DNA of 64,000 bases from Leptolyngbya sp. NIES-2104 (GTDB lineage Bacteria > Cyanobacteriota > Cyanobacteriia > Leptolyngbyales > Leptolyngbyaceae). The stretch covers positions 3,100,001-3,164,000 of the forward strand of contig NZ_BBWW01000001.1 in NCBI RefSeq assembly GCF_001485215.1. Direction: 5' to 3'. Position numbers and translations under genes: made by a program. The notes below the pieces were generated by a model. That model was not told the DNA's origin. It did no database searches and saw only the letters and a list, made by a program, of their open reading frames with translations. Positions 1 to 64,000 of this stretch are shown piece by piece; positions within the stretch are counted from its first letter, which is position 1, and each line of letters opens with the position of its first letter.

Positions 1-938
1 TCCTCCCAGCTAAATCCTTGTGCTGCAAGCGTTAAATACTCATTCGTCAAACTGGTTGAAAACATGGCTGGATCATCTGAGTTGACGGTGCAGTAAAGCC
101 CAGCCTCTACCATTTTGCGAATCGGGTGAGGCTGACTTCGCTCGACAACCCCTAAACAGTAGTTGCTTTGGGGAGACACTTCTAAAGGAATTTGATGTTG
201 GCGGAGGACTTCCACCAAGTTGGGATCGTCTAAACACCGAATGCCGTGTCCAATTCGCTCAGGCTTTAAAGTATTCACTGCGCCCCAGATGCTTTCTGCT
301 CCCACAGCCTCGCCTGCATGAGCCACCAAGCGGAGTCCTTGCCGACGAGCTTGAGCAAACGTTTCTGTGAACAATTCTGGTGGATACCCAACTTCAAGTC
401 CTCCGACCCCTAAGCCCACAAATAACCCGCGCTCTTTCCCTTTCACGGCAAACTCTAGAACTCGATCTTGAGAATCCGGAATCTCACGCGCAATATCGGG
501 AATGAAATTAATCTGGCAGTGATAGTTGGCTTCCCCCGCAGATCGTCCTGCTGCGATCGCGTCTAAAATCTCGTCATCCTGAAACTTCTGAGTCAGAAAT
601 GACGCCCTCAAGAAAGCTTCCGTGTAGCGAATGTTTTCCTCAGCTTGTCGTTTGTAGAGCCGTTCAATCATCAGCGCATAGTCCTCTGGTGTTTGCAAGC
701 ACCGAACCGCCGCTGCGTAAACTTGGATGAAATGCGAAAAATCGCGAAACTCAAAAAATGACTTCCATTCGTCTAATGAACTCATCGGTAATTCAACGTG
801 ATTTCGCTTTGCTATCTGATAAAACGTCTCTGCGTCTGTTGCTCCTTCAACATGAACATGGATTTCAACTTTGGGCATCGCGCGAAGCCGAGCCGCGAGT
901 TCAGGAGAAATTGAGGTCACTGTGTTAGTTTGTGGCAT
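1..938 (-). CDS. add: Adenosine deaminase family protein (3' end cut by window edge)
   Basis: The reading frame starts at ATG 938 and runs leftward off the window with no stop, leaving 312 codons visible. It has the zinc hydrolase motifs of adenosine deaminases in order: H27-V-H29 with EGA after it, an HAGE motif holding a zinc His and the catalytic Glu, RIGHGIR, and SDDPAMF with the last metal-binding Asp. Such enzymes deaminate adenosine to inosine in the cytoplasm in purine salvage. Related aminohydrolases act on aminodeoxyfutalosine or adenine, so substrate is inferred from family only. Little of the C-terminus should be missing, since family members are usually about 330 to 350 residues. 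Confidence 0.85.
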   Translation of the reverse strand, partial: MPQTNTVTSISPELAARLRAMPKVEIHVHVEGATDAETFYQIAKRNHVELPMSSLDEWKSFFEFRDFSHFIQVYAAAVRCLQTPEDYALMIERLYKRQAEENIRYTEAFLRASFLTQKFQDDEILDAIAAGRSAGEANYHCQINFIPDIAREIPDSQDRVLEFAVKGKERGLFVGLGVGGLEVGYPPELFTETFAQARRQGLRLVAHAGEAVGAESIWGAVNTLKPERIGHGIRCLDDPNLVEVLRQHQIPLEVSPQSNYCLGVVERSQPHPIRKMVEAGLYCTVNSDDPAMFSTSLTNEYLTLAAQGFSWE

Positions 939-1030
939 GAATTCAGCCTCTTACTGATAAAAATAACCTGCTCTGCTGATATTAACGAGTGCAATGAACG
1001 AGTGATTTCTCGATCAGAATTCAAATCTAG

Positions 1031-1544
1031 CTATATGCGGCAAGAGAGGGTAATGACAAGCGCGAGCAGGCTCACGAGCGCAAACCCCGCTCGCGCTACG
1101 TGCGAATACTCCCAGCGATCGCGAAACTCTGTCCATCCCGGCGGACGAGTTTTGTTCTCAAGCCGCGATCGATTTGCTCCAAACGAGAAAAAGCCAGAAC
1201 TGAAGCGATCGAGGTTGTCGCCCTCAACCCAGAACTGATTAATTGGATGCGTGAAGAGCCAATACACAGCTTGCATTCCGAGCAGTCCAATTAATGCTAC
1301 GAGCGTTAACCAGAAGTCCACGCTTCCTATTGGCATTAAGAACAACAGAATGATTGTCAGAATGATGCTAACTGGCTCACTAATCCCTCCGATTGTGAAA
1401 CCGGGATAATAGATGGGCTGCATAGTGTAATACGTCTCCTGGCTGAGCCGCATTTTTCCCGGCAGTTCAAGGGCGTGCGCGAGAGCGAGAGCCATTCGCC
1501 ACCGCTACAAGCATCACGGTCAGAATCTGTAAAACGCTGAGCAT
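1031..1544 (-). pseudogene. DUF1772-like membrane protein, frameshifted near its start
   Basis: A 154-codon frame from 1495 encodes a membrane protein with three or four hydrophobic segments, an AHALELPGK motif and a conserved RDRWEYSH motif near the C-terminus. It resembles DUF1772 (anthrone oxygenase-like) proteins. The natural start is probably ATG 1544, preceded by a GGGGG ribosome site. That frame reads MLSVLQILTVMLVAVA and then leaves the family frame at 1496, where one extra A appears. Joining the two frames restores a typical first membrane helix. The ATG at 1495 has no ribosome site. It is either a sequencing indel or a recent loss. Function is unknown. Confidence 0.6.
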
Positions 1545-1716
1545 TGTTTGCCCCCTAACCAAATCAATTTAAAACTTTGCCTTTTAACAGCGAAGTAGCA
1601 CAACAGTTCCTTTGCACCTGACCGTTTGAGTCTCTTCGCTAAGTTTGAGAAGTCGTTCGGCGATGAATAAGCGGAGACGTTGAACTGTGCGATTAGACAT
1701 CACACTAGACAGAGTG

Positions 1717-2109
1717 TTAAGGCGAGTCTTTTAGCCATTCTTTATCTCGTTGTTGATTGCTCAGTATCAGCAGCGCAGGCGGGATAAACAGCCAAAATCC
1801 CGAAATCGGTTCAAGCGTAATGCCAACAGCAGCCGTTAGCAAAAGAATCCAACCCGGAAAACTGGGTAAGTTAATACCTTTTGTTTGTGCCCAACAACAG
1901 AGCCATCCGATGATCAGAAGAAAAGGCGTGACCATCATGCACCAAAATGCGGCTTCTCGGTCATAGAAAGGATCTAATGGAATCGGTGCGATCGTATTGA
2001 ACCAGCCATCCTGCACAATCTCCATCAACGGTTGAGCAAACAGCCACCCGTGGATGAGCGGATGGAGAACACCGATCGCAATTAGCCAGTATCCACTGAG
2101 TCGAAGCAT
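1717..2109 (-). CDS. DUF6463 family membrane protein
   Basis: This 130-residue protein has about four hydrophobic helices and begins with the RLSGYWLIAIGVLH pattern typical of DUF6463 proteins. Family function is unknown. It is transcribed away from the TetR regulator at 2201, and the 91-bp gap between them holds one complete copy of a repeated palindrome, so it is the likely target of that regulator. The downstream DUF1772-like gene lies on the same strand after a 170-bp gap. No catalytic residues can be named. Confidence 0.7.
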   Translation of the reverse strand: MLRLSGYWLIAIGVLHPLIHGWLFAQPLMEIVQDGWFNTIAPIPLDPFYDREAAFWCMMVTPFLLIIGWLCCWAQTKGINLPSFPGWILLLTAAVGITLEPISGFWLFIPPALLILSNQQRDKEWLKDSP

Positions 2110-2156
2110 CTTGATCTCCTTGGTTCTAGATGATTTTGCCGTATCAAATTACTCTT

Positions 2157-2227
2157 GGATACGCTACCGTATGGTTATAGATTAGTGAACTGTCTCGCAA
2201 ATGTCAATACGCCACCGTACGGTTAAG
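2157..2227. promoter_or_regulatory. Two direct copies of a TetR-type operator
   Basis: Two 24-bp copies lie 48 bp apart, at 2157-2180 and 2204-2227. Each carries the core ATACGCYACCGTAYGGTTA. The second core, ACCGTACGGT at 2214-2223, is a perfect palindrome, while the first, ACCGTATGGT at 2166-2175, has one mismatch. The second copy lies inside the first codons of the TetR gene and the first lies between the divergent genes. This fits autorepression plus control of the DUF6463 gene, which is inference. Confidence 0.6.
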
Positions 2228-2779
2228 CAGAATGAGATTTCCAGGCTTGGACAGCAAGACTGGATCGACTTAGGGCTAAAGGTTTTAGCAGAGAACGGAG
2301 TTGAAGCCGTGCGAGTTGAGCCACTTGCTAAATTGCTAAACGTGACGAAGGGTAGCTTCTACTGGCATTTCAAAAATCGAGAAGAGCTTTTAGAAGCAAT
2401 CTTGCAAGAATGGGTTAATCGTGAAACTGAAAGCATTATTCAGCAAGTTGAGGCAGCAGGCGGTGACGCTTCAGCCAAACTGCTTCACTTGTTTGAGCTT
2501 GCAATTCAAGATGATGGTCAAGTCGAAAATGCAATTCGAGCTTGGGCAGCGAATGATTCTAGAGTTGCTGCAATTCTTGACCAGGTTGATCAGCGTCGTC
2601 TCAACTACACCAAGAATCTGTTTTTAGACGTTGGCTTCACACCGTTTGAAGCAACCGTACGTGCTCGAATGGTTTACTACGCTCTAATTGGTGAACTCGT
2701 CTCGGGTATTCAGACGAGTCGGGCTGAACGATTAGCTGAGATGCACCTCCAGCATCTTATTCTCACGCGCCAAGATTAA
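2201..2779 (+). CDS. TetR/AcrR family transcriptional regulator
   Basis: The 192-residue protein has a TetR N-terminal helix-turn-helix at about residues 18 to 65, seen in ENGVEAVRVEPLAKLLNVTKGSFYWHFKNREELL, here cited in pieces: the recognition part is VTKGSFYWHFKNRE. A helical ligand-binding and dimerisation domain follows. It faces the DUF6463 gene, and a repeated palindrome overlaps its start codon, which suggests autorepression. The start at 2201 is the only usable one in frame. The inducer is unknown. Confidence 0.85.
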   Translation: MSIRHRTVKQNEISRLGQQDWIDLGLKVLAENGVEAVRVEPLAKLLNVTKGSFYWHFKNREELLEAILQEWVNRETESIIQQVEAAGGDASAKLLHLFELAIQDDGQVENAIRAWAANDSRVAAILDQVDQRRLNYTKNLFLDVGFTPFEATVRARMVYYALIGELVSGIQTSRAERLAEMHLQHLILTRQD

Positions 2780-2956
2780 TGATTGGTAGAATTTAACTAC
2801 TGAGAATGTGAAGCCTGCTAATGACTCGCTTTACCCGACGCTAACACCCTTTCGTTCTCAACCGACTATCTTTATACAGTCGGTGTGCAAGCGAATTGTG
2901 TCCGCCCAGCATAGGCATGAATCAATGAAGTTCAGGCGCAACTTTCCTGCTTATAG

Positions 2957-3277
2957 CTACCCATTTCGCTTCAGAATGATTGCCTTGTCATCGGAATATC
3001 TTACCCAAACGGGCGACTCATAAAGCTCCCCCCGCTGCTCTAACTGAAAACCACCGAACAATACGCCCAGCCATACTTCTACCCACGGCATTTCCAAGCT
3101 GCAACTGAGTTCGGCGATCGAAACCGGAAGCAGGGCGGTTTGGAGCCACTCCAAAATCGCTGCCGTCCAGCCAGCCACATCTTCTGAGTGGGTGCACAGC
3201 AGGGCTGATCCCTTCAGGTGCGCTGAAACAGAGTGTTTCTGCATTGCTTCGTCTTTTGCTTCTAGCTGGTCGACCAT
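2957..3277 (-). CDS. Conserved hypothetical protein
   Basis: I do not recognise this 106-residue protein. Its middle (WLQTALLPVSIAELSCSLEM) resembles a short helical, winged-helix-like fold, and it ends with a basic ILKRNG tail. It lies just after the native end of the thioredoxin-reductase-like pseudogene on the same strand and is now separated from it by an IS903-type element. The two may once have been co-transcribed. Codon use resembles neighbouring genes. It could be a small regulatory partner of the reductase, but that is speculation. Confidence 0.45.
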   Translation of the reverse strand: MVDQLEAKDEAMQKHSVSAHLKGSALLCTHSEDVAGWTAAILEWLQTALLPVSIAELSCSLEMPWVEVWLGVLFGGFQLEQRGELYESPVWVRYSDDKAIILKRNG

Positions 3278-3328
3278 TGTCAGTACAGCAAACCACGTTC
3301 AAACCCTTCCGACCTTTTAAGTAGAAAT

Positions 3329-4391
3329 GGCTTTGTTGCATGAAGAGGGGTTGCGGAGGGTAGAGACATGGTAGGTTTCAGTTACCACACCTAAACCTGC
3401 TATGAAACCTCAATACCGCATCCGCAACTGGTCTGAGTATAACGCCGGACTGAAGACGAGGGGAAGTCTCACCTTTTGGATTGATGAGTTTGTGCTGGAG
3501 GAATGGATTGTACATGACTTGAGTGGGAGACCTGGAGCATCGGTGTTGTATAGCGATTTGGCAATCATGACGATGGCAACCCTAAAGGCAGTGTATCGGT
3601 TAGCTGGACGGCAATGCCAAGGCTTTGTGGAATCAATTTTCGGGTTGATGGCGATTGAGTTACCTGTACCTGACCACAGCACTTTGTCACGACGATTGGG
3701 TCAACTATCGATTGAACTTCCGATAGTGCCTAAGGAGGAATCTCGCCCTGTTGTAGTGGATTCGACGGGGGTGAAAGTCTATGGCGAAGGAGAGTGGAAG
3801 ACCCGTCAGCATGGCGTTAGCAAGCGACGCACATGGCGTAAGCTCCATTTAGGAGTGGATGAGGCAACGGGCGAAATTCTGGCAGCAGTGGTCACAACGC
3901 ATGATTTCCATGATGGAGAAGTGCTAAACGAGGTACTCGAAGCAATTGAATGTCCAATCGATCAAGTCTCGACCGATGGGGCGTATGACCATCGCCACTG
4001 CTATGACGAGATTAAAGCCAAAGGAGCCAAAGCAGTTATTCCCCCCCGCAAGGATGCCAAGATTTGGCAACATGGCAATCGCAACGGCAAGCCGCATCAA
4101 CGGGATGAGAATCTGCGTACGATTCGCAAACATGGACGCAAACGCTGGAAACAGGACTCCGGCTATCATCGTCGCTCAATTGCTGAAACCACAATGTTTC
4201 GCTTCAAAACGATTTTTGGAGGGAATCTCAGTGCGCGTCAATTTGACAACCAAGCGGTGGAACTGTTCGTCAAATGTGCTGCACTCAACCGAATGATTAG
4301 GATCGCTAAACCCGATAGTTACAAGGTTGAAGCTTGATGCCAAGACGACCTCAAGACAAGTCTGACCATTTTTTAATCATGCAACAAAGCC
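3329..4391 (+). mobile_element. IS5-family (IS903-group) insertion sequence, complete
   Basis: The 1063-bp element has 15-bp perfect terminal inverted repeats, GGCTTTGTTGCATGA at 3329 and its complement ending at 4391. A 9-bp target duplication AGTAGAAAT flanks it at 3320-3328 and 4392-4400. A 9-bp duplication, a GGCTTTGTTG terminus and this length are characteristic of the IS903 group of the IS5 family. It carries one intact transposase. The exact duplication suggests a recent insertion. Confidence 0.92.
3402..4337 (+). CDS. IS5-family transposase (IS903 group)
   Basis: The 311-residue DDE transposase starts with the group's YRIRNWSEYNAGLKTRGSLT region and contains an N-terminal helix-turn-helix domain. 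Its acidic triad can be read in DSTGVKVYGEGEW, STDGAYDHR and RSIAETTMFRFK. It is full length and has no internal stop. It fills the element bounded by 15-bp inverted repeats and is presumably functional. Confidence 0.93.
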   Translation: MKPQYRIRNWSEYNAGLKTRGSLTFWIDEFVLEEWIVHDLSGRPGASVLYSDLAIMTMATLKAVYRLAGRQCQGFVESIFGLMAIELPVPDHSTLSRRLGQLSIELPIVPKEESRPVVVDSTGVKVYGEGEWKTRQHGVSKRRTWRKLHLGVDEATGEILAAVVTTHDFHDGEVLNEVLEAIECPIDQVSTDGAYDHRHCYDEIKAKGAKAVIPPRKDAKIWQHGNRNGKPHQRDENLRTIRKHGRKRWKQDSGYHRRSIAETTMFRFKTIFGGNLSARQFDNQAVELFVKCAALNRMIRIAKPDSYKVEA

Positions 4392-4634
4392 AGTAGAAAT
4401 TAATGATTCAGCCGTCTGCTCGCCTAAAAACTGATGCACCTGACTGATGATGGCTCCCTCGCCTACCGCTGAAGCAGCCCGCTTTACAAACCCCGATCTC
4501 ACAACGCCCGCCGCAAAAATTCCCGGAATGCTGGTTTCTACAGGCATCGGGTGTCGCTCCAGCGTCCAGTCCTGACGATTGATCAACTGGATGCCCGTAC
4601 AAATAAAGCCCTTTTCATCCAGCGTCAGGCAATC

Positions 4635-4666
4635 TTGCAGCCATGGGGTGTTGCAGCCATGGGGTG
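4635..4666. repeat. 16-bp tandem duplication causing a frameshift
   Basis: The unit TTGCAGCCATGGGGTG is present twice in a row, at 4635-4650 and 4651-4666. It lies in the TrxB-like pseudogene, where the NTPWLQ-encoding stretch is repeated in a second frame. Removing one copy rejoins the upstream and downstream frames. Confidence 0.9.
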
Positions 4667-4988
4667 TTGGAGACAGCACCAATCATCAGAAACACATGGC
4701 GAATTGGGTACGTTTCGGTCGTTTCGGTGTGGCGATCGTGCCAGGTCACTTGTTCGAGATGATGATCGCCTTGCAAGTCAGTAATTTCGGTTCCGGTGTG
4801 CAGCATGATTCCGTCTGAGGCAGCAATGCGGCTGATCAGGTGATCCGACATCGTCGCTTTCTAGGAATACCGCCGCCCACCACAATCACTCGCTCGCTCT
4901 AGCAGAACCCGCCCTCCATAGCGGTTGCCGCATAGGGTAGTCTTAATTTCTTAAAGGGTGAAGAATAATGGTCATTTTTAGGGTAGTG

Positions 4989-5381
4989 CTAAACAGGTAA
5001 GGATGCATTGTAGTGGTGAACAAAGTACCAAATTGCCGCGATATGGTTCTCCAACTTCTTAGAGAACGATAACGTTTTCCTGACTAAACGCGATACCCGT
5101 TGGCGCAACGTGCAGTTAAACCGCTCAACATAACTGGTCTTGCCACTATCTTTACCCACACTTTGATGTCGCTTACAGGGAAAGATTTCATCATAAGCTG
5201 ACCAAAAATCAGTGTAAGCAACCGCACACTGCCGATACACTGCTGGCAATGACTCCCATAATCCTTGTGCGCCATCTTGACTGCGCTCTCCAACATACAC
5301 CCCGGCAATTTCTCGTGTTTCTACGTCGAGTGCTAACCAAATCCACTGCTTGTTGGCTTTGCTGCCGACAAACGACCACAT
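4989..5381 (-). CDS. insB: IS1-family transposase, InsB part
   Basis: The frame gives 130 residues from MWSFVGSKANKQWIWLALD to the C-terminus and contains the catalytic core of the IS1 transposase. The same frame is open upstream to about 5412, reading KLKKGRLTIQCDEMWSF, which is the usual junction of the InsAB' fusion. In IS1 this part is made by a programmed minus-one shift on an A-run, and a six-A run followed by G is present at the right place. It is unlikely to be made alone from the ATG at 5381. Confidence 0.8.
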   Translation of the reverse strand: MWSFVGSKANKQWIWLALDVETREIAGVYVGERSQDGAQGLWESLPAVYRQCAVAYTDFWSAYDEIFPCKRHQSVGKDSGKTSYVERFNCTLRQRVSRLVRKTLSFSKKLENHIAAIWYFVHHYNASLPV

Positions 5382-5413
5382 CTCGTCACACTGGATGGTT
5401 AAACGCCCCTTTT

Positions 5414-5710
5414 TTAGCTTGTACGTTCACTTGGACGGGGCAGGTTCTGATATTTCTCATTGACAGAATTCTGGAGCCAAGGTTCTGAAACACCCACGAC
5501 TCTAGCAATTCCAGCTAAGGGAATCTTCTCCAACAGCAATTTATCAATCAGAGTTTTAGTGGCTTCATTAATGATTTTGTTTTGCGGGTCTTGCACAAAC
5601 TGTCTGCCACACTCACGGCACTTAAAGTTCTGTTTACCATTGTGAATTTTGCCGTTCTTAACAATATGAGCAGAGTTACAGGTAGGACAAACAAGTGGAG
5701 CAGTTGACAT
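5414..5710 (-). CDS. insA: IS1-family InsA, DNA-binding regulator part
   Basis: The 98-residue protein starts with a zinc-finger CPTCNSAHIVKNG and CRECGRQF, followed by a helix-turn-helix (IPLAGIARVVGVSEPWLQN). InsA binds the element ends and represses transposition. The frame ends early in NLPRPSERTS and a stop. Deleting one C near 5432 would give the usual NLPRQV continuation and bring the frame onto the A-run used for frameshifting. This copy therefore looks defective. Confidence 0.8.
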   Translation of the reverse strand: MSTAPLVCPTCNSAHIVKNGKIHNGKQNFKCRECGRQFVQDPQNKIINEATKTLIDKLLLEKIPLAGIARVVGVSEPWLQNSVNEKYQNLPRPSERTS

Positions 5711-6130
5711 AACGCAATTAAGTTAACTTCATCCTCTCTATCCTTACATCTTTAGAACTACCATTTTTAGAAGGTTCGCCAGATAAAGCTCTCAGAATTA
5801 AGCTTTTTTCTCTGTCCTTTACGTAAGGGGCACTACCGCCGCATAGTACACGCTCGTATTGTCAAACGGATGCTCAAAAAGGAGCTTGCGATAGCGCACC
5901 TTGGACGCGATGACGATAGCTTTGGTGTGAATTTGGGTGTGATTATCCAGCGTCAGCGTAAAGGGATGGTGCTGGCAATCAATCTGACTCACCGAGAAGG
6001 GTAGCGCGATCGTTGCGCCAAATTTTTGTGCCCGCGAGCGCCTGTCCAAAAATGCCAGTGGGAAACCCTAGCTAAGCACGTCTGTTTAATCTGAACGCTG
6101 CAACTCACACCAAGCTACGATTTTTATATA

Positions 6131-6146
6131 ATTGCCAAAAGGCAAT
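6131..6146. promoter_or_regulatory. Palindrome ATTGCCAAAAGGCAAT next to a -10 box
   Basis: This 16-bp near-perfect palindrome (TTGCC-N4-GGCAA core) directly follows TATAAT at 6127-6132 and precedes the HTH gene at 6157. Two near copies lie just after that gene. It is a probable operator for the HTH protein. No clear -35 box is visible. Confidence 0.55.
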
Positions 6147-6156
6147 CGAGGTGGCT

Positions 6157-6489
6157 ATGGGTCTTGCTCCGAGAACTCCAACTCAGGGACACTGGGATGC
6201 GTTAGAGGCTTATTTTCAGCCCGCAGCACCCTACTCGATGGAACTTGAGGAATTTCTCGCACACTGGGATGTGTCGCGGGAAGATTTGGCTATTGTTTGT
6301 GATTGCTCGTTAACCACTGTCAACCATTGGTTCTCACAAGGTGTCGATCGTAGAAAACCAAGTGCCCGCCATAAGCAGAGAATGGCACTCGCCCACCACA
6401 TCTGGACTGCCATTGAAACCGAACCAGAGTATCTGCAAAAGTTGCGCGAAGTTTATATTCAACGCCTACGTCCTAAACGGCAAACTTAG
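6157..6489 (+). CDS. Small helix-turn-helix protein of unknown role
   Basis: From ATG 6157 the protein has 110 residues. A GAGGTGG ribosome site sits just before this ATG, which makes it a better start than GTG 6151. The central LAIVCDCSLTTVNHWFSQG is a helix-turn-helix resembling LALIAGCSLPTMTRWMNRG in the protein at 7029, so the two are distant relatives. The tail is helical and basic. TTGCC-N4-GGCAA palindromes flank the gene on both sides, suggesting autoregulation. I do not recognise a named family. It is the first gene of a same-strand accessory block. Confidence 0.6.
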   Translation: MGLAPRTPTQGHWDALEAYFQPAAPYSMELEEFLAHWDVSREDLAIVCDCSLTTVNHWFSQGVDRRKPSARHKQRMALAHHIWTAIETEPEYLQKLREVYIQRLRPKRQT

Positions 6490-6493
6490 TTCA

Positions 6494-6530
6494 ATTGCCA
6501 AACGGCAAATAATCATTGCCAAACGGCTAA
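6494..6530. promoter_or_regulatory. Two further TTGCC-N4-GGC palindromes
   Basis: ATTGCCAAACGGCAA at 6494-6508 and ATTGCCAAACGGCTAA at 6515-6530 follow the stop of the HTH gene. They share the half sites of the palindrome at 6131. Spacing between centres is about 21 bp, or two helical turns, which suits cooperative binding by a dimeric regulator. They may control the genes from 6679 onward. Confidence 0.5.
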
Positions 6531-6678
6531 ACAGAGTCTTACTGTAATTCTGGCTAGAGCCTTTTCAGAAACAGCAGGTGGGTTGCCGCTCAGCGTTTCT
6601 GATTTCGGCTCTTTGCTTTTTCATCAACCTTTTCAACCACAACCCAATTTCAAGATCTAGCACGAGTAATCGTGCCCA

Positions 6679-7032
6679 ATGGTGATGGCAACTCCTAGTG
6701 AGCAACCAGAATCTCAGTTTTCTCGGTTAAATTTGCCGATGTTACAGGCTAAAGAGTTCGGTGGACTTGCGCTGCCCGCCGACTTTCCCAACACGATTAG
6801 CTTACCGAAGTATCCAGTGGGTTCTCGATGCCGCTGGATTCCCACGCCTGCTACCGATTGGGGAATTGTTATTGGGCAGACTTATATTCCCAGCAGGGCA
6901 GAGGCAGCATTGACACAGTGGGCTTGGTCGTACCTGCTGTTACTCGATGCCGATAGCCCTTCGCGGCAGTGGCTTGTGGCGGATTGGGTTGATGAAGCAG
7001 ACCTAGAGTTTTTTCCTACTCAACCCTCATGA
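6679..7032 (+). CDS. Hypothetical protein of the accessory block
   Basis: This 117-residue protein has no motif I can name. It is rich in Trp and Pro in its second half (SRCRWIPTPATDWGIVIGQTY and WAWSYLLLLDADSPSRQWLVADWV, in pieces), suggesting a small beta-rich fold. Its stop overlaps the start of the next HTH gene by four bases (ATGA), so the two are translationally coupled. No signal peptide or membrane segment is seen. Confidence 0.55.
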   Translation: MVMATPSEQPESQFSRLNLPMLQAKEFGGLALPADFPNTISLPKYPVGSRCRWIPTPATDWGIVIGQTYIPSRAEAALTQWAWSYLLLLDADSPSRQWLVADWVDEADLEFFPTQPS

Positions 7033-7373
7033 GTCGTCCCCCCAATCAACGCCCACTTGGAGAACCGGAGCGATCGCTGTTGCGTTTATACGCCAACTGT
7101 CAATGGTCGATCGCCCATCCCCGCCAACTCTACCAGGAGTACGCCTTCACCTACGACCAACTGGCACTCATCGCTGGGTGTAGTTTGCCGACGATGACGC
7201 GCTGGATGAACCGCGGCCAAGAACCCCGCTTGCTGAAGGACGTTTACACTCGTCGCTTGGGAGAGTTTGACTTCCTGCTGCACCATTACCACCAGATTCC
7301 GCCCGAAGTGTGGGAGGCAGTCTGCCCACTGCCACCGCGACTGCGAGCAATTCTCTTCCCAAACCCAGAGTAA
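7029..7373 (+). CDS. Small helix-turn-helix protein, relative of the one at 6157
   Basis: The 114-residue protein has a helix-turn-helix at about residues 42 to 63 (YDQLALIAGCSLPTMTRWMN). Its C-terminal half (RRLGEFDFLLHHY, then a Pro-rich IPPEVWEAVCPLPPRLRAILFP) recalls small DNA-binding proteins on cyanobacterial plasmids and islands. It overlaps the preceding gene by four bases. A 20-bp palindrome follows ten bases after its stop. It could be a transcriptional regulator or a partition or transfer accessory factor; the sequence does not decide. Confidence 0.6.
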   Translation: MSRPPNQRPLGEPERSLLRLYANCQWSIAHPRQLYQEYAFTYDQLALIAGCSLPTMTRWMNRGQEPRLLKDVYTRRLGEFDFLLHHYHQIPPEVWEAVCPLPPRLRAILFPNPE

Positions 7374-7382
7374 AGCGTACAA

Positions 7383-7402
7383 TTCCTATCAAATGATAGG
7401 AA
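7383..7402. repeat. Palindrome TTCCTATCA-AA-TGATAGGAA
   Basis: A perfect inverted repeat with 9-bp arms and two central bases lies just after the HTH gene ending at 7373. There is no T-run, so it looks more like a protein-binding site than a terminator. Confidence 0.6.
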
Positions 7403-7541
7403 CCTGCCTTCACCCCTTGCCTGTCCAGTACGAGCGATCTATTGTTACCCACAAGCTGCGGTTAATCTCAGCCTTGATTACCGTCGCCCCCATCACCCCC
7501 ACCCCTATTCCCCACCCCAGTCGGGCTAACCGTGATCACCG

Positions 7542-8336
7542 ATGCTCACTCTTGATAAATTACTCACCGCCCACTCGACGCTCAAACAGCGCAATGGCAC
7601 TCAAATCAATGCTCAACTGCGACAGTTGCAGCAGCACATCCTCGCCCAACTGCACGCCCTGCAACAGCAAGAAGAGATATTGGTGGCGGACGAATACGAA
7701 CTGCTAGACCCGATTCAAGACCATCTTGCCCGCGATGCTCGATCGCTGACAGGGACAGATGCGTTTCAAGCGTTCGTGCGATCGCTGTTCATTGAGACGG
7801 CGGACGAACTGGTCTGCCGCTACCTTGCCACCCAGATTGATCCAGACCCCACGATTTGGCGCTTGCACCAGTTGAAAGAGCCACTCCAGATTCACTGCAC
7901 CCAGCCATTCTGCGAGGAAGTGTTCGACGACGAGGGCATCTCCCACACCTTATATCTGGTGAAGATGGAGGTCCAACTGGGGCGGTGGCGGGATGTTGTT
8001 GATCTTGCCCCCCAACCGCTGATGGAAACCGCTGGTGAGTTCGACTTGCCGCTCTCAGGGTTCAAACAGTGGCTGAAGTTAACTGAGCAGTTGAAAGGGG
8101 CACTGCGGCAGTCGCCGCTTGGCTTCGGCACTCAAGAAACCCAAGGGAACAAGCGGTCTGCTCGGCAAAAAGCGGTTCCTTCGCAACGGGGAGTTGCCCA
8201 AGAGATGGCTTGTGTGCTGATGTTTGTCGGGGAATTGTTTCATTCCTACACCGTTGCCGATCGCCTGTGGTCACTTCTGTCTGCGGCGCACGGGATGCCG
8301 CAACCGCGATCCTCCCCGCCGCCAACCGCAGAATAG
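7542..8336 (+). CDS. Hypothetical protein of the accessory block
   Basis: This 264-residue protein begins with a long Gln-rich helix, probably a coiled coil (LRQLQQHILAQLHALQQQEE, about residues 27 to 46). An acidic middle region and a VEVQLGRWRDV-like beta part follow, and the C-terminus is Pro-rich and disordered. I do not recognise a family. About 170 bp separate it from the HTH gene upstream. GC content is a little higher here than in the core region, consistent with acquired DNA. Confidence 0.5.
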   Translation: MLTLDKLLTAHSTLKQRNGTQINAQLRQLQQHILAQLHALQQQEEILVADEYELLDPIQDHLARDARSLTGTDAFQAFVRSLFIETADELVCRYLATQIDPDPTIWRLHQLKEPLQIHCTQPFCEEVFDDEGISHTLYLVKMEVQLGRWRDVVDLAPQPLMETAGEFDLPLSGFKQWLKLTEQLKGALRQSPLGFGTQETQGNKRSARQKAVPSQRGVAQEMACVLMFVGELFHSYTVADRLWSLLSAAHGMPQPRSSPPPTAE

Positions 8337-8359
8337 CCTATTTTTATTCCCGACAAGCT

Positions 8360-8884
8360 ATGACATCACTCCCCTTAAATCCCGATGGCGATCGCCGCGA
8401 TCGTCTCATCTTTGGAAAACCCCTCGATTGGCAGACCCAGGCCGCACAACAGCGACGAGTTAGCTTTGATAAACTGCCCCTTTGCACATTGGAACAGTTG
8501 ATCCAGGAAGGGTTTGTGCAAGCTTCTGAGCAACCGCTCAGCGATCCGGATGCGCTTGAACTGGTTGAGGTTGCCCGATGTTTAAGCCGTCCTACCTTAT
8601 CTGCTTGGGTTGAAGTCTTGGTTAGCCCACCTGCTTGCCAGGAGTGGGTGCGGATTACGGCAATCCGGTTCGAGGGCATGATTACACCTGTAGAGCGATC
8701 GTTCTTTTGGCGATCGTTTTACCACGTTCGCGCCTTAGAAATGACCCCTCGATTGCTGCGGGCAACGTTTGATTCTGCCGCCCTGCTCTTCGTCTCGCAT
8801 CCCGTCGTGGCGTATCAAGACGTAGTGCCGTGGGATTTATCAGAACCTGGAGCTGACCATGACCCACGCCTTACTCACGGATAA
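8360..8884 (+). CDS. Hypothetical protein of the accessory block
   Basis: From ATG 8360 the protein has 174 residues. A longer open frame upstream to 8210 only shadows the previous gene. The sequence is soluble and mixed, with LVEVARCLSRPTLSAWVEVLV and a C-terminal SHPVVAYQDVVPWDL, and I cannot assign it to a family. It follows the preceding gene by 23 bp and overlaps the next small frame by 26 bp, so it looks like part of an operon. Confidence 0.5.
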   Translation: MTSLPLNPDGDRRDRLIFGKPLDWQTQAAQQRRVSFDKLPLCTLEQLIQEGFVQASEQPLSDPDALELVEVARCLSRPTLSAWVEVLVSPPACQEWVRITAIRFEGMITPVERSFFWRSFYHVRALEMTPRLLRATFDSAALLFVSHPVVAYQDVVPWDLSEPGADHDPRLTHG

Positions 8885-9005
8885 CGAGTCAGCATCAGCA
8901 GTGGCGGTTCTTTCGGAGTTGCGCCCTGCACTAATCGTCTCTCAACGGCTTGAGTGTCGACTGGATGATTGCAGCCTTGCCCGCTTGATTAGGAGAATCG
9001 CATGA
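8859..9005 (+). CDS. Possible 48-residue protein between two coupled genes
   Basis: ATG 8859 opens a 48-codon frame that overlaps the end of the previous gene by 26 bp and stops in the ATGA that starts the next gene at 9002. It would read MTHALLTDNESASAVAV and end in LARLIRRIA. The overlap at both ends and the lack of any other frame in the 118-bp gap support a real small gene. It could also be a leader that only couples translation. Confidence 0.4.
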   Translation: MTHALLTDNESASAVAVLSELRPALIVSQRLECRLDDCSLARLIRRIA

Positions 9006-9544
9006 ACCCAAACAACTCTTTGCCTGAAGAACCTTCCTCAGAGCCGCTCAACTGGTTCCTGTCCGAAGCGCGTGTGCAAGAATTAATTCGTATCGAAGAA
9101 GAGTGTGGCTGCGACATTGGCGCAGGGCGGAACTGGGGCACCCAGATGGGGATGTTCCTGGAAGATCCTGTGGAAATGGAGTGCTTAGCGCAACTGCGCG
9201 ATTGGATGCTGGGTGAATTCCGCTTGATGCTGAGCGAGTGGGAGTTGGGCCGAATCACCGACACGCTCCACTCCGTCGGGCGGCAACTATTGATTGAACG
9301 CTTTCGCCAACCGCCGCCGGAAACCCAGGAACGGCTTTGGCACCTGTTTGAGCGATCGCAAGCGACGCGATGGGATCACTCAAGCGTGGCAATCTCTCGT
9401 GCCAACGACGCTCGGACTGAAGTGCGGGCGGTGATGGCGAGAACGCTGACTTCAGCCGATTGGCAAGCGTTGACGCAAGCAGCAGTCTGGACGCTAGAAC
9501 AATACTTGTCCACTGGGCAAGCAGAACTGAACCGAGAGGACTAA
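9002..9544 (+). CDS. Hypothetical protein of the accessory block
   Basis: This 180-residue acidic, mainly helical protein has no motif I can name. It has two tryptophan-containing helices near its N-terminus and an internal EEECGCDIGAG loop. ATG 9002 overlaps the stop of the small frame before it. It is followed by a 19-bp palindrome. No membrane segment or signal peptide is visible. Confidence 0.5.
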   Translation: MNPNNSLPEEPSSEPLNWFLSEARVQELIRIEEECGCDIGAGRNWGTQMGMFLEDPVEMECLAQLRDWMLGEFRLMLSEWELGRITDTLHSVGRQLLIERFRQPPPETQERLWHLFERSQATRWDHSSVAISRANDARTEVRAVMARTLTSADWQALTQAAVWTLEQYLSTGQAELNRED

Positions 9545-9592
9545 GCGACTCAATCTCGATCGCTGGTTTTGCTTGAGCCGAACGGCTGGAAA

Positions 9593-9611
9593 GTTCGCAA
9601 AAATTGCGAAC
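9593..9611. repeat. Palindrome GTTCGCAA-AAA-TTGCGAAC
   Basis: A perfect inverted repeat with 8-bp arms and a three-base centre lies 49 bp after the gene ending at 9544. It lacks a T-run. It may be a regulator site for the gene at 9802 or a weak hairpin. The rest of 9545-9801 shows no gene. Confidence 0.55.
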
Positions 9612-9801
9612 ATTGGTCAAATCTTGCTCAAGTCATTCTCCGGGTAGTCGTTGAGGTTGCGATCAAAAATGAGGGCGTTCTCTATTTCTGAAAGACAGCT
9701 TTTGATCTCGTTGGAGATAGGCGGGCAAGAGTGTGTGAAATCCGTCCTGCTCCGCTCAATGCGCCACTAGCGATCCCTGTATCTGAGATGGAGGCAGCAG
9801 T

Positions 9802-10134
9802 ATGCCACACGATTTCTATTTTGGTCAGAGCCGAGAAATGAGTGCCCTGCACTGGTTGATGGAAAACCGCCCATTGCTGCCGTCGCCCCACGAGGATACG
9901 GTCGAGCTGCTTGTGAAAGCTGCCTGTCGGCAGTGTTTGATCGAAGCATCTTGGAAAGATGCGGCTGCGGTCGAATTGTGCCGGGAACTGATCGATCGCA
10001 CTCATCCTCCAACATCGGCACAAAAATTACTGGAGCGGTGTCAGGCAGGGGAATTAGAAGCGTTTGAGCAAGCCCTTTTGAGACTGCAACAGCAAGTGAT
10101 GGTTGAAATTATGAGGCCGCCCGATGCAGAGTAA
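9802..10134 (+). CDS. Hypothetical protein, last gene of the accessory block
   Basis: This 110-residue protein is all-helical by appearance, with three Cys residues and a C-terminal run ELEAFEQALLRLQQQVMVEIM likely to form an amphipathic helix. I do not recognise it. It is the last gene on this strand before the broken AraC gene. The ribosome site is weak (GGAGG at 9788-9792, somewhat distant). Confidence 0.45.
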   Translation: MPHDFYFGQSREMSALHWLMENRPLLPSPHEDTVELLVKAACRQCLIEASWKDAAAVELCRELIDRTHPPTSAQKLLERCQAGELEAFEQALLRLQQQVMVEIMRPPDAE

Positions 10135-10252
10135 TGTGGTAGGACTGATTGGCAGTTTGGTTAGATGGCAGAAAAATCCTCCCAAAGAAGCTGGCTCTTC
10201 ATGAAATTGCCTTAGAAGATAGTGAAACTTTGGCAGTGTTTTTGTGAGCGTC

Positions 10253-11148
10253 ATGGCTAATGACCAATCTTCGCGACGTGGAGCTTTATTAAGCAACGAG
10301 ACAACACCCGTTCTCCCAGAGACGGTTGTGTTATCGAGCCAGCCAGGGACATGGCGAGGAATTGAGGTCGTGCAACGCCGTCATACCGTGAGCGATCATG
10401 AGTTTCCGGCGCTTTCCTGCCACACGATAGGTATCAATCTCGGACACCCTTTAAGTGCGCGCATTGATGGACGGGTCTACGAAGGACACTTGAGTCAAGG
10501 GCAGATCAATGTGCTTCCGGCAGGTTTGCCCAGCTATTGGCGATGGAAGGAGCCAGGCGAAGCGGATGTGATTCACCTCTATCTCACTCCCGCCTTGCTG
10601 CGGGAGACAGCGATCGACCTCGGCAATCTCAACCCGGACCGAATTGAAATCGTGAACCATCTGGTGGCTCCCGATCCACAACTTGAACACCTGGGGTTAG
10701 CACTGTGGCAAGAACTTGTCACGGGTGGAATGGGCGGACGGCTGTTCGGCGAGTCACTTGCCACAGCACTGGCAGTGCAGCTTCTCCAGAAATATAGTGC
10801 AACCACAGTCGCCATTTCCGAATTCAAAGGGGACTTACCCAAATACAAGCTGAGCGCGGTATCGACTACATCAACGCTCATTTGGAGCAAAACCTCAGTC
10901 TAGAAGAACTGACCACAATCGCCCAAATGAGTCCGCATCACTTCTCGCGATTGTTCAAACAGTCCACAGGGCTATCACCGCACCAGTATGTGATTCGCTG
11001 CCGCGTGGAGCGAGCGAAACAATTGCTGCTGAAAGGCGAAATGACGATCGCGGAGGTTGCTGCGACCGTTGGATTTTACGATCAAAGCCATTTTGCCCAC
11101 TACTTCAGACGCTTGATGGGTGTCACGCCTAAAGCTCTGCTCAAGTAA
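10253..11148 (+). pseudogene. AraC family regulator, frameshifted between its two domains
   Basis: The first frame (10253-10903) has the AraC sensor half, with a cupin-like GHLSQGQINVLPAGLPSYW region. The second (10882-11148) has both AraC helix-turn-helix motifs, SLEELTTIAQMSPHHFSRLF and MTIAEVAATVGFYDQSHFAHYF. At about 10854 the sequence reads CTGAGCGCGGTATCGAC. One missing G would give the family's KLRRGIDYINAHLEQ and join the frames. It is either a one-base deletion that kills the gene or a sequencing error. The genes it controlled are unknown. Confidence 0.75.
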
Positions 11149-11367
11149 TAGCAAGAATCTCCTCAAAATAGCGCAAATCTCCAAAATTGCTGCCTCGCTA
11201 GTTTTTTATGCTGACTTAAATCTGTGAAACAAAGGAGAAACGCACTAGAAAGTGCAAATTGATCGATCAAATATGCAAAGTCCAAAACAAGACGATTTGC
11301 AGGCAGTCTCGCTGTTTCTGTCTGACATTACTCATGCGATCGCAGCTTTCCGACATCGCTTGTAACT

Positions 11368-12512
11368 TTATACTTCTGGCAACGGCAAGCGCAACCACAG
11401 GGGCAAATGATCGCTGACCTCATGTTCAAACTTGCTGAAAAACGCTTTCTGTTGCGTCTTGCTCATCTGCTCAAGTGGAGGCAGATCTAATGCTTCTCGA
11501 AATAGCTCGACGAAGTTGACAATGCCATAATCAGGTCCGCGCAACTGAGTTCCCATCGTCGCGTTGTCCTTGTACGTCGGTAGGCGATCATCGTGACTGA
11601 ACAAGCCAATCTGATCAAACGTCTCGCTCAACCTAGCGTTCGTGCGAAACTGTGTCTTGTATTGCGGATGAACGTCGAGAAACGGAAAGTTCACGTTCGC
11701 GGTTCTGCCCATCGACTGATTGAACGTTTTGATGTGTGCTTCGATGCGGGGACGGTCTCGTTCCGGGTCATCAAAGTCCAGGTTGAGATCGCCTATCAAG
11801 ATATAGTTCGGGAAGTTGCTCGATCGCTCTTTCACTCTTGCTAGTAACCACTCCATCAGCGCATCGAATTCCTGTCGTCGATCCTCGATGCTGTCCCCGA
11901 AATAGAGATGAGCGTTGACTGCCATAATGTCATACGGGCGTGTGCCAGGATGTCCATTGGTGCGGAAGCTGGCACAGAACGGTTGACGCACGAAGGTGAG
12001 GAATACAGGCAGTTTGATATCGGCTCCTTTACGGAGATTCCCCTGTTCATCGAGATGTGGGGCGATCTCGCTGACGAATTCCGCGCTGTGTTCGATCATC
12101 GTGGTAATCAACTTGGTGCGATCGAAGGAAATATCAGAGACGACATTGCCGCGCTCAATGAGCGATCGGTTATAAAGCCCAAGCGTTCACCGAGTCCTGC
12201 TTCTCAAGGGAATGCACCCGTGACATCGGAAACGACTGCACCAAAGTTGTCACCCATTAGGGATTTGAGATAATCAAAGCCTTCAAGGTCGTCCATGATT
12301 TCCTGCACCGAGAGCAGATCGAACTGTTGGCAAAGCTGCGCGAGGAATTGCCAGGTCGCTTCGTTGCGTTGTTTTCTTGCGCCCAGCTTGCGGATGTTGA
12401 ATGAGGCTAAGACGACCGAACCATACTCACGCTTGGGTAGCCCATATCGGTCTGGATCTTGAGCTAACCGCGTCTTGATTTTTTCCCATTCTGCTGTGGT
12501 AAATTCAGCCAT
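11368..12512 (-). pseudogene. Endonuclease/exonuclease/phosphatase family protein, broken
   Basis: The N-terminal piece (12512 to about 12204) carries VLASFNIRKLG and the catalytic VQEI. The C-terminal piece (12111 to 11368) carries MAVNAHL, GDLNLDF and the SDHLPLW motif, so all metallo-hydrolase motifs of the EEP fold are present. Between them an in-frame TGA follows VTGAFP at 12206, and a frameshift lies near 12165 where GFIYNRSLIERGNVVSD should be read. Two separate lesions make a pseudogene likely. The family includes DNase-I-like nucleases and phosphatases. Substrate is unknown. Confidence 0.75.
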
Positions 12513-12712
12513 CGTTGCCCCCGCTCATTGTCACGAACAGGTTGCATGATAACTGGAAAAAACCTAGCTGAGTAATCTGAAAGTGGCTAGGCGCATTCAG
12601 TGCTTTCATGCGGCACAAACTTGGTAAGGTCTAAACGCGATCACCATTGGATATATGAAACAGCGGCAAGTGTTCGGAGTTTGATTCAAATTTGATTGAT
12701 AACTTCCAATCG

Positions 12713-12752
12713 ACCAGCATCTATTTATTCTGAAGAATAAATAGATGCTGGT
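12713..12752. repeat. Perfect hairpin with 18-bp arms
   Basis: The arms at 12713-12730 and 12735-12752 are exact complements around a TGAA loop. The left arm contains CCAGCATCTATTTATTC. It lies downstream of the recombinase gene. There is no T-run on either side, so a simple terminator is less likely than a recombinase-bound or structural site. Confidence 0.85.
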
Positions 12753-12777
12753 TAGCACAAAACCTCACCTTCCTGGT

Positions 12778-12846
12778 GCAGAGTATTTGCAATACTCTGC
12801 GGTAATGATAAAAAACAGGACAAAAACGCATTGATAGTAGCGTTTT
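12778..12846. repeat. Two further hairpins after the recombinase gene
   Basis: GCAGAGTATT-TGC-AATACTCTGC occupies 12778-12800 with 10-bp arms. AAAACGC at 12823-12829 pairs with GCGTTTT at 12840-12846. GCGTTTT-like words recur at 12867 and at 13800-13830 on the other side of the recombinase gene. The stretch 12513-12857 otherwise contains no gene. Confidence 0.7.
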
Positions 12847-12857
12847 GCGGATGTAAA

Positions 12858-13763
12858 CTAATCAGCGTTTTGCAGTGACTTGAGTGCTTGTTTTGCCACC
12901 GTTTCTGCGCGTTGTGAAGTCACTTTTTGATAGCGCAGGGTTGTTTGAATTGATCGGTGTCCCATTAGCGCCCGCAGTTCTTCGATTCCCATCAGTCCCA
13001 CACGCTCAGTTGCAAAGGTGTGCCGGAGATCGTGCAGATGTGCGTCTGCCAGTTCGGGAGCATCTGCGGTCAATTCACACCAGTTATCGTGGGCAGACCG
13101 ATAGCTAAGACGGGAGACTTCCAGCGTGAACGGCTGTTGGGCTGTAAACAGAGCAGAGAATTTGGCGTGGCGATCGTATTTCAGGTAGTAATCGAGAGCG
13201 ACCGCTGCATCTTCGCCATAAAAACACCACCGCTTCCGATTGCCTTTCCCCACGACTTGGAACTTACGCTCGCTCTGGTTCACGTCGCGCAAATCGAGTG
13301 CCAAAAGCTCTGAGATTCTGGCTCCGCTTCCGTGTAGCAGATGTACCAAGGCATTCATGCGGAGATGGTGCTTTACCAACTGGTAAAGCATCTCTAGCTG
13401 CTCTGGGGTGAGGTAGCGAATAATCTCGTCGCTGTCGTGTTCTCCCTTGGCTCGATCCGGCTTCCGCCGCTTCAAGCCGAGAATCGGGTTTGACTTGATG
13501 TAACCCTCTTCGACAGCAAAGTTAAACAGGGATTGGATGATCGCTTGATGGCGATGATGCGTCGTGTAGGCAATGCTTTCTAAGTCGTCGAGATATTCTG
13601 TAATCGCTTGCCGCGTCAGGATCTCAATCGGCATCGAGCCATATTCTTGTAGGAAAGGCAGCAACGTGCATTGATAAGATTTAAGCGTCCCTGGTGCTAA
13701 CCCCTGACGACTCAGAAACGCAGTTGCGACTGTAGCTAAAGATGCAGCGATTTGAGAAGACAT
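12858..13763 (-). CDS. Tyrosine recombinase (phage-type integrase)
   Basis: The protein has an N-terminal SAM-like core-binding domain (LAPGTLKSYQCTLLPFLQEY) and a catalytic domain with the active-site set R (GSGARISELLAL), H-x-x-R (HDLRHTFATE), H (LMGHRSIQTTL) and a Tyr in LRYQKV. From ATG 13763 it has 301 residues; an upstream ATG at 13826 would add a hydrophobic 21-residue extension that I think is not translated. It is divergent from the XRE/zinc-ribbon gene, with 69 bp between them. It is likely the mover of the cassette that includes the VPA1262-like gene. Confidence 0.9.
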   Translation of the reverse strand: MSSQIAASLATVATAFLSRQGLAPGTLKSYQCTLLPFLQEYGSMPIEILTRQAITEYLDDLESIAYTTHHRHQAIIQSLFNFAVEEGYIKSNPILGLKRRKPDRAKGEHDSDEIIRYLTPEQLEMLYQLVKHHLRMNALVHLLHGSGARISELLALDLRDVNQSERKFQVVGKGNRKRWCFYGEDAAVALDYYLKYDRHAKFSALFTAQQPFTLEVSRLSYRSAHDNWCELTADAPELADAHLHDLRHTFATERVGLMGIEELRALMGHRSIQTTLRYQKVTSQRAETVAKQALKSLQNAD

Positions 13764-13832
13764 AATGGGATTATGACCTAGAAATATATTAATCAAACAG
13801 CGTTTTAGATAAACCTTTTTAGACAACGTTTT

Positions 13833-14285
13833 ATGATGACTTTAAATCCAGACCTCGCTCCAAACCCTGAAGAATCGTTGGCAGAGTATGTGCGGCGAAT
13901 CCGTACTAGCTTGAGTCTAAGCCAGAAAGACTTGGCAGATCGAGCAGGAATTCATCTTCAAAGCATCGGCAAAATCGAACGGGGGCAGACCACGCGATTG
14001 AAACACAAAGCCAAAACGGGATTGGCGTTTGCGCTCGGCATCTCAGTTGAGTATTTGGATGCGGCGTGTAAAGGTGTGACGGTCGATGCGATCGAGACGC
14101 TCAAATTCTGTCCCCAGTGCTGGACACCGGGAAGTTTGCCGGATTCGATGTGGACAGCAGTGCGAGCAAAGTATTGCTACGCTTGCGGGACTCAGTTGTG
14201 CGATCGCTGTCCTAATTGCAGCGAGAGGATTCTTTCATTCAAATTTAAGTTCTGTCCTTTTTGCGGCAAAACCTATCAGAAATAA
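13833..14285 (+). CDS. XRE-type HTH protein with a C-terminal double zinc ribbon
   Basis: Residues about 16 to 75 form a Cro/C1-type helix-turn-helix (LSQKDLADRAGIHLQSIGKIERG). The C-terminal half has four CxxC-type knuckles, CPQC, CYACG, CPNC and CPFCG, giving two zinc ribbons. The pairing of an XRE domain with zinc ribbons beside a tyrosine recombinase suggests a regulator of excision or of the adjacent cargo. It sits between the recombinase and the large VPA1262-like gene, 136 bp before the latter. Two GTTTT-containing words at 13800-13830 may be its own operator. The target is not known. Confidence 0.75.
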   Translation: MMTLNPDLAPNPEESLAEYVRRIRTSLSLSQKDLADRAGIHLQSIGKIERGQTTRLKHKAKTGLAFALGISVEYLDAACKGVTVDAIETLKFCPQCWTPGSLPDSMWTAVRAKYCYACGTQLCDRCPNCSERILSFKFKFCPFCGKTYQK

Positions 14286-14420
14286 ATTTTGGTTCTGAAA
14301 GACTGATTAAATCAAAAGGTAGCAAGAACGGTTAAGATGACCCGTTGTCTTTTAACCCGAAGAGAGGCAGAAGAATTTCTATCTGGTGTGTCCTCATAAT
14401 TTACTAAATTTACTAAACCC

Positions 14421-17400
14421 ATGTCTCAGAGTCCTTCTATTCCCAACCTCTCTCAAGACCTTGATACGCTGAGTTGTGATGCCCGACTGACAGAAGTATT
14501 TAGCGGCAACTCGAACGAACCCTGTACACTTTACTTGTGGCTGCTTGAGCGAAAACAAGGTAAGAACGACCGCGACTATCAATTGCTATTCAGTTGGGTG
14601 CTCCCTCGATTAACAGGTGCAGTGGGTCAATGGGGATCATTCAACTCTTTATCCAAATGGAAATCAGCGCCCTATGAGTTTCGCATTCACAGGTTGACAT
14701 TTCTGCATAGCGGTAGTGCGATCACCGATCTTGTAAAACGGCTTTGTCAGGGCGTAACACTAGGCGATGCCTGCAATCAAATGGATCTTCCTCAACCCAA
14801 TGCGCCGCTTGATCAGTTCTGCTTGGGAGTATCGCCTAATCAAATTGCCCAATCTTTTCGGGTTCGTCCAGTGATTTTCTTGGAAACATCGTTTTCGACG
14901 CTGCCGATCTTTGATCAACTCAAGCCACCCACTAGCCCGATCGACGGTATCTCTGCATTTATGGGGTCGCTATACCGCTGCGATAAACTCAATCTTTTCT
15001 GCCAAGCCAACGGTGAACCGCTTCCGCAAGTAGACGAACTAGCTAGACTCTGCCTGAATCACCTTCGGGATGAAACGGGATTAGATTTTCGGAACGCAGA
15101 TAACCAACGACTAGGAAACCTAGAATGGCTCTGCTTTCCGGCTGCTAATCAGCATGAGCAGTCTCAGATTAGCATTGATACTGATGATGCCCCAAATCAA
15201 GTAACAGTCCGAATTACACCTGGAGTGCTTCCAACCTCATCTGCTTTGATTCGCTGTCGCGGCAAGAATGGTGGCGTGATCGTTCTAGATCAATGTCAGC
15301 TTGTACAGGTAGCCGATAGCGCGGAAGTCCCGGTATCGTTTGAAGCAAAAGAACACATCAGTTCCGTTACGGTTACGATCTGGATTCAAGCACCTAATTC
15401 TACGAGCTGGGAGCTTTGGTACGAGCATACATCACCCACACGCTGGCAGGTTAATCTAAGTCTTGGTCTGGCTGGTCCTCAAATCGACTTACCTTCGGAT
15501 TGGCTTGAGAAATATGCCAATTCTAGATTTCGAGACCAGGTTGAGCAATCTCAAAAGTTCAATCAGGTGAATTATGAACAGGTACGGATTGGTAAAACAG
15601 ATACAGAGCCGTGGATTGTGGCGGCAAAGCAAATCCGCGAATTTGCCAGAAAGCTCTTCCCATTCAGCTCAAACGGAGCATTCTTTCCGAGAGGTTGGGC
15701 AAACGACGAGACGGGTCGATTTAGTTTTTTTAAGTGGTTGCAACAACTCACGAACGATCCAACAGCCAGCAAAGTTCTCCTGATTGACCCTTATTTTGAC
15801 AGCGCTGGCATTCATGAACTGATTGCACGAGCGAGTGCAGTTCAGGCAGAGTATGTTGTTCTGACGACCACTCAAATTAAATCAGATGACGATGCACTGG
15901 AGACAGAAGATAGTCTGCAAGTGAGCGATCAATCCTCAGAACCACAACGCGCAATTCGACTGAAGACGGCTTGTAATCAACTACAGGTTTTGTTGAAAAA
16001 TCTTAAATTCCGTCTTTTAGACGTGCGAAGTACAGAAGGGGGAAAGAATCAAATTTTTCATGATCGCTACATTCTTGTCTTCGGTCAAAACGGTGACGTG
16101 AAAGCTGGCTATCATCTTTCCAACTCGATTCAAGGTGCAACGAAGGCTTATCCATTGTTAATCACAACCATTCCAGCAGACGTGCTGCCTCTCGTTGAGA
16201 CTTATATTGCGACTGAATTGCTTCAGCCTTCTAATCCTAGAAGAGAAGTGCAGACAATTTTCTCGACGATTGCTGAGCAAGCAGAATTCTCGATGAGCCA
16301 ACATCCAACAGAAATTGCTGCAATTCCCGATGCAAATCAATTCTTTGCAGCACTTCTCCAAGATGCTAATTTGGCTTATCTAACGTTATCCGATCTGGGT
16401 GAACGCCTTCAAGAACGAGGTCTTTACAATACGACAACACAAGAGTTTGAGTTGCATGAGACAACAGCGAACCGGGTCGAAGCAATGCTTGAGCAATTGA
16501 CTCAAACTTTACTGTGTGCCGATATGGATACTTGTACTCGATTGTGGGCTGGATTGGCAGCATGGTTAGATCGAACTTCAGAGCATGAAGCGTACTTGGC
16601 AAAAATCACATTGGTTGGGGGGGCAGCACTAGCTGCAAAACTGCACACATTTGTATTACAAGTCCCCCATGCCTTAAATCTTCCCGTTCAGTCATACCAT
16701 CCAAATGCTCAAGCCGACGCACTGCAATTAATTGATTTCGTCAAACGAGACTTTGTGAGTGCTGTACGAGATGCCGACCGACTTCTGCAAATTACGAGTG
16801 CCCAGATGTGGCAGATGTGTTTGAACGATCGCGGTCTTCGTTATGCGGCACAAGCATTAATGACTCTAGATTCAGCGAAGTTGATTGACGCGGTTGAGAC
16901 GTTGAACCAGTTTCTGGTAGATGATCGCAGTACTCTAGATTCATTGCAGTTCTGGTCTTTAGCTTATTCCCTCTCCTTCATCATTCAGCAGCTAGTGTGG
17001 CAACTGATTATTAATCGATTTCACAATCAACAGAATGACAATCTGACACAGAAGATGATTGAGAGCAATTTGCCGTCGATTCGCGCGCTCGCAGCCTATA
17101 GCTTGTTTCCATCAAATGCTAATCAGGCTGATCAATCGCCCTTGGATTTGCAAAAGATTTTTACTCGACTGACACAACTTTCAGCGATCGAGAGAATTCA
17201 CGTTTTAGCCGAATGGGGATTTCACCTGAGAATCAAAGCAAATATCAATCGTGGAGAAACTGAGGCAGTTCGAGAACTTCGTTTAGCGGTTTTCAACGAA
17301 ATGCGGCGGAATTTTCCGCAGGAATTATCGCTGGAGGAAGTTTCAAGCATTAGTCGTCGTCTCAGTGGTCCGAGTGAAGGCGCATGGGCAAGAACGACAA

Positions 17401-17927
17401 CGAATAATCTACTACAACCCTTGGTCACTGAGAATAAGTTAAGCCAGGATTGTGTTACTGAAGTTTGGTTTTTAGTTTTATTGAATGGACTCAACAATAG
17501 TCTGATAATTGCTACGAAACAAGACGAGGCAAGCCCTTCTCTTGGCTTTAATCCTGATTTTACGACGGGTTTGGAATTAATTCAGGTGTGTGCAGAAGTA
17601 TTCGCTCGTGCGAGTCCAGAACGTCGCACAAAATGGCTAGCTGAAACTTTAAAGCTTAGTCAAGCCGCGCGACGCTCCCTAAAGCAACCTTTTCTTCGTT
17701 CCCGTCATTATGAGAAATGGGACGCAGCACGAACTTGCGCTCTGTGGTTACAGAGTTTGATGCAACTGGTAGCTCAAACGAACAAATCGAATAATCAGTT
17801 AACCGATGAGGAGTTTGAAGTTCTACAGCAAGCTGCAACACACTTCGATGAAACTTTAGCAATCACTCGCGAAGCAGACTCGTTACCTGACAGAAAGTTA
17901 CTGTGGGAATTTACGGCAAAGCTCTAG
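14421..17927 (+). CDS. VPA1262-family-like large protein with phospholipase-D-like domain
   Basis: This 1168-residue protein starts with an LYLWLLERK region (residues about 37 to 45) typical of VPA1262 N-terminal domains, which occur in large bacterial proteins of unknown function often found on mobile DNA. Residues about 450 to 590 look like a PLD-type nuclease or phosphodiesterase half: KVLLIDPYFDSAGIHELI at about 450, then H547-D-R549-Y in an HxR variant of the HxK motif, and YHLSNSI where GSxN is usual. Only one such motif is seen, so a dimer would be needed for activity. The C-terminal 550 residues are helical and unassigned. No membrane segment is seen. An anti-phage role is inferred from context only. 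Confidence 0.65.
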   Translation: MSQSPSIPNLSQDLDTLSCDARLTEVFSGNSNEPCTLYLWLLERKQGKNDRDYQLLFSWVLPRLTGAVGQWGSFNSLSKWKSAPYEFRIHRLTFLHSGSAITDLVKRLCQGVTLGDACNQMDLPQPNAPLDQFCLGVSPNQIAQSFRVRPVIFLETSFSTLPIFDQLKPPTSPIDGISAFMGSLYRCDKLNLFCQANGEPLPQVDELARLCLNHLRDETGLDFRNADNQRLGNLEWLCFPAANQHEQSQISIDTDDAPNQVTVRITPGVLPTSSALIRCRGKNGGVIVLDQCQLVQVADSAEVPVSFEAKEHISSVTVTIWIQAPNSTSWELWYEHTSPTRWQVNLSLGLAGPQIDLPSDWLEKYANSRFRDQVEQSQKFNQVNYEQVRIGKTDTEPWIVAAKQIREFARKLFPFSSNGAFFPRGWANDETGRFSFFKWLQQLTNDPTASKVLLIDPYFDSAGIHELIARASAVQAEYVVLTTTQIKSDDDALETEDSLQVSDQSSEPQRAIRLKTACNQLQVLLKNLKFRLLDVRSTEGGKNQIFHDRYILVFGQNGDVKAGYHLSNSIQGATKAYPLLITTIPADVLPLVETYIATELLQPSNPRREVQTIFSTIAEQAEFSMSQHPTEIAAIPDANQFFAALLQDANLAYLTLSDLGERLQERGLYNTTTQEFELHETTANRVEAMLEQLTQTLLCADMDTCTRLWAGLAAWLDRTSEHEAYLAKITLVGGAALAAKLHTFVLQVPHALNLPVQSYHPNAQADALQLIDFVKRDFVSAVRDADRLLQITSAQMWQMCLNDRGLRYAAQALMTLDSAKLIDAVETLNQFLVDDRSTLDSLQFWSLAYSLSFIIQQLVWQLIINRFHNQQNDNLTQKMIESNLPSIRALAAYSLFPSNANQADQSPLDLQKIFTRLTQLSAIERIHVLAEWGFHLRIKANINRGETEAVRELRLAVFNEMRRNFPQELSLEEVSSISRRLSGPSEGAWARTTTNNLLQPLVTENKLSQDCVTEVWFLVLLNGLNNSLIIATKQDEASPSLGFNPDFTTGLELIQVCAEVFARASPERRTKWLAETLKLSQAARRSLKQPFLRSRHYEKWDAARTCALWLQSLMQLVAQTNKSNNQLTDEEFEVLQQAATHFDETLAITREADSLPDRKLLWEFTAKL

Positions 17928-18390
17928 AGCAAGTAATCTAAGCAGGGAATCGATGGCTACTCGCTTCGTTGCAAGTATTACACGCAATTCTTCTATAACT
18001 CTGTTGCTGACAGGGACTGCGAATCCATAATTGATGTGCTTGATGCCGTTTGTAGTGGTAAAACTGTGCAATGCCTTGATGCTGCCATCGCCACATCGAT
18101 CAATTCAGTCGAAACAGCATCGATTTCTTAAGCTCCTAAACGAGGCATCACAACAACTGGTAGGAGTTATGCCGCCAATGCTCCCAGTCCCACAAATTTT
18201 CAGATTCAGCCTGAGGTCCCCGGCATCATAGAATTGCCGGATTGCATATTGCCAATTCAGCAGAATTTCAGAAGAAATCGTTGGATGGCAAGCAGCTTTT
18301 GACGGTGCGCGGCAACTGTGTTGAATTGAGAACGCGACTGACAACCTTTATCGAGAGACTACTGAGGGACGAGAAAAGTTTTTTGGGACT
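17928..18390. other. Non-coding stretch with no recognised gene
   Basis: Frames here are short and unlike known proteins. The stretch separates the VPA1262-like gene from the tRNA-array promoter. It may hold decayed coding DNA, but I can name none. Confidence 0.4.
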
Positions 18391-18394
18391 TCCC

Positions 18395-18425
18395 TTGACA
18401 CGTTTGTAGTACATTGTATTATAAT
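18395..18425 (+). promoter_or_regulatory. Probable promoter of the tRNA array
   Basis: TTGACA at 18395-18400 is followed by TATTAT at 18417-18422 (16-bp spacing) or TATAAT at 18420-18425 (19-bp spacing). The -10 area lies in an inverted repeat, TACATT and AATGTA. No protein gene follows for 600 bp, so the tRNA array is the likely product. Confidence 0.55.
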
Positions 18426-18631
18426 GTAGTGAGACAAGGTTAAGGAGGAAAGAAATTTGGTCAAAGTCATAAATGGCTATTCAATCACAAATCCATTCAA
18501 GGTGCTTTAGATAAGCGGCTCTTATTGGATAACGCTGCCGAACCATGAAAACAGAATAAAATCCTTGATCCTAGACTAAGTGTCATTTTGTCGTAGATCC
18601 AGAACCATTTGTCACTATACAACCAGAATTT

Positions 18632-18656
18632 GTGGGTTCGACTCCCACCAGGGGCA
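18632..18656 (+). tRNA. tRNA fragment (T arm and 3' acceptor strand only)
   Basis: GTGGG-TTCGACT-CCCAC is a complete T arm and CAGGGGC-A follows as an acceptor strand. No matching GCCCCTG 5' strand is found upstream, and no CCA is encoded. The T arm is identical to that of the next tRNA. I read it as a decayed first member of the array. Confidence 0.55.
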
Positions 18657-18660
18657 CTGT

Positions 18661-18736
18661 GCTTCTGTGGCGAAACGGTAGACGCACTCGATCGAGGGTC
18701 GAGCTTTTGTGGGTTCGACTCCCACCAGAAGTACCA
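18661..18736 (+). tRNA. tRNA-Leu(GAG)-like, short variable region
   Basis: The acceptor GCTTCTG pairs with CAGAAGT, and A plus encoded CCA close the gene. The D stem is GCG/CGC with a Leu-type GGTAGACGC. The anticodon stem CTCGA/TCGAG encloses TCGAGGG, giving anticodon GAG (Leu). The variable region is only five bases (CTTTT), whereas bacterial tRNA-Leu normally has a long variable arm. The T arm is canonical. It belongs to the packed array. Confidence 0.75.
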
Positions 18737-18744
18737 TAGCACAA

Positions 18745-18822
18745 GCACCGAAGGCGGAAGTGGTCTACGCGCACACCCGATAAGTGTGTTACTAGCAGGT
18801 TCGAGTCCTGCTCGGTGTACCA
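18745..18822 (+). tRNA. tRNA-like gene, anticodon GAT (Ile) as read
   Basis: The acceptor GCACCGA pairs with TCGGTGT, then A and encoded CCA. The D stem is GCG/CGC, the anticodon stem CACAC/GTGTG, and the loop CCGATAA, so positions 34-36 are GAT. Position 33 is C instead of the near-universal T, which is odd and may reduce function. The T arm GCAGG-TTCGAGT-CCTGC is canonical. It starts eight bases after the previous tRNA. Confidence 0.7.
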
Positions 18823-18829
18823 AATTTAC

Positions 18830-18901
18830 GAGACGTTGGCATAGTGGCTGTGCATCGGATTTTTAATCCGACTTAGGTAGGTTCGATTCCTACACGTCTC
18901 A
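18830..18901 (+). tRNA. tRNA-Lys(TTT)
   Basis: The acceptor GAGACGT pairs perfectly with ACGTCTC and the discriminator is A. CCA is not encoded (CCT follows). The anticodon stem TCGGA/TCCGA encloses TTTTTAA, giving anticodon TTT. The variable region is CTTAG and the T arm GTAGG-TTCGATT-CCTAC. It starts seven bases after the previous tRNA. Confidence 0.85.
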
Positions 18902-18907
18902 CCTCAA

Positions 18908-18982
18908 GCCCCTATGATGCAACTGGAAAGACATCGCTTACTTAAAATAAGTGTTTTGCTGGTTCGAGTCCAGTCAGGGGTA
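18908..18982 (+). tRNA. tRNA-Leu(TAA)-like, short variable region
   Basis: The acceptor GCCCCTA pairs with CAGGGGT with one A-C mismatch at the inner end. The D stem is ATG/CAT, the anticodon stem GCTTA/TAAGT and the loop CTTAAAA, giving anticodon TAA (Leu). The variable region is again five bases (GTTTT), not the long arm of normal tRNA-Leu. CCA is not encoded. It is the last member of the array. Confidence 0.7.
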
Positions 18983-19037
18983 TGCAGAGACAGGGCAAAC
19001 GTATACATTTCTTCATAGAGGCTGAGTTATTCTAGCA

Positions 19038-19400
19038 ATGCGTGCAGAAGTAGCATCTACGAAAAATATGTCATTAGTCCCCAATCTCAAGGTCTCTCTG
19101 TTTTTGTTGTCTCTGTGTGTTCCCAGTACCTTGATTTTGAGATTGACAATCGAATGGTTCACAGTGATTCCACATTCACCAACATTCGCGTTTCTAAGCG
19201 GCAGTTACCCTGGCTATATTTTAAGGATGACATTCATTGGACTCATTTTTGGCATATTCAAAGCTGTGGTTGTCAATCTCATTGCTTTTATTCGTGCAAT
19301 TTCTGGTCGAAAATCACTAATAATCATTACAGTTGTTCTTACTCTATTGGAAGTAGTTTTCTACTTATTTCTGATGACTCTCACACTGCCCTTTGGTTAG
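19038..19400 (+). CDS. Hypothetical membrane protein
   Basis: This 120-residue protein has three hydrophobic segments: SLFLLSLCVPSTLIL, YILRMTFIGLIFGIFKAVVV and LIIITVVLTLLEVVFYLFLM. It starts 56 bp after the last tRNA. ATG 19068 (MSLVPN) is a possible later start. I do not recognise a family. It may be cargo of the mobile region. Confidence 0.5.
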   Translation: MRAEVASTKNMSLVPNLKVSLFLLSLCVPSTLILRLTIEWFTVIPHSPTFAFLSGSYPGYILRMTFIGLIFGIFKAVVVNLIAFIRAISGRKSLIIITVVLTLLEVVFYLFLMTLTLPFG

Positions 19401-19561
19401 CTCAGAGTTATCAGCACTGATCTTCAAGGATTCGTACTCATCTAGTTGCACTGGAGAACCTCGAAAGATCCGTTTTTAAGTACAAGCATTCTGTAAAAAC
19501 TGATTAAGCAAAGAGTTTTGCTCTAGAAGTGTCAAATTGATGAGTAAACGCATCCGTCTCT

Positions 19562-20477
19562 TTATGGTCGAGACAAATTAGAGGGTTGGGCAAGAACTTT
19601 CAGCAGATAGGTGTCGTCCCAACCTGCCTTGAGGCGCTTTGCCCGCATCCCGCCTTTCGCCGATTTCTCTTGAGTGAGTAGGTTAACGGCGAGATGACGA
19701 ATCACTGCTAGATTCTCGCTGCTATAGCCTGCGGTTGAACGAGCTTTATCCTCTTGGAAGGCAACATCGAGCATCCAATGCAATTGGTTTTCAATCCTCC
19801 AATGTCCTCGAACGGCTTCGGCAAAGCGCTCTGCATCGAGTGGTAAACTCAGCAAATAGTAGCGGAGTTCACAAGTCGTTTTACCGTTAACTTGACGTTG
19901 CGACTCAACGCAGCCAACCGTAGTTAACTTTGCCCAGTTCTCGGCTCCAATCAGATAGTCTGTGTTGCCCATCACCCAGTAGCGACGCAGTTCGACACGA
20001 CCATGCTTTTGGTCTTGCGTTTCATAGAAGTCATGTTCAACTCCGCGAAACTGCTTCTGACGAGCCTGATTGAATAATTGCTCTACGTCTTTATGCAAGT
20101 TACCCTGATTGCCTTTGAGCGCAAGGACATAGTCTCCTTGTTGTTCCACAATTTGCTGAGCAATTGCTGTTTGACATCCCATTGCATCAATACTCACGAC
20201 AGACCCTGCTAGATTTAGCACCCGCAGTAACTCTGGAATGGCTGTAATTTCATTGGACTTCTCATTCACATGGCGTTGTCCCAGCACAATTCGATTTTGG
20301 CTTGCCCAAGCACTCACTCTGTGAATGACGCTTCTCTTGCTACCCCGCTCATGGCTCCCACGCAGTGTTTTCCCATCCACTGCTATCAATTGTCCGTCAC
20401 TGATTTCAAACACCGCTTGCACCCAGTTCAAAAAACACTGCTGCATTTGTTCCGGTCGCAGTCGGGCGATTTCGTTC
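19562..20477 (-). pseudogene. ISAs1-family transposase, N-terminus missing
   Basis: The frame from 20446 gives 294 residues, and homology-like reading (ARLRPEQMQQCFLNWVQ) extends to about 20477. The DDE core is visible in IAVDGKTLRGS, VVSIDAMGCQ and the C-terminal VRGHWRIENQLHWMLDV. Full ISAs1 transposases are about 370 residues, so about 80 are missing. The lost end abuts a glycosyltransferase fragment, indicating a deletion or recombination joint. It cannot transpose on its own. Confidence 0.85.
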
Positions 20478-20667
20478 CTGCTCCGATGGGAAACTCTGAT
20501 TGTCCGATCGGATGAAATTCAATTCCTGCGGCATCTGCGTTAATTTGAGTATCTAAAAGATTGATTAACGTGACCCGATGACCGCGCTGCTGAAGTTCGC
20601 GCCCCAAGGTGGTCATCGGGTTAAGGTGCCCAGAACCCGGCGGACAGAATAAGCCAAAATGAGCCAT
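20460..20667 (-). pseudogene. N-terminal fragment of an MGT/UGT-type glycosyltransferase
   Basis: The start MAHFGLFCPPGSGHLNPM and then GRELQQRGHRVTLINLLDT are typical of the N-terminal domain of UDP-glycosyltransferase-like (MGT) enzymes. After about 65 residues the frame runs into the truncated ISAs1 element. The catalytic C-terminal half is not found on the far side of the element. The gene is dead. Confidence 0.8.
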
Positions 20668-20811
20668 GAATTTGAATAACGAGCGACGGTATTTAGTCTT
20701 TATTGAACTACGAATCTCACGAATCTATACACGTTCCAGGGGTTGATTTAGACGAGTGAGGGATGGCAAGAGCGGAAAATTGTCGATCGAGATTGAACGC
20801 CTTTTTTTAGT

Positions 20812-20985
20812 AATCCAGAGCGGGAGCAGTTTGAGCGGAATATGAATCGTCTGAAAGCGAGGGCAGAACAGATTCCGATCGAGATTGAGCAAGAGACGGC
20901 ACTGATTCGAGGCGGTTTGAAGATCAGACAGCGCGGCTATTTCTCTTGGCAGTCATGTTTTTAATTCCCCAAACTTTACTTGTTC
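20812..20985 (+). pseudogene. Fragment resembling the C-terminus of a defence-type helicase
   Basis: One frame reads NPEREQFERNMNRLKARAEQ and IPIEIEQETALI, and after a frameshift a second reads DQTARLFLLAVMFLIPQ. Together they resemble the tail of large SNF2/DEAD helicases found in restriction and DISARM-like loci, where a charged helix precedes an RLFPVAVTFLVP-like strand. No helicase core remains. The assignment is from memory of the family and needs a search. Confidence 0.4.
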
Positions 20986-21025
20986 CTAGTAGGCTAGAAA
21001 AGCTGATTTTAACGGCTGCTGATTT

Positions 21026-21529
21026 ATGCAAAAGACTCATGCCTTCGCAATTCTCGCCCCAGTCCCAGAGATGCACTTGATTTCTGGATTGGAAGCGATC
21101 GCACTTCAACTCGATTCCGAAGAATCGGATCAATTGCCAAAGGTTGCATTTGGCAGCATGGATTTTGAAGTGTTTGGAGAGGTTGAAAAACTGCGGGGCG
21201 GGAAAGCGGTCGAGATTTTGATTTATGCGTCTCATGCGAAAGGGGATCAACCGTTGCAGCCTGAAGCAACTTGGCGGGGATTATATATCGGGTCTGTCGG
21301 ATCGCGGCGGGGTCGCTATCCTGGAAAGGCAATTTTTCGCCCAAAATCGACGGCAACTGATTCTCCAACTTGGGCAGTCTTTTGGGAGGTGCAAGAATTA
21401 GAACGGCTAAAAACGCCGATTCCGATTAAGAGCTTAAAAGGAAAAGATAAGAAAGCGAATTATCAAACACGATTTATTCCCGAAGGTCCAGTTCTGATTG
21501 AATGTTCGGGCTACACTAGGGGCGCTTAA
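21026..21529 (+). CDS. Conserved cyanobacterial hypothetical protein
   Basis: This intact 167-residue protein has no motif I can name. It appears to be a mixed alpha/beta protein with a Lys-rich stretch (LKGKDKKANYQTRF) near the end. Its 3' end overlaps the 3' end of the integrase remnant on the other strand. It lies in otherwise decayed island-edge DNA, yet its frame is clean, so it is probably under selection. No membrane segment is visible. Confidence 0.55.
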   Translation: MQKTHAFAILAPVPEMHLISGLEAIALQLDSEESDQLPKVAFGSMDFEVFGEVEKLRGGKAVEILIYASHAKGDQPLQPEATWRGLYIGSVGSRRGRYPGKAIFRPKSTATDSPTWAVFWEVQELERLKTPIPIKSLKGKDKKANYQTRFIPEGPVLIECSGYTRGA

Positions 21530-21862
21530 ATTCGATGAATTTTTCCCACAAATCTGCCAGCGAGGTTTTTAGTGGCGCGTTGCCTCGGCTCACATGGAGC
21601 ATGTTCGAGGTCGCTTTGGTCGCAGTACTCAGCGCAGATTGCAGCTTGTACTTCTCCAATGTTTCATCGAACCGCTCAGAATATCTTTCTCGATCTCCCC
21701 AGCTTTGAGTTGGGCAAGACGACGATTCGTCGAGGTATCAATCAAACCCGTCGATCAATAATTCCGCCTACCGTCGTAGCTAAAAACAAGCTGTAAACGA
21801 CCGTCAGAACTCTTAACCTGAACCGTGCCCTTGAACGCTTTTCCTGGAGTGTTTGAGTACAT
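21516..21862 (-). pseudogene. Remnant of an integrase N-terminal arm domain
   Basis: From ATG 21862, preceded by an AGGAG site, the frame reads KAFKGTVQVKSSDGRLQLVF and then TGA where a Leu or similar is expected. It continues STGLIDTSTNRRLAQLKAGE and IEKDILSG. After a frameshift it goes on FDETLEKYKLQSALSTATKA to SLADLWEKFIEFKRP. This matches the arm-binding and core-binding N-terminus of a cyanobacterial tyrosine integrase. The catalytic domain is absent. It points at tRNA-Gly 170 bp away, a common integration target. Confidence 0.7.
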
Positions 21863-22029
21863 CAGAATCTCCTGGGGCGGGGGTTTCAGTCTTACCCCAA
21901 TAAACGACCGGAATCGCCTGAAAAACACCCAAACGCTAGTACTATCATACTAACTTTGCTGCCAAAGAAATATCACCGAGCCTGCTCAAAAGCCCGCGAA
22001 ATCAGGGCTGTGAGAGACTTCTGTTAGAA

Positions 22030-22101
22030 AGCGGGTAACGCGATTCGAACGCGCGACATTCACCTTGGCAAGGTGACGCTCTACCACTGAGCTATACCCG
22101 C
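22030..22101 (-). tRNA. tRNA-Gly(GCC)
   Basis: The acceptor GCGGGTA pairs with TACCCGC. The D arm is AGCTCAGTGGTAGAGC, and the anticodon stem CACCT/AGGTG encloses TGCCA with anticodon GCC. The T arm is CGCGT-TCGAATC-GCG type. It is a standard core tRNA and probably the attachment target of the old island to its left. Confidence 0.95.
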
Positions 22102-22252
22102 ATTTAGTACTTTATCAATATCTCAGATTGGTTTGGAATTGTCAAGCGAGGTTGATAGAAAAGTTGGAAGCACGATCGCAAATCATTCCGTCAAATTCAC
22201 GCCATCAGAGATAAGATTAGTATGAATATTCTTATTGTGATAGCGACATTCA

Positions 22253-22741
22253 ATGGTTCAGTACACCCTGGCTCAAAGCCCCGAAATCATTCTTACAGTT
22301 CCCGGTAAAGATTCGTCAAAAGCGCGAGATAAGGCGATGGATCAACTGATGGAATTGATGGACGAGGGCAAACTGCCGACCGACTTAGCCGATGGATTCG
22401 GTCCACAAAATTTTATTGAGGTCAAAGATCCAGGGAGTCAGCCCGCTAGCGATGAAGATGCAATTAATCAGGCTGTGCAAACTTTGAGTAGCCTTGCCAC
22501 GCTGAAATTGAAAGCACAAGAATCGCGATCGGAAGCCTTTCAAATTCGCAAACAAATTGATGTTCTTTTTACAGACGATCCGGTGACTGAAGAAGAAATT
22601 AACGGACTGAAAGAAGGCTTCAAGGTGCTGAAAAACTACGCACAAACGAATTTAAGATACCGTGAAGCGCGATCGCAAGCCGAAGAAGCGCGATCAATTC
22701 TCGATCGTGCACTGTCCGAGCCTGAAACGAAGAAAAAGTAG
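22253..22741 (+). CDS. Conserved cyanobacterial hypothetical protein
   Basis: This 162-residue, highly charged, mostly helical protein has a C-terminal coiled-coil-like region (LRYREARSQAEEARSILDRA). It has no signal peptide or membrane segment. I recognise the general type as a cyanobacteria-restricted protein of unknown function but cannot name it. It begins the core region after tRNA-Gly. The alpha/beta hydrolase follows after 80 bp on the same strand. Confidence 0.7.
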   Translation: MVQYTLAQSPEIILTVPGKDSSKARDKAMDQLMELMDEGKLPTDLADGFGPQNFIEVKDPGSQPASDEDAINQAVQTLSSLATLKLKAQESRSEAFQIRKQIDVLFTDDPVTEEEINGLKEGFKVLKNYAQTNLRYREARSQAEEARSILDRALSEPETKKK

Positions 22742-22821
22742 CAGAATCCGAACGATCGCGCCCTAGAATTTCTGGGGTCGCTCATACTATGATCAGGTTT
22801 AGTTAAGAAATCTTTACAAGA

Positions 22822-23718
22822 ATGACGACTACTGATCAAGCAAAAACGCTTCCAACTCTGGAAAAACTGACCTGGGAATGGCAAGGGCATTCGATTCAGT
22901 ACACGGTGATGGGTACGGGTCAGCCTCTAGTTTTGGTGCATGGGTTTGGGGCATCGATCGGGCATTGGAGAAAAAATATTCCGGTTCTGGCAGACGCTGG
23001 TTATCAAGTGTTTGCGATCGACCTTCTCGGTTTTGGTGGCTCTGCAAAACCTGCATTGAATTACACCGTCGATCTGTGGGTGGAATTGCTGCGAGATTTC
23101 TGGACTGCGAATATTCAGCGTCCGGCTGTGTTTGTCGGAAACTCGATCGGTGGATTGCTCTGCATGATGGTGTTAGCACAGCAGCCTGAAATTGCCGCAG
23201 GAGGTGTACTGCTCAATCCAGCAGGCGGATTAAATCATCGTCCAGAAGAACTCAATCCACCGCTACGGTTTGTGATGGGGACATTTTCTAAGCTGGTTGG
23301 TTCTAAGCAGTTTGGGGGCTGGATGTTTGATCAGGTGCGCCAAAAGCATCGAATTCGCAATAGTTTGAGACAGGTCTATCGCGATCCGGATGCAATTACT
23401 GATGAATTGGTCGATTTGCTGCATGAGCCGTCTTGCCATCCGGGAGCACAGCAGGTGTTTGCTTCAGTGCTGATGGCTCCTCCGGGACCAAGACCGACGG
23501 AGCTTTTACCGCAGATTCAGGTGCCGCTGTTGGTGATTTGGGGAGAAGCTGATCCGTGGACACCGATCGCGGGATCGAAAATTTATCAATCGCTGGTTGA
23601 ATCTCAGCCTGTCGAATTCGTTTCGATTCCGAATACCGGGCATTGTCCGCACGATGAGCGTCCGGAGGTTGTGAATAACTTGATTGTTCAGTGGCTCGAT
23701 CGACGGTTGGGGAAATAG
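22822..23718 (+). CDS. Alpha/beta fold hydrolase
   Basis: The 298-residue protein has the oxyanion region VLVHGFGASIGHW, a nucleophile elbow GNSIGG, an acid in WGEADPWTPI and the catalytic His in NTGHCPHDE. This is the complete triad of an alpha/beta hydrolase. Its overall pattern is that of cyanobacterial and plastid hydrolases related to pheophytinase and chlorophyll dephytylase, so a chlorophyll-phytol esterase role is possible. The substrate cannot be read from sequence alone. It is cytosolic by appearance. Confidence 0.85.
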   Translation: MTTTDQAKTLPTLEKLTWEWQGHSIQYTVMGTGQPLVLVHGFGASIGHWRKNIPVLADAGYQVFAIDLLGFGGSAKPALNYTVDLWVELLRDFWTANIQRPAVFVGNSIGGLLCMMVLAQQPEIAAGGVLLNPAGGLNHRPEELNPPLRFVMGTFSKLVGSKQFGGWMFDQVRQKHRIRNSLRQVYRDPDAITDELVDLLHEPSCHPGAQQVFASVLMAPPGPRPTELLPQIQVPLLVIWGEADPWTPIAGSKIYQSLVESQPVEFVSIPNTGHCPHDERPEVVNNLIVQWLDRRLGK

Positions 23719-23805
23719 TCAGTTTCACGGAACACCCTTATTGGTTAGAGAGGTTAGTCTCTAGATTGAAATCCTGAAACTCTGCCTAAAACAGTGAGGG
23801 TGCCC

Positions 23806-24852
23806 ATGAGCCTAGAAACGAACCCCGGAGATCAGTCTGCATCGAACTCCTCGGAGCGCGACACATTAATGCCGATCGAAGCATCTCTCGACTTGATTGA
23901 TTCTCCTGATGCCGATGTCACCGAGGCGAATCGCCTGTTGCAGCAAGGCATGGAACTCAATCAGCGCGGCGAGCTACAATCGGCGATCGCAACTTTGCAA
24001 AGAGCGCATCTCATCTTCTGGGAGACGGGCGATCAGCAGGGAACGAAACAGGCTCTAGAGGCTTTGGGATTGGTTTGTTACACGATGGGCGAATATGCGA
24101 AAGCGATCGAGTATTCGCAGCGGAGTTTAGTGTTAGCGCAACGGATTCGGCACTATCTCAGCAGCGTGAAGATTCTTGGGACATTGGGAAATGCGTATCG
24201 CCATCTCGCAGATCATGATAAAGCGATCGAGTATCAACAGCAGAGCTTAACTTTGGCGCAAGAACTGCGAGATCAGCGGAGTGAAATGGCAGCTCTGAAC
24301 AATTTGGGGTTGGCATACAAAGCGGCAAATGATCCACAAGCAGCGATTCAATGTGAGCGGAAAGCTTTAGAAATCGCTCAAGAGCTGCAAGATTATGTGG
24401 CAACGAGTCAGATTTTGAAGAATCTTGGTAATGCTTACTATGCGTTAGGCGACTTTGAACAAGCGATCGCCTACTATGAACAGCGGTTAACATTGGCACG
24501 TCAGTCAGGCGATCGACGTTTAGAAATGCAGGTGTTAAGGAACTTAGGAAATGCTTGCAATGTGATGGGAGAGCATGAAAATTCGATTACTTACAACTTG
24601 AAGCGGTTAGAGATTGCGAGAGTGATGAACGACGATCGAACTCAAGAGCAAGCATTAGGTAGTTTGTGTGTGGCTTACGAAGCTCTGGGACAAACTCAAT
24701 CTGCAATTCAATGTTATGAAGATCGATTGCAACTCGCTCGACAACATCAAGATGAACGGTTAGAACTCTACATCTTGACTAATCTTAAAGCAGCGTTTTC
24801 GATGTTGGGCGATTATGGAAAAGCCAGCGAGTATAGTCATCAACTAGCTTAA
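23806..24852 (+). CDS. TPR-repeat protein
   Basis: From ATG 23806 the protein has 348 residues; a GAGGG site lies five bases before this ATG, which favours it over GTG 23794. About seven tetratricopeptide repeats follow residue 45, with the recurring pattern GNAYRHLADHDKAIEYQQQS and LxLAQE. These repeats resemble the LGN/rapsyn type. It is likely a protein-interaction scaffold. Its stop overlaps the stop of the convergent GDSL gene by four bases. Partner unknown. Confidence 0.85.
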   Translation: MSLETNPGDQSASNSSERDTLMPIEASLDLIDSPDADVTEANRLLQQGMELNQRGELQSAIATLQRAHLIFWETGDQQGTKQALEALGLVCYTMGEYAKAIEYSQRSLVLAQRIRHYLSSVKILGTLGNAYRHLADHDKAIEYQQQSLTLAQELRDQRSEMAALNNLGLAYKAANDPQAAIQCERKALEIAQELQDYVATSQILKNLGNAYYALGDFEQAIAYYEQRLTLARQSGDRRLEMQVLRNLGNACNVMGEHENSITYNLKRLEIARVMNDDRTQEQALGSLCVAYEALGQTQSAIQCYEDRLQLARQHQDERLELYILTNLKAAFSMLGDYGKASEYSHQLA

Positions 24853-25718
24853 CGAATTGCGGTTTTCACTTGCTCGAAAGCGAGATCACCTAATACTTTG
24901 TGAGCGGCGGTAGTCGGATGAATCCCGTCCCAAAATAGATAGCGATCGCAGTTTGCAGATGATCCCAGACAGGCATTGGTTACATTTGTGAAACCATACT
25001 GATCTGGAGTTTTGATCGCAGTTTGATAGAGGCGAAACACATCGAGTTCTGCGATCGACAAATCTGGTTTTCGGAGTTGATCGAGTGTTGTTTGCAGCGA
25101 TCGATTGTAAGTCGCTGCAAAGTTCGATAGTTTCTGTGAGGCTTCAGTATTACGGGTTGCAGGTAGCTGTCCCAAATCGGGTAAGTTTGCAACTAACAAT
25201 CGTTTTGCACCCGATTGAATCAGGGATTGCAGAGAGCGGTTGAGATTGTCGATCGAGGTTGTGGGTGTTTCGGTCGTGAAAAGGTAATCATTTGCACCTG
25301 CCCAGACGACAAAGAGAGCTTGAGGATCAATCTTTTGATTCTGCACGAATGTTTCAACTTGAGCGAGAACACCTGGAACCTGATTCAAGCCATTTCTCCC
25401 AGTGGTCGCTCCACCCCAAGCGAAATTTTCGACGCGATCGCCTGAAAGATTTAACCGACTAGCAAGCTCTTCCACCCAAACTTTTCCGTTTGAGTGTCGT
25501 CCTTCAAAATACGGCGGTGCGGGAACTTGTCCACCCGTTGCCCGAAAAACATTGCCCACATCAGATAAGCTATCTCCGAAGACATAGAGCTGATCGATCG
25601 GCTGAACGGTAACTTGAGGGGTCTGTAGTCGAGGCTGAATCATGATGACGATCGTGGAAACAATAAGCGCAGCAATGAGAAGAATCGCCAGATTGGGAAG
25701 TCGGAACAGTCGCTTCAT
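24849..25718 (-). CDS. SGNH/GDSL hydrolase, membrane-anchored or secreted
   Basis: The 289-residue protein begins with a hydrophobic segment (LAILLIAALIVSTIVIM) that serves as signal or anchor. The GDSL blocks follow: block I FGDSLSDVGN with the nucleophile Ser, a Gly in WGGATTG, GANDY with the oxyanion Asn, and DGIHPTTAAH with the catalytic Asp and His. It is probably an extracytoplasmic esterase or lipase. It overlaps the TPR gene tail to tail. Confidence 0.9.
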   Translation of the reverse strand: MKRLFRLPNLAILLIAALIVSTIVIMIQPRLQTPQVTVQPIDQLYVFGDSLSDVGNVFRATGGQVPAPPYFEGRHSNGKVWVEELASRLNLSGDRVENFAWGGATTGRNGLNQVPGVLAQVETFVQNQKIDPQALFVVWAGANDYLFTTETPTTSIDNLNRSLQSLIQSGAKRLLVANLPDLGQLPATRNTEASQKLSNFAATYNRSLQTTLDQLRKPDLSIAELDVFRLYQTAIKTPDQYGFTNVTNACLGSSANCDRYLFWDGIHPTTAAHKVLGDLAFEQVKTAIR

Positions 25719-25748
25719 TTCGATTTGCGGAAATAGACCGAGGACGAA

Positions 25749-25784
25749 AAAGAGGAGTTTCTCTATCGTTGGAAACTCCTCTTT
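25749..25784 (-). terminator. Rho-independent terminator of the NYN gene
   Basis: Arms of 13 bp (AAAGAGGAGTTTC and its complement) surround a 10-base loop. On the minus strand the stem is followed by a run of T (CTTTTTCG). It lies 130 bp after the NYN gene. Confidence 0.75.
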
Positions 25785-25885
25785 ACAATACTTAGGATTG
25801 AATATCGCTTAATCACCCTTTGGACTAATGCACCCCGGTTCAGCTTTGCTTACAGTGTAGTAGAACAATATGGGTCAGTAATCGG

Positions 25886-25910
25886 GGGTGTTGCACTGTA
25901 ACACCCTTTT
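25886..25910 (+). terminator. Terminator-like hairpin on the plus strand
   Basis: GGGTGTT pairs with AACACCC around a seven-base loop and TTTTCTATTT follows on the plus strand. No plus-strand protein gene ends here. It may end a small RNA starting in 25790-25880. Confidence 0.45.
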
Positions 25911-25915
25911 CTATT

Positions 25916-26509
25916 TCAAGTCGCGACCCATTCCTGCCGCTGAATCCGTTCCTTGATCGTTGCAAGATCAACATAGCGATCGGCAATATTTACCAAACTA
26001 TCACTCGTCATCGATTGCAGACTGACCACTTCAACTTGCACACCGCGATAAGCGATCGTATTTACTACGTAAGTCAAATCGCCATCACCGCTGAGTAGTA
26101 CCATTGTGTTGCAGTATTGTGCTAGTTCCAGCATATCGACAGCGATTTCGACATCTAGGTTGGCGTGTTTCGAGCCGTCTGCATTTTGCATCAAATCTTT
26201 AGTTATGACTCGATATCCGTGGCGCCGCATCCACAGGAGAAAGCCTTGTTGTTTTTCGTTGTGCGGATCAACGCCTGTGTAGAAATATGCTCTTAACAGT
26301 GGGCGACCCTGAACTAGATAGCTCAACAATTTCGAGTAATCGATTTCGAGTCCAAGCTGCATTGCGGCGTAAAACAGGTTGGAACCGTCGATGAAAATGC
26401 TGACGCGATCGCGAGTCGATTCTGATCCAGGCGGTCGATCGGGAATCGGAGGAACGGCTTGATCGATCGATAAAGCCGTCCGACGTTGTGGACGAGGGAC
26501 AAGTTGCAT
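25916..26509 (-). CDS. LabA-like NYN-domain protein (copy 1)
   Basis: The 197-residue protein has a disordered N-terminus of about 35 residues and then an NYN (PIN-like) RNase fold. Conserved acidic residues appear in [23 protein letters not shown] and LSGDGDLTYVV. LabA and its relatives act in circadian output in Synechococcus, but most family members are uncharacterised. A paralogue lies at 52521. It has its own promoter, being divergent from the protease gene, and its own terminator. Confidence 0.85.
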   Translation of the reverse strand: MQLVPRPQRRTALSIDQAVPPIPDRPPGSESTRDRVSIFIDGSNLFYAAMQLGLEIDYSKLLSYLVQGRPLLRAYFYTGVDPHNEKQQGFLLWMRRHGYRVITKDLMQNADGSKHANLDVEIAVDMLELAQYCNTMVLLSGDGDLTYVVNTIAYRGVQVEVVSLQSMTSDSLVNIADRYVDLATIKERIQRQEWVAT

Positions 26510-26903
26510 AAGACTATAGTGGTGAGTTTAATAAGAGCCTGTCCGTTTCTGGGTGAAACCCTATCAGCAATCAAACGCAGGATTAAGCTGGCTTCGACCT
26601 TGCCAGAAGCTCGTCGTATAGAAGAAGTGCGTTGCTGTACCTTGCCTTCAGATACCAGAGAAAATCAAGACTATCTTTAGGTTTTATCGTGGTTTTGCAG
26701 GTTGCAGGCGGATTATTACGAGAGTCGATACGATTTTTCACGTTTGTTCTCGTTAGTTCAGACGACTACGAAATGGGTGGGGTAGCGGTTTCACTCTGAT
26801 CGCGTAGAAAATCTGGAAATCCCTGATGTAGCGGAATCTAATACAGTAGATATTGTGTTCCAACTTGTGCAAATTACGAGCACGATCGCGTTTGGGGGTT
26901 GAG
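26510..26903. other. Divergent intergenic region
   Basis: This 394-bp stretch separates the NYN gene from the site-2 protease gene and must hold both promoters. I see no gene, long repeat or clear RNA in it. Confidence 0.5.
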
Positions 26904-28361
26904 ATGTTTACTGCGCTGACAATTGTAGTGGCTTTAGGAATTTTGGGATGGGGCTTTAATCGGGCACGTCCTTACGGCAAACTTGGCATTCTGGCTTGGC
27001 TTCAGTCGGTGGTGCTGATGGCTCCGTGGATTTTGTTCTTTGGCTTGTTTGCCGCAGGGATTTACCTCAATTTAGCAGGAATGCTGCTGCTGTTCGTGGT
27101 TTCGACTGGAGTTTACATCTGGATCGGACGGCAGCTACGAGCAGAGGGACAGGATTTCTTAGCGAAACGGGCGGCGGCGAAAGTGGCGATCGAGTCTGCT
27201 CTTTCTGATTCTTCGGAAACCGCTCCACCTCCTGCAATTTCTCAACCGGTTTCGATTCCGGACGAAGACTTGCAAACGATTAAAAGCATTTTCGGAATTG
27301 ATACTTTTTTCTTGACTGAAACGATTCCGTATCAGGATGGAGCCGTTTTTCGTGGGAATCTGCGCGGAGAGCCGGAACCGACTTTGGCAAAATTGACTAG
27401 CACTTTGACCGCACAATTGGGAGATCGATACCGATTATTCCTGATCGAAAACCAAGACGAAAAGCCTGTCGTCGTGGTGTTGCCGAGTAAGAACGATCCG
27501 AAGCCGTTGAATGTGACACAGACGCTTTTATCGATCGTACTTTTTCTCGCAACGATCGCGGCAAGTCTCGAAACTGGAGGCATTCTTCAAGGATTCGACT
27601 TCTACAGCTCTCCGGAGCGATACAGAGAAGTTTTGCCCTTCAGTTTAGGAATTCTTAGTGTTTTGTTGGCGCATGAATTGGGACACTGGATCGTAGCGAA
27701 ACGGTATCAGATTCGATTGAATTTGCCATTTTTTATTCCGACTTGGCAGATTGGATCGTTTGGGGCAATTACCCGGTTTGCCTCGCTGCTTCCGAATCGA
27801 ACGGCTCTGTTTGATATCTCGATCGCAGGACCGATCGCTGGTGGACTAGTCGCGCTTGGAATGCTGGTCACGGGTCTGTTGCTTTCACATGAAGGAGTCG
27901 GATTTAAAGTACCGACGCAATTCTTTGAAGGGTCAATTCTCGTGGGCACTCTGGCACGAGTGATTATGGGTACTGCGATTCAGAAATCGATCGTCGAAGT
28001 GAGTCCGCTCGTTGTGCTTGGCTGGATTGGGTTAGTCGTGACCGCGATTAACGTGATGCCAGCGGGACAGCTTGATGGTGGGCGGATCGTGCAAGCCATC
28101 TACGGACGGCAAACGGCAGCACGGGCAACGGTGGCAACGATCGTGATTCTCGGTCTGGCTTCGCTTGTGAATCCGTTGGCGCTGTATTGGGCGATCGTGA
28201 TTGTCGTGTTGCAGCGCAATCCGGAGCGTCCGAGTTTGAATGAGATTAGTGAACCGGATGACGCGAGAGCTGCGATCGCATTAGTGGTTCTGTTTTTGAT
28301 GGTGATGATTTTGTTGCCGCTGACTCCGAGCCTGGCTGGACGGTTGGGGATTGGTGGATAG
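26904..28361 (+). CDS. EGY-like site-2 protease (M50 family)
   Basis: From ATG 26904, after a GGGGGTTGAG site, the protein has 485 residues. A soluble domain at about 130 to 195 is followed by the protease core, with HELGH at residue 257 (HExxH zinc site) and NVMPAGQLDGGR at about 383 giving the third ligand. Roughly eight membrane helices are present. This is the arrangement of plant EGY1/EGY2 and their cyanobacterial relatives, which cleave within membranes. Its substrate is unknown. A CCCCC-ATTCT-GGGGG hairpin follows it. Confidence 0.9.
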   Translation: MFTALTIVVALGILGWGFNRARPYGKLGILAWLQSVVLMAPWILFFGLFAAGIYLNLAGMLLLFVVSTGVYIWIGRQLRAEGQDFLAKRAAAKVAIESALSDSSETAPPPAISQPVSIPDEDLQTIKSIFGIDTFFLTETIPYQDGAVFRGNLRGEPEPTLAKLTSTLTAQLGDRYRLFLIENQDEKPVVVVLPSKNDPKPLNVTQTLLSIVLFLATIAASLETGGILQGFDFYSSPERYREVLPFSLGILSVLLAHELGHWIVAKRYQIRLNLPFFIPTWQIGSFGAITRFASLLPNRTALFDISIAGPIAGGLVALGMLVTGLLLSHEGVGFKVPTQFFEGSILVGTLARVIMGTAIQKSIVEVSPLVVLGWIGLVVTAINVMPAGQLDGGRIVQAIYGRQTAARATVATIVILGLASLVNPLALYWAIVIVVLQRNPERPSLNEISEPDDARAAIALVVLFLMVMILLPLTPSLAGRLGIGG

Positions 28362-28390
28362 GTGCATCGCTTCGGTTTTGTTGGCTAATG

Positions 28391-28420
28391 CCCCCTAAAT
28401 CCCCCATTCTGGGGGACTTT
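28391..28420. repeat. Hairpin of the CCCCTAAATCCCCC type
   Basis: CCCCC-ATTCT-GGGGG at 28401-28415 lies inside a sequence of a type widely dispersed in cyanobacterial genomes between genes. It may act as a terminator for the protease gene, though no T-run follows. Confidence 0.5.
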
Positions 28421-28469
28421 GAGGAGCTAAGAATCTTGAGATTTGAAGTTTCTTTTCTTGCCCCCGATT

Positions 28470-29162
28470 ATGCTGGATACTCCTCAGATTTTTTTACTGA
28501 TCGATCTCAATACGTTTTTTGCTTGTAAGCCTTACGAATGGTTGGAATTTAGTCGAGTGGGTCGCTGTTATGTGCCGCAAGTTGTTTATGAGGAGTTGGA
28601 TAGCTGGGCAGCGAGTCGGAGTGAGTCAATGGAGTCTAGAATCGCTAGGGAATTCCGACGGCTCATGCTTGAGAGCGATTGGGAACTCACACGATCGTTG
28701 ATCTCAACCGAATCTAGACCGATGACTCGTCGCGCTCGACTTGCCTTAGATGTGCGAAATTCGGCTGAAGATTTAGCTCGATCGAGCATTGGGCGATTAG
28801 TCGTCGTCGTGTCGAATGATCGCGCTTTGATTCAACAAGTCCAAGCCCTGAATCTAGAGAATTTAACCGGAATTCCGGTCAGTACGCTGCTGGCTTGGAG
28901 TCGGAGTAAGCGACAACCTCCGATCGTGCTGCAACATCTGCGATCGATGCAAACTCATTCGCTGCAATTACTCACGGCGGGCAGTTCTCGCCCCGGAATT
29001 TCTCGGCTCGAATCTCCGAAGTCTTCCCCGCGCCCGGTGTATCAAAAATCGTGGGTCGATCGTTTGCTCCCGTTATTGATCATTCTGGGTGGATTGGCGA
29101 TTGGATGGACAGTCGCACATTCCTTAATTTTGAAAAATCCCCAGACCATCGAGCAGAAATAG
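28470..29162 (+). CDS. PIN-domain protein with a C-terminal membrane anchor
   Basis: From ATG 28470 the protein has 230 residues. The N-terminal half resembles a PIN domain: ILLIDLNTFF is seen as FLLIDLNTFF, then YVPQVVYEELD, and VVVVSNDRALIQQ carries the later acidic site. A C-terminal helix (LLPLLIILGGLAIGWTVAHSL) probably anchors it to the membrane. A membrane-bound PIN RNase without an adjacent antitoxin suggests a housekeeping rather than toxin role. TTG 28443 is a possible but weaker start. Confidence 0.65.
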   Translation: MLDTPQIFLLIDLNTFFACKPYEWLEFSRVGRCYVPQVVYEELDSWAASRSESMESRIAREFRRLMLESDWELTRSLISTESRPMTRRARLALDVRNSAEDLARSSIGRLVVVVSNDRALIQQVQALNLENLTGIPVSTLLAWSRSKRQPPIVLQHLRSMQTHSLQLLTAGSSRPGISRLESPKSSPRPVYQKSWVDRLLPLLIILGGLAIGWTVAHSLILKNPQTIEQK

Positions 29163-29224
29163 CGCGGAAACCAACGATCGAGCTTCCTCGTCGTTATCCT
29201 AGAAAGAAATTGTCGGTTCCCCCT

Positions 29225-29986
29225 ATGCGCCCCCCGTTGCCCTTGAAGCTTATTTCCTCGATCGCACTAATCAGCACTTTGTCTTTGATGAGTGGCATCC
29301 CACTCTTACAGGCAACTGCGGCTCCAACTCGATCGACGACTGAACTCCTCGATTACGCCTATCCTAAATCGCTCAGTTGGCGAGTTCGACGCGATTTAGC
29401 TCGACGGGTTGGCGTTCCGACAAAAAATCTACGAGTTGTAGAAGCTCAGCGGCAAACCTGGAACGATGCTTGTCTGGAACTAGCTGCACCCGATGAAATG
29501 TGCGCTCAACAATTAACGGAAGGCTGGCGGATTGTGCTGGCACATGGGCAGCAAACGTGGACGTATCACACCGATGCTCAAGGTCGATCGCTGCGATTAG
29601 AATCGGCAGATCGCGCTATTACTCTGCCGAGAAATGTTGTGTTTCGATCGCAGTCTTCCGGCGGATTCGCAGGACAAACCTATGAAACCGTTTTGTTTAC
29701 TGATGGTCGAGTTCAGCAAAAGATTACTTTAAACGCTGGAAAAAACGCTCCAGTGCGCTCTTGGCGGGTTACACCTGAGAAAGTGCGAGAATTTCAGGCA
29801 TTGCTCGATCATGAACAGTTCCAAACCTTCAATCAGCGAACTTTTCCAGCGACTCCCGGAGCGGCAGATTTCTTTCTCGTTCGGTTAACGAGTCCAACTG
29901 GAAGCGTTGAATATGCAGATATCGAGCAAGAGAAATTACCGCGATCGCTCAAAACCATTATTCAAGCCTGGAACTCCTTGCGGTAA
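29225..29986 (+). CDS. Secreted conserved hypothetical protein
   Basis: From ATG 29225 the 253-residue protein has a signal peptide (LKLISSIALISTLSLMSGI, cleavage near ATAAP). An upstream open extension to 29051 overlaps the previous gene and is not a likely start. The N-terminal half contains NDACLELAAPDEMCAQ, with two Cys that may form a disulfide. The C-terminal half has repeated beta-like segments. Family function is unknown; the pattern is seen in cyanobacterial periplasmic proteins. Confidence 0.7.
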   Translation: MRPPLPLKLISSIALISTLSLMSGIPLLQATAAPTRSTTELLDYAYPKSLSWRVRRDLARRVGVPTKNLRVVEAQRQTWNDACLELAAPDEMCAQQLTEGWRIVLAHGQQTWTYHTDAQGRSLRLESADRAITLPRNVVFRSQSSGGFAGQTYETVLFTDGRVQQKITLNAGKNAPVRSWRVTPEKVREFQALLDHEQFQTFNQRTFPATPGAADFFLVRLTSPTGSVEYADIEQEKLPRSLKTIIQAWNSLR

Positions 29987-30066
29987 CTACAGACGAATCT
30001 CCCGTTAGTTTCTCGGATGCTGCGGGTACGTTTCGTAAAGACTTTACAAGGCATCCGAGGAATTGC

Positions 30067-31716
30067 ATGAGGCGGGAATCAAAACCCAAGCTCAAATTGT
30101 TAATCGTGGACGATGAGCCAGATAATCTCGATTTGCTTTACCGCACATTCCGTCGAGATTACGACGTGATTCGGGCAAAAAGCGCGATCGAAGCCCTCAA
30201 AGTTCTAGACGAACAAGGCGAAGTGGCGATCATTATCTCAGACCAGCGAATGCCCGAAATGCTAGGAACTGAGTTTCTCAGTCGGACTGCCGATCGCTTT
30301 CCCGATACGATTCGGATTGTTTTGACTGGGTACACCGATGTCGAAGATCTAGTCGATGCGATTAATTCAGGCAAAGTCTTCAAATACATCACCAAGCCGT
30401 GGAAACCCCAACAGCTTGAAGTGGTCGTTGAGCAAGCCGCAGAAACGTATCAGGTTTTAAAACAGCGAACCGCCGATCTGCGTCGTGCTCTGCGACGCGA
30501 ATCTTCATTCAATGCAATTACGACTGCAATTCGCGAATCACTCGACTATCAAAACATGCTGCAAACGATCGTCGAAACGATCGGCATTACCTTTGAAGCG
30601 AGTTGCTGCATGTTGCATCCGGTCGAAGGCGATCAGATACGATCGCAATCTGCAATGTATTGTGCAGAAGATGTTTTGATGGGAGACTGTGAGCGCGATC
30701 GCAAATCAGAACTAGTGCAGCGAGTGTTTCTCGATCGTGCGGCTCCCTTAAAATTTCAGAATCCGCCTCATCTCGTCTTGCCGTTAAGCTATCAGCAAGA
30801 GCTACTAGCGATTTTGTCATTGCATCGCACGATCGACAAACCGATCTGGTCAGCCGAAGACATTGATTTAATCGGAGTCGTTGCAGAACAAGCCGCCCTT
30901 GCGATTTCCCAAGCAAGACTCTACCGCCGGACTCAACAGCAAGCCGAACAAATTCGAGCAGAATTAGCCGTTGCGCGCCAGATTCAAACAAACCTGCTGC
31001 GCCAAACCCTTCCCACCCTAGACAATCTCAAAGTTCAAGCCTGCTGCCATCCCGCTCGTGAAGTGGGCGGCGATTTCTTTGAAGTCTACTACCATCCTCA
31101 GGGCGATTTGTGGTTAGCCGTGGGCGATGTCTCTGGAAAAGGCGTTCCCGCTGCACTATTTATGGCGAGTGCAATTTCGGTACTGCGGCGAGAACTGTCA
31201 CAGGAGACTCCCCCAGAACCCGATCAGGTCATGCGAAACTTGAACAGCATCCTGTCTGATGATTTGATGGGCACAAATTGTTTTATCACGATGGTTCTAG
31301 CAAAATACACACCTGCAACCAATCAGCTTGTGTATGCCAACGCCGGACATATCTATCCACTCGTTTGGTCAAAACAAACGATCAAAGCAGGTATCGAACC
31401 CACCTATCTTAAAGTCCGAGGTGTGCCGCTCGGAATTCTACCAGACTGGAAAGCCGTCGCTGGAACCCTCACACTGAAAGACGGCGAAATCTTCCTGCTC
31501 ACCAGTGACGGCATTACTGAAGCAACGGTACAACCCGATAAAGCGATCAGTCGATCGATCGACACCGCAGGAGCGATGCTCCGACAAACTGGACTCTGGA
31601 AAATGCTCCGGCAAGCCGGGGAATGCTTGGATCTCAAACTGCTGCTTGCCCAAATCCAGGCACACAATGCGATTCAAGAAGATGACCAGACGATTCTTTC
31701 TCTGGAGGTTTTGTAA
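30067..31716 (+). CDS. Response regulator with GAF and PP2C (SpoIIE/RsbU) output
   Basis: The 549-residue protein has a receiver domain (LLIVDDEPDN, phospho-acceptor D59 in ISDQRMPEM, K in TKPW), a GAF domain at about 155 to 285, and a PP2C phosphatase domain from about 320 with GGDFFEVYY, AVGDVSGKGVPAALFM and LTSDGITEA. It probably dephosphorylates an anti-sigma-factor antagonist upon signalling. The gene three bases downstream encodes an RsbW-like ATPase, so the two form a partner-switching pair. Confidence 0.9.
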   Translation: MRRESKPKLKLLIVDDEPDNLDLLYRTFRRDYDVIRAKSAIEALKVLDEQGEVAIIISDQRMPEMLGTEFLSRTADRFPDTIRIVLTGYTDVEDLVDAINSGKVFKYITKPWKPQQLEVVVEQAAETYQVLKQRTADLRRALRRESSFNAITTAIRESLDYQNMLQTIVETIGITFEASCCMLHPVEGDQIRSQSAMYCAEDVLMGDCERDRKSELVQRVFLDRAAPLKFQNPPHLVLPLSYQQELLAILSLHRTIDKPIWSAEDIDLIGVVAEQAALAISQARLYRRTQQQAEQIRAELAVARQIQTNLLRQTLPTLDNLKVQACCHPAREVGGDFFEVYYHPQGDLWLAVGDVSGKGVPAALFMASAISVLRRELSQETPPEPDQVMRNLNSILSDDLMGTNCFITMVLAKYTPATNQLVYANAGHIYPLVWSKQTIKAGIEPTYLKVRGVPLGILPDWKAVAGTLTLKDGEIFLLTSDGITEATVQPDKAISRSIDTAGAMLRQTGLWKMLRQAGECLDLKLLLAQIQAHNAIQEDDQTILSLEVL

Positions 31717-31719
31717 CCG

Positions 31720-32142
31720 ATGCGAACTGAGCTTCATATCCCTAGCGATTTAAGATTTCTCGGCATTGTTGAGCGGTGGCTGTTGGATAGTTTGGCGATC
31801 GAACTTGGCGAACAGGTCGATTGGTCGCGCCAGTCGAGTCGGTTGCGGTTGGCACTGGTCGAGGCTTACTCAAATGTCGTACGACACGCCCATCGCAATC
31901 AACCGGATCTGCCTGTGATTCTGCGTTTAGAGTTGCGGGGTCGAGATTTAGCGATCGAGATTTGGGATCACGGTCAAGGCTTTGATCTTTCCACGTATCT
32001 CGCACCTTCACCGGAAGCAATGCAGGAACACGGCTACGGCTGGCTGATTCTCAATCGTTTGATGGATCGGGTGGAATACCAATTGCAGGTCAACGGTCGC
32101 AATTGTCTCAAGCTACAGGCAAATTTAATGAGCGTGGTGTAA
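31720..32142 (+). CDS. RsbW-like anti-sigma regulatory factor (HATPase_c)
   Basis: The 140-residue protein has the GHKL ATPase boxes of serine kinases such as RsbW: the N box ALVEAYSNVVRHA, the G1 box EIWDHGQGFD and the G2-like EHGYGWLILNRLMD. It starts three bases after the PP2C regulator and surely shares its transcript. It would bind or phosphorylate a STAS-domain antagonist, which is not encoded in this window. Confidence 0.85.
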   Translation: MRTELHIPSDLRFLGIVERWLLDSLAIELGEQVDWSRQSSRLRLALVEAYSNVVRHAHRNQPDLPVILRLELRGRDLAIEIWDHGQGFDLSTYLAPSPEAMQEHGYGWLILNRLMDRVEYQLQVNGRNCLKLQANLMSVV

Positions 32143-32191
32143 AGGCAGCTTCTTATCTATAATTCGATTAGTCGATCGCAGTAAGACGCCG

Positions 32192-32425
32192 ATGATTCAA
32201 GCTAAATTTGACCTAGACGAATCACAGTTTGAATTTCTGAATCAGTTTGAGCAGTATGGATTTCGAGACGAAAGCGAGTTGATTCGGACAGCATTGATTC
32301 GACTTCAACAAGAGTTACAGTGCGATCGTCTTGAAGAATCGGCAACCTTGTATGCCGAACTTTACGCAGAGGACGAGGAAGTGCGATCGCTGACTGAGGC
32401 GGGATTGTTGGAGTGGGCAGAGTGA
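32192..32425 (+). CDS. Ribbon-helix-helix antitoxin-like protein, orphaned
   Basis: The 77-residue protein has a ribbon-helix-helix pattern (FEFLNQFEQYGFRDESELIR) and an acidic C-terminal tail, as in antitoxins of MazF-type pairs. Its stop overlaps the GTG of a following frame that reads TQLRRGMVIDLDL, the typical start of a MazF/PemK toxin, but stops after 15 residues. The toxin is gone, so the antitoxin is an orphan. Confidence 0.65.
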   Translation: MIQAKFDLDESQFEFLNQFEQYGFRDESELIRTALIRLQQELQCDRLEESATLYAELYAEDEEVRSLTEAGLLEWAE

Positions 32426-32469
32426 CGCAGTTACGCCGAGGTATGGTGATTGATCTAGATTTGAACTGA
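32422..32469 (+). pseudogene. MazF/PemK-type toxin, first 15 codons only
   Basis: GTG 32422 overlaps the antitoxin stop and encodes TQLRRGMVIDLDLN before TGA. RRGxVxxVDLDP-like starts are typical of MazF-family ribonucleases. The rest of the gene has been deleted; the next gene begins on the other strand seven bases later. Confidence 0.55.
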
Positions 32470-32475
32470 GTTTCA

Positions 32476-32868
32476 TCAAGGAATGAAAAGCCGACCGACT
32501 CCTGAATAGTTTTCAATATAGAGAGCAATTTCAGCAAGACGAGCGGCGCATTGCTCACGATATTCCCGCTCAATTAACCGATCTAAACTTCCAATTGTGA
32601 TGACAGGAAGTGATGTTGGTGTGCCCATTCGCTGAATGGTCTGCTCTAAAGAATCCTCGCCCTTTGCGTTGCGATTTGCTGTCAGTAGCAACATCTGATT
32701 CGCTTGGGCAAATTGCCAAATCAGTCGATCGCTACTGTCCATTGCTAATCCAGCTTCCTCTAATAAAACAAACTGAATCGATAAAAGATCAAGCCAACCA
32801 TCCGCAGCAAGAGTTCCACGTAATAGAACCACATAGCCTGTTAGGTTGTAGTCCACCAACACAATCAT
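32476..32868 (-). CDS. DUF5615-like (PIN-like) putative toxin
   Basis: The 130-residue protein starts IVLVDYNLTGY with an acidic residue as in PIN-like folds, has LLEEAGLAMDSSDRLIWQFA and a later MLLLTANRN. It shares one base pair set (TAATG) with the end of the DUF433 gene upstream. DUF433-DUF5615 pairs are a proposed toxin-antitoxin type. It appears intact. RNase activity is inferred from fold only. Confidence 0.65.
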   Translation of the reverse strand: MIVLVDYNLTGYVVLLRGTLAADGWLDLLSIQFVLLEEAGLAMDSSDRLIWQFAQANQMLLLTANRNAKGEDSLEQTIQRMGTPTSLPVITIGSLDRLIEREYREQCAARLAEIALYIENYSGVGRLFIP

Positions 32869-33239
32869 TAAACAAGTCCAAGCTTTGCTTTCCAGGCTTG
32901 GAGTTTAGCATGAATCTCTTCTTGTTCTGGCTTCGGAGAAAAATTTGCGATTTCTGCTAATCGATCGCGGTTCTTGTCTTCCCAAGCTTGTCGAATTCTT
33001 TCACTTTCTTCTAGAGCGGTCTGATACTCTGCTTCGACTTCAACCCGGTTTGCTTCAATGTAAGCGATCGCACTATCAAGCTGTGCCTCGGTGAGCGGAA
33101 GCCAATTCCGAATTAAGCGGGGTGTCCATCCTGCCTTGAGATGCGTCATCACGTCGTAGAGAGTAATGCGAGTCCCAGCAATAGTTAACCCTTGCTCGGT
33201 GCGAATAATATCTACTTTTTGATTCGATGCCGCAGCCAT
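32868..33239 (-). CDS. DUF433-family antitoxin
   Basis: The 123-residue protein has the DUF433 core EQGLTIAGTRITLYDVMTHL with a following LTEAQLDSAIAYIEAN helix, plus a charged C-terminal extension. DUF433 proteins are small DNA-binding folds that pair with DUF5615. Its stop overlaps the start of the toxin-like gene. Both are transcribed from the 160-bp gap to the right. Confidence 0.75.
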   Translation of the reverse strand: MAAASNQKVDIIRTEQGLTIAGTRITLYDVMTHLKAGWTPRLIRNWLPLTEAQLDSAIAYIEANRVEVEAEYQTALEESERIRQAWEDKNRDRLAEIANFSPKPEQEEIHAKLQAWKAKLGLV

Positions 33240-33401
33240 GATGATACCCTTCTGTCTTTACCTGATTCTAAACCGATCGATGAACTTCGCGATCGTCAAA
33301 TCAGAAGCTGCTTGTGGATTGGATTGAGCGATCGTACAACTCAATTTATCTGGGGCAATCAGGATTAATCGCTAATTGTTTTTGAAGTGTAAAACTACAA
33401 T

Positions 33402-35420
33402 CTACTTATTCAACGAATTACGAATATAGCCCCACTTACCATTTATTTTCACGCTTGCTAATCCTTCGGAGAAAGAACTCATAGGGCAAGCTCCATTTTT
33501 ATCAACATCAAGTGCTTGAGTAATAAATTTGCCACTTGTATTAATGTAGCTACACTTGTTTTCTTTCTTCACAAGCGCTAGTCCCTCAGAGAGGTCCTTA
33601 GCATTGTCAAATTGTGTTTGAACTACAAAATTGCCATCCTTATTGATATACCCCCATTTATCATTTATTTTCACCGCCGCTAATCCCTCATAGAAATCAC
33701 TAGCTTCATCAAATTTCGGTTGGACTGCCCATCTACCAGTCTTATCAACATAGCCTTTCTTATTATTTTCGCCTTTTGCCATCAGTAAACCGTTGTGAAA
33801 TGTATCAGATGTCTCCAATTTTACTGAACCTATTAAATTGCCTTTTGTATCAATGAACCCTTTCGTTTGAGAATCCAACTCCACAACTGCAAGTTCATCA
33901 GAGAAAGGGTAAGTGTTTTTAAACTTTAAAGGGATAGCTAAGTTGCCTGTTTTATCAACATAACCTCTATTTTTTTCTACATCAGAGCCGAACAACTCAA
34001 ACAACTCATTACTAGTTGGTGAGGCACTTCCTTCTACTACTGCTAATCCGTTTGAGAATTCACGGGTGTAGTTAAATTTAGGTTGTATTATAAATTCACC
34101 ACTTCTATTGATATGACCCCATTTTCCTCCGATTGAGATTGACAAGCCCTTGACAGGTTTTGCGTCTATTTCCACAGATGCTAGACCGTCAGAGAAGTCA
34201 CCTGATGTATCAAATTTAGGTTGAACAACAAGATTGCCGCTTTGATCAATATATCCCCACTTACCATTAAGCTTTATTGCTGCTAACCCTTCAGAGAACC
34301 TAGGAGCAAAAATGTCGCCGTCAAATTTCAAATTGCTAATAGCTACATTACCGTTCTTCTGAACATAGTTCCATTGCTTGCCTGTTTTGACTGCTGCTAG
34401 CCCACTAGAGAAATCATAAGCAATATCAAATTGAGGTTGAATTGCAATCAGGCTTTCAATTGTGGCTGGAGAAGTAAAGTAATTGACAATCTGGGCTGCA
34501 ACAAAAGCCACGAAAAAATACACAACTGGACTTAAACACGCTAGTGCGGCAATGATTTTCTGCTTCAGCTTTCGGGTGGTTTTTTTCGGCTTAGGCACAA
34601 GCTTAATTAGGGCTTGATGAGCCTCGATCGCTGACGGATACCGTTCGCTAAAGTGATACCGCACCATCGTACTCAGAAGCTCTGCTAACGGATTGCTCAC
34701 ATTCAGAGCGCGATCGCGCCAAATAATTTCGCCCGTCATTAGGTCTTCAGGCAATGCTTGAGGTGAAATGCCTGTTAATGCCTCAATTCCAATCATGCCA
34801 ACTGCATAGATATCGCTGCTGAGTTTTGGCGTTCCTCCCGCTTGTTCCTTTGGACAATACCCCCGTGTACCAATACTGATCGTTAATTTTGTCTGTCCTT
34901 GCGGATCGATCGTTAAAGCACTGATCTCCTTCACTGCTCCAAAGTCGATGAGAAATAATTGTCCATCTCGCCGCCTCATGATGTTCTGCGGCTTTAAATC
35001 CCGGTGGATAATGTTCGATCGATGAACGCCTTCGAGAACTGACAAAATCTCAAGCAGTAATTGAATGACTTTCTCCTCACTCAACTGTGTTCCGGGTGTC
35101 AGTTCTACACTCAGATCATGTCCATCAATGAACTCTTGAACGAGATAAAACTGCCCATTCTCTTCAAAGTGTGCAAACAGCTTTGGAATATATTCGTACT
35201 GATTACCCAACTGGTACAAAGTCTTAACTTCCTGCCGAAACAATCGTTGTACGACTTCTATGACTCTCGGATCTGAATCTTTCGGCTTCAGATGCTTCAC
35301 AACACACTTAGGGTGATCAGGGAGATGGCTATCTTCCGCTAAATAGGTATCGCCAAATCCGCCGCTTCCTAACGGTTGCAGAATCCGATATCGATTTCCT
35401 AGAGTTGCACCAACGATCAT
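33402..35420 (-). CDS. Ser/Thr protein kinase with C-terminal WG repeats
   Basis: From ATG 35420, after a GGGAAG site, the protein has 672 residues; the longer GTG start at 35429 adds three. Numbering from GTG, the kinase domain spans about 12 to 275, with GSGGFGDTY, K45, HRDLKPQN (D144) and DFG (D162). A membrane helix lies near 290 to 315. About eight WG repeats (GLAAIKLNGKWGYIDQSG type) follow and should face outside the cytoplasm. The layout suggests a receptor kinase. It is monocistronic. Confidence 0.9.
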   Translation of the reverse strand: MIVGATLGNRYRILQPLGSGGFGDTYLAEDSHLPDHPKCVVKHLKPKDSDPRVIEVVQRLFRQEVKTLYQLGNQYEYIPKLFAHFEENGQFYLVQEFIDGHDLSVELTPGTQLSEEKVIQLLLEILSVLEGVHRSNIIHRDLKPQNIMRRRDGQLFLIDFGAVKEISALTIDPQGQTKLTISIGTRGYCPKEQAGGTPKLSSDIYAVGMIGIEALTGISPQALPEDLMTGEIIWRDRALNVSNPLAELLSTMVRYHFSERYPSAIEAHQALIKLVPKPKKTTRKLKQKIIAALACLSPVVYFFVAFVAAQIVNYFTSPATIESLIAIQPQFDIAYDFSSGLAAVKTGKQWNYVQKNGNVAISNLKFDGDIFAPRFSEGLAAIKLNGKWGYIDQSGNLVVQPKFDTSGDFSDGLASVEIDAKPVKGLSISIGGKWGHINRSGEFIIQPKFNYTREFSNGLAVVEGSASPTSNELFELFGSDVEKNRGYVDKTGNLAIPLKFKNTYPFSDELAVVELDSQTKGFIDTKGNLIGSVKLETSDTFHNGLLMAKGENNKKGYVDKTGRWAVQPKFDEASDFYEGLAAVKINDKWGYINKDGNFVVQTQFDNAKDLSEGLALVKKENKCSYINTSGKFITQALDVDKNGACPMSSFSEGLASVKINGKWGYIRNSLNK

Positions 35421-35662
35421 GATTTGCACTTCCCATCCACACGAGCAGTAATCACACGAAAGCTGGGCTAGACAATGCGCTGTCTGCCACTCAGACCTTA
35501 CCTACAGAGCTACCTTCGGCTTTTACGGATATGCCTGATTATAAAACTATTTCTCTCAGAACCTAAATCCCAATTCTGCCTAAGAAACCTAGAATTATGC
35601 TGAGATTAGATGCTACTTTGCTACGATCGTAGAACTTTCACATCCTGGAATCATTTTGCACA

Positions 35663-36082
35663 ATGATCGCAAACGTGATCAGCCTTCTGCAAAACTACGT
35701 TACTCTATGCTTTGACCAATTAAATTTGGAACACTACAGAGTGGATGCGGAACTCGTCACAGTTCAAATACCTGCAACGCTGTATGAAAAACTTCAGGCA
35801 TTGGCGATCGAGCAGCACACCGATCCAATCAGCCTGATTGCCAATCTCGTCATTGATGCAGCCCAGCAATCGATCTCTCCCACCGAACCCAGTCCAAACA
35901 AAATCGATTTGGAATCATCGAGTACGATCCGAATGCCATTCCAATGTGGAAACTTGCGGCTCAGGTTCCTGACGAAGAATGGGCAAAAGTGCCCGCTGAC
36001 TTGTCGCAGCGATTTGATGACTACCAGGAATTAAGGGACGAAATGATCGCGTTCTCAACTTGCAGAAGTACGCGAAAATCCT
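35663..36082 (+). pseudogene. Hypothetical protein, frameshifted
   Basis: The first frame gives about 92 residues with VQIPATLYEKLQALAIEQHT, which looks like a small DNA-binding or antitoxin-like start. Near 35910 the coding signal moves to another frame that reads GIIEYDPNAIPMWKLAAQVP and then DEEWAKVPADLSQRFDDYQEL. The second part ends at 36082. A single indel around the Ile-Asp-Leu codons explains both. Its role is unknown. Confidence 0.5.
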
Positions 36083-36291
36083 AAAAGCTTCCCTTGAGCA
36101 GACTCCAAAATCACATCTCGAATAAAGGTACTTGCCGACAGAATTTCAACACCGATGAGTTCTCCAGCCTCGTTGAGTTCTGCTGTGATATTGGGGGAAA
36201 GTTCAACGCTGCCAAACTCAGGCTCATCCGAAATGACAAGATGCAAAACATCCTCTTTCTCGAAATAGTTCATTCTTGCGGTGTTACTCAT
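36055..36291 (-). CDS. DUF2283 family protein
   Basis: The 78-residue protein has the DUF2283 pattern: MNYFEKEDVLHLVI, then ELSPNITAELNEAGELIGVE, then IEILSAS-type ending. Family members are small and often sit next to DUF4258 or similar genes, suggesting a toxin-antitoxin setting, but no partner is seen here. ATG 36273 is a possible alternative start. Confidence 0.7.
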   Translation of the reverse strand: MSNTARMNYFEKEDVLHLVISDEPEFGSVELSPNITAELNEAGELIGVEILSASTFIRDVILESAQGKLLGFSRTSAS

Positions 36292-36363
36292 TGATGATAA
36301 ATCTTCCAGTTCTGAGATAAAGAGTAATCTGACCAGATGATTTCGAGCATTTTTCAGAAGATG

Positions 36364-36648
36364 TTATCTTGCTACGATCGTAGAATCTTCGTAGGTCGAA
36401 ATCGGTTGCTGAGAAATGATCGCATAAAGCACATCTGGATCAAGATCTGCACCACATGACCAAACGATCGTTCCTAACTCCGAATTCACTGCAACAGTCG
36501 CAAAATAGTTCAAATCCTGAAGCGGCGAAAAGACACCCGTGAAAGAGACAAGCTTACTAATATCGACCCTTCCTTCAACACCGTCTTCAAATTGTAAATA
36601 AAGCTGATAGTGCTCTAAAGGTTTAACCGCGACAATATCTTTCAGCAT
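36364..36648 (-). CDS. DUF2442 family protein
   Basis: From ATG 36648, which has AGGAGA seven bases before it, the protein has 94 residues. The order VKPLEHYQLYLQFEDGVEG, then RVDISKLV and then WSCGADLDPDVLY is that of DUF2442. These proteins often accompany DUF4160 in small loci of unknown function. No DUF4160 gene is present here. It lies between the DUF2283 gene and the gap2 terminator. Confidence 0.75.
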   Translation of the reverse strand: MLKDIVAVKPLEHYQLYLQFEDGVEGRVDISKLVSFTGVFSPLQDLNYFATVAVNSELGTIVWSCGADLDPDVLYAIISQQPISTYEDSTIVAR

Positions 36649-36674
36649 CGATTCTCCTAAGACCCTTTCAAACA

Positions 36675-36710
36675 AAAGTCCTCGATCGCGCAATCACGAT
36701 CGAGGACTTT
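36675..36710 (-). terminator. Terminator of gap2
   Basis: Perfect 14-bp arms (AAAGTCCTCGATCG and complement) flank an eight-base loop, and the minus strand continues TTTTGTTTG. It is 22 bp after the gap2 stop. Confidence 0.85.
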
Positions 36711-36731
36711 CAAACTATTGAGCGAACAATC

Positions 36732-37745
36732 TTAGCTTTCCCACTTCGCAGCAACGACTTCAGCTAAGTCAACGACTCGTTGAGAGTAGCCCCACTCGTT
36801 GTCATACCAAGCCACGACTTTCACCATGTCGCCGCCCATCACCATCGTTAGTGCCGCATCGATAATCGAGGATTCATCGGTTCCCGCGTGATCGCTCGAC
36901 ACCAAAGGCAGATCGCAATACTTCAGAATGCCTTTCAGCGAGGTTTCAGCAGCCTCTTTCAGAACGGCATTCACTTGCTCAGCGATCGTGCTTTTCTCCA
37001 CGTTCACGACTAAATCCACAACCGAAACGTTTGGAGTCGGAACCCGCAATGCAATCCCGTTTAGCTTACCTGCTAATTCGGGAAGTACCAACGCAACCGC
37101 CTTCGCAGCACCCGTTGATGTCGGAACGATGTTAACCGCTGCTGCACGTGCGCGACGCAAATCCCGGTGGCTGGCATCGAGAATCCGCTGATCCCCGGTG
37201 TAGCTGTGAGTCGTCGTCATCGTACCTTTGACGATGCCAAAATTCTCGTGGATCACTTTCGCGACCGGAGCCAAGCAGTTCGTGGTACAGCTTGCATTAC
37301 TAATAATGTGGTGCTTGTGATGGTCGTAATCCTCATGATTCACACCAACCACAAACGTACCATCTTCGTTCTTACCAGGCGCAGTGATCAGGACTTTCTT
37401 TGCACCTGCGTTCAAATGCTTGGTGGCTCCCTCTTTCGAGATAAACACACCCGTCGATTCGATAATCAGATCGATATCCCACGCTCCCCAGGGGAGATTT
37501 TCGGGATTGCGATCGGAGGTGCACTTGATCGTTTTACCGTTCACCGTGATCGTGTTTTCGTCCGCGCTCACTTCGCCAGCGAATTTACCCAGCATCGAGT
37601 CGTACTTGATCAAGTGGGCGTTCGTTCTTGGATCAGACGTGTCGTTGATTGCAACCAAATCGATCCCAGTCTTTTCCCGACCTGCCCAGCACCGCAAAAA
37701 GTTGCGTCCAATCCGTCCAAAGCCGTTGATCGCTACTCTAACCAC
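36732..37745 (-). CDS. gap2: Glyceraldehyde-3-phosphate dehydrogenase, Gap2 type
   Basis: The 337-residue enzyme has the NAD(P)-binding [10 protein letters not shown] start, the catalytic [12 protein letters not shown] with the active Cys, the [22 protein letters not shown] region (in pieces) typical of photosynthetic GapA/Gap2, and WYDNEWGYS near the end. It reduces 1,3-bisphosphoglycerate in the Calvin cycle, using NADPH or NADH. The length and motifs are complete. It is transcribed alone, ending in a strong hairpin. Confidence 0.95.
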
Positions 37746-38463
37746 TGCGTCTTGCCCTCTGAATATAAATACCTATTGATGAGTCACATCATACCGTAAA
37801 AGGCTCCTCACTTCTCATCAACAAATTTATTGGGATCAGCAAGCGCTGACAAATCGAGGGAGGTGCGATCGCGAATTCTGCCACTCCGAATTTCACTCCA
37901 AGGCAGGATGAAAAGAAGCGAAAAGACTTTTGTAACCGATTAGATTACTCTCTAGAGGTAGAGAGAGTGATAATCACGACTTCTACAAAATAGATGCCAT
38001 TTCAAATTAGTTGTGGCAAAATCTGTAGCACTCTTATCGAAAAGAATGAAATTCCAGAGGTGATTTAGACAGCAAATTTAAGCAGCAATCCATGATAAGT
38101 TACTTGGTCTTGCAAACAACTTAAAGAGAGGTTCGATCGCTTTTCGCAAGTTTGAAAGGTGAAAAACGCGAGAAAGTGAACCTTTGCAGCAGTTTGAATT
38201 GCGGATTCTAGACGCGAATTAAAAAATCTGAATCTTGTCTGGAATCGGCAGGGATCAGCGTGTATCTAATTGATCAAGACGGATTCGATAGGAACTTTGC
38301 GATCGAGTTAGTTTCTCGATAGACTAAATTGCTTTCAATTCGTTTTAAAGCAACGTTTTCAAAAGTTAAATTGCCTATCAAAATGTTTCCGATTACCGTA
38401 TCGGTAAAAAGAGATCCTTGATATGATAGCGCGTGACATTGGTGTGGTGTGTAAGGAGCAAAA
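37746..38463. other. Long divergent intergenic region between gap2 and murC
   Basis: The 718 bp hold both promoters. An imperfect hairpin (ACTCTCT to AGAGAGAGT) lies near 37950-37972. TTACCG-TAT-CGGTAA at 38393-38407 is a perfect inverted repeat just before a TATGAT -10-like box near 38421. No protein gene is seen. The length would allow a small RNA. Confidence 0.55.
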
Positions 38464-39945
38464 ATGCTGAGTTCAGTTGACTTCAGCGGCAGACCGTTTC
38501 ATTTTATCGGTATCGGTGGAATTGGAATGTCAGCCCTAGCCTATGTGTTATTAGACCGTGAGCTACCCGTATCCGGTTCAGATTTGAAATCGAGCCATAT
38601 TACGGAACGATTGCAAAGTTTGGGAGCCAAAATCTTTATCGGGCAAGATGCCGCAAATCTGGATCATTTTCGATCGCGTCCGGTTGCGGTTCAAACGGCG
38701 GCGGTCGGGTCGATCGCAACGCTGACTCCTCCCGCCACACACACTGCACTTTTGCCGCAAGTCGTCTGTTCTACCGCCATTAATTCGGCAAATCCCGAAT
38801 ATCGCGCTGCTCTAGAGCTAGGCTGTCCGATTTTTCATCGATCGGATATTCTCGCTGCACTGATTCAGGACTATAAAAGTATTGCTGTCGCTGGAACGCA
38901 CGGAAAAACCACGACGAGCAGCCTGATCAGTTATATGCTGTACGGCGCGAATCTTGATCCAACTGTGATTGTGGGCGGAGAAGTGAAAGCGTGGCAAGGA
39001 AACGCCCGCATTGGTCACGGAGACTACCTCGTTGCTGAAGCCGATGAATCGGATGGGTCGCTCGTGAAGTTTGCGCCCTACATTGGGATTATTACAAATG
39101 CAGAGTTGGATCATCCCGATCATTACAGCAATTTAGATCAAGTTGTTGAAACGTTTCAAACATTTGCGAACCGCTGCAAAGTCACAATCGGATCAATTGA
39201 TTGTGAAACGGTTCGCGATCGCATTCAGCCGACGATTACTTACAGTCTTGACTGGGCAACAAAAGCCGATTACACCGTTGATCAAATTCAGTACTGTGGC
39301 GATGGTACAACGGCGCGAGTTTGGGAACGGGGACAAGTCCTAGGACAGATTAAACTCGGAATTCTTGGACAACATAATCTAAGTAATGCACTTGCCGCGA
39401 TCGCAGTGGGGCGGTTATTGGGGTTAGAGTTTGACATCATTGCGAAAGCGATCGCACCGTTCGAGGGTGCGCGTCGTCGTTTTGAGCATCGGGGTGACTA
39501 CAACGGTATCCTTTTCATTGATGACTACGCACATCACCCGAGCGAACTGAAGGTGACGTTAGCCGCTGCACGATTGCAGGCAAGCAAACTCAATCCGCGT
39601 CGTCGGGTGGTCGCCATCTTCCAGCCGCATCGGTACAGCCGAACGCAGACTTTTTTAACGGAATTTGCGGAGTCGTTCGGGGACGCTGATGTAGTGATTC
39701 TCAGTGATATCTACAGCGCTGGTGAGCTGAATCCAGGAGACATTAGCGGACAGACCCTCGCCAACCTGGTCGCGAAACAGCATTCCAGTGTGCACTACCA
39801 ACCATCACTGCAAGCAATGGGCGACTTTATCGCAAAAGTACTGACCCCAGGAGATCTTGTGATCTTCCTCGGTGCGGGTAATCTGAATCAGATTATTCCT
39901 GATGTCATGGCTTGTCAGCAAAGTCTTGAGAAAGCTGCATCCTAA
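38464..39945 (+). CDS. murC: UDP-N-acetylmuramate--L-alanine ligase
   Basis: The 493-residue enzyme has the N-terminal GIGGIGMSALA nucleotide motif, the ATP loop AGTHGKTTT at about 142 to 150, EADESDGSL and NAELDHPDHY in the central domain, and DDYAHHPSE with the C-terminal ligase signature. It joins L-alanine to UDP-MurNAc in the cytoplasm, the first peptide step of peptidoglycan precursor assembly. murB follows after 106 bp, the usual cyanobacterial order. Confidence 0.96.
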   Translation: MLSSVDFSGRPFHFIGIGGIGMSALAYVLLDRELPVSGSDLKSSHITERLQSLGAKIFIGQDAANLDHFRSRPVAVQTAAVGSIATLTPPATHTALLPQVVCSTAINSANPEYRAALELGCPIFHRSDILAALIQDYKSIAVAGTHGKTTTSSLISYMLYGANLDPTVIVGGEVKAWQGNARIGHGDYLVAEADESDGSLVKFAPYIGIITNAELDHPDHYSNLDQVVETFQTFANRCKVTIGSIDCETVRDRIQPTITYSLDWATKADYTVDQIQYCGDGTTARVWERGQVLGQIKLGILGQHNLSNALAAIAVGRLLGLEFDIIAKAIAPFEGARRRFEHRGDYNGILFIDDYAHHPSELKVTLAAARLQASKLNPRRRVVAIFQPHRYSRTQTFLTEFAESFGDADVVILSDIYSAGELNPGDISGQTLANLVAKQHSSVHYQPSLQAMGDFIAKVLTPGDLVIFLGAGNLNQIIPDVMACQQSLEKAAS

Positions 39946-40051
39946 CTTTGTGCTCTAGTTTGTTGTGTTTTGTGCAATGGAGATCTGAACCCTATGAATT
40001 TGGTAATCGCGGTGACAGATCTCAGGTTGAAGCCATACCTGTAGAAACGTT

Positions 40052-41053
40052 ATGACACTCTCTATTGATTCCCCGACTGTTCGTTCACCTGGCTCTGATT
40101 TATCTCGATCGATTCCTTCCACTTCGATCACTCAACCGATTCGGTCTAAGATACTCACGATTCCGATCGCTGGTACTGACGCTGTGTTAAAAGCTAATGT
40201 TCCTCTCGCTTCCTTGACTTCGTTCCGGGTGGGAGGTCCCGCAGAATGGTATGTCGCTCCCCGCACCCTCGAAGAATTGCAGGCGAGTTTGGAATGGGCG
40301 CACTCACAAGGCGTTTCGGTCACAATGTTGGGAGCCGGATCAAATCTGCTTGTCAGCGATGCCGGATTGCCAGGATTAGTGATTTCGACGAGACATTTAA
40401 GATTAACTGAATTCGATGATGCGACGGGACAAGTGACCGTCGGAGCGGGAGAACCGTTACCGCGACTTGCTTGGAAACTTGCCGATCGAGGATGGCAAGG
40501 CTTTGAATGGGCGGTGGGAATTCCCGGAACTGTTGGCGGTGCAGTCGTGATGAATGCAGGTGCCCATCAGAGCAGCATTTCAGACATTTTAGTAAAAGCA
40601 ACGGTGTTGATGCTGGATGGCTCGATCGAGGTGCTCACGCCCGAAGATTTGCAATACACCTATCGTACTTCAGCGCTACAAGGCAGTTCGCGCTATGTGA
40701 CTCATGCAACCTTCCAATTGCGACCGGGCGCAGATCCAACGGCTGTAAACACTGTGACCGCAAATCACAAACAACAGCGGCAGAATTCTCAGCCGTATCA
40801 TTTACCGAGTTGCGGCAGCGTATTCCGCAATCCAGAAGCCTACAAAGCAGGTTGGCTGATCGAGCAAGTGGGATTAAAAGGGCATCAAATCGGAGGTGCT
40901 CAAGTGGCGCAACGTCACGCAAACTTTATCCTCAACTGCGGGAATGCCACAGCAACCGATATTTTCCAACTGATTCGACATGTACAGCAGCAGGTTCATC
41001 AGGAATGGTCGTTGCTGTTAGAACCGGAAGTGAAGATGCTGGGTGAGTTCTAA
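40052..41053 (+). CDS. murB: UDP-N-acetylenolpyruvoylglucosamine reductase
   Basis: The 333-residue flavoenzyme has RVGGPAEWYV and GAGSNLLVSD (FAD site), GIPGTVGGAVVMNAGAH, PSCGSVFRNP with the proton-donor Ser, and a C-terminal EPEV Glu. It is of the short MurB type. It makes UDP-MurNAc with NADPH, just before MurC in the pathway. A 35-residue N-terminal extension before AVLKANVPL is longer than in E. coli. It probably shares a transcript with murC. Confidence 0.95.
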   Translation: MTLSIDSPTVRSPGSDLSRSIPSTSITQPIRSKILTIPIAGTDAVLKANVPLASLTSFRVGGPAEWYVAPRTLEELQASLEWAHSQGVSVTMLGAGSNLLVSDAGLPGLVISTRHLRLTEFDDATGQVTVGAGEPLPRLAWKLADRGWQGFEWAVGIPGTVGGAVVMNAGAHQSSISDILVKATVLMLDGSIEVLTPEDLQYTYRTSALQGSSRYVTHATFQLRPGADPTAVNTVTANHKQQRQNSQPYHLPSCGSVFRNPEAYKAGWLIEQVGLKGHQIGGAQVAQRHANFILNCGNATATDIFQLIRHVQQQVHQEWSLLLEPEVKMLGEF

Positions 41054-41130
41054 TTAGGTTTGGTAGGTTGGGCATCCTGCCTGACCTTACCTCATACAGG
41101 AGAATCATTTGCCTCTCGCCTTCGTTCCCA

Positions 41131-41331
41131 TTACCCCTGATTGCGACGCTCTTTGATTTGGGCTGCAATCTCTGCAACCGTCAAATTATCCTGCCACTGA
41201 TGTCGATCGATTGTGTAATCACCCTTGCCCGAATCAAATTGGCTCAGAAACCTCACCATTCCAACATAACCAAGCTCTTTGTGCAGTGCGGCTAAACCTT
41301 GTCGTCTAAGTTCTATCGGGGTCATTGTCAA
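41131..41331 (-). CDS. Small antitoxin-like protein of a PIN pair
   Basis: The 66-residue protein (PIELRRQGLAALHKELGYVG, then FDSGKGDYTIDRHQW) is of a type that accompanies PIN-domain genes in cyanobacteria. It overlaps the end of the PIN gene by 26 bp and lies downstream of it, so the toxin gene comes first. It has no recognised DNA-binding domain. The antitoxin role is inferred from context. Confidence 0.55.
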   Translation of the reverse strand: MTMTPIELRRQGLAALHKELGYVGMVRFLSQFDSGKGDYTIDRHQWQDNLTVAEIAAQIKERRNQG

Positions 41332-41782
41332 AGTCTCCTTGTACTGTTTTAATAAACCACGCGGCAGGATTTTCTACCACCACGATAATTGTTTTCTGGT
41401 ATCGGAACGCTCTTCTTAATAATCGATCATCTGTCGATAAAAAAACATCAGCTTGAGCACTCTCAGCACAGGCAAGATGAATCGAATCAAACCCCTGAAA
41501 CCCCAAGTTTTGCAGATATTCCCCCCGACTGATAACGCTGTCATCCACCGTAATATTTGAGCGTGCCATTCGCAATGCTCTCTCGATTCTCTGCCTTCGT
41601 TCTTCATCAACAATCTGAGCGACCTCGGTTTCAACCATCTCGCTAATGATGAGTTCCCATTGTCCAGTTTCGCAGTTTTCCAAAATTGCCAGAACAGCTT
41701 CGGTTTCGACTCGAATTCGCGGTTGTGTTTGGTCGTCAAATGGACGATTAAAGCAGCAAACGTCTAAATATATGCGAAACAT
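41306..41782 (-). CDS. PIN-domain putative toxin
   Basis: The 158-residue protein begins FRIYLDVCCFNRPFDDQTQP, with the first PIN acidic residue in YLDVC. It has GFDSIHLACAESAQADVFLSTDD (cited in part: FDSIHLACAE) with the two later acidic positions. It fits the PIN fold of VapC-like RNases. The small gene that overlaps its 3' end is the probable antitoxin. Confidence 0.75.
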   Translation of the reverse strand: MFRIYLDVCCFNRPFDDQTQPRIRVETEAVLAILENCETGQWELIISEMVETEVAQIVDEERRQRIERALRMARSNITVDDSVISRGEYLQNLGFQGFDSIHLACAESAQADVFLSTDDRLLRRAFRYQKTIIVVVENPAAWFIKTVQGDFDNDPDRT

Positions 41783-42051
41783 AAGGGGCTACCCATGATT
41801 GAATTCACCGTCACTAATTATTAAGCGTCTGAGTATTATCACTGGGTAAGGAGTCTGTTCATGTTGTAACGATTCATTCCTCAAATTGCAGGTGAATATT
41901 ATTTTCGCTTGGGTTGAAGCTTGGGGTAGGGAAATCCCTATGCGATCGCTTGTTTCCCAAATGCGTCGAATTTCCATCGCGGTGTCATAATGAAGCTGTT
42001 TGATTGTCGGATTCGGCAATCTTATTCCACTCTTAACTGATTTAAAACGTT

Positions 42052-42399
42052 ATGTCACAAGGACAGGGATTTGGCTTCGGGCTTGGCAAAATGCGCGAAC
42101 TCACCGATGCCATCAAGAAAGCGCAACAGGTTCAAGAAGGCGCAAAACGGCTTCAAGAAGAACTCGAACAGATGCAGATTGTCGGTGAGTCCGGCGGCGG
42201 GCTGGTGAAGGTGACGATGAGTGGAAATCAAGAGCCGCTAAAGGTCGAGATTTCGCCGGATGCACTGAAAGAAGATGCTGAAACGCTGTCTGATCTGGTG
42301 TTGGCTGCAACCCGGAGCGCTTACGAAACTTCAACCGCAACGATGCGCGAGAAGATGGAAGACCTCACAGGTGGCTTGAATTTACCTGGATTGGGTTAA
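42052..42399 (+). CDS. ybaB: YbaB/EbfC nucleoid-associated protein
   Basis: The 115-residue protein has the family order: a long N-terminal helix ([20 protein letters not shown]), the [20 protein letters not shown] sheet region and a C-terminal helix. EbfC-type dimers bind DNA without strong sequence preference. Cyanobacterial members are widespread. It stands alone, with 650 bp of toxin-antitoxin and mobile remnants after it. Confidence 0.92.
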
Positions 42400-42448
42400 G
42401 CGCTGTCAATATCGATCGAGCCGAGCTACGACCTCATAGCTCGGTTTT

Positions 42449-42772
42449 TCAATTTGCACTGATCACGATCGCTGTCCCTTTTACCACGGCAGGCAGACTC
42501 TCCAAGATTTGGGGCACTAAGGGCTGTAGGTCTGCTAATCGATTCGACGGTGCAGCTAGGACGACGATCGCGATCTCGAATTGAGCTAGATTTTGCTGAG
42601 ATGGCAAATTGCGATCGACCGTGATAAACACATCGAATTCTGTGGCAGCCAGCGACAAGAGTTGCCCGTTTTTAATGCCTGCTCAGCCCATTTGAGGAAC
42701 TGTTTTCACTTCGTGATCGCTCAATCCTCTGGCAAGTTTTCGATCGATACATTCATCAATCAGAATTTTCAT
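42449..42772 (-). pseudogene. DUF5615-like toxin with a nonsense codon
   Basis: ATG 42772 overlaps the DUF433 stop (ATGA) and reads KILIDECIDRKLARGLSDH, EVKTVPQMG and then TGA at 42683-42685 where Trp is expected. The frame continues AGIKNGQLLSLAATEFDVFI and TVDRNL to a normal end at 42449. The PIN-like acidic residues in LIDECID and ITVDRN are both kept. One base change (TGG to TGA) therefore inactivates an otherwise intact gene. Confidence 0.8.
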
Positions 42773-43017
42773 GCAGCCCGATCCGCGATGCTGCTTCCGA
42801 TTTCTTCGAGCAGTTTGATCACTTGCTGACGGCTGACGGTTGGAAATCCGTCGAGAAAGTCATCGATCGACTCTCCTGCTTTCAAATAATCTAAAAAGGT
42901 TTGGACTGGAACTCTTGTCCCTGCAAAAACTGGAGTTCCGCTCATAATTTCAGGAGAAACGCTAATGGTTGATGAGGTTCCAATCATTCGATTTCCGCTC
43001 CACAATTGCATATTCAC
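42769..43017 (-). CDS. DUF433-family antitoxin, toxin partner dead
   Basis: The 82-residue protein has the DUF433 core SPEIMSGTPVFAGTRVPVQT followed by LKAGESIDDFLDGFPTVSRQ. It overlaps the start of the DUF5615-like gene by four bases, confirming the pair. ATG 42987 is an alternative start. Since the toxin gene carries a nonsense codon, this is a functional orphan. Confidence 0.8.
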   Translation of the reverse strand: MNMQLWSGNRMIGTSSTISVSPEIMSGTPVFAGTRVPVQTFLDYLKAGESIDDFLDGFPTVSRQQVIKLLEEIGSSIADRAA

Positions 43018-43034
43018 ATCTTACAGGGTAGGGC

Positions 43035-43475
43035 GGGAGCGTGAAAGCCCACTGGCTTTTAGTTGTGGAATGAAACGCGACACGGGCACTTAAAAGTGCC
43101 GTCCGTTTCTGGTACAGTTGTCTTGTCAAGGTGAAACTCCTTTGCCATCGTGAAAATTCTGCTGAAACAGTGCAGCACTTTGAGGCATAAAGTTTAGGGG
43201 CAACGTGGTCGCGAACACACGATAAACAGCGAGGCGATTCAAACGAACGCGAAAACTAAACAGCATTTGAGTACCGTGGGACACACGGGAATTCATGCCT
43301 GGAAAGCGATCTTTTAGTGGGTAACTAGATATCAAGTGATCTTCTAGCAGGCTCGGATCGGACATGGTGTGTAAGACCTTTGAAGGACTTGTCTAGAAGA
43401 GGCAACGGCAGTTCAGGAACCAACTGCGGTTGCGTGGGGAATCCCATGTGCTTCAGCCGTGGGAGGATGTCAATC
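43035..43475 (+). mobile_element. IS200/IS605-type relict
   Basis: A left-end hairpin AAAGCC-CACT-GGCTTT (43044-43059) and a right-end hairpin CCCATGTGCTTCAGCCGTGGG, followed by GAGGATGTCA, match the subterminal structures of IS200/IS605 elements. Inside, broken plus-strand frames read STVGHTGIHAW, like the C-terminus of TnpB. No TnpA is present. It is about 440 bp and cannot move alone. Confidence 0.6.
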
Positions 43476-43512
43476 GCTACTCTATACGTGCATGAATTTG
43501 AAGTAGAAACTG

Positions 43513-44019
43513 ATGGCTTACCGCTTATTGTTTGTGTGTTTGGGAAATATTTGTCGATCGCCGTCTGCCGAAAATATTATGAATCACTTGATTCGACAGG
43601 CAGGATTGGAAAATGAAATTATTTGTGATTCTGCTGGCACGTCGAGTTATCACATTGGCAGTCCGCCCGATCGCAGAATGACCGCAGCGGCGAAATTACG
43701 CGGAATTGAATTAGTCGGACGGGCGCGACAGTTTGAGCGATCGGATTTTGAGGAATTCGATCTGATTCTGGCGATGGATCACGAGAATTATGAGGCGATT
43801 TGTTCGATCGATCCAGCGGGCACTTATCAAGAAAAAGTGCAATTGATGTGTAACTTCTGTACTCAGCATCAATTGAGAGAAGTGCCAGATCCTTACTATG
43901 GTGGCACAGAAGGCTTTAACGTTGTGATCAATTTATTACTCGATGCTTGTCAAGGATTGCTCGATCACATTATTCAGGAACAGAATTTAACACCGTCTTC
44001 CGCACAATCGAATCGATGA
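43513..44019 (+). CDS. Low-molecular-weight protein-tyrosine phosphatase
   Basis: The 168-residue enzyme has the catalytic P loop C9-LGNICRS and the general-acid motif DPYYGG. These two elements define the LMW-PTP family, which removes phosphate from tyrosine. It is cytoplasmic and slightly longer than usual at its C-terminus. The reading begins at ATG 43513 after the IS605 relict. Its substrate is unknown. Confidence 0.93.
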   Translation: MAYRLLFVCLGNICRSPSAENIMNHLIRQAGLENEIICDSAGTSSYHIGSPPDRRMTAAAKLRGIELVGRARQFERSDFEEFDLILAMDHENYEAICSIDPAGTYQEKVQLMCNFCTQHQLREVPDPYYGGTEGFNVVINLLLDACQGLLDHIIQEQNLTPSSAQSNR

Positions 44020-44141
44020 TCGTGATAGACTGAAATAACACAATTCCGAGCGGTTTACCGGGAATAAATGCTTACGGCAGCTTGAGATCGTTCAAGCGCC
44101 GCATTGTTGTCTTTACACGATCGCAGCAGTCACTTAGTTCA

Positions 44142-45890
44142 ATGGTTATTTCTTCTACTCCCATCGTCCGCAAACCCTCCAAAGTTGAAGGCATCAAAGA
44201 GCGCAGTAATTTCCTGCGTGAACCTGTTGCTTCAGAATTGCGGCTTGATACGAACGCATTCAGCGATGACGGCATTCAGCTCATCAAATTTCACGGCTCT
44301 TATCAGCAAGACAATCGCGATAATCGCGTCAAAGGTCAAGAAAAAGACTATTCGATGATGCTGAGAACGCGATCGCCGGGTGGATTCGTGCCGCCGGAAT
44401 TATATTTAACGATCGATCGCTTATCCGACGAGTACGGCAATCACACGATTCGCGTCACAACCCGTCAAGCGTTTCAGCTTCACGGCGTATTGAAAAAGAA
44501 TTTAAAAGCGACAATTAGCGCGATCGTCAAAAGCATGGGATCAACCCTAAGCGCTTGTGGTGATGTCAATCGAAATGTGATGTCTCCGCCTGCACCGTTT
44601 AGAAATCGCCCTGAATACGAATACGCTCGAAAATATGCGAATAACATCGCGGACTTGTTAACGCCACAGTCGGGAGCCTATTACGAAGTTTGGCTCGATG
44701 GTGAGAAAGCGGTAACAGGTGAAGAAGATCCAGAGGTGGTCGCAGCCCGGAAGCGCAATATTAACGGCTCGAACATTGAAGATTCACCAGAGCCGATTTA
44801 CGGAACGTACTATCTGCCGCGTAAGTTCAAGATTGGGGTGACGGTTCCGGGAGATAACTCGATCGATTTGTTCTCTCAAGATGTTTCGCTGGTCGTGTTA
44901 ACAAACAATCAGGGTGAACTCGAAGGCTTTAACGTCTATGCCGGCGGCGGACTCGGACGCACCCACGGGAAAGAAGAAACCTTCCCACGATTGGCAGATC
45001 CGCTCGGGTATGTGGATAAAGCGGACGTGTACGATGTCGTCAAAGCGATCGTGGCAACGCAGCGCGATTACGGTGATCGATCTGACCGCAGACATTCGCG
45101 GATGAAATATCTCGTCGAAGCATGGGGCGTTGAGAAGTTCCGCGCCAAAGTTGAGGAATATTTCGGAAAAGCGATCGAGCCATCCCGATCGTTGCCCGAA
45201 TTCAAGTTCCTGAACTATTTAGGCTGGAATGCACAAGGAGACGGCAAACTGTTCTACGGCATTTCGATCCAAAATGGTCGAATCAAAGACGAGAGCGGTT
45301 TTAGACTCAAGACAGTACTGCGGAAGATTGTGAGCAAATACAATCTCCCCATGTTGCTGACTCCGAGCCAGAACGTTCTGCTTTACGACATCAAGCCAGA
45401 AGACAGACAGCGCATCAATCGACTGCTGCGCGAACATGGAATCGAGCGTCCGGACAAAGTTGATCCATTAGTTCGGGATTCGATGGCTTGTCCTGCGTTG
45501 CCGACTTGTGGACTAGCGACCGCAGAATCTGAGCGAGTGAGCTTACCTGTCTTGACTCGAATTCGGTTACTGCTCGATAAAGTGGGCTTGCCCAATGAAT
45601 CATTTATCGTGCGGATGACGGGATGCCCGAATGGATGTGCGCGTCCGTATTTGGCGGAGTTAGCATTTGTGGGAAATGGTCCGAATACTTATCAAGTTTG
45701 GATGGGTGCGGCTCCGAATCAAACTCGATTAGCGAAAGTGTTTATCGAGAAGATGAACATGGATGATTTGGAAACGGTGTTCGAGCCAGTGTTTATCTTG
45801 TTCAAGAAAGAGCGAAAACCGGGTGAGAGTTTTGGGGATTTCTGCGATCGCTTCGGTCTCGATCGAATCCACGAATTCACTGAGGTATAA
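44142..45890 (+). CDS. sir: Ferredoxin-sulfite reductase
   Basis: From ATG 44142 the enzyme has 582 residues; the upstream frame to 44082 lacks a ribosome site. The two halves of the sulfite/nitrite reductase fold are present, with [12 protein letters not shown] and [12 protein letters not shown] binding siroheme. The cluster ligands lie in [13 protein letters not shown] and [10 protein letters not shown]. It reduces sulfite to sulfide with ferredoxin in sulfur assimilation. The pattern favours sulfite over nitrite reductase. It is transcribed alone. Confidence 0.94.
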
Positions 45891-45929
45891 ACTAGAGGGG
45901 CGTGAACAGCGCCCTTTTTTATTGAGTTT

Positions 45930-46562
45930 ATGTTATCAACTTCAATTCGATTGCAGTTAGAGCCAGGGGAACGGGTGACACTTCAGCCTGTTTCGTGGCA
46001 GCGATTTGAGGAAATTTTAGGAGAATTAGGCGATCGAAGATTGTCGCGAATTGCGTATGCGGATCAAACGTTAGAAATTATGGCTCCACTGCCGGAACAT
46101 GAGCGATCGAAAGTCTTCATCGCGGATTTAGTTAAACTCTTGCTCAAGGCTCAGAAACGACGTTGGGAACCGCTTGGATCAACGACGTTCAAACGTGAGG
46201 AAATGTCAGCAGGCATCGAACCAGATGATTGTTTTTACATTCAGAACTATCAAGCGGTGATTGGCAAAGATCGGATCGATTTAACGGTTGATCCGCCGCC
46301 AGATTTAGCGATCGAAACTGATGTCACTTCTAAAACCGAATTGTTCGCTTATCAAGCGTTAGGTGTTCCTGAACTTTGGATTTACACAAAAGGGAAATTA
46401 AAAATCAATGTTCTGGAGGCTGGAGAATATCGAGAAGTTTCAGTCAGCCCAACTTTTCCAAGTTTTGCTGTGATTGATCTGATTCCTCAGTTTATGCAAC
46501 GTGCGAAAATTGTAGGTGTGAGTCAGGCACTTGAGGAATTTGAATTAGCGGTTTGCTCTTAG
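45930..46562 (+). CDS. Uma2 family protein (DUF820, PD-(D/E)XK-like)
   Basis: The 210-residue protein has a Uma2 layout: an N-terminal PVSWQRFEEILGELGDRRLS, a core GIEPDDCFYIQNY, then PPPDLAIETDVTSKTE with the putative nuclease acids, and VPELWIYTKGKLKI. Uma2 proteins are highly repeated in cyanobacterial genomes. A restriction-endonuclease-like fold is known but activity is not. It precedes the UPF0175 gene by 12 bp, so the two may share a transcript. Confidence 0.85.
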   Translation: MLSTSIRLQLEPGERVTLQPVSWQRFEEILGELGDRRLSRIAYADQTLEIMAPLPEHERSKVFIADLVKLLLKAQKRRWEPLGSTTFKREEMSAGIEPDDCFYIQNYQAVIGKDRIDLTVDPPPDLAIETDVTSKTELFAYQALGVPELWIYTKGKLKINVLEAGEYREVSVSPTFPSFAVIDLIPQFMQRAKIVGVSQALEEFELAVCS

Positions 46563-46574
46563 GAGATTAGAGTT

Positions 46575-46820
46575 ATGAGTGTTATTATTTCTGATGATAT
46601 TCTTCAGGCTGCACAGATTTCTGAGTCAGAGTTAAAGCGCGAGATTGCAATCTTACTATTTCAGCAGAAGAAGCTCAACCTTGGGAAAGCGCGAGAACTA
46701 TCGGGACTTTCGCTAATTGAATTTCAGCAAGAATTAGCAGGTCGAGGAATCGATCTCTACAATGATGTCGCAGGCTTTCAGGGGGAGATAGAGAACTTGA
46801 AAGCTTGGGGTGATTTGTGA
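46575..46820 (+). CDS. UPF0175 antitoxin-like protein, orphaned
   Basis: The 81-residue protein has the UPF0175 pattern: SELKREIAILLFQQKKLNLG followed by KARELSGLSLIEFQQELAGR, a helix-turn-helix-like pair. Such proteins are antitoxins of DUF3368 (PIN-like) toxins. Its stop overlaps an ATG that opens the first codons of such a toxin, but that frame is cut after a few residues. Confidence 0.75.
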   Translation: MSVIISDDILQAAQISESELKREIAILLFQQKKLNLGKARELSGLSLIEFQQELAGRGIDLYNDVAGFQGEIENLKAWGDL

Positions 46821-46864
46821 TGATCGTCTGTGATACTTCTCTGCACTGTATCAGGCAATTCTGA
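46820..46864 (+). pseudogene. DUF3368-type toxin, start codons only
   Basis: ATG 46820 overlaps the UPF0175 stop (TGATG) and reads MIVCDTS, the usual opening of DUF3368 PIN-like toxins, then leaves the family sequence and stops at 46864. The remainder has been deleted and rsmE follows 23 bp later. Confidence 0.55.
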
Positions 46865-46886
46865 CCGCTGCTCAGGAGTAGAAACT

Positions 46887-47603
46887 ATGTCACAACTACA
46901 ACGATTAGTGATTGCTGAATCGCAGGGACAAGGCTCGATCGTCTCTTTGTCTTCAGAACAACAGCATTACCTTCAGCGAGTTTTGAGATTGAAAAAGGGC
47001 GATCGCTTTATCGCCCTTGATGGCAAAGGACAAACCTGGATTGCGATCCTCGAATCCGATCAAGCAACACTAATCGAATCGCTACAAGCATCGTCAGAGT
47101 TATCAGTCTCAATTACGTTAATGTTAGCGCTACCGAAAACGGGATTTGATGATGTCGTGCGGCAGGTGACAGAATTGGGAGTTGCTTGTATTGCGCCTGT
47201 GATGAGCGATCGTACTTTACTCAATCCGAGCGGGAATAAGCTCGATCGCTGGCGCAGAATTGTCCAGGAAGCCGCAGAACAATCCGAACGCCAAATCGTG
47301 CCAACGATTCTAGAACCGATGCCTTTTAAGGTTGCATTAGAAGAGTTAAAAGCTGATTCTCATTACATTTGTGCAGAGCGGAGTTCATCACAGCATTTAT
47401 TGAACTGCGAGTTTGGAAATTCGGTGATTGTTGCGATCGGACCTGAAGGCGGATGGACAACCGGGGAAATTGAAAGCGCGATCGCACATCACTATCAGCC
47501 TGTCACACTTGGAAAACGGATTTTAAGAGCGGTTACGGCTCCGATCGCTGCGATTTCGCTCATTGCTGGACTGGTAGAAAGTCGCGCTGAGAGTGAAACC
47601 TAA
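46887..47603 (+). CDS. rsmE: 16S rRNA m3U1498 methyltransferase
   Basis: From ATG 46887, after a CAGGAG site, the protein has 238 residues. It has the N-terminal PUA-like part (QQHYLQRVLRLKKGD) and the SPOUT knot with IGPEGGWTTGEIE and LGKRILRAVTAPIAA. RsmE methylates U1498 of 16S rRNA using S-adenosylmethionine. The frame to 46830 upstream is not used. The TPR gene follows after 24 bp. Confidence 0.93.
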   Translation: MSQLQRLVIAESQGQGSIVSLSSEQQHYLQRVLRLKKGDRFIALDGKGQTWIAILESDQATLIESLQASSELSVSITLMLALPKTGFDDVVRQVTELGVACIAPVMSDRTLLNPSGNKLDRWRRIVQEAAEQSERQIVPTILEPMPFKVALEELKADSHYICAERSSSQHLLNCEFGNSVIVAIGPEGGWTTGEIESAIAHHYQPVTLGKRILRAVTAPIAAISLIAGLVESRAESET

Positions 47604-47627
47604 AAAGGCAGATTTTCGTGTGGGATT

Positions 47628-48719
47628 ATGTCACTGGATCAGATTGCGGCAGCCTTCGATCGCCAAGATTACAACCTAGCGGCACGATTGTTGAAAGAGT
47701 TTCTTCAAGCCTCGCCTCAGAACCCTTGGGGACATTTGTACAAAGCGAGACTGTACGAAGTGTCTGAGAATTTTGAGGGCGCGACCACACTCTATCAGCA
47801 GCTTCTAAAGTCTGTGACGCATCCTAAGATTGTGTCTCATGCTCGACAAGGACTTCAGAGAATTGCAACGAAAACTCAGGCACTCAGACAACAAGCGATC
47901 GAGCAAGCGAAATCTGCACCAGAGAACATTGAACCGGGCTTATTAATTCTCGAAGCAATTCCCCCTGAAACTCGGACTCAAGCAGCAAAAGACTTTGCTC
48001 GAATTTTCAATTTAGATGTGTATACGGCGCGATTGCAGCTACCGAATCGAGGCTGGAAAGTGTATCGATTAGGCGCGATCGGGGAACTAAACTTTTACCA
48101 GCAACAACTTAGAGCGGCAAACATTCCAGCATTCTGCACGACTGAATCTGCACTCAAGGAAATTCCAGTGTTTGAAGTGCTGTATTTTCTCGACTATGCG
48201 CCGCAAGCTGTCGTCGTTTGTCATAACGAAACCGGACAGCTTGGATCACTGACGTTTAATTGGTCAGAAGTTTTGCACAGAGTTGAAGGACAGTTACCGA
48301 TCTTCGAGCGTGTGTTGAATGGTTCACTTAGAAAAATTGAGCGACAGCGCAAAGAGGAAACCTTAGATTATGTGCAAGTTTGTGATCTGCATTTGCCAAA
48401 GAGACGTTGCATTTTGCGATCGTGCGATTGGCGGTACCACTTTGACCAAGGAATTGGATTTGGTGCGATGGGGGATGCCACGATCGAGCTTGATCAATCG
48501 ATCAATCGACTGCACTGGAATAGTTTGCTGAACTTTCTAAATGAGCAGATTTCTGAACAGCCAACGTGGTCAGACTTTGCCGTATTTGCAGAAACCGCGA
48601 TCGAGTTTCCATTATTGCTCGATCGAATTCCCGCACATCTCGAAGCTTATGACTCTTCATTGTGGGGTTCAGCGTTCCATCTCTACAGTAGTCTTGCTTT
48701 TAACCGCGATTCTGCATAA
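47628..48719 (+). CDS. TPR-containing cyanobacterial protein
   Basis: The 363-residue protein has two or three TPR-like helices at its N-terminus (residues 5 to 90) and a long C-terminal domain I cannot name. That domain contains RGWKVYRLGAIGELNFYQQQ and FEVLYFLDYAPQAVVV. It follows rsmE closely and overlaps the convergent carboxypeptidase gene by 20 bp. No membrane segment is seen. Confidence 0.75.
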   Translation: MSLDQIAAAFDRQDYNLAARLLKEFLQASPQNPWGHLYKARLYEVSENFEGATTLYQQLLKSVTHPKIVSHARQGLQRIATKTQALRQQAIEQAKSAPENIEPGLLILEAIPPETRTQAAKDFARIFNLDVYTARLQLPNRGWKVYRLGAIGELNFYQQQLRAANIPAFCTTESALKEIPVFEVLYFLDYAPQAVVVCHNETGQLGSLTFNWSEVLHRVEGQLPIFERVLNGSLRKIERQRKEETLDYVQVCDLHLPKRRCILRSCDWRYHFDQGIGFGAMGDATIELDQSINRLHWNSLLNFLNEQISEQPTWSDFAVFAETAIEFPLLLDRIPAHLEAYDSSLWGSAFHLYSSLAFNRDSA

Positions 48720-49980
48720 TTTCGATCCGCTGTTCGGGCGCAGTTTGCTTTAATTCTGTGGGTTGAATCACTGTTGCATCAACATCAGACCCCCACTCTT
48801 TCTGCAAAGCTTGGAGGAGTAGATCTTGCTGATGTCGCAGTTCGAGAATATCTGTACCGCGATTAATGATGGCAAACCAGACTAAACCGCGATCGCGAGT
48901 CGGAACAACGCCAGCTAGTGCACTCACTTGATTTAAGGTTCCAGTTTTAATCACAGAGTGTTTTGGAATGGTACGATTTTCCATTGTTCCGTCGAGATCA
49001 ACTCCGGAGGTTGGGAAAAAATCAGCGATCGATAAGTTCAACGGGTGCATCATTCGCTCGATCGCAGCAAACATCGCACAAGCTGCATGAGGTGATATTC
49101 GATTGTCTGTTCCGAGTCCAGATCCGTTTACTAACCGCAATTCATCAGGTGAAATATTCGCAGCTTGAGAAGCTTTTTCAATCACAGTCTTTGCACCTCC
49201 CAGATTGTCCGCTAACAGTTGTGACATCTCATTCTGACTGTGAACATTGAGATACTTGAGCAATTGAACTAAGGGAAGCGATCGGTATTTCAATAAAACT
49301 TGTGTTGGATTCGCTGATCCAGTCTGCACATTGCCTTTTATTTCGATCGTCGGGCGGATCATTTCCTTAGCACCGAACTCATCTCGAATCTCCTCATCCC
49401 AAATTTTAGAGTTCAAAGCTTTTTTCAGAAGTTCACCGGATTTAGCGGCTTCATCTCGAAAGCTCATCATAAAGCTTTCGGTGATGATTAGATTGCCTGA
49501 AACGCGCTTAATTCCTTGTTTTTGAAGCGCGTTACCAATTGCGATCGCATCCTCCCACCCAAACAATGGATCACCGCCGCCTTGAATAATCAAATCGCCT
49601 TGAAGTGTGCCATTCTCGATCGTGCCTGTTGCACTAATCAGCGTCTCAAACTGATGATTCGCGCCCCAAGTTTGCAGTGATGCGAGTGAGGTTGCAATTT
49701 TTGTCAAAGAAGCCGCAGGAACCGGAGTTGTACCCCGATTGCTGAATAGCAAATTCGCTCCAGATTGCAGCCAGATTCCTTGTTCGTCAGATTTTAGACC
49801 TTGAGAATTGAGGAATTTGAGATAGTCTTTGACAAGCTTTTCTGCTGTTGGATCGTTCGATCGCCAAAAAGGAGTTTGAACCGTTGTGTGAGCGATCATT
49901 TCACTCGGATCAAACGAAGTGGGTAATCCGGCAAGTTTGAGCCACCCTGACACTAATCCTGCACTCAACAGATCCAGCAA
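48700..49980 (-). CDS. dacB: D-alanyl-D-alanine carboxypeptidase, PBP4 type
   Basis: The 426-residue protein has the penicillin-binding triads S91-LTK, SQN in VHSQNEMSQL, and KTG in SVIKTGTLN. The insert between the first two motifs is that of class C PBP4 enzymes (S13 family). It trims or opens peptidoglycan cross-links in the periplasm. The start is TTG 49980, chosen because a strong AGGAGG lies seven bases before it. Its 3' end overlaps the neighbouring TPR gene. Confidence 0.92.
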   Translation of the reverse strand: MLDLLSAGLVSGWLKLAGLPTSFDPSEMIAHTTVQTPFWRSNDPTAEKLVKDYLKFLNSQGLKSDEQGIWLQSGANLLFSNRGTTPVPAASLTKIATSLASLQTWGANHQFETLISATGTIENGTLQGDLIIQGGGDPLFGWEDAIAIGNALQKQGIKRVSGNLIITESFMMSFRDEAAKSGELLKKALNSKIWDEEIRDEFGAKEMIRPTIEIKGNVQTGSANPTQVLLKYRSLPLVQLLKYLNVHSQNEMSQLLADNLGGAKTVIEKASQAANISPDELRLVNGSGLGTDNRISPHAACAMFAAIERMMHPLNLSIADFFPTSGVDLDGTMENRTIPKHSVIKTGTLNQVSALAGVVPTRDRGLVWFAIINRGTDILELRHQQDLLLQALQKEWGSDVDATVIQPTELKQTAPEQRIEIMQNRG

Positions 49981-50026
49981 ATCCCTTCCTCCTGTACGGT
50001 AAAAGAGTATCGTTCAACAACTGACT

Positions 50027-50668
50027 ATGGCAAAGCCTGATCCGAATCGAATTTTACGACTTTTACCGATCGCTGTCGGCATTCTCGGCGGAAGTTTGTT
50101 ATTCACCAATCGAATTCTCACCCCTGATCTGACCAATTCTCAAGCGCGATCCGATGTGATGGGCGTGATTTTGAGCGCGATTCTGATTCTGACGGGCTTA
50201 ATCTGGCAGCAAATTCAACCCCGAACCCCGGATAGTGTCGAGTTGATTGGCGACGAAGGTTTTGAGCTTGATCCAGATTTGCCAGAAGCGGTAAAAACTG
50301 AGTTAGCTTGGGTGTCCCATATTTTGCTGACGAATACCGTTACGCGATCGCTAATCGTCTACTATCGCGGTAGAGTTCTTCTCCGTCGCGGCATTCTCAG
50401 CCCAAACAAAGAAGTGAAACTAGGCGCAATCTTGCAGCGAGTTCTCGATAAGCAAAAACCAATTTATCTAGTCGCGTTGAATGTTTACCCTGGAAAGATT
50501 GAGTTCGACTATCTGCCTGAAAATACTCAAGGCGTGATTTGTCAGCCGATCGGGAAAGATGGCGTTCTGATTTTAGGAGCGAATGCGCCTCGGAGTTATA
50601 CGCGGCAGGACGAAAACTGGGTAAGTGCGATCGCAGAAAAACTCGATAATACGCTTAGCCAGCTATAG
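50027..50668 (+). CDS. Cofactor assembly of complex C (CCB) subunit-like protein
   Basis: The 213-residue protein has two membrane helices at its N-terminus (LLPIAVGILGGSLLF and VMGVILSAILILTGLIW) followed by a soluble domain with LIVYYRGRVLLRRGIL. This is the layout of CCB2/CCB4-type factors that attach heme c-i to cytochrome b6 in chloroplasts and cyanobacteria. Assignment is by family pattern. It is divergent from the carboxypeptidase gene, with 46 bp between them. Confidence 0.8.
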   Translation: MAKPDPNRILRLLPIAVGILGGSLLFTNRILTPDLTNSQARSDVMGVILSAILILTGLIWQQIQPRTPDSVELIGDEGFELDPDLPEAVKTELAWVSHILLTNTVTRSLIVYYRGRVLLRRGILSPNKEVKLGAILQRVLDKQKPIYLVALNVYPGKIEFDYLPENTQGVICQPIGKDGVLILGANAPRSYTRQDENWVSAIAEKLDNTLSQL

Positions 50669-50766
50669 AGATTGCAAGCATCGTCGCTTAATTTCTCTCT
50701 AGCTGTGAGCGCTGCAAAATAAAACGACAAGTTGTAGCATAGTGAGATTACTTGGATTTAGTAATT

Positions 50767-52542
50767 ATGCCATCTGCCAAGCCTCACCCGCTCCAGCGAT
50801 TGTTTAACTACGATCGCGTTTATCGTTCTCAAGCTCTCCGTGCCAGCGTCTATTCAGTTCTCAACAAAGTCTTTGATCTCGCGCCGCCTTACTTAATCGG
50901 GATTGCGGTTGATATTGTGGTGAGTCGCGATCGCTCTTGGATTGCTGCACTCGGAATCACCGATCTCATCGGACAACTGACATTCATTTCATTCCTGACG
51001 CTGTTGATTTGGGGATTGGAATCGGTATTTGAATATTTCTACGATCGACAATGGCGAAATCTGGCTCAAAATATGCAGCATGATTTGCGGTTGGATGCCT
51101 ACCAGCATTTACAAGAATTAGAGCTGAGCTTTTTTGAAACTGAAACTACAGGTAATCTACTTGCCATTCTCAATGATGATATTAATCAGCTTGAAAGATT
51201 TCTCGATAGTGGTGCAAATCAGATTTTGCAGTTTCTCACCACGGTATTGTTAGTAGGTGGAACATTTATTGCATTTGCACCTTCGGTTTCGTGGCTGGCA
51301 CTGTTGCCGATTCCATTTATTTTGTGGGGATCGATCGTGTTTCAGAATCGATTGGCTCCACGATATGCGGATGTCAGACAGAAATCAGGATTGATTAGCG
51401 CAAGATTGGCGAATAACTTGTCGGGGATTGCGACGATTAAGAGTTTTACGGCGGAAGACTATGAACTCGATCGAGTCGGTGTAGAGAGTGGAGCGTATCG
51501 ATCGAGTAATCGAAAAGCGATCGATCTTTCTGCGGCATTCGTTCCCTTGATTCGATTTGTGATTTTGATTGGATTTACGGCAACCTTGTTTCTCGGTGGA
51601 ATTGAAGCTGCAAATGGTCGCCTTTCAGTCGGAACTTATGGCTTCATGGTGTTTATTATTCAGCGGTTGTTGTGGCCCTTTACAACATTGGGACAAACGC
51701 TAGATCAGTATCAAAGAGCAATGGCATCGATCAATCGCGTGATGAATCTCTTAGATACCCCGATCGAGATTCCAACCGGAAACCGATTGCTTCCCACACA
51801 TCAAGTCAAAGGTGATGTGGACATTCAGAACATTACCTTTGCCTATCGCGATCGCACTCCTGCACTTAAAGAGCTATCGCTGCACATCCCTGCCGGACAA
51901 ACGATCGGAATTGTAGGGGCAACAGGCTCAGGAAAAAGTACCTTAGTCAAACTGTTGCTTAGATTCTACGAGATTCAGCAAGGTCAGATTCTGATTGATG
52001 GCATTGATATTCGAGAATTGCAATTACGTGACCTACGACGTTGTATCGGTTGGGTCAGTCAGGAAGTGTTCCTATTTCATGGAACCGTTGCAGAGAACAT
52101 CGCTTACGGCAGTTTCGATGCTAGTCGAGCAGAAGTCATTCAAGCGGCGAAACTTGCAGAAGCTCACGAATTTATTGCACAGTTGCCACAAGGCTATGAC
52201 ACGATCGTGGGTGAACGCGGTCAGAAACTATCTGGCGGACAAAGACAACGACTCGCGATCGCAAGAGCAATCCTTAAAGATCCGCCTATCTTGATTCTCG
52301 ATGAAGCAACCTCTGCGGTGGATAACGAAACTGAAGCAGCCATTCAGCGATCGCTTGAAACCATCACACAGCACCGAACCACGATCGCGATCGCGCATCG
52401 GCTTTCAACAATCAGACAAGCTCACTGTATCTATGTGATGGAATACGGTCGCATTGTTGAGCAAGGAACTCATGAAGAGCTACTTGAACTCGATCGAGTG
52501 TATGCAGGACTGTGGCGGGTTCAATCGGGAATTCGAGCTTGA
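50767..52542 (+). CDS. ABC transporter, fused permease and ATPase
   Basis: From ATG 50767 the protein has 591 residues. Six membrane helices occupy about residues 15 to 310. The ATPase follows, with Walker [10 protein letters not shown], signature LSGGQ, Walker [10 protein letters not shown] and the switch AHRLST. It is a type IV exporter half-transporter that works as a dimer. Substrate is unknown; lipids, peptides and drugs are all possible. Its 3' end overlaps the convergent NYN gene by 22 bp. Confidence 0.93.
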
Positions 52543-53108
52543 ACAGGTCGGAGCTTCTCAATCTCAGGTTTTAGTTTGGATAGGTCAACAAAGCGATCGC
52601 ACACATTGATCAAGCTATCACTGGTCATGGTCGGTAAGCTCACCACTTCGATTTGTACACCCCGGTAGGCAACGTGATCGACTGCATAAGTTAAATCACC
52701 TGTACCACTAAGCAGCACGATTCTGTCACAGTGCTGTGAGAGTGTGAGCATATCGACTGCCATTTCAATGTTCAAATCTGCTTTTCTAGAGCCGTCTGGA
52801 TGTTGGATCAGGTCTTTAGCAACGACTCGATAGCCGTTGTGACGCATCCAAAGCAGAAATCGCTGTTGTTTTTCATTGGTGCGATCGACTCCGGTATAAA
52901 AGTAAGCTCGAACCAGCAATCGACCTTTGGTTAAACAATGCAATAAGCGGGTATAGTCAATTTCTAATCCAAGCTGCATTGCTGCGTAGAACAGATTTGC
53001 ACCATCGATCAAAACGACGACTCGTTCTGGAGCTTCAGATAAGGGAGCTTGTATAGAAGGTGAATGGGTAGACGGAGACGATTGGGTCGATCGTGAAATT
53101 AATTGCAT
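52521..53108 (-). CDS. LabA-like NYN-domain protein (copy 2)
   Basis: The 195-residue protein is a clear paralogue of the one at 25916, sharing the MQL start, [18 protein letters not shown] and RAYFYTGVD with NEKQQ. The acidic residues in [10 protein letters not shown] and [10 protein letters not shown] are kept. The third site reads LSGTGDLTY where copy 1 has LSGDGDLTY, so one metal-binding Asp is replaced by Thr. This may weaken or abolish nuclease activity. The N-terminal 28 residues are Ser/Pro-rich. Confidence 0.85.
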
Positions 53109-53456
53109 CGGAACCGCTCCTAGGAAAAATAGGGGTTAACGCTGCATTAAGAACCATAAAAGGTGACTTCGGTTGCCGCAAAGTGACCTGCAAACGGTAG
53201 AGTGATCTTGTAGAGATTCTAATCGTTCTCATAATTCTTAACACTTTCTTTAGATTTAACCTGATTTTTCTCTTCTTTGCTAAACGAAATCTGACAAAAT
53301 ACACAAAACTTAGCATTCTTAATCTTTCTTCATACTAGAGGCACTCGCAGCAATCCTGTTTCTCTAGAGAGACGAGAAGGATTTTAAGATAGCGGTAGGA
53401 TTTGCAGGACTGTTTCTGAGGATAGATCCTTGCAGCGAGAACTTTTGCAAACCGAG
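53109..53456. other. Divergent intergenic region
   Basis: This AT-rich 348-bp stretch lies between the NYN gene and the epimerase-like gene. It must carry both promoters. I see no gene or strong repeat in it. Confidence 0.5.
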
Positions 53457-54350
53457 ATGATGCTAGAGAATGCGGAAATTGCGGTCGTGATTCGTCCCGA
53501 TCTGGGAGCACGCATCGATCGCTTACTCGATAAACGCACTGGGCATGATTGGATCTGGCATCCTTCACACTATGATTCGACGCAGACCAGATCGATCGCG
53601 ATCGGGGAATCGTTCGATCGACATTGGACAGGGGGCTGGGACGAAATCTTTCCGAATGATGCCGCTGGTGAGTTCCAAGGGCGGCAATTAGTCGATCATG
53701 GGGAATTCTGGTCGCAGGCTTGGAACATCCTGGAGCAAGGGGAATCTAGCCTCCGATTAGGCTTAACTTGCCAAACGGTTCCAGTGAACGTGGAAAAGAC
53801 CATCCGCATCGAAGGTTCTCAAGTCGATGTGAATTATCAATTTCAGAATCTTTCAGAGCAATCGGTTTCATTTTTGTTCAAACAACACGCCGCGATCGCA
53901 ATCGAAGCCGGAGATGAAATCATTCTCCCTGACTGCGACATTGAACCTGTGGTGCTCGATTTCAGTCGCATCATCGGACAGCCTGGAAAGACCAAGTTTC
54001 CAACTGCGATCGACAAAAATGGTGAAGTGGTTTACCTCAATCGAACTCCAGAGCGATCGTCACAGCTTCAAGAGTTCTACTACAGTTCTGGACTCGCGAT
54101 CGGGCAATGTGGCGTGAGAAATCCGCGATCGCGCTCCACTCTGATGATGAACTTTAATCTAATTGATTTTCCGTATGTTTGGATGTTCCAGAGCTACGGC
54201 GGCTGGAATGACTACTATGTATTGGTAATGGAACCTTGTACAACCATGCCGTATGATTTAGAAATTGCAGAGCGTAACGGCACGATCGCAACTCTAGAAC
54301 CATTCCAGATTCAGTATCGTCAACTGAAAGTGAAGCTCGATCGAGATTGA
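53457..54350 (+). CDS. Aldose 1-epimerase-like (galactose mutarotase fold) protein
   Basis: From ATG 53457 the protein has 297 residues. It has a mutarotase-fold pattern: ARIDRLLDKRTGHDWIWHP, GGWDEIFPND, and a later FKQHAAIAIEAGDEIILPDC (in part) with His and acidic residues of the sugar site. Such proteins bind the anomeric carbon of sugars. The substrate is unknown. A shared terminator separates it from cmpD. TTG 53430 is a weaker start. Confidence 0.75.
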   Translation: MMLENAEIAVVIRPDLGARIDRLLDKRTGHDWIWHPSHYDSTQTRSIAIGESFDRHWTGGWDEIFPNDAAGEFQGRQLVDHGEFWSQAWNILEQGESSLRLGLTCQTVPVNVEKTIRIEGSQVDVNYQFQNLSEQSVSFLFKQHAAIAIEAGDEIILPDCDIEPVVLDFSRIIGQPGKTKFPTAIDKNGEVVYLNRTPERSSQLQEFYYSSGLAIGQCGVRNPRSRSTLMMNFNLIDFPYVWMFQSYGGWNDYYVLVMEPCTTMPYDLEIAERNGTIATLEPFQIQYRQLKVKLDRD

Positions 54351-54370
54351 ATAGAGCACAGAGAAGAAAA

Positions 54371-54397
54371 TCGGGAATGAATACAACACATTCCCGA
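54371..54397. terminator. Terminator between convergent genes
   Basis: TCGGGAATG pairs with CATTCCCGA around a nine-base loop. The minus strand continues TTTTCTTCTC, so it ends the cmp operon; it may also stop the epimerase transcript. It is 12 bp after the cmpD stop. Confidence 0.8.
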
Positions 54398-54408
54398 CTC
54401 CCCATTTC

Positions 54409-55266
54409 TTAGTGCGTGTCGTCGTGGGCGAAGCGGTTGTAGAGGAAGTCTAACGCTTCGTTTCGCAGATCATAATAGAGCGGATCTTCCATCACTTGAG
54501 CACGATCGCGAGGACGAGCAAACGGAATCGTGAGAATTTCACCGATCGTTGCTTCGGGTCCGTTCGTCATCATCACTAAGCGATCGGCAAGGAACAACGC
54601 TTCGTCAATGTCGTGTGTCACCATCAACACCGTACAACCGTGATCCAAGCAGATTTTCGCCAGTTCTTCCTGCAATTCCTCTTTGGTAATCGCGTCCAAT
54701 GCTCCGAACGGTTCATCGAGCACCAGCACTTCAGGACGCAGCGACAAGGCACGAGCGATCGCCACGCGCTGTCTCATCCCACCCGATAACTGAGGCGGCT
54801 TTTTCTGAGCGGCTTCCGAAAGTCCCACCATCGCTAGGTGTTCATTCACGATCGCGCTTTTATCAGCGTGCGACTTCTGCGGAAACACAGAATCGATCGC
54901 CAAATAAACGTTCTCGAATGCAGTGAGCCAGGGCAGAAGTGCATAGTTTTGGAACACCATCATGCGATCGGGACCCGGCTTTTCAACCAGCTTTCCTCTC
55001 AGTTTCACTTCGCCTTCAGTCGGAGTCACGAAGCCTGAAACCGTGTTCAGCATCGTGGACTTGCCGCAGCCAGAGTGACCGATCACGCAGATAAATTCAC
55101 CTTGTTGGACTTCCAGGTTGATCTCTTTGATGATCGTTTGAGGACCGCTGCGGGTGTTGTAAACTTTAACAACGTTTTCCAGCGTTAGGAACGGTTGAGC
55201 TAAGGATGACCGCACAGCATTGACGGTCGCGGTTTGTTGTGTGTTCATTGCAATGGGGAGATTCAT
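54409..55266 (-). CDS. cmpD: Bicarbonate ABC transporter ATPase CmpD
   Basis: The 285-residue ATPase has Walker A GHSGCGKST, signature LSGGMRQR and Walker B VLVLDEPFG, with the PGPDRMMVFQNYALLPWLTA stretch (20 residues) shared by Nrt/Cmp/Ssu-type ATPases. It energises uptake with CmpC at the cytoplasmic face. It is the last gene of the operon, 80 bp after cmpC. NrtD would look nearly the same; the call rests on CmpA. ATG 55248 is a possible later start. Confidence 0.82.
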   Translation of the reverse strand: MNLPIAMNTQQTATVNAVRSSLAQPFLTLENVVKVYNTRSGPQTIIKEINLEVQQGEFICVIGHSGCGKSTMLNTVSGFVTPTEGEVKLRGKLVEKPGPDRMMVFQNYALLPWLTAFENVYLAIDSVFPQKSHADKSAIVNEHLAMVGLSEAAQKKPPQLSGGMRQRVAIARALSLRPEVLVLDEPFGALDAITKEELQEELAKICLDHGCTVLMVTHDIDEALFLADRLVMMTNGPEATIGEILTIPFARPRDRAQVMEDPLYYDLRNEALDFLYNRFAHDDTH

Positions 55267-55346
55267 AGTGGTAAGACTCTGAGGTTAGGAATTGACAGCG
55301 AAACTAGAGTCAATTCGGGGCATTTTTGTAGATGCCCCAATTCAAA

Positions 55347-57320
55347 CTAAGCAACAGATCGAGCGGGTCGCAGATTGATTTCTGCCATCGTGTAGTCGCG
55401 CTTGATCGCCAAACTGTTGAGATAAGCGATCGGATCTTCAGAGTTGAACGGAACACCGTCGAACAATTCAATCTTGTTCCGGGCGTAGCTCAGTTCTGCT
55501 AGACCTAACTCACGTGCAGCGGTACTAAAGACATCCACACGGCAAGTTTTTTCTAACACTTCTACCCAGTTGCGCGGCAGAGGAATGTCTCCCCAACGCG
55601 CCATTTGCGTCATAATCCAAAGCTGCTCAGTCCGGCTCGGACGGTTTGCGCCTTCCCCAAAGAATAAGTGATGTGCCGGATCAGAGACTCCCAACCCAAG
55701 TTGAATATATTCTACCTGAGTCCCGACATATTCCTTACGTGCCAGAATCTGACGAATTTCGGTCGTGTTCGCAGGATCTGCACAATAGCGGCAAGCTTCG
55801 AGCAGCGCTTTTACCAGTGCAATGTGAGTGTTCGGATATTTCGCTGCCCACTCTTCGCGCACACCGAGAATTTTACCGACGTGACCACGCCAGATGTCGA
55901 TGTCTGATGCGATCGTGGTTCCGACTCCTTCACGCTCTGCGCGCAGATTCCAAGGATCACCGACGCAGAATCCATCGATCGTGCCTGCTTTCAAGTCCAC
56001 CACCATCTGAGCGGGCGGAATGATTTGCAGATGCACATCATGATCGGGGTCAATTCCACCTGCTGCTAACCAGTACCGCAGCAGCATATTGTGCATCGAG
56101 GACGGGTGAACCACGCCGAAGCGGTGCGGATTTTCAGGAGAGCGATCCACCATTGCTTTAAAGTCTTCCAAGGTGTTGATGCCTTGTTCTTTGAAGCGTC
56201 GATCGAGCGTAATTCCGTTGCCGTTGCGGGTCATCGTGAGCGAAGTCACAACGGCAGGATTGTCATTCCGCTCGTTGCCACCCAGCGTAATCCAAAGCGG
56301 CATTCCAGCAGGCATTTGAGCCGCATCGAGATAACCAGCAGTCATGCCGTCTACAATCCCACGCCAGCTTGTTTCACGAGCGAGAGACACTTCATCCAAA
56401 CCATGCTTGGTGAAGAAGCCTTTCTCTTTTGCTACTGCCAACGGAGCACAAGCGGTGAGCGGCACAAATCCGATTTCGAGATTGACTTTCTCTAAACCAT
56501 GACGGGCAACCGTTGCGACTTTCTGCGCTCGAATCTTCTTCACGCGCTTTTGCTGGTTCAAGAAGTAGATCAGTTCACTGCGTAAGCTGTAGTAGCTAGG
56601 GTGCTTCACCACTTCCATCCGGCGACGCGGGCGAGGAATGTCCACATCGAGGATGTTGCCGATTTTGGACCCTGGACCATTTGTGAGCATCACGATCCGA
56701 TCGCTAAGCAACACAGCCTCATCCACATCGTGAGTCACCATCACCGCTGTGACTTGATTTTCCTCACAAATTTTGATCAACTGCTCTTGCAGGTTCCCTC
56801 TAGTCAACGCATCCAACGCACCGAACGGCTCATCGAGCAGTAACAGTTTCGGTTGAATTGCCAAACCACGAGCGATCGAGACCCGTTGCTTCATCCCCCC
56901 AGAAATTTCGTGAGGATACTTGTCGATCGCGTGTCCGAGTCCGACTAACTTGATGTATTTCTCGGTGAGTTCATTGCGCTCTGCTTGGGGTTTCTCGGTC
57001 AAAACTTCATCGACTGCCAAACCCACGTTCTCACGCACCGTTAACCAGGGTAAGAGCGAATAGTTTTGAAACACCACCATGCGATCGGGACCGGGTTGTT
57101 TCACCACTAATCCTTCGAGCGTCACAATCCCACCTGTCGGATTGTCTAAGCCTGCAATCATATTGAGCAGCGTAGACTTGCCGCAACCAGAGTGACCAAT
57201 CAGAGAAATGAATTCGCCTTTCTTGATTTGTAAATCGATGCCTTTGAGTGCCAGGTACTCGTCCCCGCCAGGAAGCGGGAAGGACTTTTCAACCTGTTCG
57301 ACTGAAACGAAACTCGTCAT
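55347..57320 (-). CDS. cmpC: Bicarbonate ABC transporter fusion ATPase CmpC
   Basis: The 657-residue protein has an ATPase domain (about 1 to 255) with GHSGCGKST, ISGGMKQR and LLLLDEPFG. A CmpA/NrtA-like ligand domain follows from about 280 (EIGFVPLTACAPLAVAKEKG) on the cytoplasmic side. The fused domain is thought to sense substrate and regulate transport. This ATPase-plus-receptor fusion is specific to Nrt and Cmp systems. It starts 22 bp after cmpB. Confidence 0.85.
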   Translation of the reverse strand: MTSFVSVEQVEKSFPLPGGDEYLALKGIDLQIKKGEFISLIGHSGCGKSTLLNMIAGLDNPTGGIVTLEGLVVKQPGPDRMVVFQNYSLLPWLTVRENVGLAVDEVLTEKPQAERNELTEKYIKLVGLGHAIDKYPHEISGGMKQRVSIARGLAIQPKLLLLDEPFGALDALTRGNLQEQLIKICEENQVTAVMVTHDVDEAVLLSDRIVMLTNGPGSKIGNILDVDIPRPRRRMEVVKHPSYYSLRSELIYFLNQQKRVKKIRAQKVATVARHGLEKVNLEIGFVPLTACAPLAVAKEKGFFTKHGLDEVSLARETSWRGIVDGMTAGYLDAAQMPAGMPLWITLGGNERNDNPAVVTSLTMTRNGNGITLDRRFKEQGINTLEDFKAMVDRSPENPHRFGVVHPSSMHNMLLRYWLAAGGIDPDHDVHLQIIPPAQMVVDLKAGTIDGFCVGDPWNLRAEREGVGTTIASDIDIWRGHVGKILGVREEWAAKYPNTHIALVKALLEACRYCADPANTTEIRQILARKEYVGTQVEYIQLGLGVSDPAHHLFFGEGANRPSRTEQLWIMTQMARWGDIPLPRNWVEVLEKTCRVDVFSTAARELGLAELSYARNKIELFDGVPFNSEDPIAYLNSLAIKRDYTMAEINLRPARSVA

Positions 57321-57342
57321 GTGCTTGTCCTCCCTCTAGTAA

Positions 57343-58167
57343 TTACTGTTTAACGATGAGGGACTGAATCCAGCCCACGAAGCGATCAAGCAACAAACCG
57401 ACTGCACCGATGTAGAACAATGCCAGAATCACTTCACTGATGTAGTTGTTCTGATACGCTTCCCAGATGAAGAAACCGATTCCTACAATCCCCGACATCA
57501 CGATTTCTGCTGCGATAATTGCCAACCATGCAAGACCGATCGAGATTCTCATTCCGGTAAAGATGTAAGGCAGTGCAGACGGCAGCAAAATTTTGAAGAA
57601 GTATTTTTTCGGTGAGATTTGCAGTACTTTTGCAACGTTGTTGTAGTCCTGAGGAATTTCTTTCACACCCACAGCGGTGTTAATCAAGATGGGCCAAATC
57701 GCAGTAATGAAAATCACGAACAGTGCCGCAGGTTCGTTCTTCTGCAACGCTGCCAGCGAGATCGGCACCCATGCCAACGGCGGAACAGTACGCAAGAACA
57801 TGAACAGCGGATCGAGCGCTTTTGAGATGAGCGGCTTGGTTCCGACTAGAATTCCGAGCGCGATTCCAACAATGGCTGCTGCGGTATAGCTAATTGCCAC
57901 CCGTTGCAGCGATGCCCAGGTTTGCCAGAAAATCCCTTTATCGGTGCCCCCGCGATCGAAGAACGGATAGAACAATAGTTCACGTGTCCGTTCGTCTGTC
58001 CACAAGCTCGACGGCGGTGGCAACAGAATCACTTTCGAGGCAGAGAGCAATTCCCAAACGATCAAGAAAATTGCGATCGCGATCAAGGGAGGCGCGAGTT
58101 CTTTACCTAGCTTTGATAAATTGATTCCACCGAATCCAGGTCTGCTTTTACCCAACGTAGCTGTCAT
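57343..58167 (-). CDS. cmpB: Bicarbonate ABC transporter permease CmpB
   Basis: The 274-residue permease has six or so membrane helices and the conserved EAA loop (WPILINTAVGVKEIPQDYNN), followed by LPSALPYIFTGMRISIGLAW. This is the standard NrtB/CmpB/SsuC type. It forms the membrane channel as a dimer. It lies 55 bp after cmpA and 22 bp before cmpC in one transcript. Confidence 0.86.
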   Translation of the reverse strand: MTATLGKSRPGFGGINLSKLGKELAPPLIAIAIFLIVWELLSASKVILLPPPSSLWTDERTRELLFYPFFDRGGTDKGIFWQTWASLQRVAISYTAAAIVGIALGILVGTKPLISKALDPLFMFLRTVPPLAWVPISLAALQKNEPAALFVIFITAIWPILINTAVGVKEIPQDYNNVAKVLQISPKKYFFKILLPSALPYIFTGMRISIGLAWLAIIAAEIVMSGIVGIGFFIWEAYQNNYISEVILALFYIGAVGLLLDRFVGWIQSLIVKQ

Positions 58168-58222
58168 GTCGATTCTCCTTACTGCAATGTGAGACTGTGA
58201 TTCACGCTGTTCCTAGTCGCGA

Positions 58223-59581
58223 CTAGGCTTTCAAACTCTTGAACTTCAAACTATCGAGGTAAGCTTGGGGCTTGGTCGGGTCGAACTCCGCACCATCAAA
58301 GAACTTCTCAACACCACGAGTGGTCTGCTGCGGAATGTCAGACTGTGCCAAACCTAATTCTTGAGCGGCTTCTCGCCAGAACTTCTCGCCATTCACTTCG
58401 TTGACAATGCGATCGGCTTCACCCAATGCACCTTGCGGCAAGAATCCCCAGCGCACGCTTTCGGTCAGGAACCATAAATCGTGGCTCTTGTACGGATAAG
58501 AAACGCTACCTCTGCCGTCTTTCCAGTACTTGACTGCGAGTTCTGGATTGTTCTCTGTCCGCTTGGTATCGCCGAGTTGGTATTCGCCCGCATAAGGACC
58601 GCGCAGGAAATTCGGCGGAACATTGAAGTACTTACGCTGAGCCAAAATGCGCGAGAGTTCTTCTTTGTTCTCTGCCTTGTCGCACCATTGCTGAGCTTCC
58701 ATGACTGCCTTAAGCACTGCTTTGGTGGCTTTTGGATTCTTCTCAATCCACTCTCGACGAACCGCGAGGTATTCTTCAGGGTGATATTGCCAAACTTGAG
58801 CCGTTAATACAGCCAAGAATCCAACACCATCTCGCACAATCCGATAGGGCCAAGGATCGCCAGTACTAAAAGCGTCCATTGTTCCGGTCTTCATGTTGGC
58901 AACTGTTTGCGCCGATGGTACCGCCATCAAGTTAATTTCAGTGTTGGGGTCAACTCCATTTGCTGCCATCCAGTACCGAATCCAGAAATCTTGGTTCGCC
59001 TTCGGGAACGTGTAAGCGGCTCTGAATGGGATTCCTCGCTGCTTTAGTTCGCGAATGTAATCTGCTGCTCCAGATTTAGCAAGGTTTAACTCAAAGCCTT
59101 TCCCAGTGTGGGTGTTTGCGACCGCAACCCCGTTTCCATGAGTGCAGAGTTGTGCTAAGACAACCATCGGAATCTTACGGTTTCCTTTGGTAATGAGACC
59201 TTCACTCAACAAATGCGGCATCGGCATTTGCCATTGTCCACCGTCAATCCCACCGTTTGCGGAACCTAATTCTGCATTATCGCGAGCGGCTCCCCAAGAG
59301 GGCTGCTTGGAGATTTCTACATCGCTCATGCCATGGCGAGCAAAGAATCCTTTCTCTTTGGCAATAATCAAAGGTGCAGATTCAGCGATCGCAATGTAGC
59401 CGAGTTTGATCCGAGCGGTTTCGGGTAGTTCGGCAGGCGAAAGCGAAAGTGCTTGGGCTTTTGGGGATAGATCGGACGGGGAAGGCGGGTTAATTGCACA
59501 GCCTTTCAGTGTGACGGCTCCTGCTGCTGCACTAGCCGTCCACAAAAACTTTCGGCGCGTCAAGAAGTTGAATTCGGTCAT
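58223..59581 (-). CDS. cmpA: Bicarbonate-binding lipoprotein CmpA
   Basis: From ATG 59581 the protein has 452 residues, with a twin-Arg-like RRKF and a lipobox LKGC near residue 27. Features match CmpA rather than NrtA as I remember them: [14 protein letters not shown] (NrtA has TPMPYL), [13 protein letters not shown] (NrtA has ESFCVGEPWP) and HPEEYLAVR (NrtA has HPEKA, a Lys for nitrate). It captures bicarbonate at the outer face of the plasma membrane in the low-CO2-induced BCT1 system. The lack of nirA or narB nearby agrees. Confidence 0.82.
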
Positions 59582-59742
59582 GTCGAGTCTCCAAGGATAG
59601 CAAGGCTTCTCCCGCAGCAAATCGAATGATTTGGGGGAGTTTCACAGAAGCAGTTAGCTCGTCACAAATTGACTTGAAATCGTTGTTTCAGCTTCTCTCT
59701 TTGTTGATTAAACAAATTTGAAATGGCTGAATCTTTGAGTGA

Positions 59743-59756
59743 TTAACGGTCAGTAA
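59743..59756. promoter_or_regulatory. TTA-N8-TAA motif, candidate CmpR site
   Basis: TTA at 59743-59745 and TAA at 59754-59756 are separated by eight bases. CmpR, the LysR-type activator of cmp operons, is known to favour TTA-N7/8-TAA. The site is 162 bp upstream of the cmpA start. The motif is short, so chance is possible. Confidence 0.4.
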
Positions 59757-59863
59757 GAACGAACCACGCTTGCGTATTTTTATGAGAAAATATCTGTCTT
59801 TTTGAACGCTGTAGAAACGATTGAGTCGAATCAATGGTTTCTATTTGTCCGGGCAACCATACG

Positions 59864-59884
59864 GTTGAATGTATTAAATTCAAC
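59864..59884. promoter_or_regulatory. Inverted repeat GTTGAAT-N7-ATTCAAC
   Basis: Perfect 7-bp arms surround GTATTAA. The size and symmetry fit a dimeric regulator in the cmpA-petJ intergenic region. It also contains an imperfect GTA-N8-AAC word. Binding protein unknown. Confidence 0.45.
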
Positions 59885-60369
59885 TGTTGGATTGAAATAA
59901 GATTATCGTCTTTAGGAACGCCCGTCTACTAAAAAAGCGACTCGAACTAAAGGAATTCTAAATTCAAACAATAAGAAATTTAACTGCATTCAAATCGTAT
60001 CTTGGTTTGGTATCGAGTTGAATAAATAGTCGTCTTAAATTTCGCCGTTTTTTCGGGAGTTTTCTAATGATTAAATCGACCAAAGTATGACTATAGATTC
60101 TCTTAATAATTTGATGTGGATCAATTCAATTGTGTCGATCGTTGACCCTTTTCTCCGAAATCCTAACTTTTTGAATAATTGTTGTAGGTAACAAATATGC
60201 TACTGCATCAGAGCGTGTTTCTAGATTCGCGTTCAAAGTGTAACTAATTATTAAGATAAATTTCGTAAATTTAATGTTCTACAAACTGTCTTTTGACGAG
60301 CGGAAATCTGCAAAGACAGCATGAGCACTGGCGAGTATTCCTCGCTGATTGATGTTTCAGAGATAAACG

Positions 60370-60717
60370 ATGAAGACAATTCAGAGAATGAGAACACTGG
60401 TGATGTCGATCGCACTTTCGGTTCTATTTCTATTAGGGATGAACCAACCTGCATGGGCAGCGGATGCGGCAGCAGGTGCGAAAGTGTTTAATGCAAATTG
60501 TGCGGCTTGTCATGCTGGTGGCGGAAACGCGATTAATCCAGCAAAAACGCTGAAAAAAGATGCGTTAGTGGCAAACGGGAAAGATACGGTTGAAGCGATC
60601 GTGATTCAAGTCACGAATGGTAAAGGTGCAATGCCTTCGTTTAAAGGTCGCTTGAATGAGGATCAAATCCAATCGGTTGCACTGTACGTTTTGGATAAAG
60701 CTGAAAAAGGCTGGTAG
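60370..60717 (+). CDS. petJ: Cytochrome c6
   Basis: The 115-residue precursor has a signal peptide ending in QPAWA before ADAAAG, which leaves a mature protein of about 85 residues. The heme site is CAACH, and the axial Met lies in KGAMPSFKGRL. Cytochrome c6 carries electrons in the thylakoid lumen from cytochrome b6f to photosystem I and replaces plastocyanin when copper is low. It is divergent from cmpA. Confidence 0.95.
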   Translation: MKTIQRMRTLVMSIALSVLFLLGMNQPAWAADAAAGAKVFNANCAACHAGGGNAINPAKTLKKDALVANGKDTVEAIVIQVTNGKGAMPSFKGRLNEDQIQSVALYVLDKAEKGW

Positions 60718-60785
60718 GCGGATTTTGGGATTTGGGATTGAATAGAGGGTAAGAAGGTGTTTGAGAAGTGTCGTTCGTTGCAGCG

Positions 60786-60916
60786 TCCCGCCCTGAAATA
60801 GAATTTCGGGCTAATCGGCGAAAGTCCATTAGAAATGGACTAAGAACTTGAAACTGGCTCCCAGTCTACTTCAGTAGACTTTCGTCGGTTAGCCCGAAAT
60901 TCATTTCAGGGCGGGA
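60786..60916. repeat. MITE-like element with 40-bp inverted ends and inner hairpins
   Basis: The left arm (60786-60825) and right arm (60878-60916) are near-perfect complements, both starting TCCCGCCCTGAAAT when read inward. Inside are two hairpins, GTCCATT-AGA-AATGGAC at 60824-60840 and GTCTACT-TC-AGTAGAC at 60864-60879. There is no coding capacity. It resembles dispersed palindromic repeats of cyanobacteria and may also end petJ transcripts. Confidence 0.85.
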
Positions 60917-61011
60917 ACGGAACGAGAGCGAAAGAACTTTCAATCGTTCTCAAACATGCTTTAAGGTGAAGAGGCTATCCGATATTTAATCCTGAATTCC
61001 GATCGTTTTTT

Positions 61012-62064
61012 ATGTGGCGTAAATTGATTCTAGAGTGGCTAAAACAGCGTCCCTGGTTGCTTGTCCCATTCCTTGCACTAATTCCAATTGCAGGACTGCA
61101 TCTGAACCAGCACACCCAAACCGAAGCAAAACCTGCTCCACAGGCTTCCACTGGAGGAATCACACCCACTACGGTTCCAAGTTCATTTGCGTTGCCTACT
61201 CCATCTCCAACCGTTCAGAAATCCCCTATTGCGAAACCGACCTTAACCCCAGTCGATCCGAAGAAATATACAAAAGAGCAAGCGGCAATTAATGAGAGAG
61301 CGAAAGCTGCGTTTGCCGCATCGGTCGGGACAGTGGATTCACTGATTGAAATGCAGGTTGCGATCGCGATGGGGCAACCAACACTATCGATCGTGGCTTC
61401 TCAAGGAGCCACGATCGTCGATTCAAATGGTCGATCGCTAAGTCAACTTGCTGCCGGAAATCCTTACGCTGTTCAAGGGACTGGCGATGAAATTAATTTC
61501 GCGGGTAAACAACTTCCAGGAATGGTGATGGTTCAGCCGCCTGCAAATGGGGTGTTGTATCTGGGAGACAAGCCTTATCGAGGAAGATTCTTACTCGCGG
61601 CACAAGGTGGGCGAATTTGGGTGGTGAACTATATTAATCTGCGCCACTATCTCTACAGTGTAGTGGCAAGTGAAGTATCACCGAGTTGGAATAAAGAAGC
61701 GTTGAAGGCACAGGCGGTCGCGGCTCGATCGTATGCGTTGACGTACTATTTCCGACGGGCGCAACCCTTGTATCACATGGGGTCAGATGAATATTTCCAG
61801 GTCTACAGCGGTATCTCAAAGGAATCAGAGCGCACAAACCAAGCGGTCGATCAGACAGCAGGTGAATTCATTAGTTATAAAGGCGGAATTGTTGAATCGC
61901 TGTATGCGGCTTCGGATGCGATCGTTGCAGATGCGTTTCGCGGTAAAGGAATGAGTCAGCTTGGAGCGTTGGAACTTGCGGAAACCGGATTTACTTACAA
62001 GCAAATCTTGGCGAGATACTATCCGAAAACGAACCTTGCGCGGATTGAGCAAGATCATTACTGA
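61012..62064 (+). CDS. SpoIID/LytB-domain protein
   Basis: The 350-residue protein has an N-terminal membrane helix (PWLLVPFLALIPIAGLHL), a Pro/Thr-rich linker to about residue 85, and then the SpoIID domain. That domain shows NYINLRHYLYSVVASEVSPS, AQAVAARSYAL and GMSQLGALELA. SpoIID-type proteins are glycan hydrolases that cut denuded peptidoglycan in the periplasm. Cyanobacteria do not sporulate, so a cell-wall role in division or septal junctions is likely. It overlaps the next gene on the other strand by seven bases. Confidence 0.88.
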   Translation: MWRKLILEWLKQRPWLLVPFLALIPIAGLHLNQHTQTEAKPAPQASTGGITPTTVPSSFALPTPSPTVQKSPIAKPTLTPVDPKKYTKEQAAINERAKAAFAASVGTVDSLIEMQVAIAMGQPTLSIVASQGATIVDSNGRSLSQLAAGNPYAVQGTGDEINFAGKQLPGMVMVQPPANGVLYLGDKPYRGRFLLAAQGGRIWVVNYINLRHYLYSVVASEVSPSWNKEALKAQAVAARSYALTYYFRRAQPLYHMGSDEYFQVYSGISKESERTNQAVDQTAGEFISYKGGIVESLYAASDAIVADAFRGKGMSQLGALELAETGFTYKQILARYYPKTNLARIEQDHY

Positions 62065-62486
62065 AAATCAGCGATCGCATCGATTAGGGTTTGCGATCGC
62101 AGCGGACATTCTGCTAAATGCACATTGACCGGAATCACCGTATTCACATTCTGAAGCATCGAATTGCTTGTTGCATTGCAAGCTCCTAAACTGATGACGA
62201 ACTTTGGAGCAGACATCTGTTCGTATAATCGAATCAAAGTTGGGGCAAATTTGGGTGTGATCGCACTTGCGGTAATTAAGAGATTTGCAGAATGCGATCG
62301 AACTTGTGGAACTGCTAGAAGTGCCGCAATCTTTATAAAGCAGCAATTCGCATCAGGGTATGACGTGTAAAAATCAGCAATTCTAATCTGATTGTATAAA
62401 TCATCAACCGTAGTAAGAATCGCATTCTCAAATAAATATTGCTCATTCGGTTGAATTTGCGTTGTTTTCAGCGTTACTCTCGACAT
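62058..62486 (-). CDS. Free-standing NuoB/NdhK-like protein
   Basis: The 142-residue protein resembles the 20-kDa subunit of complex I. Cys48-Cys49 lie in DANCCFIK, Cys103 in SLGACNATSNSM and Cys127 in AECPLRSQTLIDAI, at the places of the four N2 cluster ligands. The middle is shorter and more divergent than NdhK, and no ndhC or ndhJ is adjacent. It may bind a 4Fe-4S cluster in another redox complex. It is monocistronic and convergent with the SpoIID gene. Confidence 0.7.
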   Translation of the reverse strand: MSRVTLKTTQIQPNEQYLFENAILTTVDDLYNQIRIADFYTSYPDANCCFIKIAALLAVPQVRSHSANLLITASAITPKFAPTLIRLYEQMSAPKFVISLGACNATSNSMLQNVNTVIPVNVHLAECPLRSQTLIDAIADFQ

Positions 62487-62692
62487 ATAAAGTTCCTGCC
62501 TTGTGATCGATTTTACACAAACAAAGCGTAACCTTTCCGATTCTCCGTAGTGTTGTGAATTGAATGTAGTCTTAGTGTGGCACGATCTCAGGGGAACGTA
62601 CTGTTAAGATTGCGGATTTTTATCGAATCAGAAATCACCGCAACAAAAAAGGAGCCGCAACTGCGACTCCCATCAATTTATAACAATGAAAC

Positions 62693-63142
62693 TTATGCTT
62701 CTTCAGCACCCGCTTCTAAAGTTCCGGTTGACTGTGTAAGGTTCAGCTTCACCACTTTCGCCTGTTCAACCTTCGGCAAAGTTAAGCTCAGAATGCCATC
62801 TTTGAACTCAGCCTTGACTTGATCATTTTGTACTTCAACAGGCAGCGGAATCACACGCTGGAACTTACCGTAGCGAAACTCAGAGCGGAAGAAACCATTC
62901 TCTTCGGAGCGATTCTCTTGATGATGCTCACCAGAGAGAGAAATCGCATCTTTCGTCACCTGCACATCGAGATCCTTCGCATCGATGCCAGGGAGTTGAG
63001 CGCGAAGAACGAACTCGTTACCTGTGTCCTTCAACTCGATCGCAGGAGTCCAGGGTGCGGTATCAACAGAATCAAACAACTGATCAAATTGACGACGGAG
63101 TGTATCGATTTCGCGCCAGGGTTGCCAGTATCTTACTAACAT
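62693..63142 (-). CDS. hspA: Small heat-shock protein (Hsp20/HspA)
   Basis: From ATG 63142 the protein has 149 residues. A GAGGTGA site lies five bases before this ATG; the longer frame to 63202 has no such site. The alpha-crystallin domain spans about 45 to 140, with ELKDTGNEFVLRAQLPGIDA and the KDGILSLTLPK end motif. It holds unfolded proteins and in cyanobacteria also stabilises thylakoids in heat. Minus-strand single gene. Confidence 0.93.
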   Translation of the reverse strand: MLVRYWQPWREIDTLRRQFDQLFDSVDTAPWTPAIELKDTGNEFVLRAQLPGIDAKDLDVQVTKDAISLSGEHHQENRSEENGFFRSEFRYGKFQRVIPLPVEVQNDQVKAEFKDGILSLTLPKVEQAKVVKLNLTQSTGTLEAGAEEA

Positions 63143-63255
63143 ATCGTCACCTCTTGGAAAACGACTAAGAACTTGAAACTTCATGTTCTTATCGTGCCGC
63201 ATCCAGCGTCGAATCGCAGTCAGGGGAACTGTACTAAGTCAGTAGAGTTAACCGA

Positions 63256-63519
63256 TTATGCTAAGACAAATTCAACTAAAGAGTTTACGCCCAACGCATA
63301 TTCAACATCATCAATATGTTCGCGATCGCGCCATTCATCAATCACACTCAGCAAAGAACGGACGGCTAAATCGCGCTGAATCAGTTCGGTGACGGCTTGC
63401 CATGCGTCCGGTGCGTTCGAGAAAAAGCCAAGCTGAATCATGCCGCCTTCGTGCCACCAAATGCCAATCCAGCCTGCATCTTGTTCGGTAATTTCAACAT
63501 GCTGTCCTAGGTATGTCAT
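63256..63519 (-). CDS. Conserved cyanobacterial hypothetical protein
   Basis: The 87-residue acidic protein (GWIGIWWHEGGMIQLGFFSN near its start) has no motif I can name. It is Trp-rich in the first half and helical in the second. It stands between hspA and glsB on the same strand, separated from glsB by a terminator. A stress-related role would be guesswork. Confidence 0.6.
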   Translation of the reverse strand: MTYLGQHVEITEQDAGWIGIWWHEGGMIQLGFFSNAPDAWQAVTELIQRDLAVRSLLSVIDEWRDREHIDDVEYALGVNSLVEFVLA

Positions 63520-63601
63520 AGCTGCTTTCTCTCTGAACTCTGCATTCTAATGAGTTACAGAATACGAGGTGTGTATGCGGCTTGACCTCTACTAAAAAGA
63601 A

Positions 63602-63652
63602 GGGATCGCCTACTGTCTCTCTGTCTCATGACAGTAACCGTTAGACGATCCC
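63602..63652 (-). terminator. Two-level hairpin, probable glsB terminator
   Basis: GGGATCG at 63602-63608 pairs with CGATCCC at 63646-63652, and inside it TACTGTC at 63611 pairs with GACAGTA at 63630. The minus strand then reads TTCTTTTTAG. It is 34 bp after the glsB stop. Confidence 0.65.
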
Positions 63653-63685
63653 GCACACACAATGAAGAAGTCGATCGATGATTCG

Positions 63686-63955
63686 TTATGCAGCGCTTCG
63701 GGTGACGAGTCCCCACAGGAAGATCGCGATCATGGCTCCGATGACTGCGACGATTAATCCAGGTAAGCTAAATCCTGCCGCAGTGAGACTAATCGTTCCC
63801 TGAGTCAGAAGCGTGAAGAGGCTACCTCCCAAGAATGCACCAACGATGCCTAAAATCATCGTGCTCAAAATGCCACCACCTTGCCGTCCGGGGTAGATCA
63901 ATTTTGCGATCGCGCCTGCCACAATACCAAGAATTGCCCATGCCAAAATATTCAT
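63686..63955 (-). CDS. GlsB/YeaQ/YmgE family membrane protein
   Basis: The 89-residue protein has three membrane helices and the family's GIVAGAIAKLIYPGRQGGG and ILGIVGAFLGGSLF motifs. These small proteins are linked to general stress in several bacteria; their biochemical role is unknown. It lies in a small cluster with hspA, which suggests a stress context. A hairpin terminator follows it. Confidence 0.9.
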   Translation of the reverse strand: MNILAWAILGIVAGAIAKLIYPGRQGGGILSTMILGIVGAFLGGSLFTLLTQGTISLTAAGFSLPGLIVAVIGAMIAIFLWGLVTRSAA

Positions 63956-64000
63956 GCTCGTATCTCCTAGAGCTTGTAAGCCTTGATGGATGCGATCAAC

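What the first reader, a model, noticed from the sequence alone, without database searches (positions are those of the whole stretch)
12858..17927. Recombinase, XRE/zinc-ribbon and VPA1262/PLD-like cassette: candidate undescribed mobile (defence?) system
Three adjacent genes form a compact unit: a tyrosine recombinase, a divergent regulator with four zinc knuckles, and a 1168-residue protein with a VPA1262-like N-terminus and a single PLD-like HxR motif (H547). A giant nuclease-like protein next to its own recombinase and regulator is the typical form of a mobile defence cassette. Its surroundings (IS elements, a helicase remnant, a tRNA array) agree. The defence role is inference; no phage-related evidence is in the sequence.
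Basis: partly seen in the sequence, partly recalled or inferred. Interest (0 to 1): 0.75.

Follow-up and report, generated by a model that had tools for sequence, protein, structure and literature searches.

The report
Defence-like gene beside transposon resolvase module
A large, mobile and possibly defensive protein of untested function lies next to a recombinase-plus-regulator pair that usually belongs to transposons, and relatives of that pair lie in or near CRISPR-guided transposons that were thought to lack such a recombinase.

Summary
The three genes are real but are not one conserved system. The 1168-aa protein is a full-length member of an existing NCBI family of untested function (VPA1262, NF040699). 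Its middle domain has a phospholipase-D fold; H547-D-R549 is invariant in 61 of 61 aligned relatives. It is a stand-alone, patchy gene in mobile, apparently defence-rich settings; a solo defence effector is my best guess, not shown. The recombinase and XRE pair is a separate module: of 45 pair loci, 31 have a Tn3-family transposase within 2.5 kb, and 7 of 13 delimited elements have exact 5-bp target duplications. The window's copy belongs to a group without Tn3 transposase. All six close relatives outside this genome (one genus) lie 0.3-24 kb from Cas12k or V-K-type TnsC/TniQ. One V-K-like transposon end lies between VPA1262 and a tRNA-Leu. So the window probably holds the remnant of a Tn7-like transposon with VPA1262 as cargo. 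The unexpected lead: V-K CRISPR-associated transposons, said to lack a recombinase of their own, may carry this module to resolve cointegrates.

The parts
14421..17927 (+). VPA1262-family protein, 1168 aa: alpha/beta N-terminus (about 1-240), beta-sandwich (about 250-340), PLD-like domain (about 398-615), helical solenoid (about 630-1168)
   Evidence: NF040699 E 9.2e-203, NF040700 7.1e-99; model pLDDT 81.1, pTM 0.63
15573..16295 (+). Residues 385-625, PLD-like domain with D456-P457, H547-D548-R549 and S567-N568-S569
   Evidence: model pLDDT 85.1, pTM 0.80; PDB matches Z 12.1 FAM83, 11.9 SauUSI, 10.2 NucT, 9.7 Nuc; invariant in 61 of 61
12858..13763 (-). Tyrosine recombinase of the transposon resolution module (ORF as listed runs to 13826)
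   Evidence: PF00589 1.7e-20; start by homologues; second copy in own genome, dN 0.064, dS 1.17
13764..13832 (.). Short stretch between the divergent genes; inferred place of the recombination site, no conserved core seen
   Evidence: spacing and alignment of pair loci
13833..14285 (+). XRE helix-turn-helix protein with a double zinc ribbon, 150 aa, partner of the recombinase
   Evidence: HTH_3 7.8e-10, DZR 8.5e-11; dN 0.082, dS 0.92 against the second copy
18582..18621 (-). V-K-like Tn7-type transposon end (tip at 18621, reading to lower coordinates); lead, not proof
   Evidence: only match of TGTANAGNGACAAAT in the own genome, reversed control 0; same spacing of two GACA units as the end-like sequence at L197:11275
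18629..18651 (+). Duplicated 3' end of tRNA-Leu(gag)
   Evidence: direct repeat D1, identical to 18706-18728
18661..18982 (+). Array of four tRNA genes (Leu, Ile, Lys, Leu)
   Evidence: ARAGORN

Best explanation
Two separate mobile things lie side by side. (1) VPA1262 is a stand-alone mobile gene, most likely an anti-phage or anti-plasmid effector: the solenoid and N-terminal parts would sense an invader, and the PLD-like domain, with one HxR half-site per chain, would dimerise into a phosphodiesterase/nuclease or nucleic-acid-binding site. (2) The divergent recombinase and XRE/double-zinc-ribbon pair is a transposon resolution module: the recombinase would resolve cointegrates at a site between the two genes, with the XRE protein as DNA-binding partner. 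It is standard equipment of a group of cyanobacterial Tn3-family transposons; [quoted passage not shown] The window stretch is most likely what remains of such a Tn7-like element beside a tRNA-Leu, with VPA1262 as former cargo. Shown: family, fold, invariant residues, absence of the trio elsewhere, Tn3 association, same-contig V-K association. Inferred: every biochemical step, the defence role, and the remnant reading.
For: Whole-length family match; PLD fold; HDR in 61 of 61. Recombinase and XRE absent around the other VPA1262 loci apart from one 28% recombinase match. PADLOC families matched at 1e-8: 222 by 139 nearest neighbours, 351 by 125 second neighbours, 74 by 139 random cyanobacterial ORFs; 4 of 10 proteins beside cyanobacterial relatives match defence models. 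Tn3 transposase within 2.5 kb in 31 of 45 pair loci, 5-bp target duplications in 7 of 13 delimited elements, inverted ends. Six of six g145 pairs on contigs with Cas12k or TnsC/TniQ at 0.3-24 kb; TnsC and TniQ of L197 match the ShCAST proteins. Single V-K-like end beside tRNA-Leu. Both copies of the pair in this genome are intact with low dN/dS.
Against: No phage assay; VPA1262 matches no PADLOC-DB model. The motif is HxR, and folds known to me as non-catalytic (FAM83, MITD1, TrmB) are among the best matches. The PADLOC comparison counts profile families, not proteins, and its control is cyanobacterial while the loci are mixed. This genome has no Cas12k and no Tn3 transposase; the window has no TnsC or TniQ match and no second end was found; the end pattern was made after seeing the sequence. 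The V-K association rests on one genus.
Confidence: 0.5

Rival explanations
1. One reading: recombinase, regulator and VPA1262 form one mobile defence cassette that the recombinase moves and the XRE protein regulates.
For: The genes are adjacent, XRE and VPA1262 run in the same direction 135 bp apart, and other transposase-free pairs also have conflict-type genes downstream of XRE: Cas12k at L097, TIR-AAA_35 at L098, CHAT-TPR at L180.
Against: The trio is not found again; no conserved neighbour family around VPA1262; the second copy of the pair in the same genome has no VPA1262. Other transposase-free pairs have no such neighbour (L141, L143, L185, L193).
Confidence: 0.12
2. VPA1262 is not a defence effector but a mobile-element accessory or sensor, its PLD-like domain being a catalytically dead binding module.
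For: Four of five plasmid records with it are typed conjugative. The type gene lies in the Vibrio island VPaI-6, which encodes an integrase (PMC1464126, passages). HxR instead of HxK, and FAM83, MITD1 and TrmB among the fold matches.
Against: Strict invariance of H547, D548, R549 and the PADLOC-rich neighbourhood.
Confidence: 0.3
3. The pairs near V-K genes are only nested remnants of Tn3 transposons that jumped into CAST cargo and have no role there.
For: The pair is common in Tn3 elements; [quoted passage not shown] distances to Cas12k run up to 24 kb; the six loci are from one genus.
Against: No Tn3 transposase match in the four g145 loci L195-L198 or in L097, L098; both copies in the window's genome are intact with dN/dS about 0.05-0.09; the window, L096, L097 and L098 form one supported recombinase clade.
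Confidence: 0.45

Closest known systems
VPA1262 family (NCBIfam NF040699 / NF040700; type gene in Vibrio parahaemolyticus island VPaI-6)
   Same: Full-length profile match far above cut-off (675.9 against 325 bits)
   Different: The known type member is from Vibrio; the cyanobacterial branch is a separate supported set. No function is tested for either in what I found
PLD-superfamily nucleases such as Nuc, NucT, BfiI, NgoAVII and SauUSI
   Same: Fold of the middle domain, Z 8.9-11.9; one motif per chain as in Nuc (recalled)
   Different: HxR in place of HxK; large N-terminal part and C-terminal helical solenoid
Tn3-family resolution systems TnpI and TnpS+TnpT
   Same: Tyrosine recombinase; divergent partner gene with a short stretch between, as described for TnpS+TnpT (PMC7157771, passages); next to a Tn3 transposase in 31 of 45 loci
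   Different: The partner is a 150-aa XRE/double-zinc-ribbon protein; TnpT is described as without apparent homology to other proteins. I did not compare the sequences with TnpI, TnpS or TnpT
[quoted passage not shown]
   Same: Relatives of the pair lie by Cas12k with a CRISPR-like array (L097) or by ShCAST-type TnsC/TniQ (L197); the window has one V-K-like end near a tRNA
   Different: The window has no Cas12k, TnsC or TniQ. [quoted passage not shown]
Gamma-mobile-trio and Tsy elements (tyrosine recombinase plus partners)
   Same: Recombinase with a small DNA-binding partner; Tsy has YRec and an HTH protein (PMC10293859, passages)
   Different: Recombinase scores 17.6 bits against 340 for GmtY; no TnsF-like gene was seen at the window locus, though I made no search for it

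Membership tests
VPA1262 family | Score above the curated cut-off over the full profile | tested here: met
   675.9 bits, cut-off 325, profile 2-1025 of 1026
PLD superfamily | PLD fold | tested here: met
   14 PDB chains at E <= 0.001 by Foldseek; Z up to 12.1
PLD superfamily, catalytic members | HxK(x)4D motif | tested here: not met
   H547-D-R549, and F at +7; R549 in 61 of 61
PLD superfamily, catalytic members | Two motifs brought together by dimer or repeat | not testable with these tools
   one motif per chain; no complex prediction on hand
Known anti-phage systems of PADLOC-DB 2.0.0 | Profile match of the big protein | tested here: not met
   no family at E <= 1
Anti-phage defence (function) | Protection against phage | not testable with these tools
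   context only
Gamma-mobile-trio | GmtY recombinase | tested here: not met
   17.6 bits against cut-off 340
Tn3-family transposon (the window locus itself) | Tn3 transposase | tested here: not met
   no PF01526 match in the whole genome; none within 2.5 kb
Tn3-family transposon (the window locus itself) | Terminal inverted repeats of the related elements | tested here: not met
   only chance-length matches of 14 elements' ends to the window
Resolution module of cyanobacterial Tn3 elements | Homologous pair lies inside bounded Tn3 elements | tested here: met
   Tn3 transposase PF01526 1.7e-65, inverted ends, 5-bp duplications in 7 of 13
Resolution module of cyanobacterial Tn3 elements | Site-specific recombination between the divergent genes | not testable with these tools
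   no conserved core in the alignment
TnpS+TnpT / TnpI classes | Sequence kinship with TnpI, TnpS or TnpT | not tested
   no such sequence was fetched
Type V-K CAST (the window locus itself) | Cas12k with TnsB, TnsC and TniQ | tested here: not met
   no Cas12k in the genome; no TnsC or TniQ match in the window; TnsB not tested
Type V-K CAST (the window locus itself) | V-K-type transposon ends next to a tRNA | tested here: inconclusive
   one end-like sequence at 18621 beside tRNA-Leu, no second end

The most novel reading that the evidence does not exclude
[quoted passage not shown] It would be a further resolution type beside TnpR, TnpI and TnpS+TnpT, and would answer how V-K elements handle cointegrates in their native hosts. 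The window carries a relic of it, with a PLD-type effector (VPA1262) as cargo.
Probability: 0.4. Interest if true: 0.8.

Novelty: new variant of a known kind. Interest (0 to 1): 0.6.

Why it matters
VPA1262 proteins occur under 12 phylum labels and have no tested function that I found; fold, invariant residues and context now give a concrete hypothesis. [quoted passage not shown] A recombinase module in or near V-K elements makes that question directly testable; the same passages name cointegrates as a significant drawback for applications.

Tried and rejected
Rejected: the trio as a conserved cassette. Rejected: GmtY membership of the recombinase. Rejected: Tn3 ends still present in the window.

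Led nowhere: single-sequence scans of genome contigs and viral contigs; phage records, no match; E. coli genomes with the Shewanella homologue's DNA, no match; sequence-only PDB searches with the whole protein and with the PLD alignment, no match; viral predicted structures, none at E <= 0.001; an empty-site comparison, because the two blocks conserved in the related genome G389 (window about 6500-10130 and 21503-26000) lie far apart there; a conserved core between the divergent genes; a second transposon end in the window. The whole-protein model matched mostly unrelated helical solenoids in the PDB list, with NucT at rank 48.

Papers: 'VPA1262' gave two papers, on Vibrio islands and epidemiology (passages of one). 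Gamma-mobile-trio gave six; I saw passages of one, and the primary paper is not held, so what I know of it is recalled. Tn3 + tyrosine recombinase + cyanobacteria + TnpI gave eight; passages of two seen. A six-term search on a Tn3 / tyrosine recombinase / TnpS / zinc ribbon / helix-turn-helix / cyanobacteria combination gave one paper, unrelated by its title and abstract. Two or more of CvkR, Cas12k, tyrosine recombinase gave eight; passages of three seen. Cas12k / cointegrate / resolvase / TnsA gave 14; passages of two seen. In the passages seen, none reports this pair in V-K elements. Most subscription journals and bioRxiv are not in the library, so 'not in print' is not claimed.

Limits of counts: left out of the 45-pair count were L140 (contig end), L156-L158 (no recombinase match), L177 (same place as L135) and the short loci L103-L132. 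The 45 include near-identical copies within one genome (G191, G308, G058) and transposase fragments count as present. L196 and L197 begin close to a contig start, so their recombinase side is cut. L195-L198 were assigned to the window's group by XRE identity (67-69%), not by a tree. L015 and L017 are one locus. The invariance of the GxxLSNSxQ and RLGxLE stretches is partly built in, since searched with them; HDR was not a pattern.
Full report
WHAT IS THERE. The three ORFs are at the stated places. The recombinase is a XerC/D-like tyrosine recombinase (PF00589 1.7e-20; XerC model 1.9e-33 but below its cut-off); homologues suggest a start at 13763 rather than 13826. The XRE protein has a helix-turn-helix and a double zinc ribbon with four CxxC motifs. 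The 1168-aa protein matches the VPA1262 family over its length (NF040699, 675.9 bits, cut-off 325; NF040700 331.7 bits, cut-off 80). It has no Pfam family above cut-off and no PADLOC-DB match. The genome holds one copy; 2 of 386 genomes drawn from the phylum have a member, this one and one of the same family.

VPA1262 RELATIVES. Five plasmid records, four typed conjugative; 69 loci in one scan of genome contigs; one viral contig; none in 50,697 phage records. The tree rows bear 12 phylum labels, and one locus is from an archaeal bin (L026); several are metagenome bins, so labels are soft. In a tree of 65 rows the window protein falls in a five-row set with four cyanobacterial relatives (100% SH-aLRT), nearest to plasmid copies of Anabaena cylindrica PCC 7122 and Nostoc sp. 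C052.

NO CONSERVED PARTNER. Among 1271 ORFs around 77 VPA1262 loci (window included, one locus present twice) the window recombinase matches one other ORF (L042, 28%, 2e-7) and the XRE protein none. Clustering found no neighbour family within 4.5 kb in more than 4 loci; those with 4 all come from L030, L035, L044 and L073, of which three are near-copies. Phage_integrase is matched by 2 of 139 nearest and 2 of 125 second-nearest neighbours, the latter including the window's own. GMP synthase is matched by 3 of 139 nearest neighbours.

DEFENCE SETTING. At E 1e-8 the 139 nearest neighbours match 222 PADLOC families, 125 second neighbours 351, and 139 ORFs drawn from 214 in 16 arbitrarily chosen cyanobacterial segments match 74. 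These are counts of profile families, not of proteins, only 25 per scan are listed, and the control is not matched for taxonomy: suggestive only. Of ten proteins beside the four cyanobacterial relatives, four match: a helicase (E 0) and a DUF2290 protein (4e-109) next to the Nostoc copy, an IetA-like ATPase (1e-15) next to the Anabaena copy, and a cytosine methyltransferase (1e-102) two genes from the Symplocastrum copy; six have none, among them the one tested from Myxacorys. The Nostoc record also shows restriction genes further on.

FOLD. The full-length AlphaFold2 model (61-row alignment) has pLDDT 81.1 and pTM 0.63: an alpha/beta N-terminus, a beta-sandwich, a PLD-like domain, and a helical solenoid from about 630. 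The PLD region alone gives pLDDT 85.1 and pTM 0.80. Foldseek gives 14 PDB chains at E <= 0.001. The 50 VIA-align rows shown are, by their titles and my knowledge, PLD-superfamily folds: FAM83 Z 12.1, SauUSI 11.9, NucT 10.2, Nuc 9.7, BfiI 9.4, MITD1 9.3, NgoAVII 8.9, TrmBL2 8.1. H547, D548, R549, D456, P457, G563, S567, N568, S569 and Q571 are invariant in 61 of 61 rows; the stretch around SNS was part of the search pattern, HDR was not. The motif is HxR, and the matches include folds that I know as non-catalytic, so activity is open.

THE RECOMBINASE-XRE PAIR IS A TRANSPOSON MODULE. A second copy lies at C1:4397158-4398582 of the same genome, 81% identical in DNA over almost exactly the two genes (window 12860-14283), without VPA1262. 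Between the copies dN and dS are 0.064 and 1.17 for the recombinase, 0.082 and 0.92 for XRE, without stops. In 386 genomes of the phylum, 20 have an XRE match below 1e-25, two of them partial; the 119 at 1e-3 include many helix-turn-helix-only matches. In G191 (Nostoc sp. TCL26-01 by plasmid lengths and positions) the pair is present four times: three copies of one 4163-bp element at 99.95-99.98% and one place sharing 4.0 kb of it at 99.5%. That element has 76-bp terminal inverted repeats at 83% and a Tn3 transposase (PF01526 1.7e-65). Over 45 pair loci, 31 have a Tn3 transposase match, some of them fragments, within 2.5 kb and 14 do not. Of 13 delimited elements 7 have an exact 5-bp target duplication. 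Of 18 named plasmid stretches looked at, 9 annotate a Tn3 transposase beside the pair. The described resolution types of the family are TnpR, TnpI and TnpS+TnpT, the last with divergent genes and the site between them (PMC7157771, passages). The present pair has that layout with another partner protein; I did not compare the sequences.

PAIRS WITHOUT TRANSPOSASE. The own genome has no Tn3 transposase and the window no Tn3 ends. On the recombinase tree the window, its second copy and both G394 copies form a supported clade (97/92), all without Tn3 transposase; the label needs at least 3 changes on starred branches, so loss or gain happened more than once. Beside this clade lie VPA1262; a Germane-domain gene; Cas12k (1.7e-187) with eight CRISPR-like repeats; and a TIR + AAA_35 gene. 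Other transposase-free pairs lie by a WYL protein and Cas3d (L142, L181), a CHAT-TPR protein (L180), and a PDC-S37-like helicase some ORFs away with a DUF499/HmaC-like gene on the other side (L151). Others do not: L141 (phosphatase-like by eye), L143 (no match), L152 and L193 (PD-DExK / Uma2), L185 and L188 (an Hpt-domain gene and an AAA ATPase). No control was possible, so I claim no enrichment.

THE V-K LINK. A search of the 42 genomes held of the family found the XRE protein in 8. Besides G000 and G394 these are four more genomes of genus g145 (67-69% identity, no Tn3 transposase match in L195-L198) and two at 56% (G398, G430) with Tn3 transposase. All six g145 pairs share a contig with V-K genes, distances from XRE: G394 C92, Cas12k 0.3 kb, TnsC about 30 kb; G394 C89, Cas12k 9.3 kb; G423 C54, Cas12k 24 kb; G424 C9, between TnsC (17 kb) and Cas12k (11 kb); G425 C42, TniQ 13 kb and TnsC 13.5 kb; G427 C3, TniQ 4.8 kb and TnsC 5.3 kb. 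The Cas12k matches used have E 8e-187 or better; the same model also gives weak matches in two control genomes. L197 TnsC and TniQ match ShTnsC (1e-58) and the V-K TniQ (1.4e-61) in the PDB. These five genomes hold 2-6 Cas12k match rows each, some fragments; by my own arithmetic a random point in 6-7 Mb would lie within 25 kb of such genes a few per cent of the time. Against: one genus; TnsC of G424 and G425 only 31-32% identical to that of L197; no element delimited at both ends; G000 has no Cas12k. [quoted passage not shown] TnsA-lacking Tn7-like elements in general often gain a resolvase, and Tn7 cargo is rich in defence genes (PMC8649781, passages).

THE WINDOW AS A REMNANT. At 18621 the minus strand reads TGTATAGTGACAAAT. 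TGTANAGNGACAAAT matches the genome only there (reversed control 0), and the GACA units at 8 and 29 equal those of the end-like sequence at L197:11275, which lies beyond TnsC and a 667-aa ORF that I take by eye for TnsB. A comparable tip lies by tRNA-Cys after the repeats in G394, though without GACA units. In the window the tip lies 40 bp from tRNA-Leu(gag), whose 3' end is duplicated at 18629-18651. The pattern was made after seeing the sequence and no second end was found: a lead, not proof. If right, the stretch left of 18621 with VPA1262 and the pair is what remains of a Tn7-like element.

VERDICT. Most likely an effector of a known but untested family lies as transposon cargo beside a transposon resolution module, whose relatives point to a possible unrecognised part of V-K CRISPR-associated transposons.

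Noticed in passing
L097:7044-11944 (G394 contig C92): Recombinase-XRE pair 0.3 kb from Cas12k, followed by eight CRISPR-like repeats at 72-73 bp spacing and then a tRNA-Cys.
   Followed up: partly
L133:9485-13647, L134, L135, L136 (Nostoc sp. TCL26-01): A Tn3-family element with 76-bp inverted ends: three nearly identical 4163-bp copies with exact 5-bp duplications and a fourth related place.
   Followed up: yes
L141:8531-10158 and L142:8250-9877 (G058): A 1.6-kb recombinase-XRE unit, 99.9% identical at two places of one contig without inverted ends; flanks of the two copies match different sides of the single Picosynechococcus locus L181.
   Followed up: partly
11368-12512: Two minus-strand ORFs with weak endonuclease/exonuclease/phosphatase matches to different parts of the fold; looks like one broken gene.
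   Followed up: no
12713-12752: Perfect 19-bp inverted repeat with a 2-bp gap just past the end of the recombinase gene.
   Followed up: no
L027, L028, L065: GMP synthase is the nearest neighbour in 3 of 139 neighbour slots of VPA1262 homologues; by cluster and length these loci. guaA is a known island site (recalled).
   Followed up: no
G000:C3:249677-250435 and C3:230204-230617: Two TnsC-like matches on another replicon of the own genome, without Cas12k.
   Followed up: no
L180:5040-9350 and L098:7487-14992: Transposase-free recombinase-XRE pairs followed by a CHAT-TPR gene and by a TIR-AAA_35 cluster respectively.
   Followed up: partly
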